A program made the position numbers and the translations under genes. Under the pieces are notes generated by a model. The model did no database searches. It was not told where the DNA came from and saw only the letters and a program-made list of their open reading frames with translations. A stretch of 64,000 bases of DNA from Isoetes taiwanensis (taxonomy: Eukaryota > Streptophyta > Lycopodiopsida > Isoetales > Isoetaceae). This document shows, one piece after another, positions 1 through 64,000 of this stretch. The stretch's first letter is position 1. Every line of letters begins with the position of its first letter. The stretch spans positions 4,678,754 to 4,742,753 of the forward strand of contig JAJEKV010000070.1 of assembly GCA_021234155.1 (NCBI GenBank). Reading direction: 5' to 3'.

Positions 1-3000
1 TTTTTGCTATAGTAATATGTAGATGAGGTTACCAATCAATTGCCACTTCTAAACGGAAAAATTAGTAGTCAAGAACACATCGTAATGCATGCTGCCAAAT
101 ATCAAGAGAAGCATTATTGGGTAAAACAAACAAGTACAAGTCACTTCTTCCTAGTATATCAATAAAGAGATTTTTGACGCTTAGAAATGAAACTCCCGTG
201 CCATTATCACTTTGTTTTCATTGGGAGAAATTTAACGCCATCATTACTTTGTTTATTGAGAGTCCCTCAAGACCCTCCCTCTACTAAACTGGTGCTCTAA
301 CCAACCTGAAGGCCAAAGCCTAACACTCGCTTTAAACAGTATTATCACTTTCAATTCTCCACTTTCTTTTTAGGTAATTATCTCCCTCAATCCGTCACCC
401 TTGATTAGAAGTCAATGTCTTTTATCCATTGTGGGCCAATTGAGCCTTCCAACTTTGGATTTGATAATCAACACTATAATCACAAGACCCATCCATAGAG
501 TACACGGCTACGCTTTTAAATATGCTTTCACGAGAGTCAACTCGAGACCTCCCCGCTTACTAAACGGGTGCTCTAAACAATCGAAGCCAAAGCTTCAACA
601 CCTCGATTATAACAACATATATCATTCTCACCTCCACTTCCTTTGCACACCGATGAGACTCGAACCCACAATCTCTTGATTGGGAAGTCAAACAGCCTTT
701 ATCCATTAGGCCACCAGAGCCTTGCAATTTTGATTTGATAATCAACAATATAATCACGTAACCAAGCCATATGAGTACGTGATTTTCTTTGTATTATTAC
801 TCTAACCAATTGAGATAGTTGTGTTACTACTAGTAATAAAGGCCACGTCTTATGGGTAAGAGAAAAGATAAACCATAGATGCCGCGAATGAGTAAAGTAT
901 CCAAGATAATTGAATTCCAGTTCAAACATTTCACGCCCGGCCCTTTGCTATATAGCAATATGTAGATGCAGGTCACGAGTCAATTGCCACTTAAACGAAA
1001 AAAAATTAGTAGTGAAGCAACACATCGTAATGTATGTTGTTAAATACGCAAGAGAAGTATTATTGTAAATAAATCCAAGTAATAAGCCACTTTTCCTAGT
1101 ATATCAATAAAGAGATTTGATGCTTTAAAATGAAACTCCTGGGTGTTATCACTTTGTTTTCATTGAGAGTCGAATCAGACTCCTCCCACTTACTAAATCG
1201 GTGTGCTCTAAACTAACCGGAAGCTACAAAGCTTCAACACCCTCAGCTTAAAACGTGCTATTACTTTCACCTCCACCTCTTTCTTTTTGCATACCCCTCG
1301 ATGGGACTCTCAACCCACAATCTCTTTGATTAGAAGTCAAATGTTCTATCCATTAGGCTAATGGTAGAGCTTCCAATCTTGATTTGATAATCAACACTAT
1401 AATCACAAGACTCCATCCATAGGGAGTAAGTAATGCCACGCGACTATGCTTTCGCTGAGTCGAACTTCAAGACCTCCCGCTTACTAAACGGGTGTTCTAA
1501 ACAACCGAAGCACAAAGCTTCAACACCTCTATTATAACAACATATAATACTTTCACTTCCATTTTCTTTTTACCACTCTTTGGGACTCGAACCCTACGTC
1601 CTTGATTAGAAGTTAAAATGCCCATCCATTAGGCTACCAATGGCGAGCCCTTGCAAATTTTGATTTGGATAATCACTGTAATCACATCAATCCATATGGA
1701 GTAATGATCTTCCTTTTTTAATATTACTCAACCAATTGAGATATAAGCCAAAAGTACTACTAGTAGTCAAAGCCAATGCCTTATAAGCAAGAAAAGACAA
1801 ACCATAGATACCGAAATGAGTAGACATCCACAAGATAAATTAATTCCAAATAATCATTCTCATCGTCGATCTCGTTATAGTAATAATATGTAGATGAGGT
1901 CAATGAATAATTGCCACTTAAACTAAAAAAAAATACAGTAGTGAAGAACACATCGAATGCATGTTGCCAAACATCATAGCATTATTGGTAAACAACCAAG
2001 TACAAGTCACTTCTTCCTAGCATATCATAAAGAGATTTACGCTGCCAGAAATGAAACCCCTGCGCCATTATCACTTGCTTTCATTGAGAGTTTTAACCAA
2101 GACCTCCCGCTTACTAACGGGTGTTTCTAAACTAACCGAAGCTACAAAAGCTTAACACTTCGCTTTAAAACAAAATATTATCACTTTCAATTTCTACTCT
2201 CTTTGCGAACACCCCCATGTAACTCGAACCCACAATCTCTTGACTGTATCAAATGCCTTATCCATTAGCCACGAGAGCCTTTGCATTTTGATTTGATAAT
2301 CAACAATATAAATCACGTAAAACCGGGTTATATGAGTAATGATCTTCCTTTAATATTACCCAACCAATTGAGATATAAATAAAAGTTACTACTAGTAGTC
2401 AAAGCCAATGCCTTTATGGTCAAGAAAAGATAAACAATAGATGTCGTGAAATGAGTAGATATCCAAGATAATTAACCCAAACCAATCATTCTCACGTCGT
2501 ATTCTTTGCTATAGCAATATGTAGATGAGGTTACGAATCAATTGCCACTTAAACGGAAAAATTAGCCAAGAACACACGAGAATGCATGCTGCCAAATATC
2601 AAGAGAAGTACTATTGGTAAACAAACAAGTACAAGTCACTTCTTCCTAGCATATCAATAAAGAGATTTTGATGCGCTTAGGTCGAAACTTGCGCCATTAT
2701 CACTTTGCTTTCTCATTGAGAGTCAACGCCATTATTACATCATCACTTCTTTGTTTTCATTGAGAGTTCAACTCAAGACCTCCCTTCATACAAATCCAAG
2801 TGCTCTAACTAATCCAGCTACAAAGCTTCAACAACTTCAGCTTAAAACAAAGTATTATCACTTCGGCCCAATTCTCTTTGCACATTCTCAATCCACAATC
2901 TCGATTAGAAGTCAAATGTTCATCCATTAGGCCATCGAGAGCTCTTCCAACTTTGATTTGATAATCACCATAACGGCCAAGACCCATCCATAGGAGCACA

Positions 3001-3118
3001 CCTGCCACGCTTAAATATGTCACGAGAGTCGAACCCAGACCTCGGCCACCAAAACGGTGCTCTAAACAACCGAAAGTCAACAAAGCTCAACAACTTCAGA
3101 TATAACAATATATATCAC
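1..3118 (-). repeat. Degenerate tRNA-Arg/tRNA-Thr tandem array, segment A
   Basis: This is the same 0.91-kb unit as the clean array at 39844-44893, but with small insertions, deletions and substitutions every few tens of bases. Minus-strand tRNA-Arg(TCT) relics are recognisable around 403, 680, 1340, 1600, 2252 and 2905. Thr(AGT)-like relics lie around 250, 540, 1170, 1450, 2090, 2770 and 3020. Between them are the shared spacer blocks, with an A-run and the palindrome ACTACTAGTAGT. I see no protein gene. Most of these tRNA copies have lost stem pairing and would count as pseudogenes if the sequence is accurate. Confidence 0.85.
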
Positions 3119-3875
3119 AGGCCCCCAAAAAAATATTTCCGCTGCTGGTTTTTTTCCTATAGTTTTGCATAAAACCACGAGTAACAGTGCACATTTCACT
3201 TAAAGTGGTGGTTATCGTGTTGAATAACTTCACCAGCTAGCTTACATACCACAATTTTACCTCATCATAGTTCTTAGTCTTTTTGTATTGTTTAATACCT
3301 TTTATTGCTGGCCGCTTACTATGTAATATAGGCTATAAATTTGCTAATGCCTTTGGCTTTCTCATTGTTTGCGATTTTTCTCATGATTTTCATATGAATT
3401 TTCTTATCGAAGAATATAGGTAACTGCCATAATTGTTTTTGCATCAAAATAGTAGCCAACCCTTATTTTTATTACTGCATAAAATCGGCCGATGTTTTCC
3501 CAATGCAATTGGTAATATTTAAGGCAATTGTTATGCCATTTTCTTCATCAAGTTATATACTACTTGTATGGAGCTATCAACCATGGTTTGTTATTTCAAG
3601 GCAAATTGTTATGCATTTTCTTCATCAAGTTATACATTTACTTATTATCAATCCATGGTTTGTTACTGACATTAGCTTCATTCAACATAGCAAAACGTTC
3701 ATTCAACATTCCATTGTTATTTTCAAAGGGAGAAAATACTTGTAGCTTCATTTAAACAAAAGCATTAACAAAATTGATGCACGTTTCAATATTAAAATAT
3801 AGTTATAGCATGGTAATTGATCGTGGATAAGAAGAAATCTTTACATAAATAGATATCACACAGCTCAAAGGCTCG

Positions 3876-3955
3876 TGATTTGAACCCTGGTGTTACCAGT
3901 TAGCTAAGACAAAGGTCTTGTGGGATTCGGAACCTGGTGTTACCAGTTAGCCAAG
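3876..3955 (-). repeat. tRNA-derived (SINE-like) motif, tandemly doubled
   Basis: Read on the minus strand, TAGCTAACTGG resembles a Pol III A box and GGTTCAAATC resembles a B box. The plus-strand block ggtgttaccagttagc occurs twice, about 55 bp apart. The A-B spacing is far shorter than in a real tRNA, so this is a fragment of a tRNA-derived SINE at best. Confidence 0.3.
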
Positions 3956-5389
3956 ACAACTCAGCACTTTACCTCAAGCATACCTAGAGAGACAAACAAT
4001 TGGAACTCTTCAACTTTAGCCGCTTCAAGCAAGGCACTCACCTAAGCTACACATGCAACGTTATCATCACCACACATCTTGGTGTCCAACCCCTGTCTCT
4101 CAAATAAACCATTAATCCATGCACGAAACAGAGGACCAACTATATTATGGTGGCACCATCGCGGGCAATTACTATATGTATAATAAAATCGATGATCAGC
4201 CAATGTGCAGTCTTGAACGGAAAATTAATCAAAAGATGGCTAATGCCTGAGAAGAGATTAGCTTCGCAATATGATAGAAACGGGCAGGGGGGGCGTGCCT
4301 CTTGCCAGCAGCATTGCCACATCTGGCCCTTCAAAGCACGAGAGCCTAAGAGGTTGAGAAATTTCCTGAATTTATATCACTCACAAAAGAAGCATTACTT
4401 TGCAAATCATAAATTAGAAAGCAATAAATAATGTGGCCTCGTAATTTTTGTAAAATGCATAAAATATAATAGACTAAAAATGAACCTTCTGAAGGAACAG
4501 TTTATGAACACGCTTATATTTTCTATAATAGATATATAAATCAAAATTTACTCTAGTATATCTATCGATTAATAAAAGGTCCAACTCATCAACAGTTCAT
4601 TCTAGTTCTAAACATAAGCTGACAGTGACAGACCTGAATAGGAGACTCGAGCACAAATAAATCAGTAAATTAAAGTTTGTAACGAGTCTGCAGCAGTGCA
4701 GCTACAACGCAACACCTTGTCATGTTTGTCATCCTCCTGAAAGCATGACGGTGTATTGAAGATGCCATGTTAAAGCTAAAATGTTGTCACGCAGATCTAA
4801 ATAGCATGCAGGTTCTTATAAGATCAAAACAAAATTCGCAACTGGAAAAAATAAAGCACTATTTATTAATAGTATCTAAAGTAGCTATTACCACATCAGA
4901 AGTAGCCGATTCAAGCCTCAATATGTAAAGCGACTCTCAGAAGTTGATTTGGCTCTGCACAACAGAAAAGCCATCATAATCAGAAACTGCAAGTGCAGAA
5001 ATGGAACTCCATTCACATCCTGCATCAGTCTGGCGAGCTTGAAAAGGGGTATATATATCCCAGTACATTATCCTTACGCTTGGCATCCTCCTTCTGTCCA
5101 TCTTTTTCAGCATCAGCGCCAATTCTTCTGTTTAAACGATATTCACTGCGACCGCCATACCTAGAAACCTTAAAAAATTGAGCAACAATCAACAAATCGA
5201 GCTAAAAGATGTTGGACTCTTACCAAGATCCAAAATACATGCCAAAAAGAAAAAGAATGGCCTTGATGCAAGTGTCCTGGCTCTTCTCAAGCTCCAGAAA
5301 GTGTTTGTAGCTTGCTTGCAAGAAAATGAAGGCGGAGCATTTGGCGATCTGTTTCTTCAGTTTTGTATTCTAGGGTTAGGGATTTTTTG

Positions 5390-5525
5390 GGCAAGCCGTG
5401 CTTTATATCTAGGTAGCCAAAAAATGAAAAACCATGTGTTCATAGGGTTTCACCATTTTCTTTTCCCCATTTTTTTTTTCCTTGTAGGGTTAAGGGATCT
5501 CTAGGGCAAGCTGTGCTTTATATCG
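5390..5525 (+). repeat. Short dispersed repeat inside the 3.1-9.7 kb insertion
   Basis: The block gggcaagc-tgctttatatc occurs at about 5390 and again at about 5503. The adjoining block tatatctaggtagcc, followed by ggtttcaccattttc, recurs at 7867-7925. These look like partial duplications within one mobile-element interior. Function is unknown. Confidence 0.4.
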
Positions 5526-5769
5526 GTATTGTATTAGGTATTGTGGCTATGGCATAACTTGTATTATGGGATTTTGGGCCGATGACAGCCATTTTAAAAA
5601 AAAAGACAATGGTCCAAAGTCAAGATGCTCTAAGAGCATCCTGCCTCCATTTCGAAGTCCTTTACAAGTCATACTCCGCTTGTTTGACTTGGAAACAAAA
5701 TACATGCAACCAGCAATAAAACCATGGCGTATTCTCCAAAGACATCGCTATACCGCAGCAGATCAAATA

Positions 5770-5850
5770 TCAGCCCGAGTCCGGGAATCGAACCCCTGCT
5801 AGTAACCACAGCTGCTCGAAGATAAGAGAGCTCCAACTAATGGAGCCCTT
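5770..5850 (-). repeat. tRNA-like sequence with a B-box-type T arm
   Basis: The minus strand reads CAGGGGTTCGATTCCCGG, a good B-box and T-loop sequence, preceded by about 50 nt with no convincing anticodon stem. The acceptor ends do not pair cleanly. It is either a decayed tRNA or the head of a SINE, and I do not assign an amino acid. Confidence 0.25.
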
Positions 5851-8800
5851 ATGCAAGGGGCCAATGCCCATCGAATAAACACCGGCTGTAGTTATAAACA
5901 GAAACAGTGTCCAATTATCACAAACAAATGTCAAATATTTACATTGAAATACCATACAAGCCATATGGGCAGAAATAGTTCGATCACAACAACATATAAG
6001 TTCATCACACATAACCGTATAACTGCATGCAAGTTCAACACAAAGCTTCTCAATTCCCTCGGGTCGGGCCCAGAGCTAGCATGCCCGATGAGTCGACTGT
6101 CGGGCGATCTCCGTGGTCGAGAGCTCCTCGCTAAGCCTATGTGGTGAGCGCAACACATGCACCATCTCAAGACACCAAGACGGGTCCCATTGCACAGCCA
6201 GAGCAAGGCAGACTTATAGCAACATAGAAGCTCCTATCTCGCTTCTCAGATCCTCAATGAGGTCACAACTCGCGGCGCCCGCATCAACCTCAAGACAATG
6301 TTGAATAAGCAAATCTCAGTTAGTGAAGACTTCTACTGAGGATAAGTACAAGTGTTTGATGAGAATCATCAATGGTAGAACTCGATATCGTGACCAATAC
6401 TAACAACCATGTGGGTCTCATCCATGGTGTCGCCATTTCCATCCATTTCCTCGGCTAAAGACCCCGCATAAACTGCATCAAATCCATAAAACCGTAGAAT
6501 GAACATACAGAGTAAATACAAAAGACTATACACCGTGACAAGAAGGAACTACAAGGAAAGAAATCAACCCACCGCGATGAGGGTCCGTACACAGTATATA
6601 GTCCGTGACCAACATCGTGGACATCCCACGTAGCCAAAGGTTCTCTCATGCGTATCCTCAAACTTTGAGTCTGCTCACCGGAATGGCATCATCCCAATAG
6701 CGCCTTCTCTACTCGTGCCCATTCCTCTCAACAACAGAACAAACCCCGAAGGATAAACCAAAGATAATAGTTCTATGTCAAGGTGCACCAGCCAGGATTA
6801 AGCAACACTCCATGCCGCCTGCACTCCGTTCATTCACATAAGGTAATTATGAGGAATAATCCAAGAACCGCTTAATGTGTATTTTCCACCTCAACATCCC
6901 GCACAAAGTAAAGGTCGCTCGTGACAGTCTACGACCCCATGATACATCACGAATGGCATGCCTTATTTAAAAAGATTCCTATTATCCAAGACACAACCCT
7001 TTAGTATCACCCGCACCCACCTTAAATAAAGATCCTTACCTTTTCAATCATAGATTCAAGAGATATTGTGCATATGACAACTATAGTGAACTTTTCCAAA
7101 ATCTTTCATACAATATCCTACCATCTCTACAAAACAATGCACTTATTATTTTCAAAGCTTTGCAGACTCAACACCACGCCAACAGCTTGGGAGACCAAAT
7201 TGAAGTCTTTTTTAGCATCATTCAAGGCCTTAGGACTCCGAATCGACCTCCTCAAAACACCCCCGAACATGTAAGATCGCCCGAGGAGCCCTTCTGAAGG
7301 CTAATGCCTCGCTAGGACATTTGAGTCACAAAATCGATACAAGGGCATCATAGAAAGATTTGGGAACATCTTGTCCAAAGGCCTAAAGTAACAGAACATC
7401 AATTGAATCCCCTGCCAGTATCCTGCAAAGGGATAGAATGCCACTGCGGCAGATGAGCAGGCCATAGAGGCCATCGAACCAGAGTGAAGATTTGCATGCC
7501 CAAATTTCTCGCTCCCTCCCGGCCTCCTTCTTAAAGACATCCTGCCAAATGTAATCGAAAGAGGTAAACATATGCATTGTGCGCGCTAACTTCACCGGGC
7601 AGGGAAGACGTAAATCGAAATCAGAAGCCTCGCAGAAGATAAGCCAACATGCCGATCCTTTCCGCCCATCCTCCCACGAGCAGCTTAAGGTTGAGCTCGA
7701 AGGACGCCGCCTCCCGACTCCTAGGAAAAATGGATCCGTATGTCAAGAAATCCTCGCCTTTCTATGGTATTCATACTATTTTGTATAATGAATACCAATT
7801 TCTATTAAATCCTTAATAAATCATATGTTACAAAATACCAAATTTGATTGTTGCAAGATTACAAGATTATATCTAGGTAGCCCAAAATTTTTAAAACCAA
7901 ATTGCCAGGAGGTTTCACCATTTTCACTCCGACATTACATCGGGTGCTGAATTGCAAAATTTGTTGACATGCCAACAAATCTTAACATGGAGATTTGTCA
8001 CCAGGGACTTCAAGTGAGTGCACATGTCAGCATCAAAATCAACTTGGGCATGACCATCAATTTGAAGTCGCACACCCTTTTGCTAGGCTCGTGGGATTTC
8101 GCAATGCCCACCTCTATGTCCGATGTACTTAAAATTTTTGAATCGATAACACCAAATTTTGGCAAATAATACCATTTAAGTGTAGCTTTAAAAATGATTT
8201 CTAGCACCCTTAGTCACCATATACCATGAAAACGGAGTTTAGTATATTCTCGATTTACTCTAGGGCATGTCATATTGTTTCTAATCACTCATGCTATGGA
8301 AAATAATTTAGGTTGCTCAAGGGTGTATCCTACTTTGTGGGGAGTGGTTGCACAGATAAAGAAAGCTTAAGATAGATCATGGTCGTAGATTTGTTGACTT
8401 AAGGGTCATCATCAACCCGCTTCTTCGTGTTCTCAAGTGAACATAGAGCTCGAAGGGGAAAGAAAGGCATATATGTGAGAAATGTCCGCAAATTGAGAAG
8501 GAATTTAGAGGTTTGATATGATTCTTGGATGTTGCTCTTGATTGAGCTTAGCTAGATTGTTGATTTAAAGACTTATTATTAGAAGAAGTATATGTATTAT
8601 ACAAGAGGCTCTAAACCCGCCAAGAGTCTGCTCTTGGCTTTTCCCTAATTCGATCAAAGGTTAGAATTGCTTTCCTTCCATACTTTACCGCTTAATCTTG
8701 TTGCTGTACTTTTTACATTGTTTTTATCTGCTTACAAAAGTTCGGCTAACTCTCTCGATATGATTCGGCTACATGACTGAGTAATCATTTCTTCGCTTCT

Positions 8801-9746
8801 TTGTTGCTCAATTTGCTTTTCTTTATATGATTCCTTTTACTAATCATGCGACGTTGCATGCTAGATTGCCAAGAATCTTCCATGTGTCTTCCTATCCAAC
8901 CTAGTTAGACGCGGTCTTCCTCGCTCAACCTAGTCGATTTAGCTTTTGAAAACCATCGATTGTCATGTGTTATTGTGTGTAAAAAGAAATAATCTAAGAT
9001 TTCCTTCTTATCATGCCATCATTCCTTATTAGTTCATTGATTAGATTGGTGACCTGCATGGGTTTAGGACCGGGGTTTAATGCTTGTTACTCAATTGGTC
9101 TTGTCTAGAAGTAAATCTTTGGGCATGATTATTGGTGAGATTTACCTAGCAATATTGTGAACGCCTTAGTTCGGTGTTGTAGTCTAGAGATAAGTTTTTC
9201 TTCATAGCTACTACGAATGCCGAAAGGGGTATAATCATTTTGTCTAGAAGGTTTGGTTATTCCATATATCCTAATTGTTAGATAATTGCTCATAAATCAT
9301 TTCAACTAATGATATCTCTAGCACATTACTACTAAATCTATGCTCCAAATACAATCAATCTTGATAATCAAATGTACAAAAAATTTTAAGGGCAATCACT
9401 ACCTTGTTTCAATGAAGGATGTCATACTTGAAAAAATGTTGGCATTTGCCACTATAGAGAATGGTGCCCTACTGCATTTTAGGGTAAATCAATAGGTGGT
9501 TTTAACAACCCATTACTATTAGTAATCATCTCGCTACATAAAACTCTCTCTCGTAAACCATAATTAGTTTTTACAAACTGCTATAGATCCGATAATCAAC
9601 ATTGATAACCATGTCAAAAACACTATGTTTTGACAAACCACTATGGCGAGAAGTTTTCTATCAACAATTCATGTAAAAACCACATATATCATGGTTTTTT
9701 ATGATCTAACGTTAAATATGTTAGTTCATTTTGGGCCTCGTATCAC

Positions 9747-12700
9747 TTTCACCTCCACTTTTGCACACTGGCGGGATCAACCCACAATCTCTTTGATTAG
9801 AAGTCAAATGCCTTATCCATTAGGGCCACGAGCCTTGCAATTTTGATTTGATAATCAACAATATAATCACAGTAACCAAGCCATGAGTACGCATCTTCTT
9901 TTAATAATACCTAAATTCAATTGAGATATAAGCCAAAAGTTACTACTAGTAGTCAGTTTACGCCTTATGGGCAAGAAAAGATAAACGATAAATACGAATG
10001 ATTAGATATCTAAGATAATTGAATCTAAACAATCATTCTGCCAATATCTGCCCCTTGCTATAGCAATATGTAGATGAGGTCACGAGTCAATTGCCACTTA
10101 AACGAAAAAAAAAATTAAGTAGGGGCAAGAATACATCGTAATGCATGTTGCCAAACATAAAGAGAAGCATTATTGGTGCAACCAAGTACAAGTCACTTTC
10201 TTCCTAGTATATCAATAAAGAGATTTGATGCTGCTTAGAATGAAACCCCTGCGGTGCCATTATCACTTTGCTTTCATTGAGAGTCGAACCAAGACCTCCC
10301 GCTACTAAATGGGTGCTCTAACCCAACTAAGCTACAAAAGCTTCCAACACCCCGCCTAAAACAGCATTATCACTTTCACCTCCACTTTCTTTTTGAACAC
10401 TGGCTGGGACTCAACCCACAATCTCTTGATTAGAAGTCAATGCTCATCCATTAGGCCACGAGAGCCTTCCAACTTTGATTTGATAATCAAGACTATAATC
10501 ACAAGACCTATCCATAGGAGTACACGGCCAAGGCTTTTAAATATGCTTTCACGAGTAATCCCCGAGACCTCCCGCCTTTACTAAACGGGTGCTCTAAACA
10601 ACAACTCGAGTCACCAAAGCTTCAACACCCTCGTGATTATAACAACATATACTTTCACCTCCACTTTTTGCACACCTCGATGGGACTCAACCCACAATCT
10701 CTTTGATTAGAAGTCAAATGCCTTATCCATTAGGGCCTACTAGAGCTCTCGTAATTGATTTGATAATCAACAATATAATCACAGTAACCAAGCCATATGA
10801 GTACGCATCTTCCTTTAATATTACCTAACCAATTGAGATATAAGCCAAAAAGTTACGCCTTATGGGCAAGAAAAGATAAACTTATAGATGACGTAAAGCG
10901 AGTAGATATCCAAGGTAATTGGAAAATAAACAATCATTCCTTTACCGCCGGTCTCTTGCTGCGTAATATGTAGATGAGGTCACGAGTCAACGCCACTTAA
11001 ACGAAAAAAAAAAAAAAAAAATTAGTAGTAAGAACACATCGTGAATGCATGTTGCCAAATATCAAGAGAAGCATTACCGTAAAACAACCAAGCATGGTGT
11101 CACTTCTTCCAGTATATCAATAAAGAGATTTGATGCGCGAAATGAAACTCCTTGCAAGCTATTATCACTTTGCTTTCATTGAGAGTCGAACTCAAGACCT
11201 CCCGCTTACTAAACGGTGCTCTAACTGAATCGAAATACGAAAGCCTAACACCTTAGTTTAAAACAAAGTATTATCACTTTCATCTCCACTTTTTGCACAC
11301 TCGATGGGACTCCGAACCCACAATCACTTGATTAGAAGTCAAATGCCTTATCCATTAGGCCACGTAGAGCCTTCCAACTTTGATTTGATAATCAACACTA
11401 TAATCACAAGACTCCATCCATAGAGTACACGTACACAAGCGAATATGCTTACCGAGTCGAACCGAGACCTCCTGCTTACTAAACGGGTGCTCTAAACAAT
11501 GAAAGCTAACAAAGCTCAACACCTCAAATTATAACAACATATATCACTTTCTACCTCCACTTTCTTTTGCACACTCGATGGACCGAACCCACAATCTCTT
11601 GATTAGAAGTCAAATGCCTTATCCATTAGGCCACGAGAGCCTTGCAATTTGATTTGACAATCAACAATATAATCATGGTAACCAAGCCATAAGAGTACGT
11701 GATCTAATTGAGATATAAGCCAAAGTTAATACTATAGTCAAAGCCGCCTTATGGGCAAGAAAAGATAAACGAGTAGATGCCGTGAATGAGTAAATATCCA
11801 AGATAATTGAATCTAAAACAATCATTCTCACGCTTGGCCTCTTTGCTATAGAAATATGTAGATGAGGTCACGAATAATCGCCACTTAAACTAAAGGTAAA
11901 AAAAAAAAAATTAGTAGTGAAGAACACATCGTAATGCATGCTGCCAAATATAAAGAGAAGCATTATTGGGTAAAACAACTACATAAGTCACTTCTTCCCA
12001 GTATCAATAAAGAGATTTGATGCTTTTAAATGAAACTCCTGCGGTGCCATTATCACTTTGCTTTCATTGAGAGTCGAATCAAGACTTGCCTCTTACTAAA
12101 ACGGGTGCTCTAACCAAACTTAGCTACAAAAGCTCTTTTCAACACCCTTTAAAACAAAGTTATTACTTTCACCTCCACTTTCTTTTGCACACCTCGATGG
12201 GACTCGAACACACAACTTGATTAGAAGTCAAATGCCTTATCGAATAGGGCCACGAGCTTCCAACTTTGATTTGATAATCAACATTATAATCACAAGACCC
12301 ATCCCCTTGGTGGAGTACACGGCCACGCTTAAATATGCTTTCACGAGATTCAACTCAAGACCTCCCACACAAACGTGCTCAACCAACCGAGCTACAAAAG
12401 CTTCAACACCTCCCGCTAAAACAAAGTTAATATCACCTCCACTTTCTTTTTTGCACACTCGATGGGACTCGAACCCACAATCTCTTGATTAGAATAATTG
12501 CCTTATCCATTAGGCCACAAGAGCCTTCCAACTTGATTTTGATAATCAACAATTATAATCACAAGACCTATCCATAGGAGTACACGGCATGCTTAATTAT
12601 GCTTTCACGAGAGTCGAACTCAAGACCTCCCGCTTACTAAATCTAAACAATCGAGCTACCAAAGCTTCAACACCTCAAATTATAACAACACATATCACTT

Positions 12701-15141
12701 TCAATTTCCACTTTCTTTTTGCACACTGCTGGGACTCGGGAACCCACAATCCTCGATTAGAAGTCAAATGCCTTTATCCATTAGGGCCACTTAGAGCCTT
12801 GCACCTTTAATTTGATAATCACAATGTAACTGCTGCAATCAAGCCATATGAGTAACGCATCTTCCTTTTAATATTACCTAACCAATTGAGATATAAGCCA
12901 AAAGTTACTACTAGTAGTCAAAGCCACGCCTATGGGCAAGAAAAGATAAACGTATAGATGACGAAATGAGTATAGATATCCAAGATAATTGAAATAAACA
13001 ATCATTCTCACGCCGGTCTCTTGCTGGCAATATGTAGATGAGGTCACGAGTCAATTCGCCACTTAAACGAAAAAAAAAATTAGTAGAAGAACACATCGTA
13101 ATGCATGTTGCCAAATATCAAGAGAAGTATTACCGCGCAAAACAACCCAAGCATGTGTCACTTCTTCCTGGTGATATCAATAAAGAGATTTGATGCGCTT
13201 AGAAATGAAACCTTTGCAAGCCATTATCACTTTGCTTTCATTGAGAGAGTCGAACTCAAGACCTCCCGCTTACTAAATCCGTGTTCTAACCAACTGAGCT
13301 ACGGAAGCTTCAACACCTTAGTTTAAAACAGCATTATCACTTTCATCTCCACTTTCTTTGCACACCGATGGGGACTCGAACCCACAATCACTTGATTAGA
13401 AGTCAAATGCTCATCCATTAGGCCACGAGAGCCTTCCAACTTTGATTTGATAATCAACACTATAATCACAAGACTCATCCAGGAGTACATCACACGCTTA
13501 AATACAAGCCACGAGAGTTCTAACTCGACATCCCGCTTACTAAACGGGTGCTCTAAACAACTCGAGCTACCAAAGCTTCAACACCTCAATTATAACAACA
13601 TATCACTTTCACTTCCACTTTTGCACACTTAGGGGACCTCCGAACCTACACCCTGATTAGAAGTCAAATGCCTTATCCATTAGGGCCACTTAGAGCTCTT
13701 GCAATTTTGATTTCCAGATAATCAACAATATAATCACAGTAACCGCCATATGAGCACGCATCTTCCTTTAATATTACCTAACCAATTGAGATATAAGCCA
13801 AAAGTTACTATTATAGTCAGCCACGCCTTAGGCAAGATAAACGGTGATGCCGAAATGAGGCAAATATCCAAGATAATTGAATCCAAAACAATCATTCTCA
13901 TTGTCCTTGCTATAGCAATATGTAGATGAGGTCACGAGTCAATTGCCACTTAAACGAAAAAAAAAAAAATAGGGTAGTGAAGAACACATCAAATGCATAC
14001 AAATATAAAGAGAAGCATTATTGGGTAAAACAACCACACAAGTCACTTTCTTCCTAGTATATCAATGGAAGAGATTTGATGCGCTTAAAATGAAACTCCT
14101 TGTGCCATTATCACTTTGCTTTCATTGAGTTTAACCCAAGACCTCCCACTCTACTAAACGGGTGTGCTCTAAACTAACTGAGCTACAAAAGCTTCCAACA
14201 CTCGCTTAAAACAAAGTTATTATCACCCACTTTTTTTGCACCTCGATGGGACTCGAACACACAATCTCTTGATTAGAAGTCAAATGCCTTATCGATTAGG
14301 CCACGAGAGCCTTCCAACTTTTTATTTGATAATCAACATTATAATCACGTAACCAAATATGAGCACGCATCTTCTTTATTATTACCTAACCAATTGAGAT
14401 ATAAGCCAAAAGTTACTACTTAGTAGTCAAAGCCACGCCTTATGGGCAAGAAAGATAAACGAGACGTCGTAAATGAGTAGATATCCAAGATAATTGAATC
14501 TAAACAGCCATTCTCATCGCTTGGCCTCTTGCTATGGCAATATGTATGAGGTCACGAAATAATTGCCACTTAAACAAAAAAAATTAGTAGTGAAGAACAC
14601 ATCAGAATGCATGTTGCCAAATATCAAGAGAAGCATTGGGTAAAAACAACCAAGCATGTGTCACTTCTTCCCAGTATATCATCAAAGAGATTTGATGCTT
14701 AGAAATGAACCCTTGCAAGCCATTATCACTTTGCTTTCATTGAGTCGAACTCAAGACCCTCCCCGCTTACTAAATCCGTGCCTAAATCCGAGCTTACAAA
14801 AGCTTCAAACACCTTTAGTTTAAAACAAAGTATTATCACTTTCATCTCCACTTTCTTTTGCACACTTATGGGATTCAACCCACAATCACTTGATTAGAAG
14901 TCAAATGCCTTATTCATTAGGGCCACGGTGAGCCTTCCCAACTTTGATTTGATAATCAACACTATAATCACAAGACTCCGTCTATAGGAGTAATACTTGG
15001 CCGAGTCGAACTCGAGACCTCCCGCTACCAAATGTGTGCCTAAAACAATCGAGCTACCAAAGCTCAACACCTCAAATTATAACAACATATATCAGCCACT
15101 CCACTTCTTTTTGCACACTGGATGGGACTCCGAACCTGGCC
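9747..15141 (-). repeat. Degenerate tRNA-Arg/tRNA-Thr tandem array, segment B
   Basis: About six units of the 0.91-kb repeat. tRNA-Arg(TCT) relics are centred near 9797, 10430, 10709, 11332, 11602, 12222, 12488, 12757, 13396, 13657, 14272 and 14895, so alternate Arg copies repeat at roughly 0.9 kb. Thr(AGT) relics lie between them. Some copies, such as 11572-11640, are close to consensus but miss a few bases in the acceptor or T arm. The last Arg copy is cut by the CACTA element, and its remainder resumes at 21560. Confidence 0.85.
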
Positions 15142-15254
15142 AATCACTACAAGAGGAAGGGGGTATTATAAATAGTTTTAGAGTCAGACCTAGTTATAAA
15201 CTTAAATGAAAACAATGAGAAAAACCTTAAACTAACATTACTTGGCCGACGCTA

Positions 15255-15625
15255 CAATCGACTCTTACGCTCTGGCCATTTAAACGCCGACTAGCGCCGA
15301 ATTTAGCATCAAAATTACAACAAAGCTGCTATGCTGTACTAGAGTCGAATGTGCGTTCAAATTAGAGTCATACGCTTTAATTACACCTCCTCCTAGATTA
15401 TAGTCGACAAAGGCCAAAGTTAGAGCCGACCAAAGGCCGATCTAGTGTCAAATGTGCGCCGACTAGGAGTCAAATACATGAATTAGGAGTCAAAATATGG
15501 CCTAATTAGAGTTAGAATTCATGCCTAATTAGAGTTAGAACTAGAGTCAATTGTGTTTAATTAGAGTCACCTAGCACTAGAATTTAGTCATAGAGACAAG
15601 GTTAACGCCAAAATTAGAGTCAACC
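15255..15625 (+). repeat. Left subterminal repeats of the CACTA element
   Basis: The motif agagtcg, agagtcaa or agagttag preceded by aatt or ctag recurs about every 20-35 bp in both orientations. Comparable motif clusters occur near the right end. In known CACTA families such arrays are transposase-binding sites, and that role is inferred here. Confidence 0.6.
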
Positions 15626-18179
15626 CTAACGCCACGTGAGACAATGATAGCCAATATGCCCCGTGGGATTTGAACCCCGAGACACTCATCTAACTCTATC
15701 CATATTTAAATACTACATTACTACCATTTTCATCAATGTCTCAGATTTATCTTCTCAAACAATCTAAGATAAAATAGTTACAAATAAGTGACGATTAAAC
15801 TTGGCTAAAAGTTTATGGGTTATTCTTTAGTCGATGTTTCAATGTTCCAAGGTTTTGATATGCTCAAGTTTATCAAGTCGACTGCTTGAAGGTGGCAATC
15901 TAAAAACTGCAGCAAAATATGGCATGATATATGATCATGAGAAAAATGGATGAATTTACATGCTAATGCTTAAGTATCAAACATAATATATTCAGCAGCA
16001 CGACATAATATATTCCAGCAAAGCATCGATAAAGAGAGGATTTTAGTAGTCAAAGACATTTAATATGTCAATATGTAATATAAAGGTGGGAAGGATCAAG
16101 GTAGAGTTGTATTGCCCGTGTTCAAGGTGGAACCACATACCAAGAAACAAGGCGATCGTAATGGTAAGAAGATGGTTTACGAATTGAACTCCCCATTGAG
16201 CGTCGAGAAGCTACCCTCTTATCAAAATAATACGACCTAATTGTGGCAAGGATGAAGGCTGTATATATAAAATTATCTATCATAAATCAAACAAGTGCTA
16301 ATGATGAAAGAATGGGATCTTTGTTAACCATAACTCTAGCATGTGGATTACTTAGTCTTGAATTTATTAGTATCACTTTAAATTGCTTGCCTTGGATTTT
16401 ACGACCGGATTAGAAATATACTTGATGGTGTTGTGAAGAGCCCCATGTAGCATTTAGGTCAACTAACAAGACCACATGTGTCCAAATTTCACAACCCTCG
16501 CTAAGTTTTCATTTCTTTGTTTAACGGATCCTGACTCTTCATTCGCCTCCCTAAAAACACCCAATACATAAGGCAAAAGAAAAGAAGATATGCATAAAAT
16601 TAGGAAGACATTGTAAGAAAAATAGACATTGCGTAATAGCGAAAGATTCATATGTCATGCATCCACCGTCATACCCAATCGCAAACTCGGGAAAATTGGC
16701 ATGATCTTTTCGCTTACCTCAATCATGCTTTCAAAGCTTTTTCCTTGTGTTATTTGTCAAGAAGCTCATATACTACATCAATGATTGGTATTAAATTGCT
16801 TAGCACTAATCTATACTTTAAAAGATCTTGAAAGGGTATAAAATTTTGGATAAGGATAATTGATAAAAATAATTATTTATACATAAGTAATATTTGCCCA
16901 CACAATAGCTAACCGTACCATGGCACAACATGATTTCAGTGTTCATAAAAATGAAACAGATTATTATGTATAAATGGAAGAGGATATTATGTATTCTTTT
17001 AACGGTTGATAATGAAGATAGAGAAACTCATCAAGGTCATAAGAACAAAGAATTAAGAAGGTCAAACCTACTTTCAGAGAGCTGCGGGTCTTTCGTAAAA
17101 GGGATCTTCATGAAATTTTCTCTAGTCTCTCGCTAGGTCCGCAGCGTTATCTTTTTAATATATCTTGTAAACAGGGACTAACATATCAACCTCGCGGTAA
17201 TATTTCCTTGCCCCCAAGATTTCAACCGCTTTATGTTCAACTAGATATTAGATGGCCAAAAAAGCCACGAGAGAAGGCAGGGATATTTCTTCACCAAGCC
17301 ACTTCACTCACAGACTAGTGTAACAACAAATTTCATCGTTGTGTCTTAAGTGACATAATATTGATGAGCCAACCAAAATCACGTAATCTTTAGTTCTCTA
17401 TTGTTTAAAGTGTTGGAAGTTTTAATTCTCCTCGCAAGTTGCTCATAAAAAAGTGACATTGTAATAATCAAGAACAATGAAGAAATGAAGCTATAAACTC
17501 GTGAATAAAAGTTTGTACCAAGCAGGCAATTCAATTGTTGTGGGAGATATTGCGGAAGATATTTTACGCCATCGAATAATCAAGCATTAGGTATTTGACT
17601 TACTTTTGACCAAAAGGTCGTTTACAAAAGTTTATGGCCCTTCGATTATGTTCCATGTACTCCATGACCATGAAGATGCTCTAACTCAAAACATTCATTT
17701 CCGGTAAAGAGAAAAATGAATGTATCGCATTTACCATGCACTCCACCGGCAATGAATGGACGTGATAAGATATTAAAAATGTGAACTAGAGAAGCTAAAA
17801 ATAGCGCAGCATCTGTACCGTCAGTTTCCTGTCGCATCATGCATCGCAGCTTTGAAAACAAATAGTTAGGCTCTTCACCGGAGCCATAAATACACCTTTA
17901 GCTCAATTTGGCTTTCTGCTTAACGATAAATATACGACCTTGTCACCGAATCAAGCAACGGGCATGGAATGTATAACAATGCCATAATATACCCTGCTAT
18001 TTAAAATAAGTCCTCCGAGGTACCGCCTACTATCGCACCGCAAGAAGAAATGACCAAGATCGAAGATGGAAGAAGAGAGGAAGAGTTCCGGCAAAACTAG
18101 GGTTAGGGTACCTTAATTGAATGTTTACCCTTTTACTAAGGTGCTTACGTTCTGATGGTTAGGTTTCCAACCTGTATTT

Positions 18180-18980
18180 TGTCGGGCTCATATCTTATCT
18201 TTATGTATTTTTCCTAAGGTGGTGGTATGAATCCCTTCCTAGTTGTTTTAACGGGTGCCTATGGGATGCTCTATGGGATGATTTGTTATATATTTTTTAA
18301 TTGTCGGGTGGCGGTATGAGCCATGGCATGTTTGTTTAATATTGCCTAAATATTTTTTTTATTATTGGCCCCCTTGCCTCCATGGTCAAGGGGTTCATCT
18401 TTAAAATGTCTAATCTCGGGTGTTGTATCTATCCCCCATGGTGGTGGTACGAGTTCCCCCATGGATTTAGGGACCTTCTTGGGTGGTATATAAGGGGTAG
18501 GGCCAAGCGTTAGCTCATTTGTTCCTCTTGTAACTTTTTCCATGGTGGTGGTATGAGTCTCACCATGTGAGTGATGTTTTCATATGATTTCTATTATTAT
18601 TTATATCATGGCGCTTACCCTTTTGGTTGAGGTGTGTATTGTAGGGGTTTGCCCCAAGGCCAGATGATCCAGGATTCAAACCTTAGCGATATATTTCTCA
18701 CTTGGTGGAGGTACGAGTCCCCCCAAGATTGTGTTTGTCTTCTTAGGGTTCAAACCTTAATGTATGTATCTCACTTGCAGTGCATGAGTCCCAAGACTGC
18801 GGTTTGTCTTCTATGCAGGAGGTGCGTTAGCGATGTATTTCTTACTTGGTGGAGGTACGAGTCCCCCCAAGAATGTGTTTGTCTTCCCAGGGTTCAAACC
18901 TTAGCGAAGTATTTCTCACTTGGTGTAGGTACGAGCCCCCCAAGATTGTGTTTGTCCTCTCTATGCAGGAGGTGCGCTTA
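18180..18980 (+). repeat. Tandem/minisatellite region inside the CACTA element
   Basis: Variants of ggtggtggtaygagtcc recur between 18,220 and 18,560. Three longer copies of a block beginning cacttggtggaggtacgag and running into ccccccaagattgtgtttgt follow at about 18,700, 18,845 and 18,915, separated by the unit gcaggaggtgcg. A reading frame stays open across part of it (18634-18981), but its protein is a direct product of the repeats and I do not call it a gene. Confidence 0.6.
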
Positions 18981-20779
18981 ATAATTGTTCCCTTTCATTA
19001 TTTTACATAATGGAGCCCCCATTGTGTGATAGTACTTATCTATATTGTTCTTTGTTATGCTTTTATATTATGGTGCCCAACCTTCTTGGTTGTGGTACCT
19101 GGCTGAGGGGCATACCCCAATGCTAGATGGTCAAGAGTTGCTATCCCTTCTTTTTCATGTTAGTAATTGTATAATCTTTTATTGTATGTGCCCTATCAAC
19201 TTTCGATGGTGATGGTGGTGGCCTGCTTCTTGTTGCCCCCAAAGGGCAACATAACCCCTAGGAACCAATATTTGTGCAAACCCAACTCCCATGGACATCA
19301 TCAAGTCAAGGTTGCATCTCCACCTGCTCACACTTTGCTTGCTTTGATTCATTTTCACTTCACCCTTATCTCATATTTCCATCACATTTCCTTTATCTTG
19401 CCATAAAACCATGACTCTGACCATTTCTTCAAATATATTTTCTTAGGTCAAAATAAAAAACCTAGGGTTATGTGGTCAAACTTTTTGTCATCATTTTCAC
19501 TTCACCATCTTATCCATTCCATTTCCATAACCTTGAAACACTTGGTCTTTTTTTGAAAAAAACCCCCTTACCATGGAATATTAAAATTCTAGGGGTATGA
19601 TTAGGATATCACTCTATATCCCTTAAAGATGGTCCATGCCACGTGGCAAAGCCAGATATGCTCCTCAATTCTTGGAAGGCATCTCAAGAAGATTCCTAAG
19701 GTTCCAAAAAATTCAAAGGGTTGATTTTTTTATTAAACCTTTGAAAATTGAATTTATAAAAGCATAGAATCTCGAAAGATACTCGAACGATGCTCGCGAG
19801 ATTCCCTCGAAGAACCCTAAAATTAGGAAATCCGTTCAACTTGGCCAGATTCCTCCATTTCTGCCTTCATTTTCTCCCGAATCCTTATTTCCTACTTCTC
19901 TGCTACCCAACAAACCCATAATTAAGGCCTAAGATTTTGGATCCGTTCAAAATTGAATCCCGGATGATCGGCTGCACTTTCGAGGGCCCAAGGGATGGAA
20001 GTTTCTGTGAGCAAGCAAGAAGTGATTCGAGTATCCCATTGGCAACCCGCATGCAAATCCTATCTCCATGTATTCAAACTACTTTGACCCGCAGATGCCC
20101 CTTTCTAGACCACAATTTGAACTATTTCCTTTGGAATTGCTCAAAAACTTTGTGGACCTCGACCAAATTTTTGAGCCTGACGGCGGTCTCGAATTTTGTA
20201 TTGACCAAAAATTGGACCCGAGTTTGGGTCAATAACTCGTATCCTAGCTCCGACTTGTCAAGAATTTCACTATTGTATCCCAAAGCATAACGCTTTCTCC
20301 GCGGAGTGCAAGCACCCAAAAGGTTGAACATGATTTGCTATATGACATTATCAAATACTTGAAATAATTTTTAAAGTATATTTCATTGTCGCGAAGAACA
20401 TTGTGTTGAGATACCTTGATACAATTGCTTTATATTTATGAACTTTGAATCATATGAGACAAATACTTATACCCACACACTTTATAGTATATTCGTAGCC
20501 TTGCCAATCTTGAAAAGAAGACTTTGGAGAAAGAAGAAAAATATAGAGAAAGAGAGATTAAATATGAGTGTGTAGCGGCAAATGAGTCTTCGAATAGATG
20601 GCAACTTCTTTTTGGTATTTTTGCATATAGGATTATTTAAATGCTTAAACAGAATAACAAAGTGCATGACTAGTTAGAGTGCATAATACAAGAGTGAGTT
20701 CATGGTATAGAGTTGGACATGTGAAATAATGATAGCATCAACCTAGAGATAGCATACAAGCAGAGTTAAATCATATGTC

Positions 20780-21460
20780 AAAGATAAGTAGTAGAGTTCA
20801 TTTCATCGTAAGAGTCAACGGTAGCGCTGCATATAGGGTTGAGTTATAGAGTCAATAATATCATCAAACATAGAGTCATTGGTAGAGTCGTAATTAGAAC
20901 TCGATGATAGTGCTCTACATAGAGTCGTAATTAGAGGTTACTTAAAGTCGACATAGCATCAATGGTAGGAGCAAAACCCGAAATAATGGTAGCCATGTAT
21001 ATAGTAATGGATAGAAATAATAATAGTATCAAATATAGAGTCATTGGTAGAGTCGTAATTAAAATCGATAATAGTGCCTTCTATATAGAGCCTAATTAGG
21101 GGTCAATATAAAGTCATATAGCATCAATGGTAAGGATGTGACTAGAGTCGATGGCATGTATAAGCTTGAACCTAATGCTAGCACCTTTGACTCATAATGC
21201 ATCAGCTCATGCATCAGCTATACGCTTATAGCATTAGATTCGTTAAATGATACATAGCGCCCCCAGAGTTAGACACATAGCCAAAATTAGAGCCGTAGTA
21301 CATGTATGCTTGAACATAATGCTAACACCTATGACTCATAGTGCATCAGCTCGCGGCCAACAAGGCCAGTTATAGCATTAGATTGGTTAAAATGATATAA
21401 AGATCACAATATAGAATCGAGCAGATAGCATCAAATTAGCAAGCAGAGAAATATCTAACC
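20780..21460 (+). repeat. Right subterminal repeats of the CACTA element
   Basis: Repeats of agagtcgtaattagaa, agagtcattggtagag and related words, plus a duplicated block around gcatcagctcatgcatcagc (near 21,200) that recurs near 21,340. They mirror the left-end motif cluster. Confidence 0.6.
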
Positions 21461-21559
21461 ATAAGTGTTGCTATTAACTACGTAATCGCTTTTCACCTCA
21501 AAAACACCAAAAATATCCTTCCGACGCTATAACCACTCTACTACCCCTTTCTTGTAGTG

Positions 21560-24500
21560 AATCTCTTGATTAGAAGTCAAATGTCTTATCCATTAGGCCA
21601 CGAGAGCCTTGCAATTTTGATTTGATAATCAACAATATAACTACAGTAACCAAGCCATATGAGTACGCATCTTCCTTTTTAATATTACCTAACCAATTGA
21701 GATATAAGCCAAAAAAGTTATTACTAGTAGTCAAAGCCTTATGGGCAAGAAAAGATAAACGAGAAGGTCAGAATGAGTAGATATCTAAGATAATTGAATC
21801 TAAACAATCATTCTCACAACTGGCCTTAAGTAGCAATATGTAGATGAGGTCACGAGTCTTGCCACTTAAACAAAAAAAAATTAGTAGTGAAGAACACATC
21901 GTAATGCATGTTGCCAAATATCAAGAGAAGCATTATTGGGTAAACAACCAAGCACAAAGTCATCACTTCTTCCCAGCATATCAATAAAGAGATTTGATGT
22001 GTTTAGAAATGAAACCTCGCAAACCATTATCACTTTCTTTCATTGGAGAGTCGAATCCCAAGACCTCGCTTAATAAACGGGTGCTCTAACCAACTGAGTT
22101 ACAAAAGCCCTCAGCTTAAAACAAAGTATCTACTTTCACCTCCACTTTTGCACACTCTCTCGAATCCACAATCACTTGATTAGAAGTCAACGTTTTATCC
22201 ATTAGGCCACGAGAGCCTTCCAACTTTGACGGATAATCAACACTATAATCACAAGACCTATCCATAGGAGTACATGGCTACGCTTAAATATGTCACTGAG
22301 AGTCGAACTCGAGACCCTCCCGCCATTAAACGGGTGCTCTAAACAATCGAGCTACCAAAGCTTCAACACTCGATTATAAACAACATATATCACTTTCACC
22401 TCCACTTTCTTTTTGCACACTCGATGGACTCAAACCGCCAATCTCTGATTAGAAGTCAAATGCCCTATCCATTAGGCCACTTAGAGCCTTGCAATTTTGA
22501 TTTGATAATCAACAATATAACTGCTGCAACTGCCATATGAGTAATGCATCTTCCTTTTTAATATTACCTAACCAATTGAGATATAAGCCAAAAGTTACTA
22601 CTATAGTCAAAGCCACGCCTTTATGGGGCAAGAAAAGATAAACTATAGATGCCGAATGAGTAAATATCCAAGATAATTGAACTAAACAATCATTCTCATG
22701 TTTGCCTCTGCTATAGCAATATGTAGATGAGGTCAATGAACAATTGCCACTTAAACGAAAAAAAAAAAATTAGTAGTGAAGAAACACATCGTGAATGCAT
22801 GTTGCCAAATATAAAGAGAAGCATTATTGGGTAAAACAACTCAAGTACAAGTCACTTCTTCCTAGTATATCAATAAAGAGATTTGACATGAAATGAAACC
22901 CTGCGTGCCATTACTTGCTTTCTTATTGAGAGTTTTAACCAAGACCTCCCAATTTACTAAACCAAGTTTAATCCAATCGAAAGCTACAAAAGCTTCAACA
23001 CCTTAGTTTAAAACAAAGTTATTACTTTCACCTCCACTTTTGCACACCGCCAAGTTATTACTTACCCCACTTTCTTTTGCACACTCGATGGGACTCGAAC
23101 TCCATAACTTTGATTAGAAGTCAAATGCCTTATCGACAGGGGCCACTTAGAGCCTTCCAACTTTGATTTGATAATCAACATTATAACCAAGACCTATCCC
23201 TAGGAGTACACGTACACAAGCAACATGCTTTTCACGAGATTCAACTCAAGACCCTCCCGCTTACTAAACGGGTGCTCTAAATAATGAGCTACCAAAGCTT
23301 CAACACCTCAGATTATAACGATATATCACTTCTAATTCTCCACTTTCTTTTTGCACACTGCTGGGACTCAACCCACAACTTTGATTAGAAGTCAGTTCTT
23401 TTATCCATTAGGGCCATTTTGAATTTTGACGGATAATTAACAATATAATCACAGTAATCCAGTTTACATGCGAGTAATGCGATCTTCCTTTTAATATTAC
23501 CCCACCAATTGAGATATAAGGCAAAAAAAGTTACTACTGTAGTCAAAGCCACGCCTTATGGGCAAGAAAAGATAAACGATACGAAATGAGGATATCTAAG
23601 ATAATTGAATTTAAACAATCATTCTCAAGGCCCTGCCCTTGCTATAGCAATATGTAGATGAGGTCACGAAATAATCACACTTAAATGAAAAAATTAGTAG
23701 TGAAGAACACATCAGAATGCATGCTGCCAAACATAAAGAGAAGGAATATGGCAAACAACCAAGCATGCTCACTTCTTCCCTAGTATATCAAACAAGAGAT
23801 TTGATGCGCTTAGAAATGAACTCCTATGTGCCATTATCACTTTGCTTTCATCGAGAGTCGAATCAGACCTCCCGCTACTAAACGTGCCTAACCAACTAAG
23901 CTACAAAGCTTCAACACCTCAAAGGTAAAACAAAGCATTATCACTTTCACCTCCACTTTCTTTTTGAACACCTCATGGACTCAACCCACAACTTTGATGA
24001 AGTCAAATGCCCATCCATTAGGGCCGTGAGAGCCTTCCAACTTTGATTTGATAATCAACACTATAATCACAAGACCTATCCATGGGAGTACACGAAGCCA
24101 TGCAACATACAAGCTACCGAGAGTCGTAACCTTTAGACCTCCGCTACTAAACGGTGTGCTCTAAACAACCGAGCTAACAAAGCTTCAACACCTCAGATTA
24201 TAACAACATATATCACTTTCACCTCCACTTTTGCACACTGATGGGACTCGAACCCACAATCTCTTTGATTATTAGAAGTCAAATGCCTTATCCATTAGGC
24301 CACGAGAGCTTTGCACCTTGATTTGATAATCAACAATATAATCATGCAATCCAAATATGAGTACGATCTTCCTTTAATATTACCTAACCAATTGAGATAA
24401 GCCAAAAGTTACTACTAGTAGTCAAATACGCCTTATGGGCAAGAAAAGATAAACTATAGATGCCGTAAAATGAGTAGATATCCAAGATAATTGAATCTAA

Positions 24501-24871
24501 AACAAATTATTCCACGTCGTGGTCTCTTGCTATGGCATGGTGGATGAGGTCATTTGTGTCAATTCGCCACTTCTAAATCTAAAAAAAAATATTATGTAGT
24601 GAAGAACACATCGTAATGCATGCTGCCAAATATCAAGAAGCATTATTGCAAACAACTATACAAATACTTCTTCCTAGCATATCAATAAAGAGATTTGATG
24701 AGAAATGAAACTCCTGTGCTTTGGCTTATCACTTTGCTTTCTCATTGGAGAGTTTCCATCCTGCACCTCCCGCCATTAAACGGTGCTCTAAATCCAACTC
24801 GAGACAAAAGCTTCAACACCCTGGCTTTAAAGAAAAATATTATCACTTTCACCTCCACTTTTTTAGCCACT
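21560..24871 (-). repeat. Degenerate tRNA-Arg/tRNA-Thr tandem array, segment C
   Basis: It begins with the 5' two-thirds of the tRNA-Arg copy split by the CACTA element and continues for about three and a half units. Arg(TCT) relics lie near 22178, 22451, 23116, 23381, 23998 and 24270, with Thr(AGT) relics between them. It ends where the gypsy element enters the acceptor-stem end of another tRNA-Arg copy. The 24240-24308 copy is nearly complete, with a small insertion beside the anticodon arm. Confidence 0.85.
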
Positions 24872-24876
24872 CTCTC

Positions 24877-26497
24877 AGGACGCTCCAAAGACAATATACG
24901 GTTCTGTGACGAGTGAGTATTGTACCGCTTCACACGCCAGAGACGCCACTCCGCTCGGGAGTGTACGCCCGACGTAGTCAGGAGGGTAGCCTAGGGGTAA
25001 CTCGCAGAATGTGCAATTACTAATGTACATTTAACGACAGTACATTAATCTAGGTGCACATTTTCCAAGGTGGACACTTTATGCCAAGTGGGCTATACTA
25101 TGTAATAAATGTACATTTCCAATGTGCACATTATTAATGTGGGCACACCTTTTCCCATGTGGCACTTTTGCCACCTATTCCATTAAAGGTGGCCCATTCC
25201 CAATTATCCCACATGCTTGGGAAGTGGATAATTGGAAACCCTAACCACCCCCCTTGTCTATTTAGGAATAGAAACCCTAACTTGCCCATTTTCATTTCTA
25301 GGGTTTTAGAGCTCGCTTTTGGCTGCCCTATGGGTCAAAATCGCCTCCCGTATTTACCGTCTCGAGAATTGCACTATTGCTCTTGACTGAAAGCATTCCG
25401 CCAGGATGGTCGAATCTGTGTCAGAGGAGCCTCAAGGATCGTATTTTGTACAATTTAATAGCCTAAACCCTTTTTAGTCATTTAGCCAGTAGGGCTAGTA
25501 TATTAAATTGCCCATAGCAGCCTTCTAGGTCTCTAGATACTGGACGGAATCCAGAACCAATCATGATAGATTAGATCTAGTTCTTTAGTTCTATGTGATG
25601 TATGTGATGATGTACCTATGAACCTTGTATTGGGAAGGGGGGTAGAGACCCAAAGCTTGGTAGTAGATGCTCCTAGATTAGCCCTCTAGCACACTATAGA
25701 TCGCTCAGGTACAAGAACCACACCTGCTGTGGGTGGAAGGACTAGACCGGGCTTTATAAGGAGGTTCATGTTCTCGACTCGAACGATCCCGTGTAAACAC
25801 GCTGCCTCACCTGTGGGATCATAGTGACTAGGTTCAATGGTCGCCACCGAGTGTGGGCAAGGTATGGGCTCGACACCCGTGAAGTGGGCTCACTTTCCAT
25901 TGGGTTCAAGTCGACAAGGGCAAAGGGTCTCTAGTCCCCTTTTTGAGTCAAAGATGTAGATCTCCTCGAGGAAGAGATCTCACCGCCCCATCTGAATCGT
26001 GAGATAACCTGTGATATAGCCCCCTGGCCATATGCATCCGTGGGCTACGCTGTGTCCCAACACTTTTCAGCCTACTCGCAGCGTGCGGCTGTGGAGGGGC
26101 TAAGGAGGACAACCTAATGCCATAAGTTCTTATGCTGCACGTAACCATTGCTATGAATTCCGGCTCATGAAGAACTCGAGACTCCAAGCCGCCACCATCC
26201 CTATGCATCTCGAGCCTGTAGATCCCCTATATGCATTAGCCATCATTGTCTATGCAGAGGTGGTATGCCACCGAGGTGGCTATGTGTTGCTCTTAAGTGT
26301 ACCGGGACATGTATGTTTACGCCTGCTAGCCTAGGTAGGCCCCCGAGGGAGACGGAAATGACCTCAATTTGTAATCGGAACCCGCCAGGTTGCGTATGTC
26401 TTGTGAAGGGCCCCGACTTATTGGAGCCGGTATGGGAAGAATCTCGCTTGTATACTCGTGAGTGCACCGGTGATATTTAGTAGGGGGGATTGCCACA
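24877..26497 (+). repeat. 5' LTR of gypsy copy 1
   Basis: About 1.62 kb. The left edge reads aggacgctcc where other copies read tgtgacg, and the right edge is gccaca. It aligns along its length with the 3' LTR at 35946-39843 (after removing the Helitron) and with the LTR at 50076-51895. The first 250 bp contain many copies of the word tgtgcacatt and relatives. The Pol II promoter is expected near ttgtctatttaggaa (about 25,255), where copy 2 has a proper TATATAG. The short open frames within it are not genes. Confidence 0.85.
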
Positions 26498-26498
26498 A

Positions 26499-26511
26499 AG
26501 GGTATCGAGCA
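26499..26511 (+). other. Primer-binding site for initiator tRNA-Met
   Basis: The sequence agggtatcgagca directly follows the LTR and matches the common plant gypsy primer site TGGTATCAGAGC with one missing base. Copy 2 has the cleaner form ggtatcagagca at 51899-51910. Confidence 0.75.
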
Positions 26512-26884
26512 ATGTTCTTGTGACCAAGAGCAAGCACCACCATGTCTCTAGTATTAATTTGATAGGATCCTTAAACCCTCAAAAATGGGAATTTTTTCAT
26601 TTTTGTAGTATTGCTGTTTAGTAACAAAGAAATGAACTAAACATAAAAAGATTAAGAATTGATGAGCCAACCTTCAAAAGAGGAGTCTTCATCGTCATGG
26701 CCAGATGTGAAATGACATTTTCATTTTCGGGTCAAGTAATGGGTGAGACATTCAAATTTTAAACACATTAAAAGTCACGAATTACAGTAAAATAGCTTGA
26801 TAATTCCAAATTAGAGCTAAGAATCAGTAGAATTAGCAAGTTACATGATTAAAAAGTAGCAAATTTGATAGTGGACCCCACCAT
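26512..26884 (+). other. Leader between primer-binding site and first hairpin, no gene seen
   Basis: AT-rich, with no open frame of note. Around 26,700-26,755 there is a weak version of the hairpin module (ccagatgtgaaatgaca ... cattttcgggtcaagtaatgggtgagac), more complete in copy 2 at about 52,100-52,170. Confidence 0.4.
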
Positions 26885-26951
26885 GTCTCACACGTCGCGC
26901 CAGGACAGGAAATGGGCTTTTCATTTTCGGGCTGGGCGCAACGTGTGAGAC
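26885..26951 (+). promoter_or_regulatory. Inverted-repeat hairpin module 1 upstream of the H3-like gene
   Basis: The outer arms gtctcacacgt and acgtgtgagac are perfect reverse complements. Inside them cgcgcc faces gggcgca, and a looser inner GAAATG/CATTTTC pair follows. It sits about 80 bp upstream of the TATA box of ORF1. The role is unknown. Candidates are a protein-binding operator, an insulator or an RNA structure in the genomic transcript. Confidence 0.65.
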
Positions 26952-27028
26952 CTTGCTTAGATTAAGGTGTTTTAGGTGTTCTAGATAACCCAAAAAAGGT
27001 AGTTTCAAGTTTGACCTAAAATTGCCCC

Positions 27029-27037
27029 TATAAATAG
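27029..27037 (+). promoter_or_regulatory. TATA box of the H3-like gene
   Basis: TATAAATAG lies 104 bp before the ATG. The same box in the same relation precedes ORF2 (28998) and both genes of copy 2 (52425 and 54341). The repeated layout argues for internal Pol II promoters independent of the LTR. Confidence 0.7.
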
Positions 27038-27140
27038 ACCTCTCGACCCCCTCTCATTTTTCGCACCACCGCTTAGAAAATTTGCTCTTCTTGCCAAGGC
27101 GATCTTTTGGCGCATAGCTCCGATCGGCGAACCGTCGAAC

Positions 27141-28397
27141 ATGGCCCGAACGAAACAGACCGCTAGGAAGCCCCGCCGAAGCACATCCTCCAGCGCCAGT
27201 GACCCCGCATTGATTCAAAGGGTACTTCGAGAACGCCTCCTTCGGCAAAGCGGATCGTCATCCAGGGAAGAAGTAGACTCCGATCAAAGCGACAGAACAG
27301 AAGTCATAGACGAGGAGGAGCAGCCGGAAGTAATGCACCAAATCCTCGAAGAAATCGCCGAAGAGGAGAGAAGGAGTAAGGAAGAACGGGAGCAGAGGGG
27401 ACAACCCACAGTAGAAGAGCAACTCGAAGCATGGACCCGTCTGCAAGAAGCCGAGGAGAGGGAGGAGCAGCAGCCGCCGGAGCTTACCCCTGCTGAAGAA
27501 GAAGATCTCGCACACTTCATCAGCAAATACGAAACCAGAGAGCTTCGTCGAGAAAAGAGAAGAAAAGAACGGGAGGACGACCCAACCGCAGCCGGCCAGC
27601 CGAAGAAGAAGAAAGCCAAAGGCATTAAGGTGGGTAACAGGAAAGTCGTGAAGGTCGGTAAGCGGGGGACAGGTATCTCCATCAACGAGCCATCAGGCGA
27701 CGAGACCCCGCCTTCTACCGACGACTCAGATGAGGACTATGTCCCCAACACAGAGGGCGCAAGCTCTTCGAAACCCCCAGTCGCACAAAAGGAGGTACCG
27801 GAGCAGGTGGTGCCTGATGAGCAGCAGCCCGGACAGCCGCCGAAGCCCCCACCGTTCCCGACGTGGGATAGGGCCAAAGCCCCACGGCCACAAAGGGAGG
27901 CGTACGTGATAGACCCGGTCAAGGTCTATCAGAAGAAGATTAAGGAGCACAACGCTTATATGGCGAAGTGGGAGGCATACAATGCCTATTACCAACAGCA
28001 CAGGGTACGGACAATTGAAGGCGGACACCCGACGAGGAGTCAGACGCTGAAGCCGCCACCACCAAAGCCCAAGCCTCCCAGAGCACCAGGAAAGAAGCGG
28101 AGCAAGGGCAAGCAGAAGGAGCAGAGAGCCCTCAAGGAGATCCGGCACTTCCAGAAGAGCTACGGACTCTTGATCCCCCAGGCACCGTTTCAACGCTTGG
28201 TCCGTAAAGTAATGCAAGAATACAACACGGACATGCGCGTGACCGACGAAATGTTGCTGTGCTTACAAGAAGCAGCAGAGGCGAAAATAGTGCAGCACTT
28301 CGAAGATTCAACGGCCTGCACAGTCCATGCGAAGAGGGTCACCCTCATGAGATCGGATATGTACCTTGCTAGGCACATCAAGGGAGAACGCCCTTGA
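27141..28397 (+). CDS. Histone H3-like protein encoded by a retrotransposon (ORF1)
   Basis: 418 residues, intact. Residues 2-10 are ARTKQTARK, identical to the start of histone H3 and including the K4 and K9 positions; the next residue is P where H3 has S10. Residues about 44-150 are strongly acidic and probably helical. Residues about 153-177 (KKKKAKGIKVGNRK) look like a nuclear localisation signal. A proline-rich stretch with a KVYQKKIKEHNAYMAKW segment follows. Residues 330-418 (28128-28394) align without gaps to H3 47-135: by eye about half are identical, including EIR-FQK, FQRLVR, LQEAAEA, HAKRVT and the closing GER. The residues matching H3 C110, H113, D123 and L126 at the H3-H3 interface are kept. 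LLIP-APF and VTLM recall centromeric CENH3, but loop 1 has the canonical length. Known H3 packages DNA with H4; for this protein nucleosome entry, or mimicry of the H3 tail, is inferred. The ATG is the first after the TATA box and begins the H3 match. Confidence 0.93.
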   Translation: MARTKQTARKPRRSTSSSASDPALIQRVLRERLLRQSGSSSREEVDSDQSDRTEVIDEEEQPEVMHQILEEIAEEERRSKEEREQRGQPTVEEQLEAWTRLQEAEEREEQQPPELTPAEEEDLAHFISKYETRELRREKRRKEREDDPTAAGQPKKKKAKGIKVGNRKVVKVGKRGTGISINEPSGDETPPSTDDSDEDYVPNTEGASSSKPPVAQKEVPEQVVPDEQQPGQPPKPPPFPTWDRAKAPRPQREAYVIDPVKVYQKKIKEHNAYMAKWEAYNAYYQQHRVRTIEGGHPTRSQTLKPPPPKPKPPRAPGKKRSKGKQKEQRALKEIRHFQKSYGLLIPQAPFQRLVRKVMQEYNTDMRVTDEMLLCLQEAAEAKIVQHFEDSTACTVHAKRVTLMRSDMYLARHIKGERP

Positions 28398-28542
28398 GAT
28401 TTTGTAAATAACAGAATTTTTTTGTTAATATAAAGAATTTTGTGTGTAAATAATGTGTTTAATCTAGCTTAATTGAGTTAAGTTATAGAATTCTAGCTTT
28501 TGTTTTGATAAAATTGGAGTTTTTTAGCAAAATTGAGACGAT
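28398..28542 (+). other. 3' flank of the H3-like gene
   Basis: AT-rich and non-coding, with aataaag- and aataatg-type words just after the stop codon that could serve as poly(A) signals (for example near 28,425 and 28,450). The match to the corresponding flank of copy 2 (53,747-53,890) is clear. Confidence 0.4.
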
Positions 28543-28609
28543 GTCTCACACGTCGCGCCAGGACAGAAAATGAGATTCTCATTTTCGGGCTGGGCGCAAC
28601 GTGTGAGAC
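28543..28609 (+). promoter_or_regulatory. Inverted-repeat hairpin module 2
   Basis: It has the same outer arms as module 1 (gtctcacacgt and acgtgtgagac with a one-base offset). The inner arms gaaaatgaga and tctcattttc are perfect reverse complements around a single T. It lies between ORF1 and ORF2. Confidence 0.7.
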
Positions 28610-28741
28610 CATGCCCAAATTAGCCCAAAACTGCTCCAAATCGATCAAACAAGGGGTCAATTCTGCCTAACTCGACGAGTTAAGTAGAATTACACCCTCA
28701 GATCATGCAAATTGATCAACTTTAGCCCATTTAGACCCCAT

Positions 28742-28808
28742 GTCTCACACGTCACGCCAGGGCAGGAAATGACATTCTCATTATCGGTCTGGGCGCAACG
28801 TGTGAGAC
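28742..28808 (+). promoter_or_regulatory. Inverted-repeat hairpin module 3
   Basis: The outer arms gtctcacacgt and acgtgtgagac are again perfect. The inner arms gaaatga and tctcattatc are imperfect. It lies about 190 bp upstream of the ORF2 TATA box. Modules 2 and 3 both have counterparts at matching places in copy 2 (53892 and 54092). Confidence 0.65.
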
Positions 28809-28997
28809 CTTGCAACATTTTCTTCACCATGCCCTATTTAGATGATCTCCAGTTGCTGAAATAGGTTCTTTAGTGTTCTTAGCATGCCTAAACCCCAGAA
28901 GTAGTCTTTAAACTTGCAATTGCACCTCTTTATAGTGTAGAATCACCCAATTTCAGAAACTTTTAGGTCATCCAAAAATTAGGGTTTTTCCCTTCTC

Positions 28998-29006
28998 TAT
29001 AAATAG
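28998..29006 (+). promoter_or_regulatory. TATA box of ORF2
   Basis: TATAAATAG, 114 bp before the ORF2 ATG. The following leader shares the words ctataaatag, gcttag and aggcgatctt with the ORF1 leader in the same order, as if one promoter had been duplicated. Confidence 0.7.
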
Positions 29007-29119
29007 GCCCCCTCACTTCTCAATTAGCACCTTGCAAGTTGCTCTCCACTGCTTAGGCGATCTTCCAGCTCCCTGAGGCGCTTCTGCATCCGTTTGATAC
29101 TCCCTTCTTCGCTAGATCA

Positions 29120-30636
29120 ATGGCCACTGCTGACTTCAGGCGATGGTACAGCGCCAGTGCGCACGGTACTGAGGCGGATGTCGATGACAGCTTCCGCGTC
29201 TTTGGGAAAGAAATTGATGTCCAAGCTACGCTGAATGCAACCCCAGCATATAGGCAAGTATTAGCAGAATTTCAAGCTAGGGTAGAACCCTCCCTTGTCC
29301 AAGTCCCCCCTTGCATAGGATATTTCGTTCCCCGCCCATCCCTCCAAACAGCCCTGGGCGATGTTCCCAACATCGCCAAGTACTTAACCAACAAAGCACA
29401 GAGGCTGCCAGACTACATGGTCCTCACAGCCAACAGGATCAAGTACTTCTCCTACACCGCCGCCCTAGCCATCTTCTTATCCCACCGCGCCGAAAACCCA
29501 ATGGGGGCAACCTCTATTCCTCCGATGGAGGTGGACCCCATAGCAGTGCAAGCACAAGAGCAGATGCTCTTGCAGTATCAGCAGGAGCAGGAAGGAAGAG
29601 AAGAAGAGGAGGAGTCGGACGACGATGACTACACGGAGCTCGACTCAGAGGAGGAGCGCCGACAAGCAGAAGAAGAGCTGGTCAGCTTCGAGCAGAGCCG
29701 GCAAAACATCAGAGTTGCTCCGCCACTTGGGCTAGGCATCACAAGCCTAGCCCCGATCATCATCAATGGAGAGGAGTATTTACTCCTCAGCGACATCCAT
29801 AACCTCCCCGAATGCAGGGAGAGGGAGCTCGACGATTGGACGAAGCCACTTCCACCAAGCGGTCCGGCTTGGGCGACTTCATCGTCCGCTGAGCCTCGAC
29901 TTTCCACTTCAAGTCGTGGAGGCCGACACCTACACGCGAAGTCGACTTCCGACATCCAAGCCTCAAAGCAAGATCGTGCAAATGATGGAGGAGCAAGAGC
30001 TGCCAACAGACGAGGAGTTCATCGCCCTCCAGGAACAGATGGGAATTCGCAGGAAGACCACAAGCATCTTAATGCCGAGGCCTTCGACACCACCTCCATC
30101 AAGAGGAGCGGGAATCGACCTCAGGCGAGTCGACTCCACAATTGAAGACTACAGGGACCTCACAGAGATAGAGGTCGAATTAATACGGGCGCACGTGGCG
30201 AGGCCAAACAAGCGAGAAGCTTCAGCGACGACAATGACAAAGTCCCCGAGGTACTACCGGCTAGCCGCTAGATGGGAGAATAGCGGTAATACACCGCAAA
30301 TTCAGCCCCCGTGGAGAAGAAGGAGTGTTCATGCTCATTGCACTCTCAGGGTTCGGCAGACATGCTCGCATAGCGGCAAATGTCGACTATGCCGTCCTGG
30401 TGAAGAGAGCAATAGCACTCGACCTCTTCGACTTCGCCATACCCCAATCGACGCCGCAAGACCCGGCGCGGTGACCGCAGCCCTTTACGTCCGAATCGCG
30501 AGGTGGAAGAGTCGGGCGAATACCTTGGTGTATGCTCGCCGCCAGCGTCATCAGGAACTTGGGTCGTTCGGTAGGAACGGCCCAAGTTAAGAAGTTCCTT
30601 GAGGACAACCCGTCTTACCGGCGATTTCAAGACTAG
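29120..30636 (+). pseudogene. ORF2, unrecognised acidic protein, frameshifted
   Basis: The ATG at 29120 follows its own TATA box and opens a frame of 341 codons. It contains a globular-looking N-terminal region (about 1-130, with PNIAKYLTNKAQRLPDYM), a very acidic stretch (about 155-190, with EEEEESDDDDYTELDSEEE) and a segment with GITSLAPIIINGEEYLLL. Coding appearance then moves to a second frame at about 29,880 (KIVQMMEEQELPTDEEFIAL) and to a third at about 30,310 (GVFMLIALSGFGRHARIA), reaching a stop at 30634-30636 after EDNPSYRRFQD. A TGA also interrupts the last part. At least two frameshifts are therefore needed to explain it. Copy 2 keeps the same segments in order. I know no family for it. 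The acidic stretch next to a histone-like gene makes a histone-binding role conceivable, but nothing in the sequence proves it. Confidence 0.7.
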
Positions 30637-30806
30637 TTAGACTCTTGATCCCGGAGACTTTTTGTACTGAAATATTATATAATATAAATATAATTTCTTT
30701 TGCACTTCAAATGTTTTGTTGATGTATTTTTGTCCCACAACTATACCAATAAACATAAACAATGCAAGAGAACAAATAAAACTAATCATATAGCCATGAA
30801 CTACTT
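30637..30806 (+). other. Spacer between ORF2 and gag with a likely 3' splice site at its edge
   Basis: Non-coding and AT-rich (tattatataatataaata). It leads to tgtatgcag at 30808-30816, a good plant 3' splice acceptor retained in copy 2 (tggtatgcag near 55,937). The ATGs immediately before gag (30796 and 30811) run into a stop at once, so gag may be expressed from a spliced RNA. Confidence 0.45.
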
Positions 30807-31805
30807 GTGTATGCAGTGAGAGGCCTAAGCTCAGGGGAACGACAACGCCAAGACCTTAGGGAAGAACAGAGTCCGCCCAGGCCACCTCCGGCAAGGAACC
30901 TATTCGAGGAGTTTGGACCCATGACCCCAGAAGAAGAAATATCGCAGATGAGGACGGACCTTGAGCAGATAAAGGCTTTGCTGGCCGCACAAACAGGAGC
31001 GGCTTCGGTGGGCAACGCTCAATTGCCGCAAGGATCAGCTCGGAAGACAGGAAGGGACAAGAAGAGGAGCAAGAGAGGGAGGTCCCCCAGCTCGGACTCC
31101 TCCGACTCAAGTTCAGATTCAGACTCCGACTCTGAGGAGGAAGAAGAGCAGGCCCAGGACCGAACAGATGGAAGGCAAAGGAACGCTGCAGATGGAAGGC
31201 AGAGGGATGCCCTAGAAGGACGACAAAGGGACACCAGAGCCTCGGACTATCAGAAGAAGGTAGACTCTGCATTGGGAAATGTTTGGAAAGCCAGGAAGCT
31301 CGAGCAATTCTCAGGCGAGAACAGGTCAGGCATGGAGGCAGAGGCGTGGCTCGATGAGATGAGCGAATATGGCAACGCTTATGGTATGAAAGATAAGGAC
31401 AAAGGCAGGGTAGCAACAGCCAACCTGAAGGGAGCAGCACGCATTTGGTGGAAGGGGTATGCAAAGGCCCATGGCTTGAGCAGGGATGCTTGCAGATTCA
31501 AGAAGTTTGCCAAAGCTTTCAAGCGCCACTACGTCCCAAGAGAGCACACGTCCAGCATGATGCAGCAGTTCTACAGGTTGCAGCAAGGCAACACATCGGT
31601 CCAAAAATATACAGAGGAATTCATGAGGCTAAGGCTTTATGTGCCAAAGTTAGGTGAGAAGCATGCAGTGGAAAGCTATATTGAAGGGTTGAATGAGGAG
31701 ATCCGCAAGCTTGTAAGGGCAATAAACCCTAAGACAGTATCAGAAGCGGAGTCCAAGGCAATAAGCTTGCAAGGGTCGGGACCCCAGAATAGCGGGCAGA
31801 GATAG
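30807..31805 (+). CDS. gag: Gag polyprotein (capsid domain) of gypsy copy 1
   Basis: The frame is open from 30786. Within it the first ATG is at 30921 (MTPEEEISQMRTDLEQ), and upstream residues would need a spliced start. A basic and Ser/Asp/Glu-rich linker (about residues 85-120 from 30807) precedes the retrotransposon Gag capsid region: VWKARKLEQFSGE, AEAWLDEM, ARIWWKGY, FKRHYVP and FMRLRLYVPKLGEKHAVESY are typical. Gag forms the particle that packages element RNA. The frame closes at TAG (31803-31805), but the same frame continues into the zinc knuckle, so this TAG looks like a nonsense change: copy 2 has aagcag where copy 1 has tagcag. The sequence after TAG (CAG TAC) only partly fits the plant readthrough context. 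Confidence 0.88.
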   Translation: MYAVRGLSSGERQRQDLREEQSPPRPPPARNLFEEFGPMTPEEEISQMRTDLEQIKALLAAQTGAASVGNAQLPQGSARKTGRDKKRSKRGRSPSSDSSDSSSDSDSDSEEEEEQAQDRTDGRQRNAADGRQRDALEGRQRDTRASDYQKKVDSALGNVWKARKLEQFSGENRSGMEAEAWLDEMSEYGNAYGMKDKDKGRVATANLKGAARIWWKGYAKAHGLSRDACRFKKFAKAFKRHYVPREHTSSMMQQFYRLQQGNTSVQKYTEEFMRLRLYVPKLGEKHAVESYIEGLNEEIRKLVRAINPKTVSEAESKAISLQGSGPQNSGQR

Positions 31806-33441
31806 CAGTACTTCCAGGATAAAGGCAAAGCAGCAGGAAGCTATAGCCCTAGGGCAGCCAGTCCGGGTCCAGCTAGAGCCCCATATGGTGGCAATCAGGG
31901 GAAGCAACAGGAGAAGAAGCAGGTGTCCTTCAAGGACAAGCAGGAAGGGTCGAACTATTCCAAAGCAGTGAGATCCTTTTTACAAGCTATGCCCAAGGAG
32001 AAGAGGCAGGAGTGCATGGAGAAACAGCTTTGCTTCAGATGCTTCCAGCCAGGTCATAGAACAGCTAACTGCCCCTACGTGATGAGCGCAGCGCTAGCAG
32101 AGTTGGGAGATTGGGACACTCTATCCGACGACGACGGCGAGGCAGCCCGCGACTACATCCAGGGTGAGTGTCATATCTTTGCCACAATAGATACTGAGCA
32201 AGCAGAGAGTCAGTATAAGGTAATTTCCACAGTAGGGAAGGCCAAGGCCAAGTCTTTCGTAGTCTTGATAGACTCGGGAAGTAGCCATAACTTTGCATCC
32301 CCCAGAATGGTTGAAATGTTGAAGTTGAAGCCATTGAAGTCGAAGCCGAGGCCTGTTGTGTTAGCAAGTGGGGCAGTAAGGCAGACAGCAGGCAAGAGGA
32401 TCAACTTCGACATTGACTTGCCAGGAATTAACATTCAAATGGGAGCAGAAGTAATGGGAATTGGCAGGTATGACTTGATCATAGGAATGGAGTACCTTGG
32501 ACCAGCAGGAGCCATCATTGATTGTGGAAAGTGGAATGTGATCTTCCCAACGCCCGACGGCAAAATCATTGAGATCACAGGTAAAGAAGTTGTCCCCATC
32601 ATGCAGTGTATGTCTTCTAAGCGGCTGTTCAAGTGCATCAAGAGCGAACAAGTAGCATACATCTTCAAGCTTGAGATTGAAGAGCCGGAGTCAGAAGAAA
32701 GCAAAGAAGACAAGGTGCTCAACAAGTTGCCGAAGCAAATAGCTGAGTTGATCACGGAATTCCACGATCTCTTTCCTGACGAGATCGAGCACCTCCCTCC
32801 TTACAGGGGAGTCGAGTGTGAGATAGCACTCGAACCGGGAACAAAGCCGACAAGTAAGGCTCCATACAGAATGATGACGCAGGAGTTGACGGAGCTAAAG
32901 AAGCAATTGCAGGAGTTGCTCGACCTAGGCTTCATCAGACCTAGCGTCTCTCCATTCGGAGCGCCCATTCTCTTTGTTAAGAAGAAGGATGGCAGTTTGA
33001 GGATGTGCATAGACTATAGACAGTTGAACAAGCACACCATCAAGAACAAGTATGCGCTTCCCAGATCGGATGATTTGATGGATCAGCTTCAAGGAGCAAA
33101 GGTCTTCTCCAAAATCGACTTAAGATCAGGCTATCATCAGATCCGGATAAAGGAAGAAGATATTCATAAGACCGCCTTCAGAACGCGGTATGGGCACTAT
33201 GAATTCACGGTAATGCCTTTCGGCTTATCGAATGCCCCAGCAACGTTCATGAGGCTCATGAACGACATCTTCAGGGAGTTCTTAGACACCTTTGTGATCG
33301 TATTCTTCGATGACATCTTGGTGTATAGCAGATCCCTTGAAGAGCACGTACAACACTTAAGGAGAGTGCTGGAGAAGTTGAAGAGGCACCAGTTGTACGC
33401 CAAGTTGTCGAAGTGTCACTTCGCAACAGAGAAGGTGGATG
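31806..33441 (+). pseudogene. pol: Zinc knuckle, protease and reverse transcriptase of gypsy copy 1
   Basis: In frame with gag after the TAG. A CCHC knuckle, [14 protein letters not shown] (about 32,032-32,073), would bind RNA. The aspartic protease follows, with [10 protein letters not shown] at about 32,265 (catalytic D-S-G). Reverse transcriptase runs from about 32,800 with [43 protein letters not shown] and FFDDILVYS at about 33,303, which carries the catalytic DD pair. Coding then breaks at 33,441: copy 2 has 567 further bases here (58528-59094) covering the connection and most of RNase H. The deletion joins ggtgga to tggagtt through a shared TGGA and also shifts the frame. Domain calls are sure; function in this copy is lost. 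Confidence 0.9.
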
Positions 33442-35079
33442 GAGTTCCTTGAAGAGTACGACTTTGATATAGTCTACAAGCCAGGGAAGCTCAATGTGGT
33501 AGCGGATGCGCTTTCAAGGCATCCCCTGACAACTAGAGTGCATTGCAATGCAATTTCAACGCTTTCCAGCGACTTCAGGAAGAAGATTGAAGAGTCCTTG
33601 CCAACGGATGTCGACTTCAAGGAAGTATGGGCAAGCTTATGCAGGGAAGCAAGAACGGATAAGGAGCGGGAAGCCTTCAAGAATTATAAGAAGGAAGGCA
33701 ACCTGTTATACCATAAGAACAAGTTGTGCGTGTCCGAATCATCAGGTGTAAGGAAATTGATCCTCCATGACACGCACAATAGTCCAATAGCTGGCCATGC
33801 GGGATTCATGAAAACATATTTCAAAGTGCGCAGCAGCTATTATTGGCCAGGAATGAAGAAGCAAGTAGCTCGCTACATCAAGGAATGTCAGCTATGTCAG
33901 CAGACGAAGGCGGAGCAGCTTCGAATTCCAGGGGCATTAGAACCATTAGCGGTGCCAAACGCCAAGTGGGAAGTGATCAGCATGGATTTTATAACAGGGC
34001 TTCCAAGAATAGTAAGAGGGAAGGATGCCTTGATGGTAGTGGTCGACAAGATGTCGAAGATGGCACATTTTGTGCCTTGCAGGACCACAGACACCGCTAT
34101 GGATACAGCAAAGCTCTTCACCAAAGAGATCTTTAGGCTTCATGGCATGCCAAGGGAGATCATCTCCGACAGAGACCTGAAGTTCATGAGCGCCTTTTGG
34201 CAAGACCTCTTTGCGACAATTCAGACGAAGCTATCCATGAGCACGGCGTATCATCCTCAGACGGATGGCCAAACAGAGCGGACCAACAGGATTTTAGAAG
34301 ACATGCTACGAAACTATGTCTGAAATAAGCAAGGTATGTGGGAAGAATTTATTCACTTGGTGGAGTTTGCATACAATAGCACCAAGCAAGAATCATCCCA
34401 AATGTCGCCGTTTATGATCAATTACGGCTATCAATGCCTAACCCCAGACACTTGGCACAATCCCGTGTCAAAAGTAGAAGTTTCGCAACATATGTTGGCC
34501 GATATGCAGCAGCTAGTGGAAGAAGTTCGGGGGTATCTTCTAGCAGCAAGGAGCAGGCAGAAGAGCATCGCCGACAAACATCGAACAGTCAGAGAGTTCC
34601 AAGTTGAAGACCATGTTTGGTTGAAGATCAAGGTAAAGCAGGCGAAGCTCAGGATCGGGAATTGCAAGAAGCTTGCTTCAAGGTGGGCTGGACCCTTCAG
34701 AATAGTCCAGAAAGTAGGTAATCAATCCTACAAGCTAGATTTGCCAGCACACCTGAAGATCCATAAAGTCTTCCACGTGAGTTTGTTGAAGAAGCATACT
34801 CCAAATCCAGACGAAGTCTTGGACACTCCAACGTTGTTGGAAATGACGGAGGAGCAATTGGAAATAGTTCCAGAATTGATTCTTGATAAAGCCTTCAAGA
34901 AAACAAGGAGATCAGAGTTTCTCCAATATTTGGTCAAGTGGAAGCACTTGCCGGTGGAAGACGCGACGTGGGTACTTAAGAAGGATCTATTAAAGCAGTA
35001 CCCGCAGTTTATGGAGCAATGGGACGGCAAGGTCATCTCCGAAGAAATCGGCTCAGGCATGTCGATTTGTGTAGATTAA
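33442..35079 (+). pseudogene. pol: Integrase with C-terminal chromodomain, in-frame stop
   Basis: It resumes after the deletion with the end of RNase H (YKPGKLNVVADALSRH). The integrase zinc domain is seen as H-x-x-x-H in THNSPIAGHAGF and C-x-x-C in CQLCQQ. The catalytic core has MDFITGLP (first D), ISDRDLKF (second D) and TDGQTERTNRI (E). TGA at 34321-34323 interrupts the same frame; copy 2 has CGA in its place, so a C-to-T change explains it. The rest (from 34324) contains FAYNS, the GPFRIV and HVSLLKK segments, and a chromodomain at about 34,870-35,030 (PELILDKA, FLQYLVKWKHLP, ATW). Integrase inserts the cDNA; chromodomains of this group usually guide it to histone-marked chromatin. Family assignment is certain; activity of this copy is not expected. 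Confidence 0.92.
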
Positions 35080-35930
35080 TTCTATGTGTAGTTAAGATTA
35101 ATCTACGCATGCTACCTATGTTAGATATGGGTCGCATGCGTGGTTGCCGATGATGAGACCGCTACGGCGATCTCTAGGGCGTGGTGTAATGTCAATGTAG
35201 GCATGACCGCGTTTCCGCTTGGATGAGTGGAAGGTAGATTAGAAAGTCTACTTCTGTCCCACGGAAGTAGACGACCTCGAGAGAAAGGAGGTCATTCAGG
35301 AATGCATTGATAGGAAAAGCACCCTAGCCCCATATATGCTTTGATAGGAGGAATCTGGCCTTCACGCCCATATACGGGAAGGACCTATCCTCCACGCTGC
35401 GGCAACTAGGGTGTAGGCATGAGCGGCATATAGGCATATAGGCGCTGTCTCCACGGCCATAATGGAAGATTCACCCTCTTCCTACGCCGGGAGATTAGCC
35501 ATGCATCCATGTAGATAGGTGGGGTGGTCACCACACAACCAAAATATTATTAATAAATTAATGGTACTAACGTAGTGTCGACCTGCAGGCCAATAGAGCG
35601 CTCCGGAGGGCAAGGAGGTCGAGCTACGAAGACTTGCAACACAAATTTTGTTGGAATGTGTTGCAAGGAATGAAGACTACCTCGAACATTAATTTAAATT
35701 TTGATAAACTAAATTGTCGTAATAAGTGAATTATTGAGTAACCTTCTTTAATGATGTTATGAATTGATAAATTATTCCATAATATAATGGCGTAATAATG
35801 TTAAAAATATTGCCTTAAGGGTAATCTTAATAAATGTGTAAATATTATAGTATATTCTATGTATCAGGTTGATTGCAGGTTAGGATGATCCCAAGGTGGG
35901 GAGACCCACGATGCTGCGGACAGCATCATT
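35080..35930 (+). other. 3' untranslated region of gypsy copy 1
   Basis: No open frame of note. It aligns with 60,733-61,582 of copy 2 nearly throughout, including the block around gggtcgcatgcg and the word caatgtaggcatgaccg. Conservation between copies suggests a packaging or replication role, or merely common descent. Confidence 0.55.
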
Positions 35931-35945
35931 TCAAGGTGGGGAGAA
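35931..35945 (+). other. Polypurine tract of gypsy copy 1
   Basis: The purine run aaggtggggagaa sits directly before the 3' LTR start tgtgacg and would prime plus-strand DNA synthesis. Copy 2 has aaggtgggagaa in the same place. The same purine-rich word, caaggtggggaga, also occurs about 45 bp upstream. Confidence 0.75.
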
Positions 35946-36087
35946 TGTGACGTTCCAGCACAATATACGGTTCCAGGACGTATATTGTACTGCTTCGTCA
36001 CGCGTACACGCCACTCCGCCTGACGTGTACGCCGACGTGTAGCCAAGAGGGTAGCCCTAGGGCAACCTGCAGGGAATGTGCAATTAC

Positions 36088-36220
36088 TAATGTGCACATT
36101 TAACCATGTGCACATTAATCTAGGTGCACATTTTCCAAGGTGGACACTTTATGCCAAGTGGGCCATACCCAAGTGTGTAATAAATGTGCACACTTTCCAA
36201 TGTGCACATTTATTAATGTG
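36088..36220 (+). promoter_or_regulatory. Cluster of palindromic AATGTGCACATT words in the LTR U3
   Basis: The palindrome aatgtgcacatt and variants (catgtgcacatt, ggtgcacatt, aatgtgcacac) recur at least five times within 130 bp. The cluster is kept in the other LTRs (25,010-25,150; 50,210-50,400; 61,735-61,930). Clustered palindromes of this sort in U3 are candidate enhancer sites for dimeric activators; the factor is unknown. Confidence 0.5.
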
Positions 36221-37289
36221 GGCACACCTTTCCATGTGGCACTTTTGCCACCTATTCCATTAAAGGCAAGTGGGCCCATTCCCAATTATCCCACATGCCT
36301 AAAGTGGATAATTGGAAACCCTAACCACCCCCCTTGTCTATTTAGGAATAGAAACCCTAACTTGCCCATTTTCGTTTCTAGGGTTTTAGAGCTCTGTTTT
36401 GGCTGCCCCAAGGGTCAAAACCGTCTCCCAGACGCTGTCTGAGAGAATTGCACCATTAGTTTCCCTTGATTCGAGCATTCCAGTAGGATGGTCGAACTCA
36501 GGCCAGGAGGAGCCCCTCAAGGATCAGGTATTTTGCCAATTTAATAGCCTAAACCCTCTTTTAGTCATTTAGCTAGTAGGGTTAGCATATTAAATTGCCC
36601 ATAGCAGCCTTCTAGGTCTCTAGATACCAGACTCTAACTAAAGAACCTAATCTTTATTATAATGTTTTAGGGTGTGTCTTGAACCACGCCCTAATTTCGA
36701 CGGTCGAGATTTCACGCCCTAATTTCGACGGTCGAGATTCGTTTGACTATTCCATTCTTGGTTTGGGTCGTATTCTTCTGGCTTGCGGAAAAAATGCTGG
36801 CGGCCCGATCCTTGCAGGTCTTTTTGAAGCTAGGTATGGCCGGAAGAGCAGCATATGATGCTGCTGGCGTATGGCCTAACTTCCTCTGTGGACGCCTGCA
36901 CTGCAGAGCCCGGATTCAATTTTGGACCTGTGGAGCTTCAGCCAGCGATCTTGGCCTGCGGCTGGAGCAGCCAGCTATGGAGGTATGGTCTGACTTCGCT
37001 GCCTCTTGCCTTTGATGCGGTCGCAAAGAACGAACTCCGGCGAGCAGTTTCGAGGTAACTTTTACAAAGAAGCAGAGAAAGATGTAAGCTTCATTTGATG
37101 ATTAAAGCTCCATGTTTATTTTTCCCTAGATCGACATGTGCTCTTGATGAATACGAGCTTCGCTCTCTCTTTGCTATGGTCTACTTCTGTGTGCTTTAAC
37201 TTCACCTCTTTTGGATTCAGATGATTCCTGGAGCAGCCAGCTATGGAGGTATGGTCTGACTTTGCTGCCTCTTGCCTTTGATGCGGTCT

Positions 37290-38235
37290 GTGAGCAGCTT
37301 CTGGATTTGGAAATTTTGAGCATAAGGGGAAGAACTGCCCTAAGGTAATTATTCTATACATGAGTTGCATTTTAAGCTGAACATACGATGTGCAGTTTCT
37401 TTTGTCTTCTAATTGCGTTTTGATATTTGTGTGTTTCTTATTAGATGTCTGAATGCCATTATTGTGGTAACTCTGGTCACAAGGCAAAGGCTTGCCCTCA
37501 GAACATCCTTGGAAACTTCAAAGGAGATGTCTCATGCTATAATTGTGGTGAATTTGGTCACTCTGGCATGGTTTGTTCACTGGCTTTATTAGTTTTTTGT
37601 ATTATGAAGTATATAGTGATTATCCATCTGCTGCAATGTAGGGCTGTGCAAAGTCGCGACATGCTAGAGAAAAACCTGCTGAAAGACCTGCACAAACGTG
37701 CTACAAATGTGGAGAGGAAGGACATTATGCCCGTGGGTGTATGAAAATTCCAAATGTATGTACAACCCCTTGGTTCCATGCATGTTCGGTTGCCTATTTA
37801 GATGGCTGCTCTTCAATTAACTGTACCTTATCTATTCAGATTGTGAAGTGTTACATTTGCAAGCAAAGTGGCCATTTATGCTGTCAAAACATCCTTGGAA
37901 ACTTCAAAGGAGATGTCTCATGCTTACCTTATCTATTCATATTGTGAAGTGTTACATTTGCAAGCAAAGTGGCCATTTATGCTGTCAAAACATCCTTGGA
38001 AACTTCAAAGGAGATGTCTCATGCTATAATTGTGGTGAATTTGGTCACTCTGGCATGGTTTGTTCACTGCCTTTATTAGTTTTTTGTATTATGAAGTATA
38101 TAGTGATTATCCATCTGCTGCAATGTAGGGCTGTGCAAAGTCGCGACATGCTAGAGAAAAACCTGCTGAAAGACCTGCACAAACGTGCTACAAATGTGGA
38201 GAGGAAGGACATTATGCCCGTGGGTGTATGAAAAT
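37290..38235 (+). pseudogene. Captured exons of a CCHC zinc-knuckle protein gene
   Basis: Exon-like blocks with splice signals are visible: one ending in HKGKNCPK before gtaatt (about 37,345); one after attag at 37445-37570 with CHYCGNSGHKAKAC and CYNCGEFGHSGM before gtttgt; one after gtag from 37642 beginning GCAKSRHA and containing CYKCGEEGHYARGC before gtatgt; one after ttcag at 37840 with CYICKQSGHL. The exon 37570/37642 junction completes a C-x2-C-x4-H-x4-C knuckle, which supports the intron call. The last block is duplicated in tandem and fused to a second copy of the 37501-37740 region. Proteins with runs of such knuckles bind single-stranded nucleic acid. No full gene is present; retained introns show capture at DNA level. 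Confidence 0.8.
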
Positions 38236-38853
38236 TACAACCCCTTGGTTCCATGCATGTTCTGTTGTAATTCATATGGCAGTGTATTTGAGGATATCCA
38301 TGTTTTGCCTGAACTGTGGGGTTTTGCAGAAAAGGAAAAGGTGGCATGAACCATGGGACTCTGGAGATCTCTTTACATTGTTAAGCACTTTTTGAAAAAA
38401 GCGAGCTTTTGAGTGATACATGTAGAAAGATGTGGATGTGATGCACGTAGAAAGATGTGGATGCAACAAGGGTATATAATTAAATTATTTTTGTTCTATG
38501 AAGCATATGTATTGTATTAAATCATCTAAGAGAAAATATAAAGACTATTCTTAGATTCAATTAATATGATGATATGATTAGAGTTTTCCCTATCTTATCA
38601 TTCTATTTATTGTAAAAAGTAGCATGCAATGATGATTTAGCTCATATGCAATGGAATCTTTCGTTCTAGGTTTCTACAATACTACAAACTTATGAGTGTT
38701 AATATTGCTCATTCATTTACTTTGTCTAAATTTGAAGCAAGTTTGATACACGGTTCTCAAATTCACAAGTAGGTAACACATTACTACAAAAAAGCCTTAC
38801 CCCAACAACACTCCTGAACAAATACTCTTCGTGTACGAATATAAAATATATGG

Positions 38854-38883
38854 AGTGCCCACCGAAGGTGGGCACTTTACTAG
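38854..38883 (+). other. Helitron 3' terminus hairpin and CTAG
   Basis: The stem agtgcccacc/ggtgggcact with loop GAA is followed by ttaCTAG. In Helitrons this hairpin marks the end of rolling-circle transfer. Confidence 0.9.
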
Positions 38884-39843
38884 TTCTATGATATAGATTA
38901 GATCTAGTTCTTTAGTTCTTATGTGATGTATGTGGATGATGTACCTCTATGAACTCCTTGTATTGGGAAGGGGGGTAGAGACCTAAAGCTTGGTAGTAGA
39001 TGCTCCTAGATTAGCCTCTCTAGCACACTATAGATTCGGCCTGTGTACAAGAACCACACCTGGTTGTGGGTGAAGGGACTAGACTGGCTTATAAGGAGGT
39101 TCATGTTCTGACTCCTGAACGATCCCCCTGGTGTGTAATGTCTACCGGGGATCATAGTGACTAGGTCTAATGGCTTGCCACTGAGTGTGGGCAAGGCATG
39201 GGCTCGACACCCGTGAAGTGGGGTTCACTTTCCATTGGGTTCAAGTCGAATAAGGGCAGTGGCCCTCTAGTCTCCTTGAGTCAGCATGTAGATCTCTGGA
39301 GGAAGAGATCCCTACCTGCCCCATCGGAACTGGGGAGATGTAACCCAGGATATAGCCCCCTCGGCTATGCATCCGGCGGGCTACAGTCAGGTCCCAACAC
39401 TTTTCAGCCTACTCTGCAAAGTGTGCACAGGAGGGGCGGATGGAGTGGACAACCCAATGCCATGTTCTTATGCCAGCCAAATCCATTGCTATGAATTCTG
39501 TCTGCGATGAACTCTGGAGACCCAAGCCGTCAGTCATCCCCATGCGTCTGAGCCTTGGGTAGGATCCCCTATATGCATTGTGCTGATCATTGTCTATGCA
39601 GATGTGGTATGCCACCCTTCGAGGTGGCTATGTGTTGCTCTTATGTACTGACATGTATGTTTACGCTTCCGCAGCTAGGTAGGCCCTGAGGGAGACGGGG
39701 TAAAATGACCCCTTCACTCTTCCCATCGAACCCGCCCAGGGAAAAGGTTCTTGTGAAGGGCCCCGACGGCATGGAGCTGGTATGGGGGAAGAACTCCTGT
39801 TTGTATACGGTGAGTGCACCGTATACGAGTAGGGGACGTCACA

Positions 39844-39904
39844 CTCTCGAACCCACAATCTCTTGATTAGAAGTCAAATGCCTTATCCATTAGGCCACGA
39901 GAGC
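39844..39904 (-). pseudogene. tRNA-Arg(TCT), truncated at the gypsy insertion
   Basis: It lacks about 10 bp of T stem and acceptor compared with full copies. The identical deletion is present at 43476-43538, so the gypsy element may have entered an already shortened copy. Confidence 0.85.
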
Positions 39905-39965
39905 CTTCCAACTTTGATTTGATAATCAACAATATAATCACAAGACCTATGACTTCGTTTAAATA

Positions 39966-40039
39966 TGCTTTCGCTGAGAGTCGAACTCGAGACCTCCCGC
40001 TTACTAAATGGGTGCTCTAAACAACTGAGCTACCAAAGC
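39966..40039 (-). tRNA. tRNA-Thr(AGT), type B
   Basis: 74 nt, minus strand. Loop TTAGTAA gives anticodon AGT. Acceptor GCTTTGG pairs with CGAAAGC except at one position. Type B differs from type A in the D loop (one G of the GG pair is T), so a tertiary contact is weakened. This copy has an A-C mismatch in the anticodon stem. Confidence 0.75.
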
Positions 40040-40095
40040 TTCAACACCTCAGATTATAACAACATATATCACTTTCACCTCCACTTTCTTTTGCA

Positions 40096-40168
40096 CACTC
40101 TCGATGGGACTCGAACCCACAATCTCTTGATTAGAAGTCAAATGCCTTATCCATTAAGCCACGAGAGC
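40096..40168 (-). tRNA. tRNA-Arg(TCT)
   Basis: 73 nt, minus strand. Acceptor GCTCTCG pairs with CGAGAGT (G-T at the end), D stem GCCT/AGGC, anticodon loop CTTCTAA with anticodon TCT, variable loop AGATT, T arm GTGGG-TTCGAGT-CCCAT, discriminator G, no intron. This matches the usual eukaryotic tRNA-Arg(TCT). This copy has a wobble pair in the D stem. The upstream TTGCAAG supplies the CAA motif common before plant tRNA genes. Confidence 0.9.
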
Positions 40169-40604
40169 CTTGCAATTTTGATTTGATAATCAACAATATA
40201 ATCACAGAACCAAGCCATATGAGTACGCATCTTCCTTTTAATATTACCTAACCAATTGAGATATAAGCCAAAAGTTACTACTAGTAGTCAAAGCCACGTC
40301 TTATGGGCAAGAAAAGATAAACGATAGATGCCGTAAATGAGTAAATATCCAAGATAATTGAATCTAAACAATCATTCTCACGTCGGTCTCTTGCTATAGC
40401 AATATGTAGATGAGGTCACGAGTCAATTGCCACTTAAACGAAAAAAAAAATTAGTAGTGAAGAACACATCGTAATGCATGTTGCCAAATATAAAGAGAAG
40501 CATTATTGGGTAAAACAACCAAGTACAAGTCACTTCTTCCTAGTATATCAATAAAGAGATTTGATGCGTTTAAAAATGAAACTCCTTGCAGGCCATTATC
40601 ACTT

Positions 40605-40678
40605 TGCTTTCATTGAGAGTCGAACTCAAGACCTCCCACTTACTAAACGGGTGCTCTAACCAACTGAGCTACAAAAGC
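40605..40678 (-). tRNA. tRNA-Thr(AGT), type A
   Basis: 74 nt. Acceptor GCTTTTG pairs with TGAAAGC, D arm GCTC-AGTTGGTTA-GAGC, anticodon loop TTAGTAA, T arm TTGAG-TTCGACT-CTCAA, discriminator A. This is the canonical type of the array. The gene itself contains a T4 run in the acceptor stem, a possible weak Pol III stop. This copy has one G-T pair in the anticodon stem. Confidence 0.9.
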
Positions 40679-40734
40679 TTCAACACCTTAGTTTAAAACA
40701 AAGTTATTACTTTCACCTCCACTTTCTTTTTGCA

Positions 40735-40807
40735 CACTCTCGATGGGACTCGAACCCACAATCTCTTGATTAGAAGTCAAATGCCTTATCGATTAGGCCA
40801 CGAGAGC
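40735..40807 (-). tRNA. tRNA-Arg(TCT)
   Basis: All stems pair. The D loop reads ATCGATA instead of ATGGATA, so the G18-G19 pair is damaged and folding may be weaker than in sister copies. Confidence 0.8.
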
Positions 40808-40882
40808 CTTCCAAGTTTGATTTGATAATCAACATTATAATCACAAGACCTATCCCTAGGAGTACACGGCTACGTTTAAATA

Positions 40883-40955
40883 TGCTTTCGCTGAGATTCG
40901 AACTCAAGACCTCCCGCTTACTAAACGGGTGCTCTAAACAATGAGCTACCAAAGC
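40883..40955 (-). tRNA. tRNA-Thr(AGT), type B
   Basis: One base shorter in the D loop than other type B copies, and the T loop reads TTCGAAT. Function is less certain than for type A. Confidence 0.7.
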
Positions 40956-41011
40956 TTCAACACCTCAGATTATAACAACATATATCACTTTCACCTCCAC
41001 TTTCTTTTGCA

Positions 41012-41084
41012 CACTCTCGTTGGGACTCGAACCCACAATCTCTTGATTAGAAGTCAAATGCCTTATCCATTAGGCCACGAGAGC
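41012..41084 (-). tRNA. tRNA-Arg(TCT)
   Basis: It has one mismatch at the outer end of the T stem (CCCAA instead of CCCAT) and is otherwise at consensus. Confidence 0.85.
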
Positions 41085-41520
41085 CTTGCAATTTTGATTT
41101 GATAATTAACAATATAATCACAGAACCAAGCCATATGAGTACGCATCTTCCTTTTAATATTACCTAACCAATTGAGATATAAGCCAAAAGTTACTACTAG
41201 TAGTCAAAGCCACGTCTTATGGGCAAGAAAAGATAAACGATAGATGCCGTAAATGAGTAGATATTCAAGATAATTGAATCTAAACAATCATTCTCACGTC
41301 GGTCTCTTGCTATAGCAATATGTAGATGAGGTCACGAGTCAATTGCCACTTAAATGAAAAAAAAAATTAGTAGTGAAGAACACATCGTAATGCATGTTGC
41401 CAAATATAAAGAGAAGCATTATTGGGTAAAACAACCAAGTACAAGTCACTTCTTCCTAGTATATCAAACAAGAGATTTGATGCGTTTAGAAATGAAACTC
41501 CTTGCAGGCCATTATCACTT

Positions 41521-41594
41521 TGCTTTCATTGAGAGTCGAACTCAAGACCTCCCGCTTACTAAACGGGTGCTCTAACCAACTAAGCTACAAAAGC
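41521..41594 (-). tRNA. tRNA-Thr(AGT), type A
   Basis: The D stem has a G-T wobble (GCTT for GCTC); all other stems pair. Confidence 0.88.
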
Positions 41595-41652
41595 TTCAAC
41601 ACCTCAGTGTAAAACAAAGTATTATCACTTTCACCTCCACTTTCTTTTTGAA

Positions 41653-41725
41653 CACTCTCGATGGGACTCGAACCCACAATCTCTTGATTAGAAGTCAAAT
41701 GCCTTATCCATTAGGCCACGAGAGC
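41653..41725 (-). tRNA. tRNA-Arg(TCT)
   Basis: Consensus copy, followed on its 3' side by aacac where sister copies have gcacac. Confidence 0.92.
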
Positions 41726-41800
41726 CTTCCAACTTTGATTTGATAATCAACACTATAATCACAAGACCTATCCATAGGAGTACACGGCTACGTTTAAATA

Positions 41801-41874
41801 TGCTTTCGCTGAGAGTCGAACTCAAGACCTCCCGCTTACTAAACGGGTGCTCTAAACAACTGAGCTACCAAAGC
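41801..41874 (-). tRNA. tRNA-Thr(AGT), type B
   Basis: The T stem is TTGAG, as in type A, so it pairs better than other type B copies. The D loop still has the G-to-T change. Confidence 0.8.
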
Positions 41875-41930
41875 TTCAACACCTCAAATTATAACAACAT
41901 ATATCACTTTCACCTCCACTTTCTTTTGCA

Positions 41931-42003
41931 CACTCTCGATGGGACTCGAACCCACAATCTCTTGATTAGAAGTCAAATGCCTTATCCATTAGGCCACGAG
42001 AGC
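41931..42003 (-). tRNA. tRNA-Arg(TCT)
   Basis: Consensus copy with every stem paired. Confidence 0.92.
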
Positions 42004-42439
42004 CTTGCAATTTTGATTTGATAATCAACAATATAATCACAGAACCAAGCCATATGAGTACGCATCTTCCTTTTAATATTACCTAACCAATTGAGATATA
42101 AGCCAAAAGTTACTACTAGTAGTCAAAGCCACGTCTTATGGGCAAGAAAAGATAAACGATAGATGCCGTAAATGAGTAGATATCCAAGATAATTGAATCT
42201 AAACAATCATTCTCACGTCGGTCTCTTGCTATAGCAATATGTAGATGAGGTCACGAGTCAATTGCCACTTAAACGAAAAAAAAAAATAGTAGTGAAGAAC
42301 ACATCGTAATGCATGTTGCCAAATATCAAGAGAAGCATTATTGGGTAAAACAACCAAGTACAAGTCACTTCTTCCTAGCATATCAATAAAGAGATTTGAT
42401 GCGTTTAGAAATGAAACTCCTTGCAAGCCATTATCACTT

Positions 42440-42513
42440 TGCTTTCATTGAGAGTCGAACTCAAGACCTCCCGCTTACTAAACGGGTGCTCTAAACAACT
42501 GAGCTACAAAAGC
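42440..42513 (-). tRNA. tRNA-Thr(AGT), type A with a type B D loop
   Basis: The body is type A, but the D loop is AGTTGTTTA. This looks like exchange between the two Thr types within the array. Confidence 0.85.
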
Positions 42514-42571
42514 TTCAACACCTTAGTTTAAAACAAAGTATTATCACTTTCATCTCCACATTCTTTTTGCA

Positions 42572-42644
42572 CACTCTCGATGGGACTCGAACCCACAATC
42601 ACTTGATTAGAAGTCAAATGCCTTATCCATTAGGCCACGAGAGC
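42572..42644 (-). tRNA. tRNA-Arg(TCT)
   Basis: The variable loop is TGATT instead of AGATT, a change shared with the copy at 44385; stems are intact. Confidence 0.9.
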
Positions 42645-42706
42645 CTTCCAACTTTGATTTGATAATCAACACTATAATCACAAGACCTATCCATAGGAGT
42701 ACACGG

Positions 42707-42772
42707 CTGAGAGTCGAACTCGAGACCTCCCGCTTACTAAACGGATGCTCTAAACAACTGAGCTACCAAAGC
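42707..42772 (-). pseudogene. tRNA-Thr(AGT) type B, 3' end deleted
   Basis: About 20 bp are missing, covering most of the 3' acceptor strand (acggct joins directly to gagagtcg). The same deletion is at 44520, so it spread by unit duplication. Confidence 0.85.
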
Positions 42773-42828
42773 TTCAACACCTCAAATTATAACAACATAT
42801 ATCACTTTCACCTCCACTTTCTTTTGCA

Positions 42829-42901
42829 CACTCTCGATGGGACTCGAACCCACAATCTCTTGATTAGAAGTCAAATGCCTTATCCATTAGGCCACGAGAG
42901 C
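42829..42901 (-). tRNA. tRNA-Arg(TCT)
   Basis: Consensus copy lying upstream, on the minus strand, of a truncated Thr copy. Confidence 0.92.
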
Positions 42902-43343
42902 CTTGCAATTTTGATTTGATAATCAACAATATAATCACAGAACCAAGCCATATGAGTACGCATCTTCCTTTTAATATTACCTAACCAATTGAGATATAAG
43001 CCAAAAGTTACTACTAGTAGTCAAAGCCACGTCTTATGGGCAAGAAAAGATAAACGATAGTTGCCGTAAATGAGTAGATATCTAAGATAATTGAATCTAA
43101 ACAATCATTCTCGCGTCCGTCTCTTGCTATAGCAATATGTAGATGAGGTCACGAGTCAATTGCCACTTAAACGAAAAAAAAAAAAAAAATTAGTAGTGAA
43201 GAACACATCGTAATGCATGTTGCCAAATATCAAGAGAAGCATTATTGGGTAAAACAACCAAGTACAAGTCACTTCTTCCTAGCATATCAATAAAGAGATT
43301 TGATGCGTTTAGAAATGAAACTCCTTGCAAGCCATTATCACTT

Positions 43344-43417
43344 TGCTTTCATTGAGAGTCGAACTCAAGACCTCCCGCTTACTAAACGGGTGCTCTAACC
43401 AACTGAGCTACAAAAGC
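43344..43417 (-). tRNA. tRNA-Thr(AGT), type A
   Basis: Consensus type A copy with the full GG in the D loop. Confidence 0.92.
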
Positions 43418-43475
43418 TTCAACACCTCAGTTTAAAACAAAGTATTATCACTTTCACCTCCACTTTCTTTTTGCA

Positions 43476-43538
43476 CACTCTCGAACCCACAATCTCTTGA
43501 TTAGAAGTCAAATGCCTTATCCATTAGGCCACGAGAGC
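43476..43538 (-). pseudogene. tRNA-Arg(TCT) with a 10-bp T-arm deletion
   Basis: The deletion removes atgggactcg, the 3' side of the T arm and the junction to the acceptor; no T arm can form. Confidence 0.88.
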
Positions 43539-43613
43539 CTTCCAACTTTGATTTGATAATCAACACTATAATCACAAGACCTATCCATAGGAGTACACGG
43601 CTACGTTTAAATA

Positions 43614-43687
43614 TGCTTTCGCTGAGAGTCGAACTCGAGACCTCCCGCTTACTAAACGGGTGCTCTAAACAACTGAGCTACCAAAGC
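43614..43687 (-). tRNA. tRNA-Thr(AGT), type B
   Basis: Type B consensus. The T stem TCGAG/CTCAG has one C-A mismatch. Confidence 0.78.
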
Positions 43688-43743
43688 TTCAACACCTCAG
43701 ATTATAACAACATATATCACTTTCACCTCCACTTTCTTTTGCA

Positions 43744-43816
43744 CACTCTCGATGGGACTCGAACCCACAATCTCTTGATTAGAAGTCAAATGCCTTATCC
43801 ATTAGGCCACGAGAGC
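43744..43816 (-). tRNA. tRNA-Arg(TCT)
   Basis: Consensus copy; its flanks match those of the copies at 41931 and 42829. Confidence 0.92.
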
Positions 43817-44252
43817 CTTGCAATTTTGATTTGATAATCAACAATATAATCACAGAACCAAGCCATATGAGTACGCATCTTCCTTTTAATATTACCTAAC
43901 CAATTGAGATATAAGCCAAAAGTTACTACTAGTAGTCAAAGCCACGTCTTATGGGCAAGAAAAGATAAACGATAGATGTCGTAAATGAGTAGATATCCAA
44001 GATAATTGAATCTAAACAATCATTCTCACGTCGGTCTCTTGCTATGGCAATATGTAGATGAGGTCACGAGTCAATTGCCACTTAAACGAAAAAAAAAATT
44101 AGTAGTGAAGAACACATCGTAATGCATGTTGCCAAATATCAAGAGAAGCATTATTGGGTAAAACAACCAAGTACAAGTCACTTCTTCCTAGCATATCAAT
44201 AAAGAGATTTGATGCGTTTAGAAATGAAACTCCTTGCAAGCCATTATCACTT

Positions 44253-44326
44253 TGCTTTCATTGAGAGTCGAACTCAAGACCTCCCGCTTACTAAACGGGT
44301 GCTCTAACCAACTGAGCTACAAAAGC
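44253..44326 (-). tRNA. tRNA-Thr(AGT), type A
   Basis: Consensus type A copy. The nearest T4 downstream of it on the minus strand is about 90 nt away. Confidence 0.92.
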
Positions 44327-44384
44327 TTCAACACCTTAGTTTAAAACAAAGTATTATCACTTTCATCTCCACTTTCTTTTTGCA

Positions 44385-44457
44385 CACTCTCGATGGGACT
44401 CGAACCCACAATCACTTGATTAGAAGTCAAATGCCTTATCCATTAGGCCACGAGAGC
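44385..44457 (-). tRNA. tRNA-Arg(TCT)
   Basis: Variable loop TGATT; otherwise at consensus. Confidence 0.9.
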
Positions 44458-44519
44458 CTTCCAACTTTGATTTGATAATCAACACTATAATCACAAGACC
44501 TATCCATAGGAGTACACGG

Positions 44520-44585
44520 CTGAGAGTCGAACTCGAGACCTCCCGCTTACTAAACGGGTGCTCTAAACAACTGAGCTACCAAAGC
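44520..44585 (-). pseudogene. tRNA-Thr(AGT) type B, 3' end deleted
   Basis: Same deletion as at 42707. The anticodon arm is at consensus. Confidence 0.85.
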
Positions 44586-44641
44586 TTCAACACCTCAAAT
44601 TATAACAACATATATCACTTTCACCTTCACTTTCTTTTGCA

Positions 44642-44714
44642 CACTCTCGATGGGACTCGAACCCACAATCTCTTGATTAGAAGTCAAATGCCTTATCCAT
44701 TAGGCCACGAGAGC
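44642..44714 (-). tRNA. tRNA-Arg(TCT)
   Basis: Consensus copy, the last complete gene before the Helitron cut at 44894. Confidence 0.92.
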
Positions 44715-44893
44715 CTTGCAATTTTGATTTGATAATCAACAATATAATCACAGAACCAAGCCATATGAGTACGCATCTTCCTTTTAATATTACCTAACCA
44801 ATTGAGATATAAGCCAAAAGTTACTACTAGTAGCCAAAGCCACGTCTTATGGGCAAGAAAAGATAAACGATAGTTGCCGTAAATGAGTAGATA

Positions 44894-47319
44894 TCCTTTA
44901 TTATAAAGTTTTAGTGTATGTCGTGCATAAAACCCTAAAATTTTGGACGGCCCAGATTTCACTTAAAATTTTGGACGGTCCTTGATTTTGATTTCCGTAT
45001 GCGTGGCAGGGAGTAGGCGTGGCTCGTTGCAAATCCTTGGCGGGTCTGCTACTGCCGCCCACAAATATGGCAGCGCCCACTTCTTCTAAGCTCAATCCAG
45101 ATCGAGGGGACGGGTTAAAACTGCAGTCCAATTCATAACCCTAACCGCATGAATCTGGCAGTTGGTTCTTTTATGAAGATGCCCCAAATTTGTCCAGAAG
45201 CTTCTTACAATATTAGGCCTCCATGCAATTCATTTAGGATGCCGGAAGTGTATAAGTGATGAGATAAGTGATACAGAAGTGTTGAACATGCTCTTGATGA
45301 GGTAAGATACGACCAACCAGATCCTCGTAAACGGAGGGCGAGTGGTTAGAAAAAGTCCGCTTCCATCGAATTGTGGATGCTAGAGAAAAACGTTTTGGCT
45401 TGGAAAGATCCACAACGGTTTCTTCATCATTCCCATTAGTTAAAGCGTGTAAAATTTGAAGAATATAGATAAAAAATAAGGTCACGGATTGGCTTCTTAT
45501 AAACTCTCCTTCCTATGGAATAGTTTTGATTCGACTTTAGCACAACAGTATTTGTGCTTCTCGACTTCTTTTCATGTTGCCCATAAAGAAGCTCAATTCA
45601 ATTAAGTCCGATTTACAAAAACATGTGACTTTAATGCACGCCTCCCCGCCCACCTTACCGTGAAAGTCCGAAAGCATCCACATTTTCTTTCATGAATGTT
45701 TAAGCCGGGTCATTTTGGTATATTATGCATATTGTACCATCCTCCTCAAGCTTAGAGCTCCGGTGCTTGAGTTAGTAAAATTTTGTGTTATTTTATCAAG
45801 AAGCCCTTTGTTATACTTCCGGCAAGATACACGGAGCAACCAAGAAGATTCAAATTTGGAGAAACGTACTCAATGACATCGCTTTGTGCGTAAAGTAAGA
45901 TAGAAATTATGGAAACAAAACGCTTGAAATTCGCAGTAGATGCAAAGAATTGCCGCTTTGCTTGAAAGAGCATATCTAGAAGATTATGTCCCTTGAGGAT
46001 TTTGTCACGAGTTGTCCGGTAAACATAACTTATGTTTGGCGGATTTCGATGTGGAGTCTGGCAAAGATCGGGCCGCAAGATTTAAATATCGATTCTTATA
46101 TCGGTGCAAATTTAACCTGCTAATCCTCTTGCTCATCGTAAGCATTAGACTTATATTTTGGCTGCATTTATAGATGATCCTTCCGATGATCCAAATGAGC
46201 CATCATGCAAAAGAGCTGATTGAAGAACCCGGCGAATTGAAACACTTAAATGTTGTTTTATTGGGCATGTTGGTAAGTATACTTGTGGTCTATATTAAGG
46301 AAGTAATTTCATTTAAGCATTTCATTTGTTGACCTGCAGATGTTTGGCAAATCTACAATTGGTGGATGATATTATTCATAGCATAGCATAGCATGGAGCA
46401 CATCCGTAGCTTGATCCGACAATGTAAGATCTCGAATGAGCTTCTTCCCCTTTTTGTTAAAAAGCGATTAACATTGTATGCTTAATGTGATAGCCTTTGC
46501 CGGTAATTGTTTTCCAAGAGACACACAGCACACGGGATGTAGTGCCCTATTCTCTCACATCGCCTGTATAAGCAATATATAGTGGCGGATCCATCACTAG
46601 AAGAGGAAGCTATTATGCAAACCACCTTAACAATAGTTTTTGATGATTCTAAAAAACTTTATTTGGTCTGTAGAGGCCCATTAGTCGCTTTGACATCTAC
46701 CATCCAGAATCCATAAGTTTACCATGAGGACGGTTAAGGAGTTTGGTTCTCGCACTTAAAATTGCTATAGAGAAATCTATATGGTGGAGGCCGATATAAC
46801 GCTGAGAACAAATGATCCATACATTAAATACAATAAGTTGTGCTTGAAAATATAAAACGGAAAGTATTTAGGACTATGTGCATCATTGAGAATGGCTTGG
46901 TTGTCGGGTTTTTTTATTTTCATTGAACTATTCAAGATTTACAACTTTATGGTTATTCTTGCAGCCTACAGATGATTTTTATGAACTGGTATGATCTTTA
47001 GATATGCCCCCGCATGAAGACTACATTGAAAAAAGCAGTGTTTTTCATTCTTACGATCATTGTTTCATTCTTACCATCATTTCACGCACCAAGTGTTGCC
47101 CAAGTGTGTTTCTCGCAATAGACCCATCAAGCCTCCACTCAAACTTGCAACTACAATGTGTTTATTAAAGAACACATCCAAATGGGAATATACAATACAA
47201 CCCTTGGATTTGCAGAGGTGTTGTAGTTATAGTTTTTTCTTTTAATTTTAAGCACATGTTACCTCTCCCCAGCAAAAATTTGAGCCTCATGTGTGAAATG
47301 CTTTAGTTAATGTGGCAAA
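44894..47319 (+). mobile_element. Helitron-family element, 5' end present, 3' end not seen here
   Basis: The array stops at gtagata and continues TCCTTTATTATAAAGTTTT, a match to the Helitron starts at 36651 and 47320. The array word that should resume (tccaagataattg) is not found at any CTAG end nearby, so the element is either truncated or extends beyond the nested insertions. The 2.4-kb interior has only short open frames on either strand and no Rep, helicase or other recognised domain. A duplicated aaaattttggacgg word follows the terminus. Confidence 0.6.
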
Positions 47320-47454
47320 TCTTATATTATAAAGTTTTAGCGTATGTCTTGCATCAAACCCTAATTTAGATAGTTGAGATCGTCTGATTGCATTTGAAGG
47401 CCGAGATTTATCGCACAACTTCCCACCACCATGATTGGCCATGCTCTGATCTCT

Positions 47455-48990
47455 TAAGAGGAAAGGGAAAATGGCGTGAGAAAAAAGGGCAAAAGGAGAG
47501 GCAAAAAAGGCACGGTAAAAGGGAAAGACGGAGAAGGAAAAAAGGAAAGGGAAAAGAGCACGAAAAAAGGGAAAGAAAAAGAAAGGGAGAAAAAGGAAGG
47601 AAAAAAAGACACTATGAAAAGGAAAAGGGGGAAAGGGTGAGGACAGAATAAGGGAAAAGAAAAGGGGAAGGGAGGAAAAGGAAGAAAAAAGGGGCAACGG
47701 AAAAAATGTGAAGACGAAAAGGGTGACGGAAGGGAAAAAGGGGAAGATAAGAATGGTGGAGAGGGAAAAAAGGGCATGGAAAAATAGAAAGGGAAGGAAA
47801 AAGGAAAAAGGAGGCGAAAAAGCGAAAAGGGCATGAGGAAAAGGGAGAGGGAAATGAGAGAGGAAGGAGAAAGTGGCACGAGAAGAGGAAAAGGGTGAGG
47901 AAAGGAAAAAAAGAAAGGGAAAAAGAGATGGAAAAAGGGAAAAGGGAAAAGCGAAAAGCAAAAAGAGAACAGAAAACATGGAATAGGAAAAGAGGAAAAG
48001 GGAAAAGGGGAAGAGGGTGGGAAAAGGAGGAAAAAGGGCATGTGAAAAAGGTGGAAAAAATGGAATGAAAAAAGGTGTGGAAAAATGGAAAGGAAAAGAG
48101 AGAAGGAAAAAAAAGGGTGGAAAGGAAAGCGGAAAAGGGCATGGAAAAAGAGAAAATGATGAAAAAAAGAAGGAAAAGGAAAAAGGAAATGGGAGGCGAA
48201 AAACACGAGGAATAAGGAGGGAAAATGGAAAAGAGGAAGGGAAAAAGGGCACGGAAAAAACTGAAGAGGGAAAGGGTGAGGAAAGGGTAAAAATAAAGGG
48301 AAAAAGAGCATGGGGAAAGGGAAAAAAAAAAGAAAAAAGGGAATAGGACGGGAAAAGGGGAAGAGGGTAAGGAAAGGCGAAGAAAAGGCAAGTAAAAAAA
48401 AAGTGAAAAAAAAAGGAATGGAAAATACATGGGAAAAAGGGAAAAGGAAAAAAGGAAAGAGAAAAGGAAAGGGAAAGAGAAAAGGAAAGGGGAAGGAAAG
48501 AGGAAAAGGCAAAGAAAAAAAATGGAAAGGGTGGGGAAATGATGAAAAAAGAAGGAAAGGGAAAAGGAAAAAGGGAGGCGGAAAGGGGGAAAGGAAAGGA
48601 AAAAAGGCATGAGAAAAAAGAAAGAAGAAAATGGGAAAAAAGAGACAGGGAAGAAAAACATAAAAAAAAAGGTGGGGAAAAGGGAATGCAAAAAGGGCAT
48701 GAGAAAAGGGAAGGGAAAAGAGAAAAGCAAAAGGAATGGGAAAAGGAAAGGGAAAAAAAGATCATGAGAAAAATGGGAAGGGTGGAGAAAGGTGAAAAGG
48801 GAAGGAAAAAAGCCGTCAAAAAAAGGGAAAGGGAAAGGGAAAGGGAAAAATAAGAAGGAGAAAAAGGAAGAAAAAGAGGAGGGAGAAGAGGGTAAAAAAA
48901 AAGAGAGAGAAGGAGAAAAGTAAATGTGCAGGGAAAATAAGAAAAGGGAAAAAAGAAAGTGTGTAAGAAAATGAGGAAAAAAGGATATGC
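47455..48990 (+). repeat. Polypurine low-complexity block
   Basis: About 1.5 kb of almost pure A/G on the plus strand, built from words such as gggaaaagg and aaagggcatgg. Occasional gcatg or gcacg interruptions recur irregularly. The long open frames seen on either strand (up to 578 codons on the minus strand) are by-products of the base bias. Such mirror-like purine runs can form triplex DNA. Confidence 0.9.
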
Positions 48991-49130
48991 AGGATAGAGC
49001 AAAGGGAAGGTTATCAAATGCACAAAAACCTCTTATAGCCTAGCAATGATGGACTTGGTTTCTATTATATTAGATGTATAAAAATGAGTCTGAGCTGAAT
49101 AGGTTTCCATCCACAAATGTTCCCAACATT

Positions 49131-49159
49131 TGCCCAGCAACGCTGGGCACCATTACTAG
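49131..49159 (+). other. Helitron 3' terminus hairpin and CTAG
   Basis: 8-bp stem tgcccagc/gctgggca, loop AAC, then CTAG 7 bp after the stem. Confidence 0.9.
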
Positions 49160-50075
49160 TCTTATATTATAATGTTATACCGTAAGTGCGCAGTGCACCG
49201 AGCCCTAATTTGAATGGCCGAGATCATCTGGATGCATCCGAAGGCCTAGATTTATTGCACGACTTACCAACACTGTGATTGGTCATACTTCGATCTCTTA
49301 AGGGGAAAGGGTAAATGAAAAGGGGGAAAAGGAAAAGGGAAGTGGAAAGAGAGAATGTGAAGGGCAAAAAGGCATGGGGAAAAGGCAAAAGGGTAAAAGG
49401 AAAAGGGTGGGGATAAGAGAAGAGAAAAAGGCATGGAAAACGAAAAAGGGAAAGGGAACCTGAGAAAAAAGCACGAGGGAAGGAGGAAGAGATAAAGTGG
49501 AAAAGGTAAATGGAAAGGGCATGAAAAAAAAAAAGGAAAGAGGAAAAGGTTAAAAAAGGAGAAAATAAAGGAGAAAAAAAAAAGGGGAGGAGAAAAAAAG
49601 CATGGGAAAAGGAAGGAGCATGGGAAAAGGGGGAAAAAGAGGAAAAAGGAAGGGACAAATGACATAGGAAAAGGGAAAAAAAAAAAGAGAGGGAAAGGGA
49701 AGGGAAAAAATGCATCAAGAAAAGGGGAAGAGTGAAAGGTTGGAAAAATGGGGGAACAAGAAAAGGATGGGGAGAGGGGAAAAGAAAAGGGGCATAGAAA
49801 AAGGGAAAGTGAGAAGAAAGAAAAAGGAAAGGGAAAAGGAAAAGGGAAAAAGGGAACCTAGGTAAAGGTCACAAGGAAAAAGAAAGAGGGAAACGAGAAA
49901 AGGGAAGGGGGAAAGGGCACGAGAGAAAAGGGAAGAGGAAAATGGTGAAGAAAGGGAAAAAAGAAAAAAGGGAAAAGAAAAGGGGCAAGAGAGAGAGGGT
50001 GGGGAAAAGATGAAAATGGGTATAGGAAATAAGAGAATAAAACAAATGTGCAAAAGGCATGGAAAAGGGGAAAAG
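49160..50075 (+). mobile_element. Second Helitron of the pair, 5' part, cut by gypsy copy 2
   Basis: It starts TCTTATATTATAATGTTAT exactly at the end of the previous Helitron. The first 150 bp (gagatcatctggatgcat, then ttattgcacgacttacc) are diverged versions of the same stretch in the 47320 element. A polypurine block follows at 49,300-50,075, in which gypsy copy 2 begins. Its 3' end is not in view. Confidence 0.75.
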
Positions 50076-51895
50076 TGTGACGCCCAAAGACGGTATACGC
50101 CCCCGTGACGATATTGTAATCGCCATCGTCACGCCGCATTAACGCCACCCCCGATTGACGTGTACGCCAACGTGTAGCCAAGTGGGTAGCCCTAGGGGGC
50201 AACTTGCTAAGAATGTGCATTAGCATTAATGTGCACATTTTCCAATGTACACATTAATGTGGGCACACATTTCCATGTGGCCACTTGATGCCAAGTGGGC
50301 CATACCCTTAGGTGCAATTAATGTGCACATTTCCCAATGTACACATTCATTAATGTGCACACATTTCCATGTGAGCACATTTGGGTGCAATACATTTCCA
50401 TGTGGGCACATTTGGCCACCTAGCCCTTAAAGGCAGTGTTCATTACCAATTATCCCACATGCCAAAAGGGATAATTGGAAACCCTAGCCAACCCTTTGTC
50501 TATATAGGGTTGGAAACCCTAACTAACCTAATTTTCGATTTTAGGGCTTTAGAACTCTGCTTTGGTCAGCCTCAAACAAACCAAAACCGCATCCCACTTT
50601 TGCCCGAGAGAATTGCCTCCTTAGTTCCTCGAGATTCGAAAGCGCTTCAAACAGGATGGTCGAAGCTCAGTCGAGGAGCCCTCAAGGATCAGTATTTGGG
50701 CCAATTAGATAGTCTAAACCCTATTTTAGTCATTGAATCAATAGGTTTAGCCTATTAGATTGCCCATAGCAGCCCTCTAGATCCCTAGATAGTAGATCCT
50801 AACTAAAGAACCTAACTCTATGTTGTAGATTAGATCTTGTTCTTTAGTTCTTCCTCGCGGATGTATATGGATGATGTATCTCTATGAACTCCTTTGTATT
50901 GGGAAGGGGGGGTAGAGACCTAAAGCTTTGTAGTCGATGCTCCTAGAGTAGCCTCTCTAGCACACCAGAAGTTGCGGCCTCGGGTACAAAAGCCCGCTTT
51001 GGTTGTGTTCTTAGGGGTCGACCCAGGTTGATAAGGGTGGTCGTGGTCCATAGCGGCTGCTCTCTCGATGTAAAGTCTACCCCGAGAGCATTGCGACTAT
51101 TAAGCGCTTAATACCGTGGACCTGCGGCACCCCCGAGTATGAGTTCGACACCCGCTGGGGATAAGAAGTCGCGGCCTGGGCGCACGGCATACCAGGGTTT
51201 CAACCGGCCATGTGTTGCAGCTGGTTGTGTCCGGTACGGGGTCCTGACCGCCGCGGTGGTAGTTCCCTTCAAGTGGGTTAAAGTCGAAAGTACGGACAGC
51301 TTGGTGTCCTCTAGTCCGGCCACTGCGGCATTGATCATCCGGGTGGGAGAGAAACCTCCTTACCTGCCTCATCGGGTCTGGGGAGATGTAACTGCTATAG
51401 CCCCTTTGGCTATGATCCCGCAAAGCTACTTGGCCTAACCCCCGAAGCTCTTCAACCTATCCGCAAAAGTGTACACGGGAGGGGCGGATGGAGTGGACAA
51501 CCCTAAGCCATGTTCTTATGCCAGCCAAATCCATTGCCATGAATTCACTCAAGAATGAACTCTGAGACCTGCAAGCTACCATCCCTTTGAGTCCGAGCCT
51601 TGGGTAGGATTTCCTATGTGATGTGCTGATCTTTGTCTCTCAGATATGTGGAGGACCATCCTTCGATGGTCATATGATGTTGATGTATGTGCTACATGAC
51701 ATGTATGTTCACGCTTCCGCAGCCTAGGTAGGCCCCGAGGGAGACGGGGTGCAATGACCTTCCACTCTTCCCACCGAACCCGGCCACGGTTGCAAAGGTC
51801 ATGTGGGGCCCCAGATTAGCATGGAGCCGGTATGGGGATGAACTCCTGTTTGCATACCTGCGAGTGCAATCGTGATAATGAGTAGGGACGCCACA
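50076..51895 (+). repeat. 5' LTR of gypsy copy 2
   Basis: 1.82 kb, starting tgtgacgcc and ending acgccaca. It has a U3 cluster of tgtgcacatt-type words, a TATA box and then a long downstream part similar to copy 1. It is longer than the copy 1 LTRs by about 0.2 kb. Confidence 0.88.
50501..50507 (+). promoter_or_regulatory. LTR TATA box
   Basis: TATATAG within ctttgtctatatagggtt; the corresponding site at 62,020 is TATATAAG. Copy 1 LTRs have ctatttagg here, a poorer box. Confidence 0.6.
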
Positions 51896-51898
51896 AAG

Positions 51899-51910
51899 GG
51901 TATCAGAGCA
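51899..51910 (+). other. Primer-binding site for initiator tRNA-Met
   Basis: ggtatcagagca, three bases after the LTR end, matches the end of the common plant site TGGTATCAGAGC apart from the first base. Confidence 0.8.
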
Positions 51911-52284
51911 ATGTTCTTGGTGACCAAGAGCAAAGCAATCCCACCATGTTCCCATAGTACTAACTTGATAGGATCCTTAAACCTCGAAAATGGGAAAAAT
52001 TTTTTCATTTTTGTAGTTATGCTAAGCTAGTAAATGCTTAAAATGAATAAAAATGTAAAAAGATTAAAAATTGATGAGCCAACATCCAAAAGTAGGAATT
52101 CTCACACGCCGCTACTGACGTATTTCTACATTTTAGAAATCGTCAAGAACGGGTGAGACATTCAAATTTTGACACCAAAAAGTTGTAAATTACAAAGAAA
52201 AAAATACTTTGATAATTCTAAATTTAAGCTAAGAATTAGTAGATTTTAGCATGTTACATGTTAATTAATAGTGGGCCCCACCAT

Positions 52285-52351
52285 GTCTCACACGCCAGCC
52301 ACAGATGTGTTTCTAGATTCTAGGAATGGGCCGGGCTTAACGCGGTGAGAC
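52285..52351 (+). promoter_or_regulatory. Inverted-repeat hairpin module, copy 2, upstream of the H3-like gene
   Basis: Outer arms gtctcacacgc and gcggtgagac, with inner arms ttctaga/tctaggaa. Its position relative to the TATA box is the same as in copy 1, although the inner sequence differs. A weaker module lies at about 52,100-52,170. Confidence 0.55.
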
Positions 52352-52424
52352 CTTGCTTAATTAGGGTTTTAGATGCCTTAGACAACCCAAAAAGGTAGTT
52401 TAAAAGTTGACCTAAATTTGGCCC

Positions 52425-52433
52425 TATAAATAG
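52425..52433 (+). promoter_or_regulatory. TATA box of the copy 2 H3-like gene
   Basis: TATAAATAG, 99 bp before the ATG at 52532. Confidence 0.65.
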
Positions 52434-52531
52434 AACCGCACTCTCCCATTTTTCCCGCTCTTCCCTAGAACTTCGCCAGGCCGCCAAGGCGATCTTCCGG
52501 GCGCTTAGTCCCATCGACAAACCGTAAGATC

Positions 52532-53746
52532 ATGGCCCGCACGGGCGTATCGCGAAGGAAGCTCTAGCCGGCGGATCCTCCAATACCGGTGATCCGCCTC
52601 TTTCACGAGATTCTTCGAACGCCTTTCTCAACAACGACGAATCTTCGCCGAGCGAGGAAGCAAGGTCGGACCGCAAAATTACCACACGTAGCTCTTGAGG
52701 ACGAATCGCCGACGCCATGAACGCAGATCCCTCGACGAAAATCGCACGGGAGGAAGGAAGAAGCTGGCAACACCGTGATCAACCCCAAGTTGAGATCCAC
52801 CCGCAGGAGGAGCAGGAAGAGAGGAGCAGCCGCCGAACTCACCCCGAAGAAGAGGCCGACCGCACGCTTTGTCGACAAGGCACGGCCAAGGAGCGCCGAG
52901 CAGCAGAGGACAAAGAGCCGAAGACGACCCCGGATACGGCCCAAATTTTACCCAAGAAGAGGAAGGCCAAGGCCATAAAGGCGTGCAAGAGGAAGGTGGT
53001 CAAGGTTGGGAAGAGGGCAGAGAACCTTGTCATCAACGAGCCGCCGGGAAAGGAGACCCCACCCACCCAATCGACGATTCAAGACCAAGACTACGTGCCG
53101 GGCGCCAGACGGCAAGCTCTTCAAAGCCCCCGGTCAGAGAGGAAGAGGTACCCGGCGGCATCGCCCAAGAGCGTGAGGAGGCCGGGCAGTGGCGGCCCCC
53201 CACCATTTCCAACGTGGGATAGGGTCAAGGCCCCACGGCCGCGAACGGAAGTTTGCGTGATAGACCCTTTAAAGGTCTATCGAAGAGGATCGTGGAGCAC
53301 AACGCATATATGGCAAAGTGGGAGGCCTACAATGCCTATTACCGTGAGCACCGGGTGAGAACGATTGAAGGCGGCACCGACCTAAGAGCCGCACACTAAA
53401 GCCCCTCCACCAAAGCCCAAGCCTCCACGAGCACCCGAAGAAGCGGAACAAGAAGAAGAAGCCGGAAGACAGGGGCACTCAAGGAGATCCGCCACTTCCG
53501 TAAGAGTTACGGACTCTCGATTCCCCGCGCCGCTTCCAAAGTTGTTCCGGGTCCGCTGGGTCATTCAAGAATACAACACGGGCATGCGCTGATGTATTTA
53601 GATGTTGCCGTGTTTGCAAGAGGCGCCGGCCCACTTGGTGAAACATTTTGAAGATTCAACGGCCCGCACAAAGGTACGCCAAGAGGGTCACCCTCATGAG
53701 GCAGATATGTATCTTGCCGCACACATCAAGGGAGAACGCCCTTTGA
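52532..53746 (+). pseudogene. Histone H3-like gene of gypsy copy 2, many frameshifts
   Basis: It starts atggcccgcacg, so MART is kept, but the rest of the H3 tail is garbled and an early TAG follows. Middle parts match ORF1 of copy 1 in other frames (VVKVGKRAENLVINEP; TWDRVKAPRP; KVYRR). The histone-fold region at about 53,480-53,745 is recognisable in pieces: KEIRHF, KSYGL, IQEYNTGMR, HFEDSTA and HIKGERP. The stop codon is displaced by one T. The preserved order shows that the family, and not only copy 1, carries the gene. Part of the damage may be sequence error. Confidence 0.85.
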
Positions 53747-53891
53747 ACCTTGTAAATGACTGCAAAGATTTTGTTAATATAAAGAAATTTTCGTGGTAAA
53801 TAGAGTGTCAAACCCTGCTTAAATAGGTTAAGATATCGATCCCCAGCCTTTGTTTTAATTAAATTGGAGTTTTGAGCAAAATTGAGACGAT

Positions 53892-53959
53892 GTCTCACAC
53901 GCCGCTACCAGACGTGACATTTCTACATTTTAGAAATCGGGCCGGGCGAACGGTGAGAC
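53892..53959 (+). promoter_or_regulatory. Inverted-repeat hairpin module 2, copy 2
   Basis: Outer arms gtctcacacg and cggtgagac. Inner arms atttcta and tagaaat flank cattt. The inner arm sequence differs from copy 1 yet pairs perfectly. Confidence 0.65.
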
Positions 53960-54091
53960 CATGCCCAAAATGCCCAAAACAGCTCCAAATCGACTGGGTA
54001 AGGGGTCAATTCTGCCTAACTCGATGAGTTTAGTGGAATTACAGCCTTAGATCACCTTGAATTGAGTAATCCTAGCCCAATTAGACCCATA

Positions 54092-54160
54092 ATCTCACAC
54101 GTCGCTACCCAAAGCGCATTTCTACATTTTAGAAATCGCCCCGGCGCAACGTGATGAGAC
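54092..54160 (+). promoter_or_regulatory. Inverted-repeat hairpin module 3, copy 2
   Basis: Outer arms tctcacacgt and acgtgatgaga (one extra base); inner arms atttcta and tagaaat, as in module 2 of this copy. Confidence 0.65.
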
Positions 54161-54340
54161 CCCGCATCTATTCCCTTACCAAATGATCTCCAAATTGCAA
54201 TAATAGGTTCAAGAGTCGTGTTTAGCATGCTCAAACCCTAGAAATATACTTCAAACTTGCAATTGCATCACTTAATAGGTTAGAACTGCCTAATCTCAGT
54301 AAATTCTAGGTCATCCAAAAATTAGGGTTTTCCCCTTTTC

Positions 54341-54349
54341 TATAAATAG
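54341..54349 (+). promoter_or_regulatory. TATA box of ORF2, copy 2
   Basis: TATAAATAG, 114 bp before the ATG at 54463, the same spacing as in copy 1. Confidence 0.65.
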
Positions 54350-54462
54350 GTCCCCCATTTCTCAAATGGCACCCCTCGCAAGTTTGCTCCCCACCGCTTA
54401 GGGCGATCTTTCAGCCCCCGAGGCGCTTCAAGATCCGCTTGATACTCCCCCTTGCTAGAGCT

Positions 54463-55753
54463 ATGGCCATCGCCGACTTCGGGCGATGGTACGCAAAGGT
54501 CTATGCCGCCGAGGCGGATGTCAACGACATCTTCCAAGTCTTTGGGAAAGAAATCGACATCCAAGCCACGCTAAATGCAACCCCAAAGATATATAGGCAG
54601 TGCTAGCAGAATTTCAGTGCTAGGGTAGGACCCTCCCTTGTCCAAGTCCCCCAGATAGGATACTTCGCTCCCCGCCCATCCCTCCAAGTAGCCCTTTGGG
54701 CGATGTCCCCAACATCGCCAAGTACTTAACTAACAAGGCGCAGAGACTACTCGACTACATGGTCCCGACAGCCAACAGACTAAGTACTTCTCTTTAATCC
54801 GCCTCTAGCCATCTTCTTATCCCACCACCGAAACCCGATGGGGGCAACTCTATCCTCCGATGGAGGTAGACCCCATAGCAAAGGCAAGAGGAAGAGCGAT
54901 GTTGTTGCAAAAGATCAACAGAGAGCAGGAGGCAAGAGAGGATGAAGAAGAGTCTGACGACGAAGGATACACGGAGCTCCGACTCGCACGTAAGAACGGC
55001 GCCAAGGAGAGCAGAGCTGATCAATTTCGAAAGCAGAGACAGCAGGCATCGAGTTGTTCTCACTCTGCTAGGCATCACAAGCCTAGCCCCTATCATCATC
55101 GACGAGAGGAGTATCTACTCCTCAACCGACATCCGTAACCTTCCCGAATGCGGGAGAGGGAGCTTCCAAGTTGACGAATCGCTTCCACCACCGCGCGGAC
55201 CGACATGGACGACTTCATCGTCCGGGGAGCCTCGTGACTTCCCCGGGCTTCAAGTGAGAGTCCGACACCTACACTGTGGGGAGACGACGTCCCGATATCC
55301 GTGCCTACGCTAAGATCGTGCAATTGATGGACGAAATGAGAGCTGCCAACAGAGGAGGAGTTCCTCGCCTCCAAGAACAGATGGGGATCCGTGGAAGACC
55401 ACGAGCATCCTAATGCCGAATCCTCCACATCACCCCCGCCAAAAGAAGAAGGAGTGTTCATGCCGATTGCACTCTCGTTTCAAGCAGCATGCTCGAATAG
55501 CAACAAACGCCGACTATGCCGTCTTTTAGTCAAGAGGGCAATAGCACTTGACCTTCGACTTCGCCATACCCCACCGAACACGCCGCGAGATTAGCAAGGA
55601 TCACCCCCTTACATCCCAATCGCAGGGTAGAAGACCTCGTGAGGGCTATACAGGAGGCTCGCCTAGCATCATCGAACTTGGGTCACCGTAGGGACGGCCC
55701 AAGTTAAGAAGTTTTTGAAGACAACCCCTCTTACCGCGACATTTCAAGACTAG
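54463..55753 (+). pseudogene. ORF2 of gypsy copy 2, frameshifted
   Basis: It begins ATGGCCATCGCCGACTTCGG and follows the copy 1 gene throughout: FGKEIDIQATLNATP, PNIAKYLTNKAQRL, the acidic EDEEESDDEGYTEL stretch, ITSLAPIII, the VFMPIALS segment, and a stop after the phrase matching EDNPSYR. Several frame changes interrupt it. The conserved order of segments in two copies supports ORF2 being a real gene of the family. Confidence 0.75.
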
Positions 55754-55936
55754 TTAGACTCTTGATCCCGTAGACTTTTTGTATCCGAAATATTATATGA
55801 TATATGAATATAAATCCTATTGCACTTTAAATGTTTTGTTGATGTATTTCTGCCCCACAAGTATACCAACAAACATAAACAATGCAAGAGAACAAATGAA
55901 ACTAATCATATAGCCATGAATTGCTTGTGGTATGCA

Positions 55937-56945
55937 GCTTAGAGGCCTAAACGCTAGGGGAACCATTAACCGCAGATCTTATAGAAGAGCAAACCCCACC
56001 CGCACTTCACCCCCTGAAGGAACCTCGCTTTGAAGATATGGAACCCATGACCCCAGAGGAGGAGATAGCCCAGATGAGGACGGACCCGAACAGATAAAGG
56101 CATTACCGTCCGCCAAGCAAGCGTGAGTGGGTTCGCGGGCAACGCCGCTGCCGCAAGCATCAGCCTCTGAGGGCAGGAAAAGACAAGAAGAGGAGCAAGA
56201 GAAGGAGATCCTCCAGCCCGGAATCTTCCGGACTCAAGTTCGTGACCGACCCGGAAGAGGAAGAGGAAGAACAGTCCGAAATCCAACAGATGGAAGGCGA
56301 GGAACACCCCGTGATGGACGATAAAGAGACACTGTGGCCTCCGACTACCGTAAGAAGATAGATTCCCGTGACCGGCAATGTATGGAAGGCCCGGAATCGA
56401 ACAGCCTCGTGGGAGAACAGGTCGATTAGAAGCAGTAAGCATGGCTGGACTAAATGAGTGAGTACGGCAACGCTTTATGGCATGAAAGACAAAGACAAAG
56501 GCGTGGGCTGCAAATGCCAACTTGAAAGGAGCCGCACGGATTTGGTGGAAGGGTTATGCAAAGGCACACGGGTTTGAGCAGGGATGCTTGTAAGTTCGTA
56601 AAGTTTGCTAAAGCCTTCGCCATTACGCTCCAAGGGAACATAAGTCCAAAGATGATGCAAAGAAGCTTTACCGGCTGCAAAGAAGGCAACAAATCACCCA
56701 GAAATATACGAGGAATTCATGAGGCTAAGGTCAGTATGTGCCGGGTTAGGAGAGAAGCATGCAAGAGAAAGCTATGTCGAGGGGGCTGAATGAGGAGATC
56801 CGCAAGCTTGTGAGAGAGCAATAAACCCTAGGACAAGATCGTAGAAGCGTAATCCAAGGCTATAAGCTTGCAGGGCTCGTGACCCTCGCATTAGCGGCAC
56901 AAGCAGCGCATTTCCGTGAGAAAGGCAAGGCTTACTGAAGCTATA
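55937..56945 (+). pseudogene. gag: gag of gypsy copy 2
   Basis: It follows tatgcag (the conserved acceptor-like site) and matches copy 1 gag across the acidic linker and the capsid segments (GAARIWWKGYAKAH, RDACKFVKFAKAF). There are many indels. Where copy 1 has the TAG closing gag, this copy reads aagcag, so the family gag-pol was probably one open frame. Confidence 0.85.
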
Positions 56946-59900
56946 GCCCTGTGGCAGCCCCAGTCCAAATTTAGAGCCCAATATGGTGGGAACCAGGGAA
57001 GCAAAGAGAGAAGAAGCAGTGTCCTTCAAGGACAAGCAGAAAGGTCAAACTACTCCAAAGCAAGATAATCCTTTTGCAAGCAATGCCCAAGGAAAAGAGG
57101 CAGGAGTGCATAGAAAAGCAAATTGTGCTTTCGGTGCTTCCCCCACCGGCCATAGGACAGCAAACCGCCTTACGCCATGAGTGCAAAATGCGGAGTTGGG
57201 AGATTGGGACACCCGCCTGACGACGACGGCTAAGAGGCCCGCGACTACATTCCGTGGTGAGGTCATATCTTTGCCGCAATAGATACAGCCGTATGCAAGC
57301 AGAGCCAAGATAAGGTAATTTCCACAAGAGGGAAGGCCAAGGCCAAGTCCTTCATAGTCTTGATAGACTCGTGAAGTAGCCATAACTTTGCATCCCCGTA
57401 ATGGTTCAAATGTTGAAGTTGAAGCCGCTAAAGTCAAAGCCAAGACCCGCTTGTCTTAGCAAGTGGTGCAAGAGAAGGCGACGGGCGGGCAAGAGAATTA
57501 ACTTCGACATCGACTTGCCAGGGATTAATATCCAGATGGGGGCAGAAGTAATGGGCATTGGCAAGTATGACTTGATCATAGGAATGGAGTACCTTGGGAC
57601 AGCAGGGGCCATTATCGACCGCGGAAAGCGGAAGGTGACCTTCCTAACGCCCGGACGGCAAGATCATCGAAATCACAAAAGAAGTTGTCCCCATCATGCA
57701 ATGCATGTCTTCTAAGAGACCGCTCAAGTGCATCAAGAGTGAGCAAGTGGCATACATCTTCAAACTTGAGACTAGTGAGCCGAATCGGAGGAAGTAAAGA
57801 AGACAAGGTGCTCAGCAAGTTGCCGGGCTAAGTAGCTAAGCTTAATCACGGAGTTCCATGATCTCTTTCCGATGAGATCAAGCAAAACCCCCTCCTTATA
57901 GGGGAGTCGAAAGTGCGAGATAGCACTCAACCGTGAACAAAGCCAACAAGCAAGGCTCCATATAGAATGACAACGCCAGAGTTGCCCGAGTCGAAGAAGC
58001 AGCCTGGAGTGAGCTTCCGACCTAGGTTTCATTAGACCTAGTGTCTCCCCGCTTGGGAGCCCATTCTTTTGTCAAGAAGAAGGATGGATCTTTGAGGATG
58101 TGCATAGACTATAGACAGCTTGAATAAGCACACCATTAAGAACAAGTATGCGCTCCAAGATCGACGACTTTGATGGATCAGCTCCAAGGTGCAAAGATCT
58201 TCTCCAAAATCGACTTAAGGTCGATATCATCAGATCAGATAAAGGAAGAAGATATCCATAAGACCGCCAGACGCGGTATGGGCATTATGAGTTCACGCGA
58301 ATGCCTTCGGCTTATCAAATGCCCCCGCAACGCTCATGAGGCTCATGAACGATATCTTCGTGGAGTTCCCGGACACCTTTGTGATTGTTTTCTTTGATGA
58401 CATTTTGGTGTATAGCAGATCCCTTTGAAGAGCACGCACAACACTTGAGAAGAGTGCTAGAGAAGTTGAAGAGGCACCAGTTGTACGCCAAGTTGTCGAA
58501 GTGCCACTTCGCAACAGAAAAGGTGGAGTATCTAGGTCATGTGATATCAGCAGAAGGCATCTCAACAGACCCCGCCAAGATTGAAGCCGCCATTCAAGGG
58601 CGGGCGAAGAATGTGCATGAAGTCGAAGTTTCCCTCGCCTAGCGTGGTACTACAGAAGTTCGTGAAGAACTTTGCTAAGATAGCAGCCCCTTAATGCACT
58701 GACAAAGGGGCGTAGAAGGTGAAAGATTGGGTAGAGAGCATTGGCACAAGAAAGCCCAAAAGGGTTTGAATTGTTGAAGGAAGCTTTAACAACAGCCCCA
58801 GCCTTAACCCCGCCGACCGGAGAAAGATAAGCTTGTAGCAACAGATGCGGAGTAAGATAGCTACAGGTGCAAAGGTTTATGCAAGAAGGGCGGTGGTAGC
58901 GCATGATTCCGGGAAGATGAACGACGCCAGACGCCGCTTACCCAACGCATCGATCAGAGTTGCTTGGCGGTTGTCGTAGCATTAAGAATATGGAGGCATT
59001 ATCTCTTGGGAAGGAAGTTCCAATTGATACCGACCATCGAGCCTCCAATATGTATTCACACAACCACACCTTAATCTGAGGCAGCGGAGATGGATGGAGT
59101 TCCTCAAGAATACGAATTTTGATATAGTCTACAAGCTTGGAAGCTCAATGTGGTAGCAGATGCGCCAAGACATCCCCCGACAACTAGAGTGCATTGTAAT
59201 GTAATTTCGACGCCTCCAAATGACTTTGGTAAGAGGATTAAAGAGTCCTTGCCAACGGATGTGGATTTCAGGGAAGTATGGGCAAGCCTTCTAAGGAGGC
59301 TAGAACAGATAAAGAGCCGGAGGCCTTCAAGCATTATAAGAAGGAAGGCAACCTGTTATACCATAAGAACAAGTTGTGCGTGCACCAATCATCAGGTGTA
59401 AGGGAAGTTGATCCTCCATGACACGCGACAACAGCCCAATAGCTGGCCATGCGATTCATGAAAACATATTTCAAAAAGCGCAGCAGCCTATTATTGGCCG
59501 TGAATGAAGAAGCAAATAGCTCGCTACATCAAGGAATGCCAGCTATGTCAGACGAAAAGCCGGAGCAACTTCAATTCCAGAGAGCTTTAGAGCCATTAGC
59601 GTGCCAAACGCCAAGTGGGAGGTGATTAGCATGGATTTCATCACGGTTCTCCTAAGGACCGTAAGAGGGAAAGATGCCTTGATGGTAGTGGTCGACAAGT
59701 TGTCTAAGATGGCACATTTTGTACCTTGCAGGACCACGATACAGCTATGGATACAAAGAAAGCTCTTCACCAAAGAGATCTTCAGGCTTCATGGCATGCC
59801 AAGGGAGATCATCTCCCACAGGGATCCGGTTCATGAGCCACCTTTTGGCAAGACCTCTTTGGCGACGATCATCCGCATCGGGTATCCATGAGCACGCATA

Positions 59901-60732
59901 CCATCCCCTCGACGGATGGCCGACGGAGCGGACCAACAGAATTTTAGAGGACATGCTACTTAAACTATGTCCGAATAAGCAAAGTATGTGGAAGAATTTA
60001 TTCACTTGGTGGAGTTTGCATACAATAGCACCAAGCAGAATCATCCCAAATGTCGCCATTTATGATCAATTACGGCTATCGCTGTTTAACTCCGCACACT
60101 TGGCACAACCCCGCGTCAAAAGTGGAAGTTTCGCAGCCAGATGTTGGCCGATATGCGCAGCCTTTGTGGGAAGAAGTTCGAGGGTACCGCTAGCGCAGAA
60201 GAAGTCGCCGGAAGAGCATCGGCCGACAAGCATCGTAACGCGAAGAGAGTTCAAGTTGGAGACGATGTTTGGCTCAAGATCAAGGTGAAGCGGTGAAGCT
60301 CGGGGATCGGCAATTGCAAGAAGCTTGCTCCAAGGTGGGCTGGACCCTTCCGTAATAGTCGAGAAAGTAGGTAATCAAGCCTACAAGCTAGACTTGCCAG
60401 CATTAACCTAAAGATTCATAAGGTCTTCCACGGAGTTTGTTTGAAGAAGCATACCCCAAATCCGCACGGTCTTGATTCGGCCAACGTTGTTGGAAATGAC
60501 GGAGGAACAATTGGAAATAGTTCCGCACTAATTCTTGATAAAGCTTTCAAGAAAACGAGGAGATCAAAATTCTCCAAGATTTGGTCAAGTGGAAACACTA
60601 CCGCTGGAAGACGCTGACGCGGGTAATTAAGAAAGATTTAGTGAAGCAAGATCCACAGCTTTATGGAGCAATGGGACGGGTAAGGTCATCTCCTCAAGAA
60701 ATCGCTCAGGCATGTCGATTTGTGTAGGTTAA
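56946..60732 (+). pseudogene. pol: pol of gypsy copy 2, with RNase H region
   Basis: Zinc knuckle remnant, protease (LIDS-SSHNF), RT pieces ([23 protein letters not shown] with indels), the RT-RNase H connection (YLGHVISAEGISTDPAKIEAA), RNase H remnants (58,640-59,130), integrase (MDFIT, TKEIFRLHGMPREIIS) and chromodomain remnants near 60,550. The 58528-59094 stretch is what copy 1 has lost. CGA stands at 59,971 in place of the copy 1 TGA. Indels break every domain. Confidence 0.88.
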
Positions 60733-61582
60733 TTTGTGTAGTTAAGATTAATCTACGCATGCAACCCACGCTTTAGTATGGGTCGCATAAGAGCTGTTAC
60801 CGATGATGGGACCACTACGGTGATCTCTAGGGCGGGTGTAATGTCAATGTAGGCATGACCGCCAGTCAAACCAATGATGAGTGGAAGGTAGATTAGAAAG
60901 TTCTACTGGCCCCATCTAAGTAGACGACCTCGAGAGAAAAGGAGGTCATTAAGAATGCATTGATAGGAAAAGCACCTTTAGCCCCATATATGCTTTGATA
61001 GGAGGGAATATCCTTCGCCCTTCCACACGAGAGGGATATCCTCCAATGGCAACTAGAGGTGTAGGCATGAGCCATATAGGCATGTAGGTGCCGCCTCCGC
61101 CATAATGGAAGATTCACCCTCTTCCTACCGGGAGATTAGCCATGCATCCATGTAGATAGGTGGGTGGTCACCATATAACCAAAAAATTTTAATTAATAAT
61201 TAAATGGTACTAACGTAGTGTCGACCAAACAACCAATAGAGCGCCCGAGGGCAAGGAGGTCGGACTATCGAAGAAGACGCAAAACACAAATTTTGTTGGA
61301 GGTGTTGCAAGGAATGAAGAGTGCCTCGAACGTTAATTTTAAATTTTGATAAACTTAATCGTAATGTTAAGTGAAGTTTGAGTAATCTGTTTAGTAATGT
61401 CGCGGAATTGATAAGTTATTTCTTAATATAATGATGTAATAATGTCATAAAAATGTTACCCTTGAGGTAATTGTAATAAATGTGTAAGTTTTATAGGAGT
61501 ATATCGTATGCATCAAAGCATGATTGCAAAATAAGGAAGATTCCAAGGTGGAGAACCACGTACATGTCAGGGACTTCATCAT
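60733..61582 (+). other. 3' untranslated region of gypsy copy 2
   Basis: Aligned with 35,080-35,930; no gene. Blocks around gggtcgca, caatgtaggcatgacc and the ccctcttcct stretch are kept. Confidence 0.55.
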
Positions 61583-61597
61583 TTCAAGGTGGGAGAA
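61583..61597 (+). other. Polypurine tract of gypsy copy 2
   Basis: The run aaggtgggagaa ends at the LTR start tgtgacg. Confidence 0.75.
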
Positions 61598-62090
61598 TGT
61601 GACGCTCATACCTTGAAATGAAAACTCCCCCGTGACGATATTGTAATTGCCATCGCCACGAGCGCCACCCCCCATTGACGGTAATTAAACGTGTAGCCAA
61701 ATCAACTAGCCCTAAAAGCAACACTTGCTAAGAATGTGCATTAGCATTAATGTGCACATTTTCCAATGTACACTTAATGTGGGCACACATTTCCATGTGG
61801 CCACTTGATGCCAAGTGGGCCATACCCTTAGGTGCAATTTCCAATGTGCACATTTCCAATGTAACATTCATTAATCACACACATTTCCATGTGAGCACAT
61901 TTGGGTCTGCACACATTTCATGTGGGCACATTTGGCCACCTAGTCCCTTAAAGGCAAGTGGGCCCATTACCACTATCCACATGCCAAAATGATAATTGGA
62001 ACCCTAAACCCCCCTTGTCTATATAAGGTTGAAACCCTAATTAAACAATTTTTATCACTTTTAGGGCTTTAGAACTCTGTTTTGCACACT
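61598..62090 (+). repeat. 3' LTR of gypsy copy 2, first 0.5 kb only
   Basis: It follows the 5' LTR from tgtgacg through the tgtgcacatt cluster and TATATAAG. Array-like text (gcacactcaatgggactcg) first appears at about 62,083, inside what should be LTR, and LTR words (gcccaaatgaattgcctcc) then return briefly. Confidence 0.75.
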
Positions 62091-64000
62091 CAATGGGACT
62101 CGAACCGCAATCCCGCACTTTGCCCAAATGAATTGCCTCCTTAGTTCCTCGAGATTTGGTAATTTTGATTTGATAATCAACAATATAATCACGCTCGGTC
62201 GATATGAGGGAGCCCTTCCTTTTAATATTACCTAACCAATTGAGATAAGCCAAAAGTTACTTTTAGTCATCAAATCAACGCCTTATGGGCTAGAAAAGAT
62301 TGCCCATAGATGCCCTCAGATATCCAGATAATTGAATCTAAAACAATCACCTCCACTTTCTGTTCTTGCTATACAATATGTAGATGAGGCCACAATCTCT
62401 TGATTATAAATGGAAAAACATTAGTATTGGAAGGAAACCTATTCTTGCATGTTGCTCAATTTTTATACAAGCAATATAATAAAACAACCAAGTACATCAT
62501 TCTTCCTAGGCTATCAATAAAGACATTTTATTGCATTTGATAACCAATTTGCTATCCCTTAATCATTTTTTTCATTGCTAGTTTTCTTACACACTTTCTT
62601 TTTTCCCTTTTTTTCTTATTTTCCACCGAACATTTTACTTTTTCTCCTTCTCTCTCTTTTTTTTTTTTATCCTCTTCTCCCTCCTCTTTTTCTTCCTTTT
62701 CTCCTTCTCATTTTTTTTGGAACTCCCTTTCCCTTTTTTTTGAAAAAAAATTCCTTCCCATTACCTTTCCCACCCTTCCCAATTTTCTCAATCTTTTCCC
62801 CTTTCCTTTTCCCATTCATTTGTACAAATCTATTTTCCCTTATCTTTCTCATGCCCCCCAAAATTCCCTTTTATAAATGGGTTTTATGTTTTGAGCTTCC
62901 TCTTTCCAACCCTCTTCTTCTTTATCTCATATCTCTTTTTCCCATTTTCTTTTTTTTTTTTCTCATGCCTTTTTCCTTTCCTTCCCCCTTTCCGCCTCCC
63001 TTTTTACTTTTCAAGTTCCTTCTTTCATCATTTCCCACCCTTTGCATTTTTGCTTTGGGTAATTTCCTTATTTCACTTCCCCTTTCCATTTCTCTTTTCC
63101 CTTTCCCTTTAAATTCCTTTTGTTTCCTTTCCCCTTTCTCCTTCCTTTCTCTTACTCTTTTCCTTTTCCTTTTTCCCAAATGAGTAGATTCCAAGATAAT
63201 TTTTTAACAATCATTTTTTACTTTGCCTTTTCTTCCGCAATTTACCCTCTTCCCCTTTCACGTCCTATTCCCAATTTTTTTTTTTTCTTTTCCCTTTCCC
63301 ATGTTAAAACACTTTATTTTTATCCATTATCACCCTTTCCCTCTTCGGTTTTTTTGATAATTTCCCTTCCTCTTTTCCCATTTCCCTCCAAATTCCCATA
63401 GATTTTTTTCTTTTTAATTTTACCTTTTAACCATTTCCTTTTTCCTTTTCCTTCTTTTTTCATCATTTTCTCTTTTTCATGCCCTTTTCCAATTATTTCG
63501 ATTTCCAACATTATTTTCCTCCTCACTTTTCCTTTCCATTTTTCCAAGATAATTTTCCATTCCATTTTTTCCACCTTTTTCTAAAAACCCTTTTTTTATC
63601 CTTTTCCCGACCCTCTTCCCCTTTTCCCTTTTCCTCCAAAATTATTCCATGTTTTAACACATCAAATTTTGATTTTCCTTTTCCCTTCCAATCTTTTTCA
63701 ATAAACTTTTTTTACTTTCCTACCATTTTCCTCTTCTGGGCAGGCCAGATCCTTGAATTTCCTCTCATTTCCCTGATAACTTGTATCATGCCCTTTTCCC
63801 CTTTTTTACCGCCTTTTTCCTTTTTCCTTCCCTTTTTATTTTCCAAGCCCTTTTTTCCCCCAGTAGTGAAGAATTCTTATCTTCCCCTTTTCCCTTCGAC
63901 ACAAAACTTTTAGGCCTTCAAACAACCAAGCCCCTTTGACTTCTTTTTCCTCCCTTCCCCTTTTCTTTTCCCTTAATGGTCCTCAATGAAACCCCCTTTT
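62091..64000. repeat. Blended segment: LTR, tRNA-array spacer and inverted polypurine block
   Basis: From 62,165 to about 62,570 the text follows the tRNA-array spacer in order (aatttgat-type start, taatattacctaacc, gccaaaagttac, atgtagatgagg, caaccaagtac, tatcaataaag). From about 62,580 it becomes pyrimidine-rich and matches the reverse complement of the Helitron block: ttcttacacactttctttt here against 48,955-48,975, and tcttatcttcccc at about 63,877 against about 47,740. Array words still surface in order within it (atgagtagattccaagataa at 63,180; agtagtgaagaa at 63,862; aaacaaccaag at 63,920). No gene; open frames are artefacts of base bias. Confidence 0.75.

Follow-up and report, generated by a model that had tools for sequence, protein, structure and literature searches.

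The window analysed here, a stretch of 64,000 nucleotides of the Isoetes taiwanensis genome (contig JAJEKV010000070.1, positions 4,678,754 to 4,742,753), contains two copies of a long terminal repeat (LTR) retrotransposon. The first copy carries, ahead of gag, an open frame (ORF1) for a protein with the N-terminal tip of histone H3 at one end and an H3 histone fold at the other (Table 1). It is inserted in a chromovirus of the Ty3/gypsy type, in which gag is preceded by two extra genes. LTRs, gag, protease, reverse transcriptase (RT) and integrase follow one another in the expected order, a chromodomain is found at the C-terminus of the integrase, and the conserved frame beside gag-pol lies before gag, not after pol. 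That a retrotransposon encodes an H3-like protein had been proposed in the first-pass annotation, and both the profile match and the element context uphold this reading. It is also true, as stated there, that ORF1 is fully open while the gag-pol of the same element is broken: in-frame stops lie between gag and pol (31803-31805) and at 34321-34323.

Table 1. Features of the two element copies in the window (positions counted from the first letter of the window)
Feature	Position	Strand	Evidence or remark
5′ LTR, copy 1	24877..26497	+	blastn against 3′ LTR: 80.9% and 84.1% identity in two blocks; edges set by eye
Long hairpin before ORF1	26884..26952	+	repeat family; folding z-score
TATA-like box	27029..27035	+	112 nt upstream of ORF1 start
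ORF1	27141..28397	+	418 aa, H3-like protein; Pfam Histone E 8.3e-27; at least 100 related loci
H3 tip, residues 2-10 ARTKQTARK, then P	27144..27170	+	dN/dS 0.065 (21 copies)
Acidic stretch TDDSDEDYVP, residues 193-202	27717..27746	+	mostly kept in family A (alignment)
Conserved linker block, residues 241-300	27861..28040	+	dN/dS 0.084; predicted helix 259-287
H3 fold, residues 330-418	28128..28394	+	56% identity to H3, no gap; dN/dS 0.048 (330-414)
Similar hairpins before ORF2	28542-28610, 28741-28809	+	
ORF2	29120..30145	+	no Pfam family above cut-off
gag	30786..31805	+	Retrotrans_gag E 1.6e-17; terminates at in-frame stop
Zinc knuckle region, protease, reverse transcriptase	31806..33452	+	RVP_2 E 1.1e-7, RVT_1 E 2.4e-38
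Integrase zinc-binding and core domains	33382..34323	+	Integrase_H2C2 E 1.2e-20, rve E 2.8e-9; terminates at stop
Integrase C-terminus and chromodomain (about 34867-35025)	34324..35079	+	Chromo E 1.8e-10
3′ LTR, copy 1	35946..39843	+	blastn; split by insertion 36628-38892; edges set by eye
Copy 2, decayed	about 50076..62084	+	73-82% identity to copy 1; same gene order; ends approximate
ORF1 relic, copy 2	52533-53746	+	

The LTRs of copy 1 are flanked by CTCTC at 24872-24876, the likely left target-site copy, and at 39844-39848; judged by these LTRs, the copy is old. A candidate primer site, a stretch like the plant initiator-Met site, follows the 5′ LTR. Copy 1 lacks a stretch near 33.43 kb, at the expected place of RNase H between RT and integrase, and copy 2 has about 550 nt more there; the ORF2 frame of copy 1 is probably broken towards its end. 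The 2.3-kb insertion in the 3′ LTR carries repeated CCHC zinc-knuckle segments, with direct repeats of 261 and 101 nt. Minus-strand genes for tRNA-Thr(AGT) and tRNA-Arg(TCT) form a tandem array at 39842-44798 that repeats about every 900-920 nt, and worn tRNA-like repeats occur at 10.3-14.3 kb and 22-24.8 kb. Copy 1 thus sits inside a tRNA array.

Copy 2 adds to the picture drawn in the first-pass annotation, which had described the open frame correctly in a single copy; the frame belongs to a large family, with a decayed second member within the window. The ARTKQTARK tip is lost in copy 2, and the fold regions of the two copies differ at 19 of 90 first, 14 of 91 second and 38 of 91 third codon positions, so that changes at third positions still predominate. 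Hairpins precede the extra genes in both copies. The three in copy 1 have folding z-scores of -7.5, -8.1 and -6.2, and those of copy 2 are found at 52285-52352, 53891-53960 and 54092-54162; the outer stem is common to both copies, the inner part differs and the z-scores range from -8.1 to -2.5 overall. TATA-like boxes, possible promoter elements of the two extra genes, are likewise present in both copies, 108-112 nt before the ORF1 starts and 122 nt before the ORF2 starts.

The open frame of ORF1 spans 27015 to 28397. Residues 2-10 read ARTKQTARK, as first reported, and the likeness to H3 then stops, S10 and the later H3 tail being missing past residue 9 of the histone; throughout the window's own family, hereafter family A, H3 tail residues 11-40 are absent. 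The fold follows about 310 residues after the tip. A profile search, suggested earlier as a check, matches Pfam Histone over residues 299-414 (E 8.3e-27; score 94.3 bits, cut-off 26.4), and BLASTP aligns residues 330-417 with canonical H3 48-135 (counting the Met of the record) without a gap and with 49 of 88 positions identical. The gap-free alignment thus stands, and an identity given before as roughly half is corrected to 56%, a little over half (56-58% for family A). The best relative by sequence in the PDB is an H3.3 (E 6e-27). When whole ORF1 was compared with protein collections, 2605 of the 8000 candidates scored were matches, and the six sequences inspected among the 120 matches listed proved to be H3, or else repeats or fusions of the H2A-H3 type. 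In viral contigs, 10 stretches fitted a search pattern and none was confirmed as a relative. Centromeric H3 (CENH3) typically has a longer loop 1; because the fold aligns gap-free with canonical H3, ORF1 lacks this longer loop and was not assigned to CENH3 on this feature.

For the linker of family A, taken alone (residues 12-330), 7759 candidates out of 5.8 billion proteins included no relative at E<=10. Within its acidic stretch, DEDYVP may resemble the motifs with which Swc5/CFDP1 bind H2A-H2B, a tentative lead. No match came from the PDB with 36 residues covering this stretch as query, and a motif of this type is not given in the parts of PMC13426437 and PMC11139478 that were available.

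The genome assembly searched comprises 1,658,258,908 bases in 1110 contigs. With ORF1 as the query, 115 matches were found in at least 100 loci, at 68-100% identity and with the window's own included (100 of 15,879 first-look candidates were scored), and many of these loci are full length with no stop listed. Rates of substitution were estimated in 20 of the 100 family A loci and the window copy (21 rows). The exact tip is present in 16 of the 20 loci and differs in L043, L048, L053 and L057. The loci were chosen, spread over identity, among copies with no stop listed, so the sample leans to intact copies. By residues, dN/dS in this sample is 0.065 (2-10), 0.44 (11-20), 0.22 (21-150), 0.20 (151-240), 0.084 (241-300), 0.27 (301-329) and 0.048 (330-414, the lowest of the regions measured), with dS between 0.33 and 0.83. 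Many synonymous codons are used at several positions of the tip, so its conservation is at the protein level; purifying selection, strong in the tip and the fold, also acts on one block of the linker.

These data bear directly on the idea that the frame is a neutral passenger, or a host H3 pseudogene caught in an element. The broken state of the other genes in copy 1 and the decayed ORF1 of copy 2 are what such an origin would leave behind. Against it stand the related loci, at least 100 in number and many of them open, a dN/dS far below the value near 1 expected of a passenger, and the same gene place in several subfamilies (see below), so that this explanation is in effect refuted. A host H3 pseudogene present in one copy is ruled out by the many copies, their open frames, their location inside elements and the purifying selection on them. 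By its pattern of substitutions, ORF1 is a gene of the element under purifying selection.

Exact starts consisting of ATG and any codons for ARTKQTARK number 1051 across the genome, host H3 genes included, compared with none for reversed-pattern controls; together with the Pfam E-value, this excludes a chance likeness to H3. In 419 of the 1051 starts the next two nucleotides are CC, that is, proline at position 10. Among 35 exact element tails for which the sequence was fetched, residue 10 is P in 25, V in three, F, Y and A in two each and R in one, and S10 is found in none. The share of P is biased by how the tails were picked, 17 of the 25 coming from the window's own family and eight from loci selected by the P pattern, and the other 10 having been taken by their codons from the list of 1051, with known host-gene and P-start places skipped; the absence of S in the 35 is less affected. 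A constraint that ends at K9, combined with the loss of S10 in all 35 tails, suggests a use of the tip via K4 and/or K9 and that phosphorylation of S10 is unwanted.

Family A is one of several kinds of element with an H3 frame. In a profile search of the genome, 150 of 8705 candidates were scored, and all but five of these list no stop (as counted from the listing). Fifteen host H3 genes were fetched among the top matches; the 22 places fetched after them (L016-L038; L022 and L031 are the same) are all of kind B or C. Frames of elements are more numerous than the 15 host H3 genes fetched from these top matches, so a count of H3 genes by profile would come out too high in this genome, and can do so in others like it, through copies of the element. 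In B and C, ORF1 has a different N-terminal domain, a linker and an H3 that is nearer the canonical one but has a worn tail and lacks the ARTKQTARK tip; H3 residues are kept at 75 of 89 fold positions in B and 79 of 89 in C (two rows compared). The N-terminal domain (seen in L022, L032, L033 and L035) is about 200 residues long, with about 30% identity between B and C, and the N-terminal domain and linker of B (residues 16-375) have no protein relative at E<=10 among 1913 candidates. In B, dN/dS is 0.046 for the fold (16 copies), 0.10 for the N-terminal domain and 0.22 for the linker (six rows each for the latter two); the three rows of C are too alike for an estimate.

The H3 frames of B and C lie in the same setting as that of A. 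gag is found downstream in all eight neighbourhoods fetched and RT in seven, L037 having none within range. A TATA-like box near the distance seen in the window is absent at eight B/C ORF1 starts (seven places, given the identity of L022 and L031), and two of the six ORF2 starts scanned, in L031 and L032, have one at -87/-86. Kind D has ARTKQTARKP, an unrelated linker and a fold nearer host H3. One D copy is followed by ORF2, RT (66% identity) and integrase (89%), with no match to gag at E<=1; another has no ORF2, gag, RT or integrase within 7 kb. E (L059, L066 and L076) is a fourth kind, of which L059 is flanked by pieces of ORF2, gag, RT, integrase and chromodomain, and L066 has no fold match within its stretch. 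The exact tip is common to subfamilies with unrelated linkers. ORF2 is a second extra protein, present in A, B, D and E elements, and relatives were located in L032 (5206-6534), L037, L068 and L069 (6-1631).

The fold tree separates A, D and E from host H3, B and C, and B and C from host H3, both with starred support. Trees of pol with eight and nine rows also set A, D and E apart from B and C, and here B and C are intermixed. Because host H3 joins the two groups on a near-zero branch of an unrooted tree, one capture and two captures are both compatible with it. The LTR blocks of the one B element compared are 100% (573 nt) and 94.7% (1075 columns) identical, so H3-carrying elements have also moved more recently.

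How far these proteins could serve as histones was judged from the positions of H3 that we take to contact H3′, DNA and H4. H3-H3′ contacts are kept at 9 of 12 positions in A, 10 in E, 11 in D and all 12 in B and C. DNA contacts are kept at 8 of 14 positions in A and E, 12 in D (L062) and B, and 13 in C. For H4 the counts are 12 of 23 in A, below the other fold positions of this family (25 of 43), and 19 of 23 in B and C. By these counts B and C look nucleosome-ready and A less clearly so. AlphaFold models of single chains are of low confidence (mean pLDDT 53.6 for ORF1 of A, from 21 rows, and 51.2 for that of B, from 12 rows), and when the fold of the B model was searched against the PDB, 162 matches had E<=10 but none reached E<=0.001.

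The main rival explanation is a soluble decoy acting outside nucleosomes, whose tip would mimic H3 for readers, writers or erasers while the fold holds H4 or histone chaperones. A tip whose constraint ends at K9 (dN/dS 0.065 for residues 2-10 and 0.44 for 11-20), the partial loss of DNA-contact positions in A and the long linker would all suit a decoy, whereas the strongest constraint among the regions measured falls on the fold (0.048), and B and C keep nearly all of the assumed nucleosome contacts. Selection on both tip and fold fits entry into nucleosomes as well as a decoy and so favours neither. On balance we consider a decoy unlikely.

The reading we prefer, at a probability of about 0.45 and thus somewhat under even odds, is that ORF1 encodes a variant of H3 which, paired with host H4, would enter nucleosomes or the histone pathway and counter silencing. 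Hosts silence transposons partly through marks on H3, and removal of the initiator Met before Ala is usual for H3; given this removal, ORF1 of A, D and E would expose a free A1-K9 tip. On this reading ORF1 is an accessory gene of a chromodomain-bearing Ty3/gypsy element; its H3-like protein descends from an H3 of host type and has been maintained by selection. Its fold would pair with host H4, and the protein would enter chromatin or the histone-supply pathway and display K4 and K9 on its free N-terminus, without S10 and the H3 residues after it. It would thereby counter the silencing of the element's DNA.

Several observations argue for such an H3 variant: the profile match and gap-free fold, the 100 or more loci, the 1051 exact tip starts (host genes included), the low dN/dS of tip and fold, the place before gag, a tip that stays exact across unrelated linkers, the absence of S10 from all 35 tails, the H3-H3′ contacts that are kept and, in B, C and D, the DNA contacts. 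Others argue against it. Family A keeps only 8 of 14 DNA and 12 of 23 H4 contacts, no better than other positions, and lacks tail residues 11-40; B and C are tipless, the tip of copy 2 is lost, the structure models are weak, and the copies used for dN/dS were picked from stop-free loci.

A more specific form of the H3-variant reading holds that a retrotransposon lineage supplies its own H3, which enters nucleosomes, possibly those on the element's own DNA, with a tail made of residues 1-9 and an arm of about 300 residues; this we regard as doubtful. On the same view, and with the same caution, this tail would retain K4 and K9 but neither the phospho-switch at S10 nor the modification sites beyond it, and the element would in this way write part of its own chromatin state. 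If so, this would be the first known retroelement making chromatin and not only reading it.

The chromodomain of the integrase offers a further alternative, in which the H3 protein would accompany the cDNA or the integrase and condense the cDNA, tether it to chromatin or be bound by the element's own chromodomain. Chromodomains of such elements are reported, in the portion of the study available, to read H3K9 marks, which would suit a role in targeting or packaging; for one plant chromodomain type, however, the same portion states that the partner was not found (PMC3350952). We rate this alternative as improbable, a little more so than the decoy.

An H3-encoding element with a selected tip and fold would be a direct counter-move against silencing. 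It would also be a natural experiment on which nine residues of the tail it pays to retain, and thanks to the many diverged copies the idea can be tested on individual proteins and peptides.

Compared with canonical and H3.3-type plant H3, ORF1 has the same fold and the same A1-K9 tip; the tip-bearing families differ from it in lacking S10 and the later tail and in having a long non-histone linker before the fold, and B and C in having another N-terminal domain and a worn tail. In the sections available of a 2022 review of viral histones (PMC9145170), whose text contains no word starting with 'retro', single H3 histones of DNA viruses and a bracovirus H4 are described, some with changed or extended tails; incorporation into host nucleosomes is reported for the H4 of bracovirus. 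These are likewise cases of a selfish element carrying a host-like histone. The carriers in those sections are DNA viruses or virus-derived, whereas here a high-copy LTR retrotransposon of a 1.66-Gb genome encodes an H3 whose tip stops at K9 and is followed by a linker of about 310 residues. On the element side, the nearest parallels are plant Ty3/gypsy elements with additional ORFs (PMC7264820) and an orchid element that carries an ALKBH5-like demethylase of host type (PMC9289625), which, as far as the available parts of these papers go, share the conserved extra frame. In those parts, most of the extra frames are placed between pol and the 3′ LTR, and no histone is among them. Seedless-plant chromoviruses have the same gag-pol order with a chromodomain at the end of the integrase; the portion available of their description (PMC3350952) mentions no histone gene, and here two extra genes precede gag. 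Within the open-licence literature searched, no retroelement-encoded histone is described and phrases such as 'retrotransposon-encoded histone' are absent. A captured histone in a selfish element is thus known already, and what appears to be new is the retroelement that carries it, the layout of the protein and the many copies.
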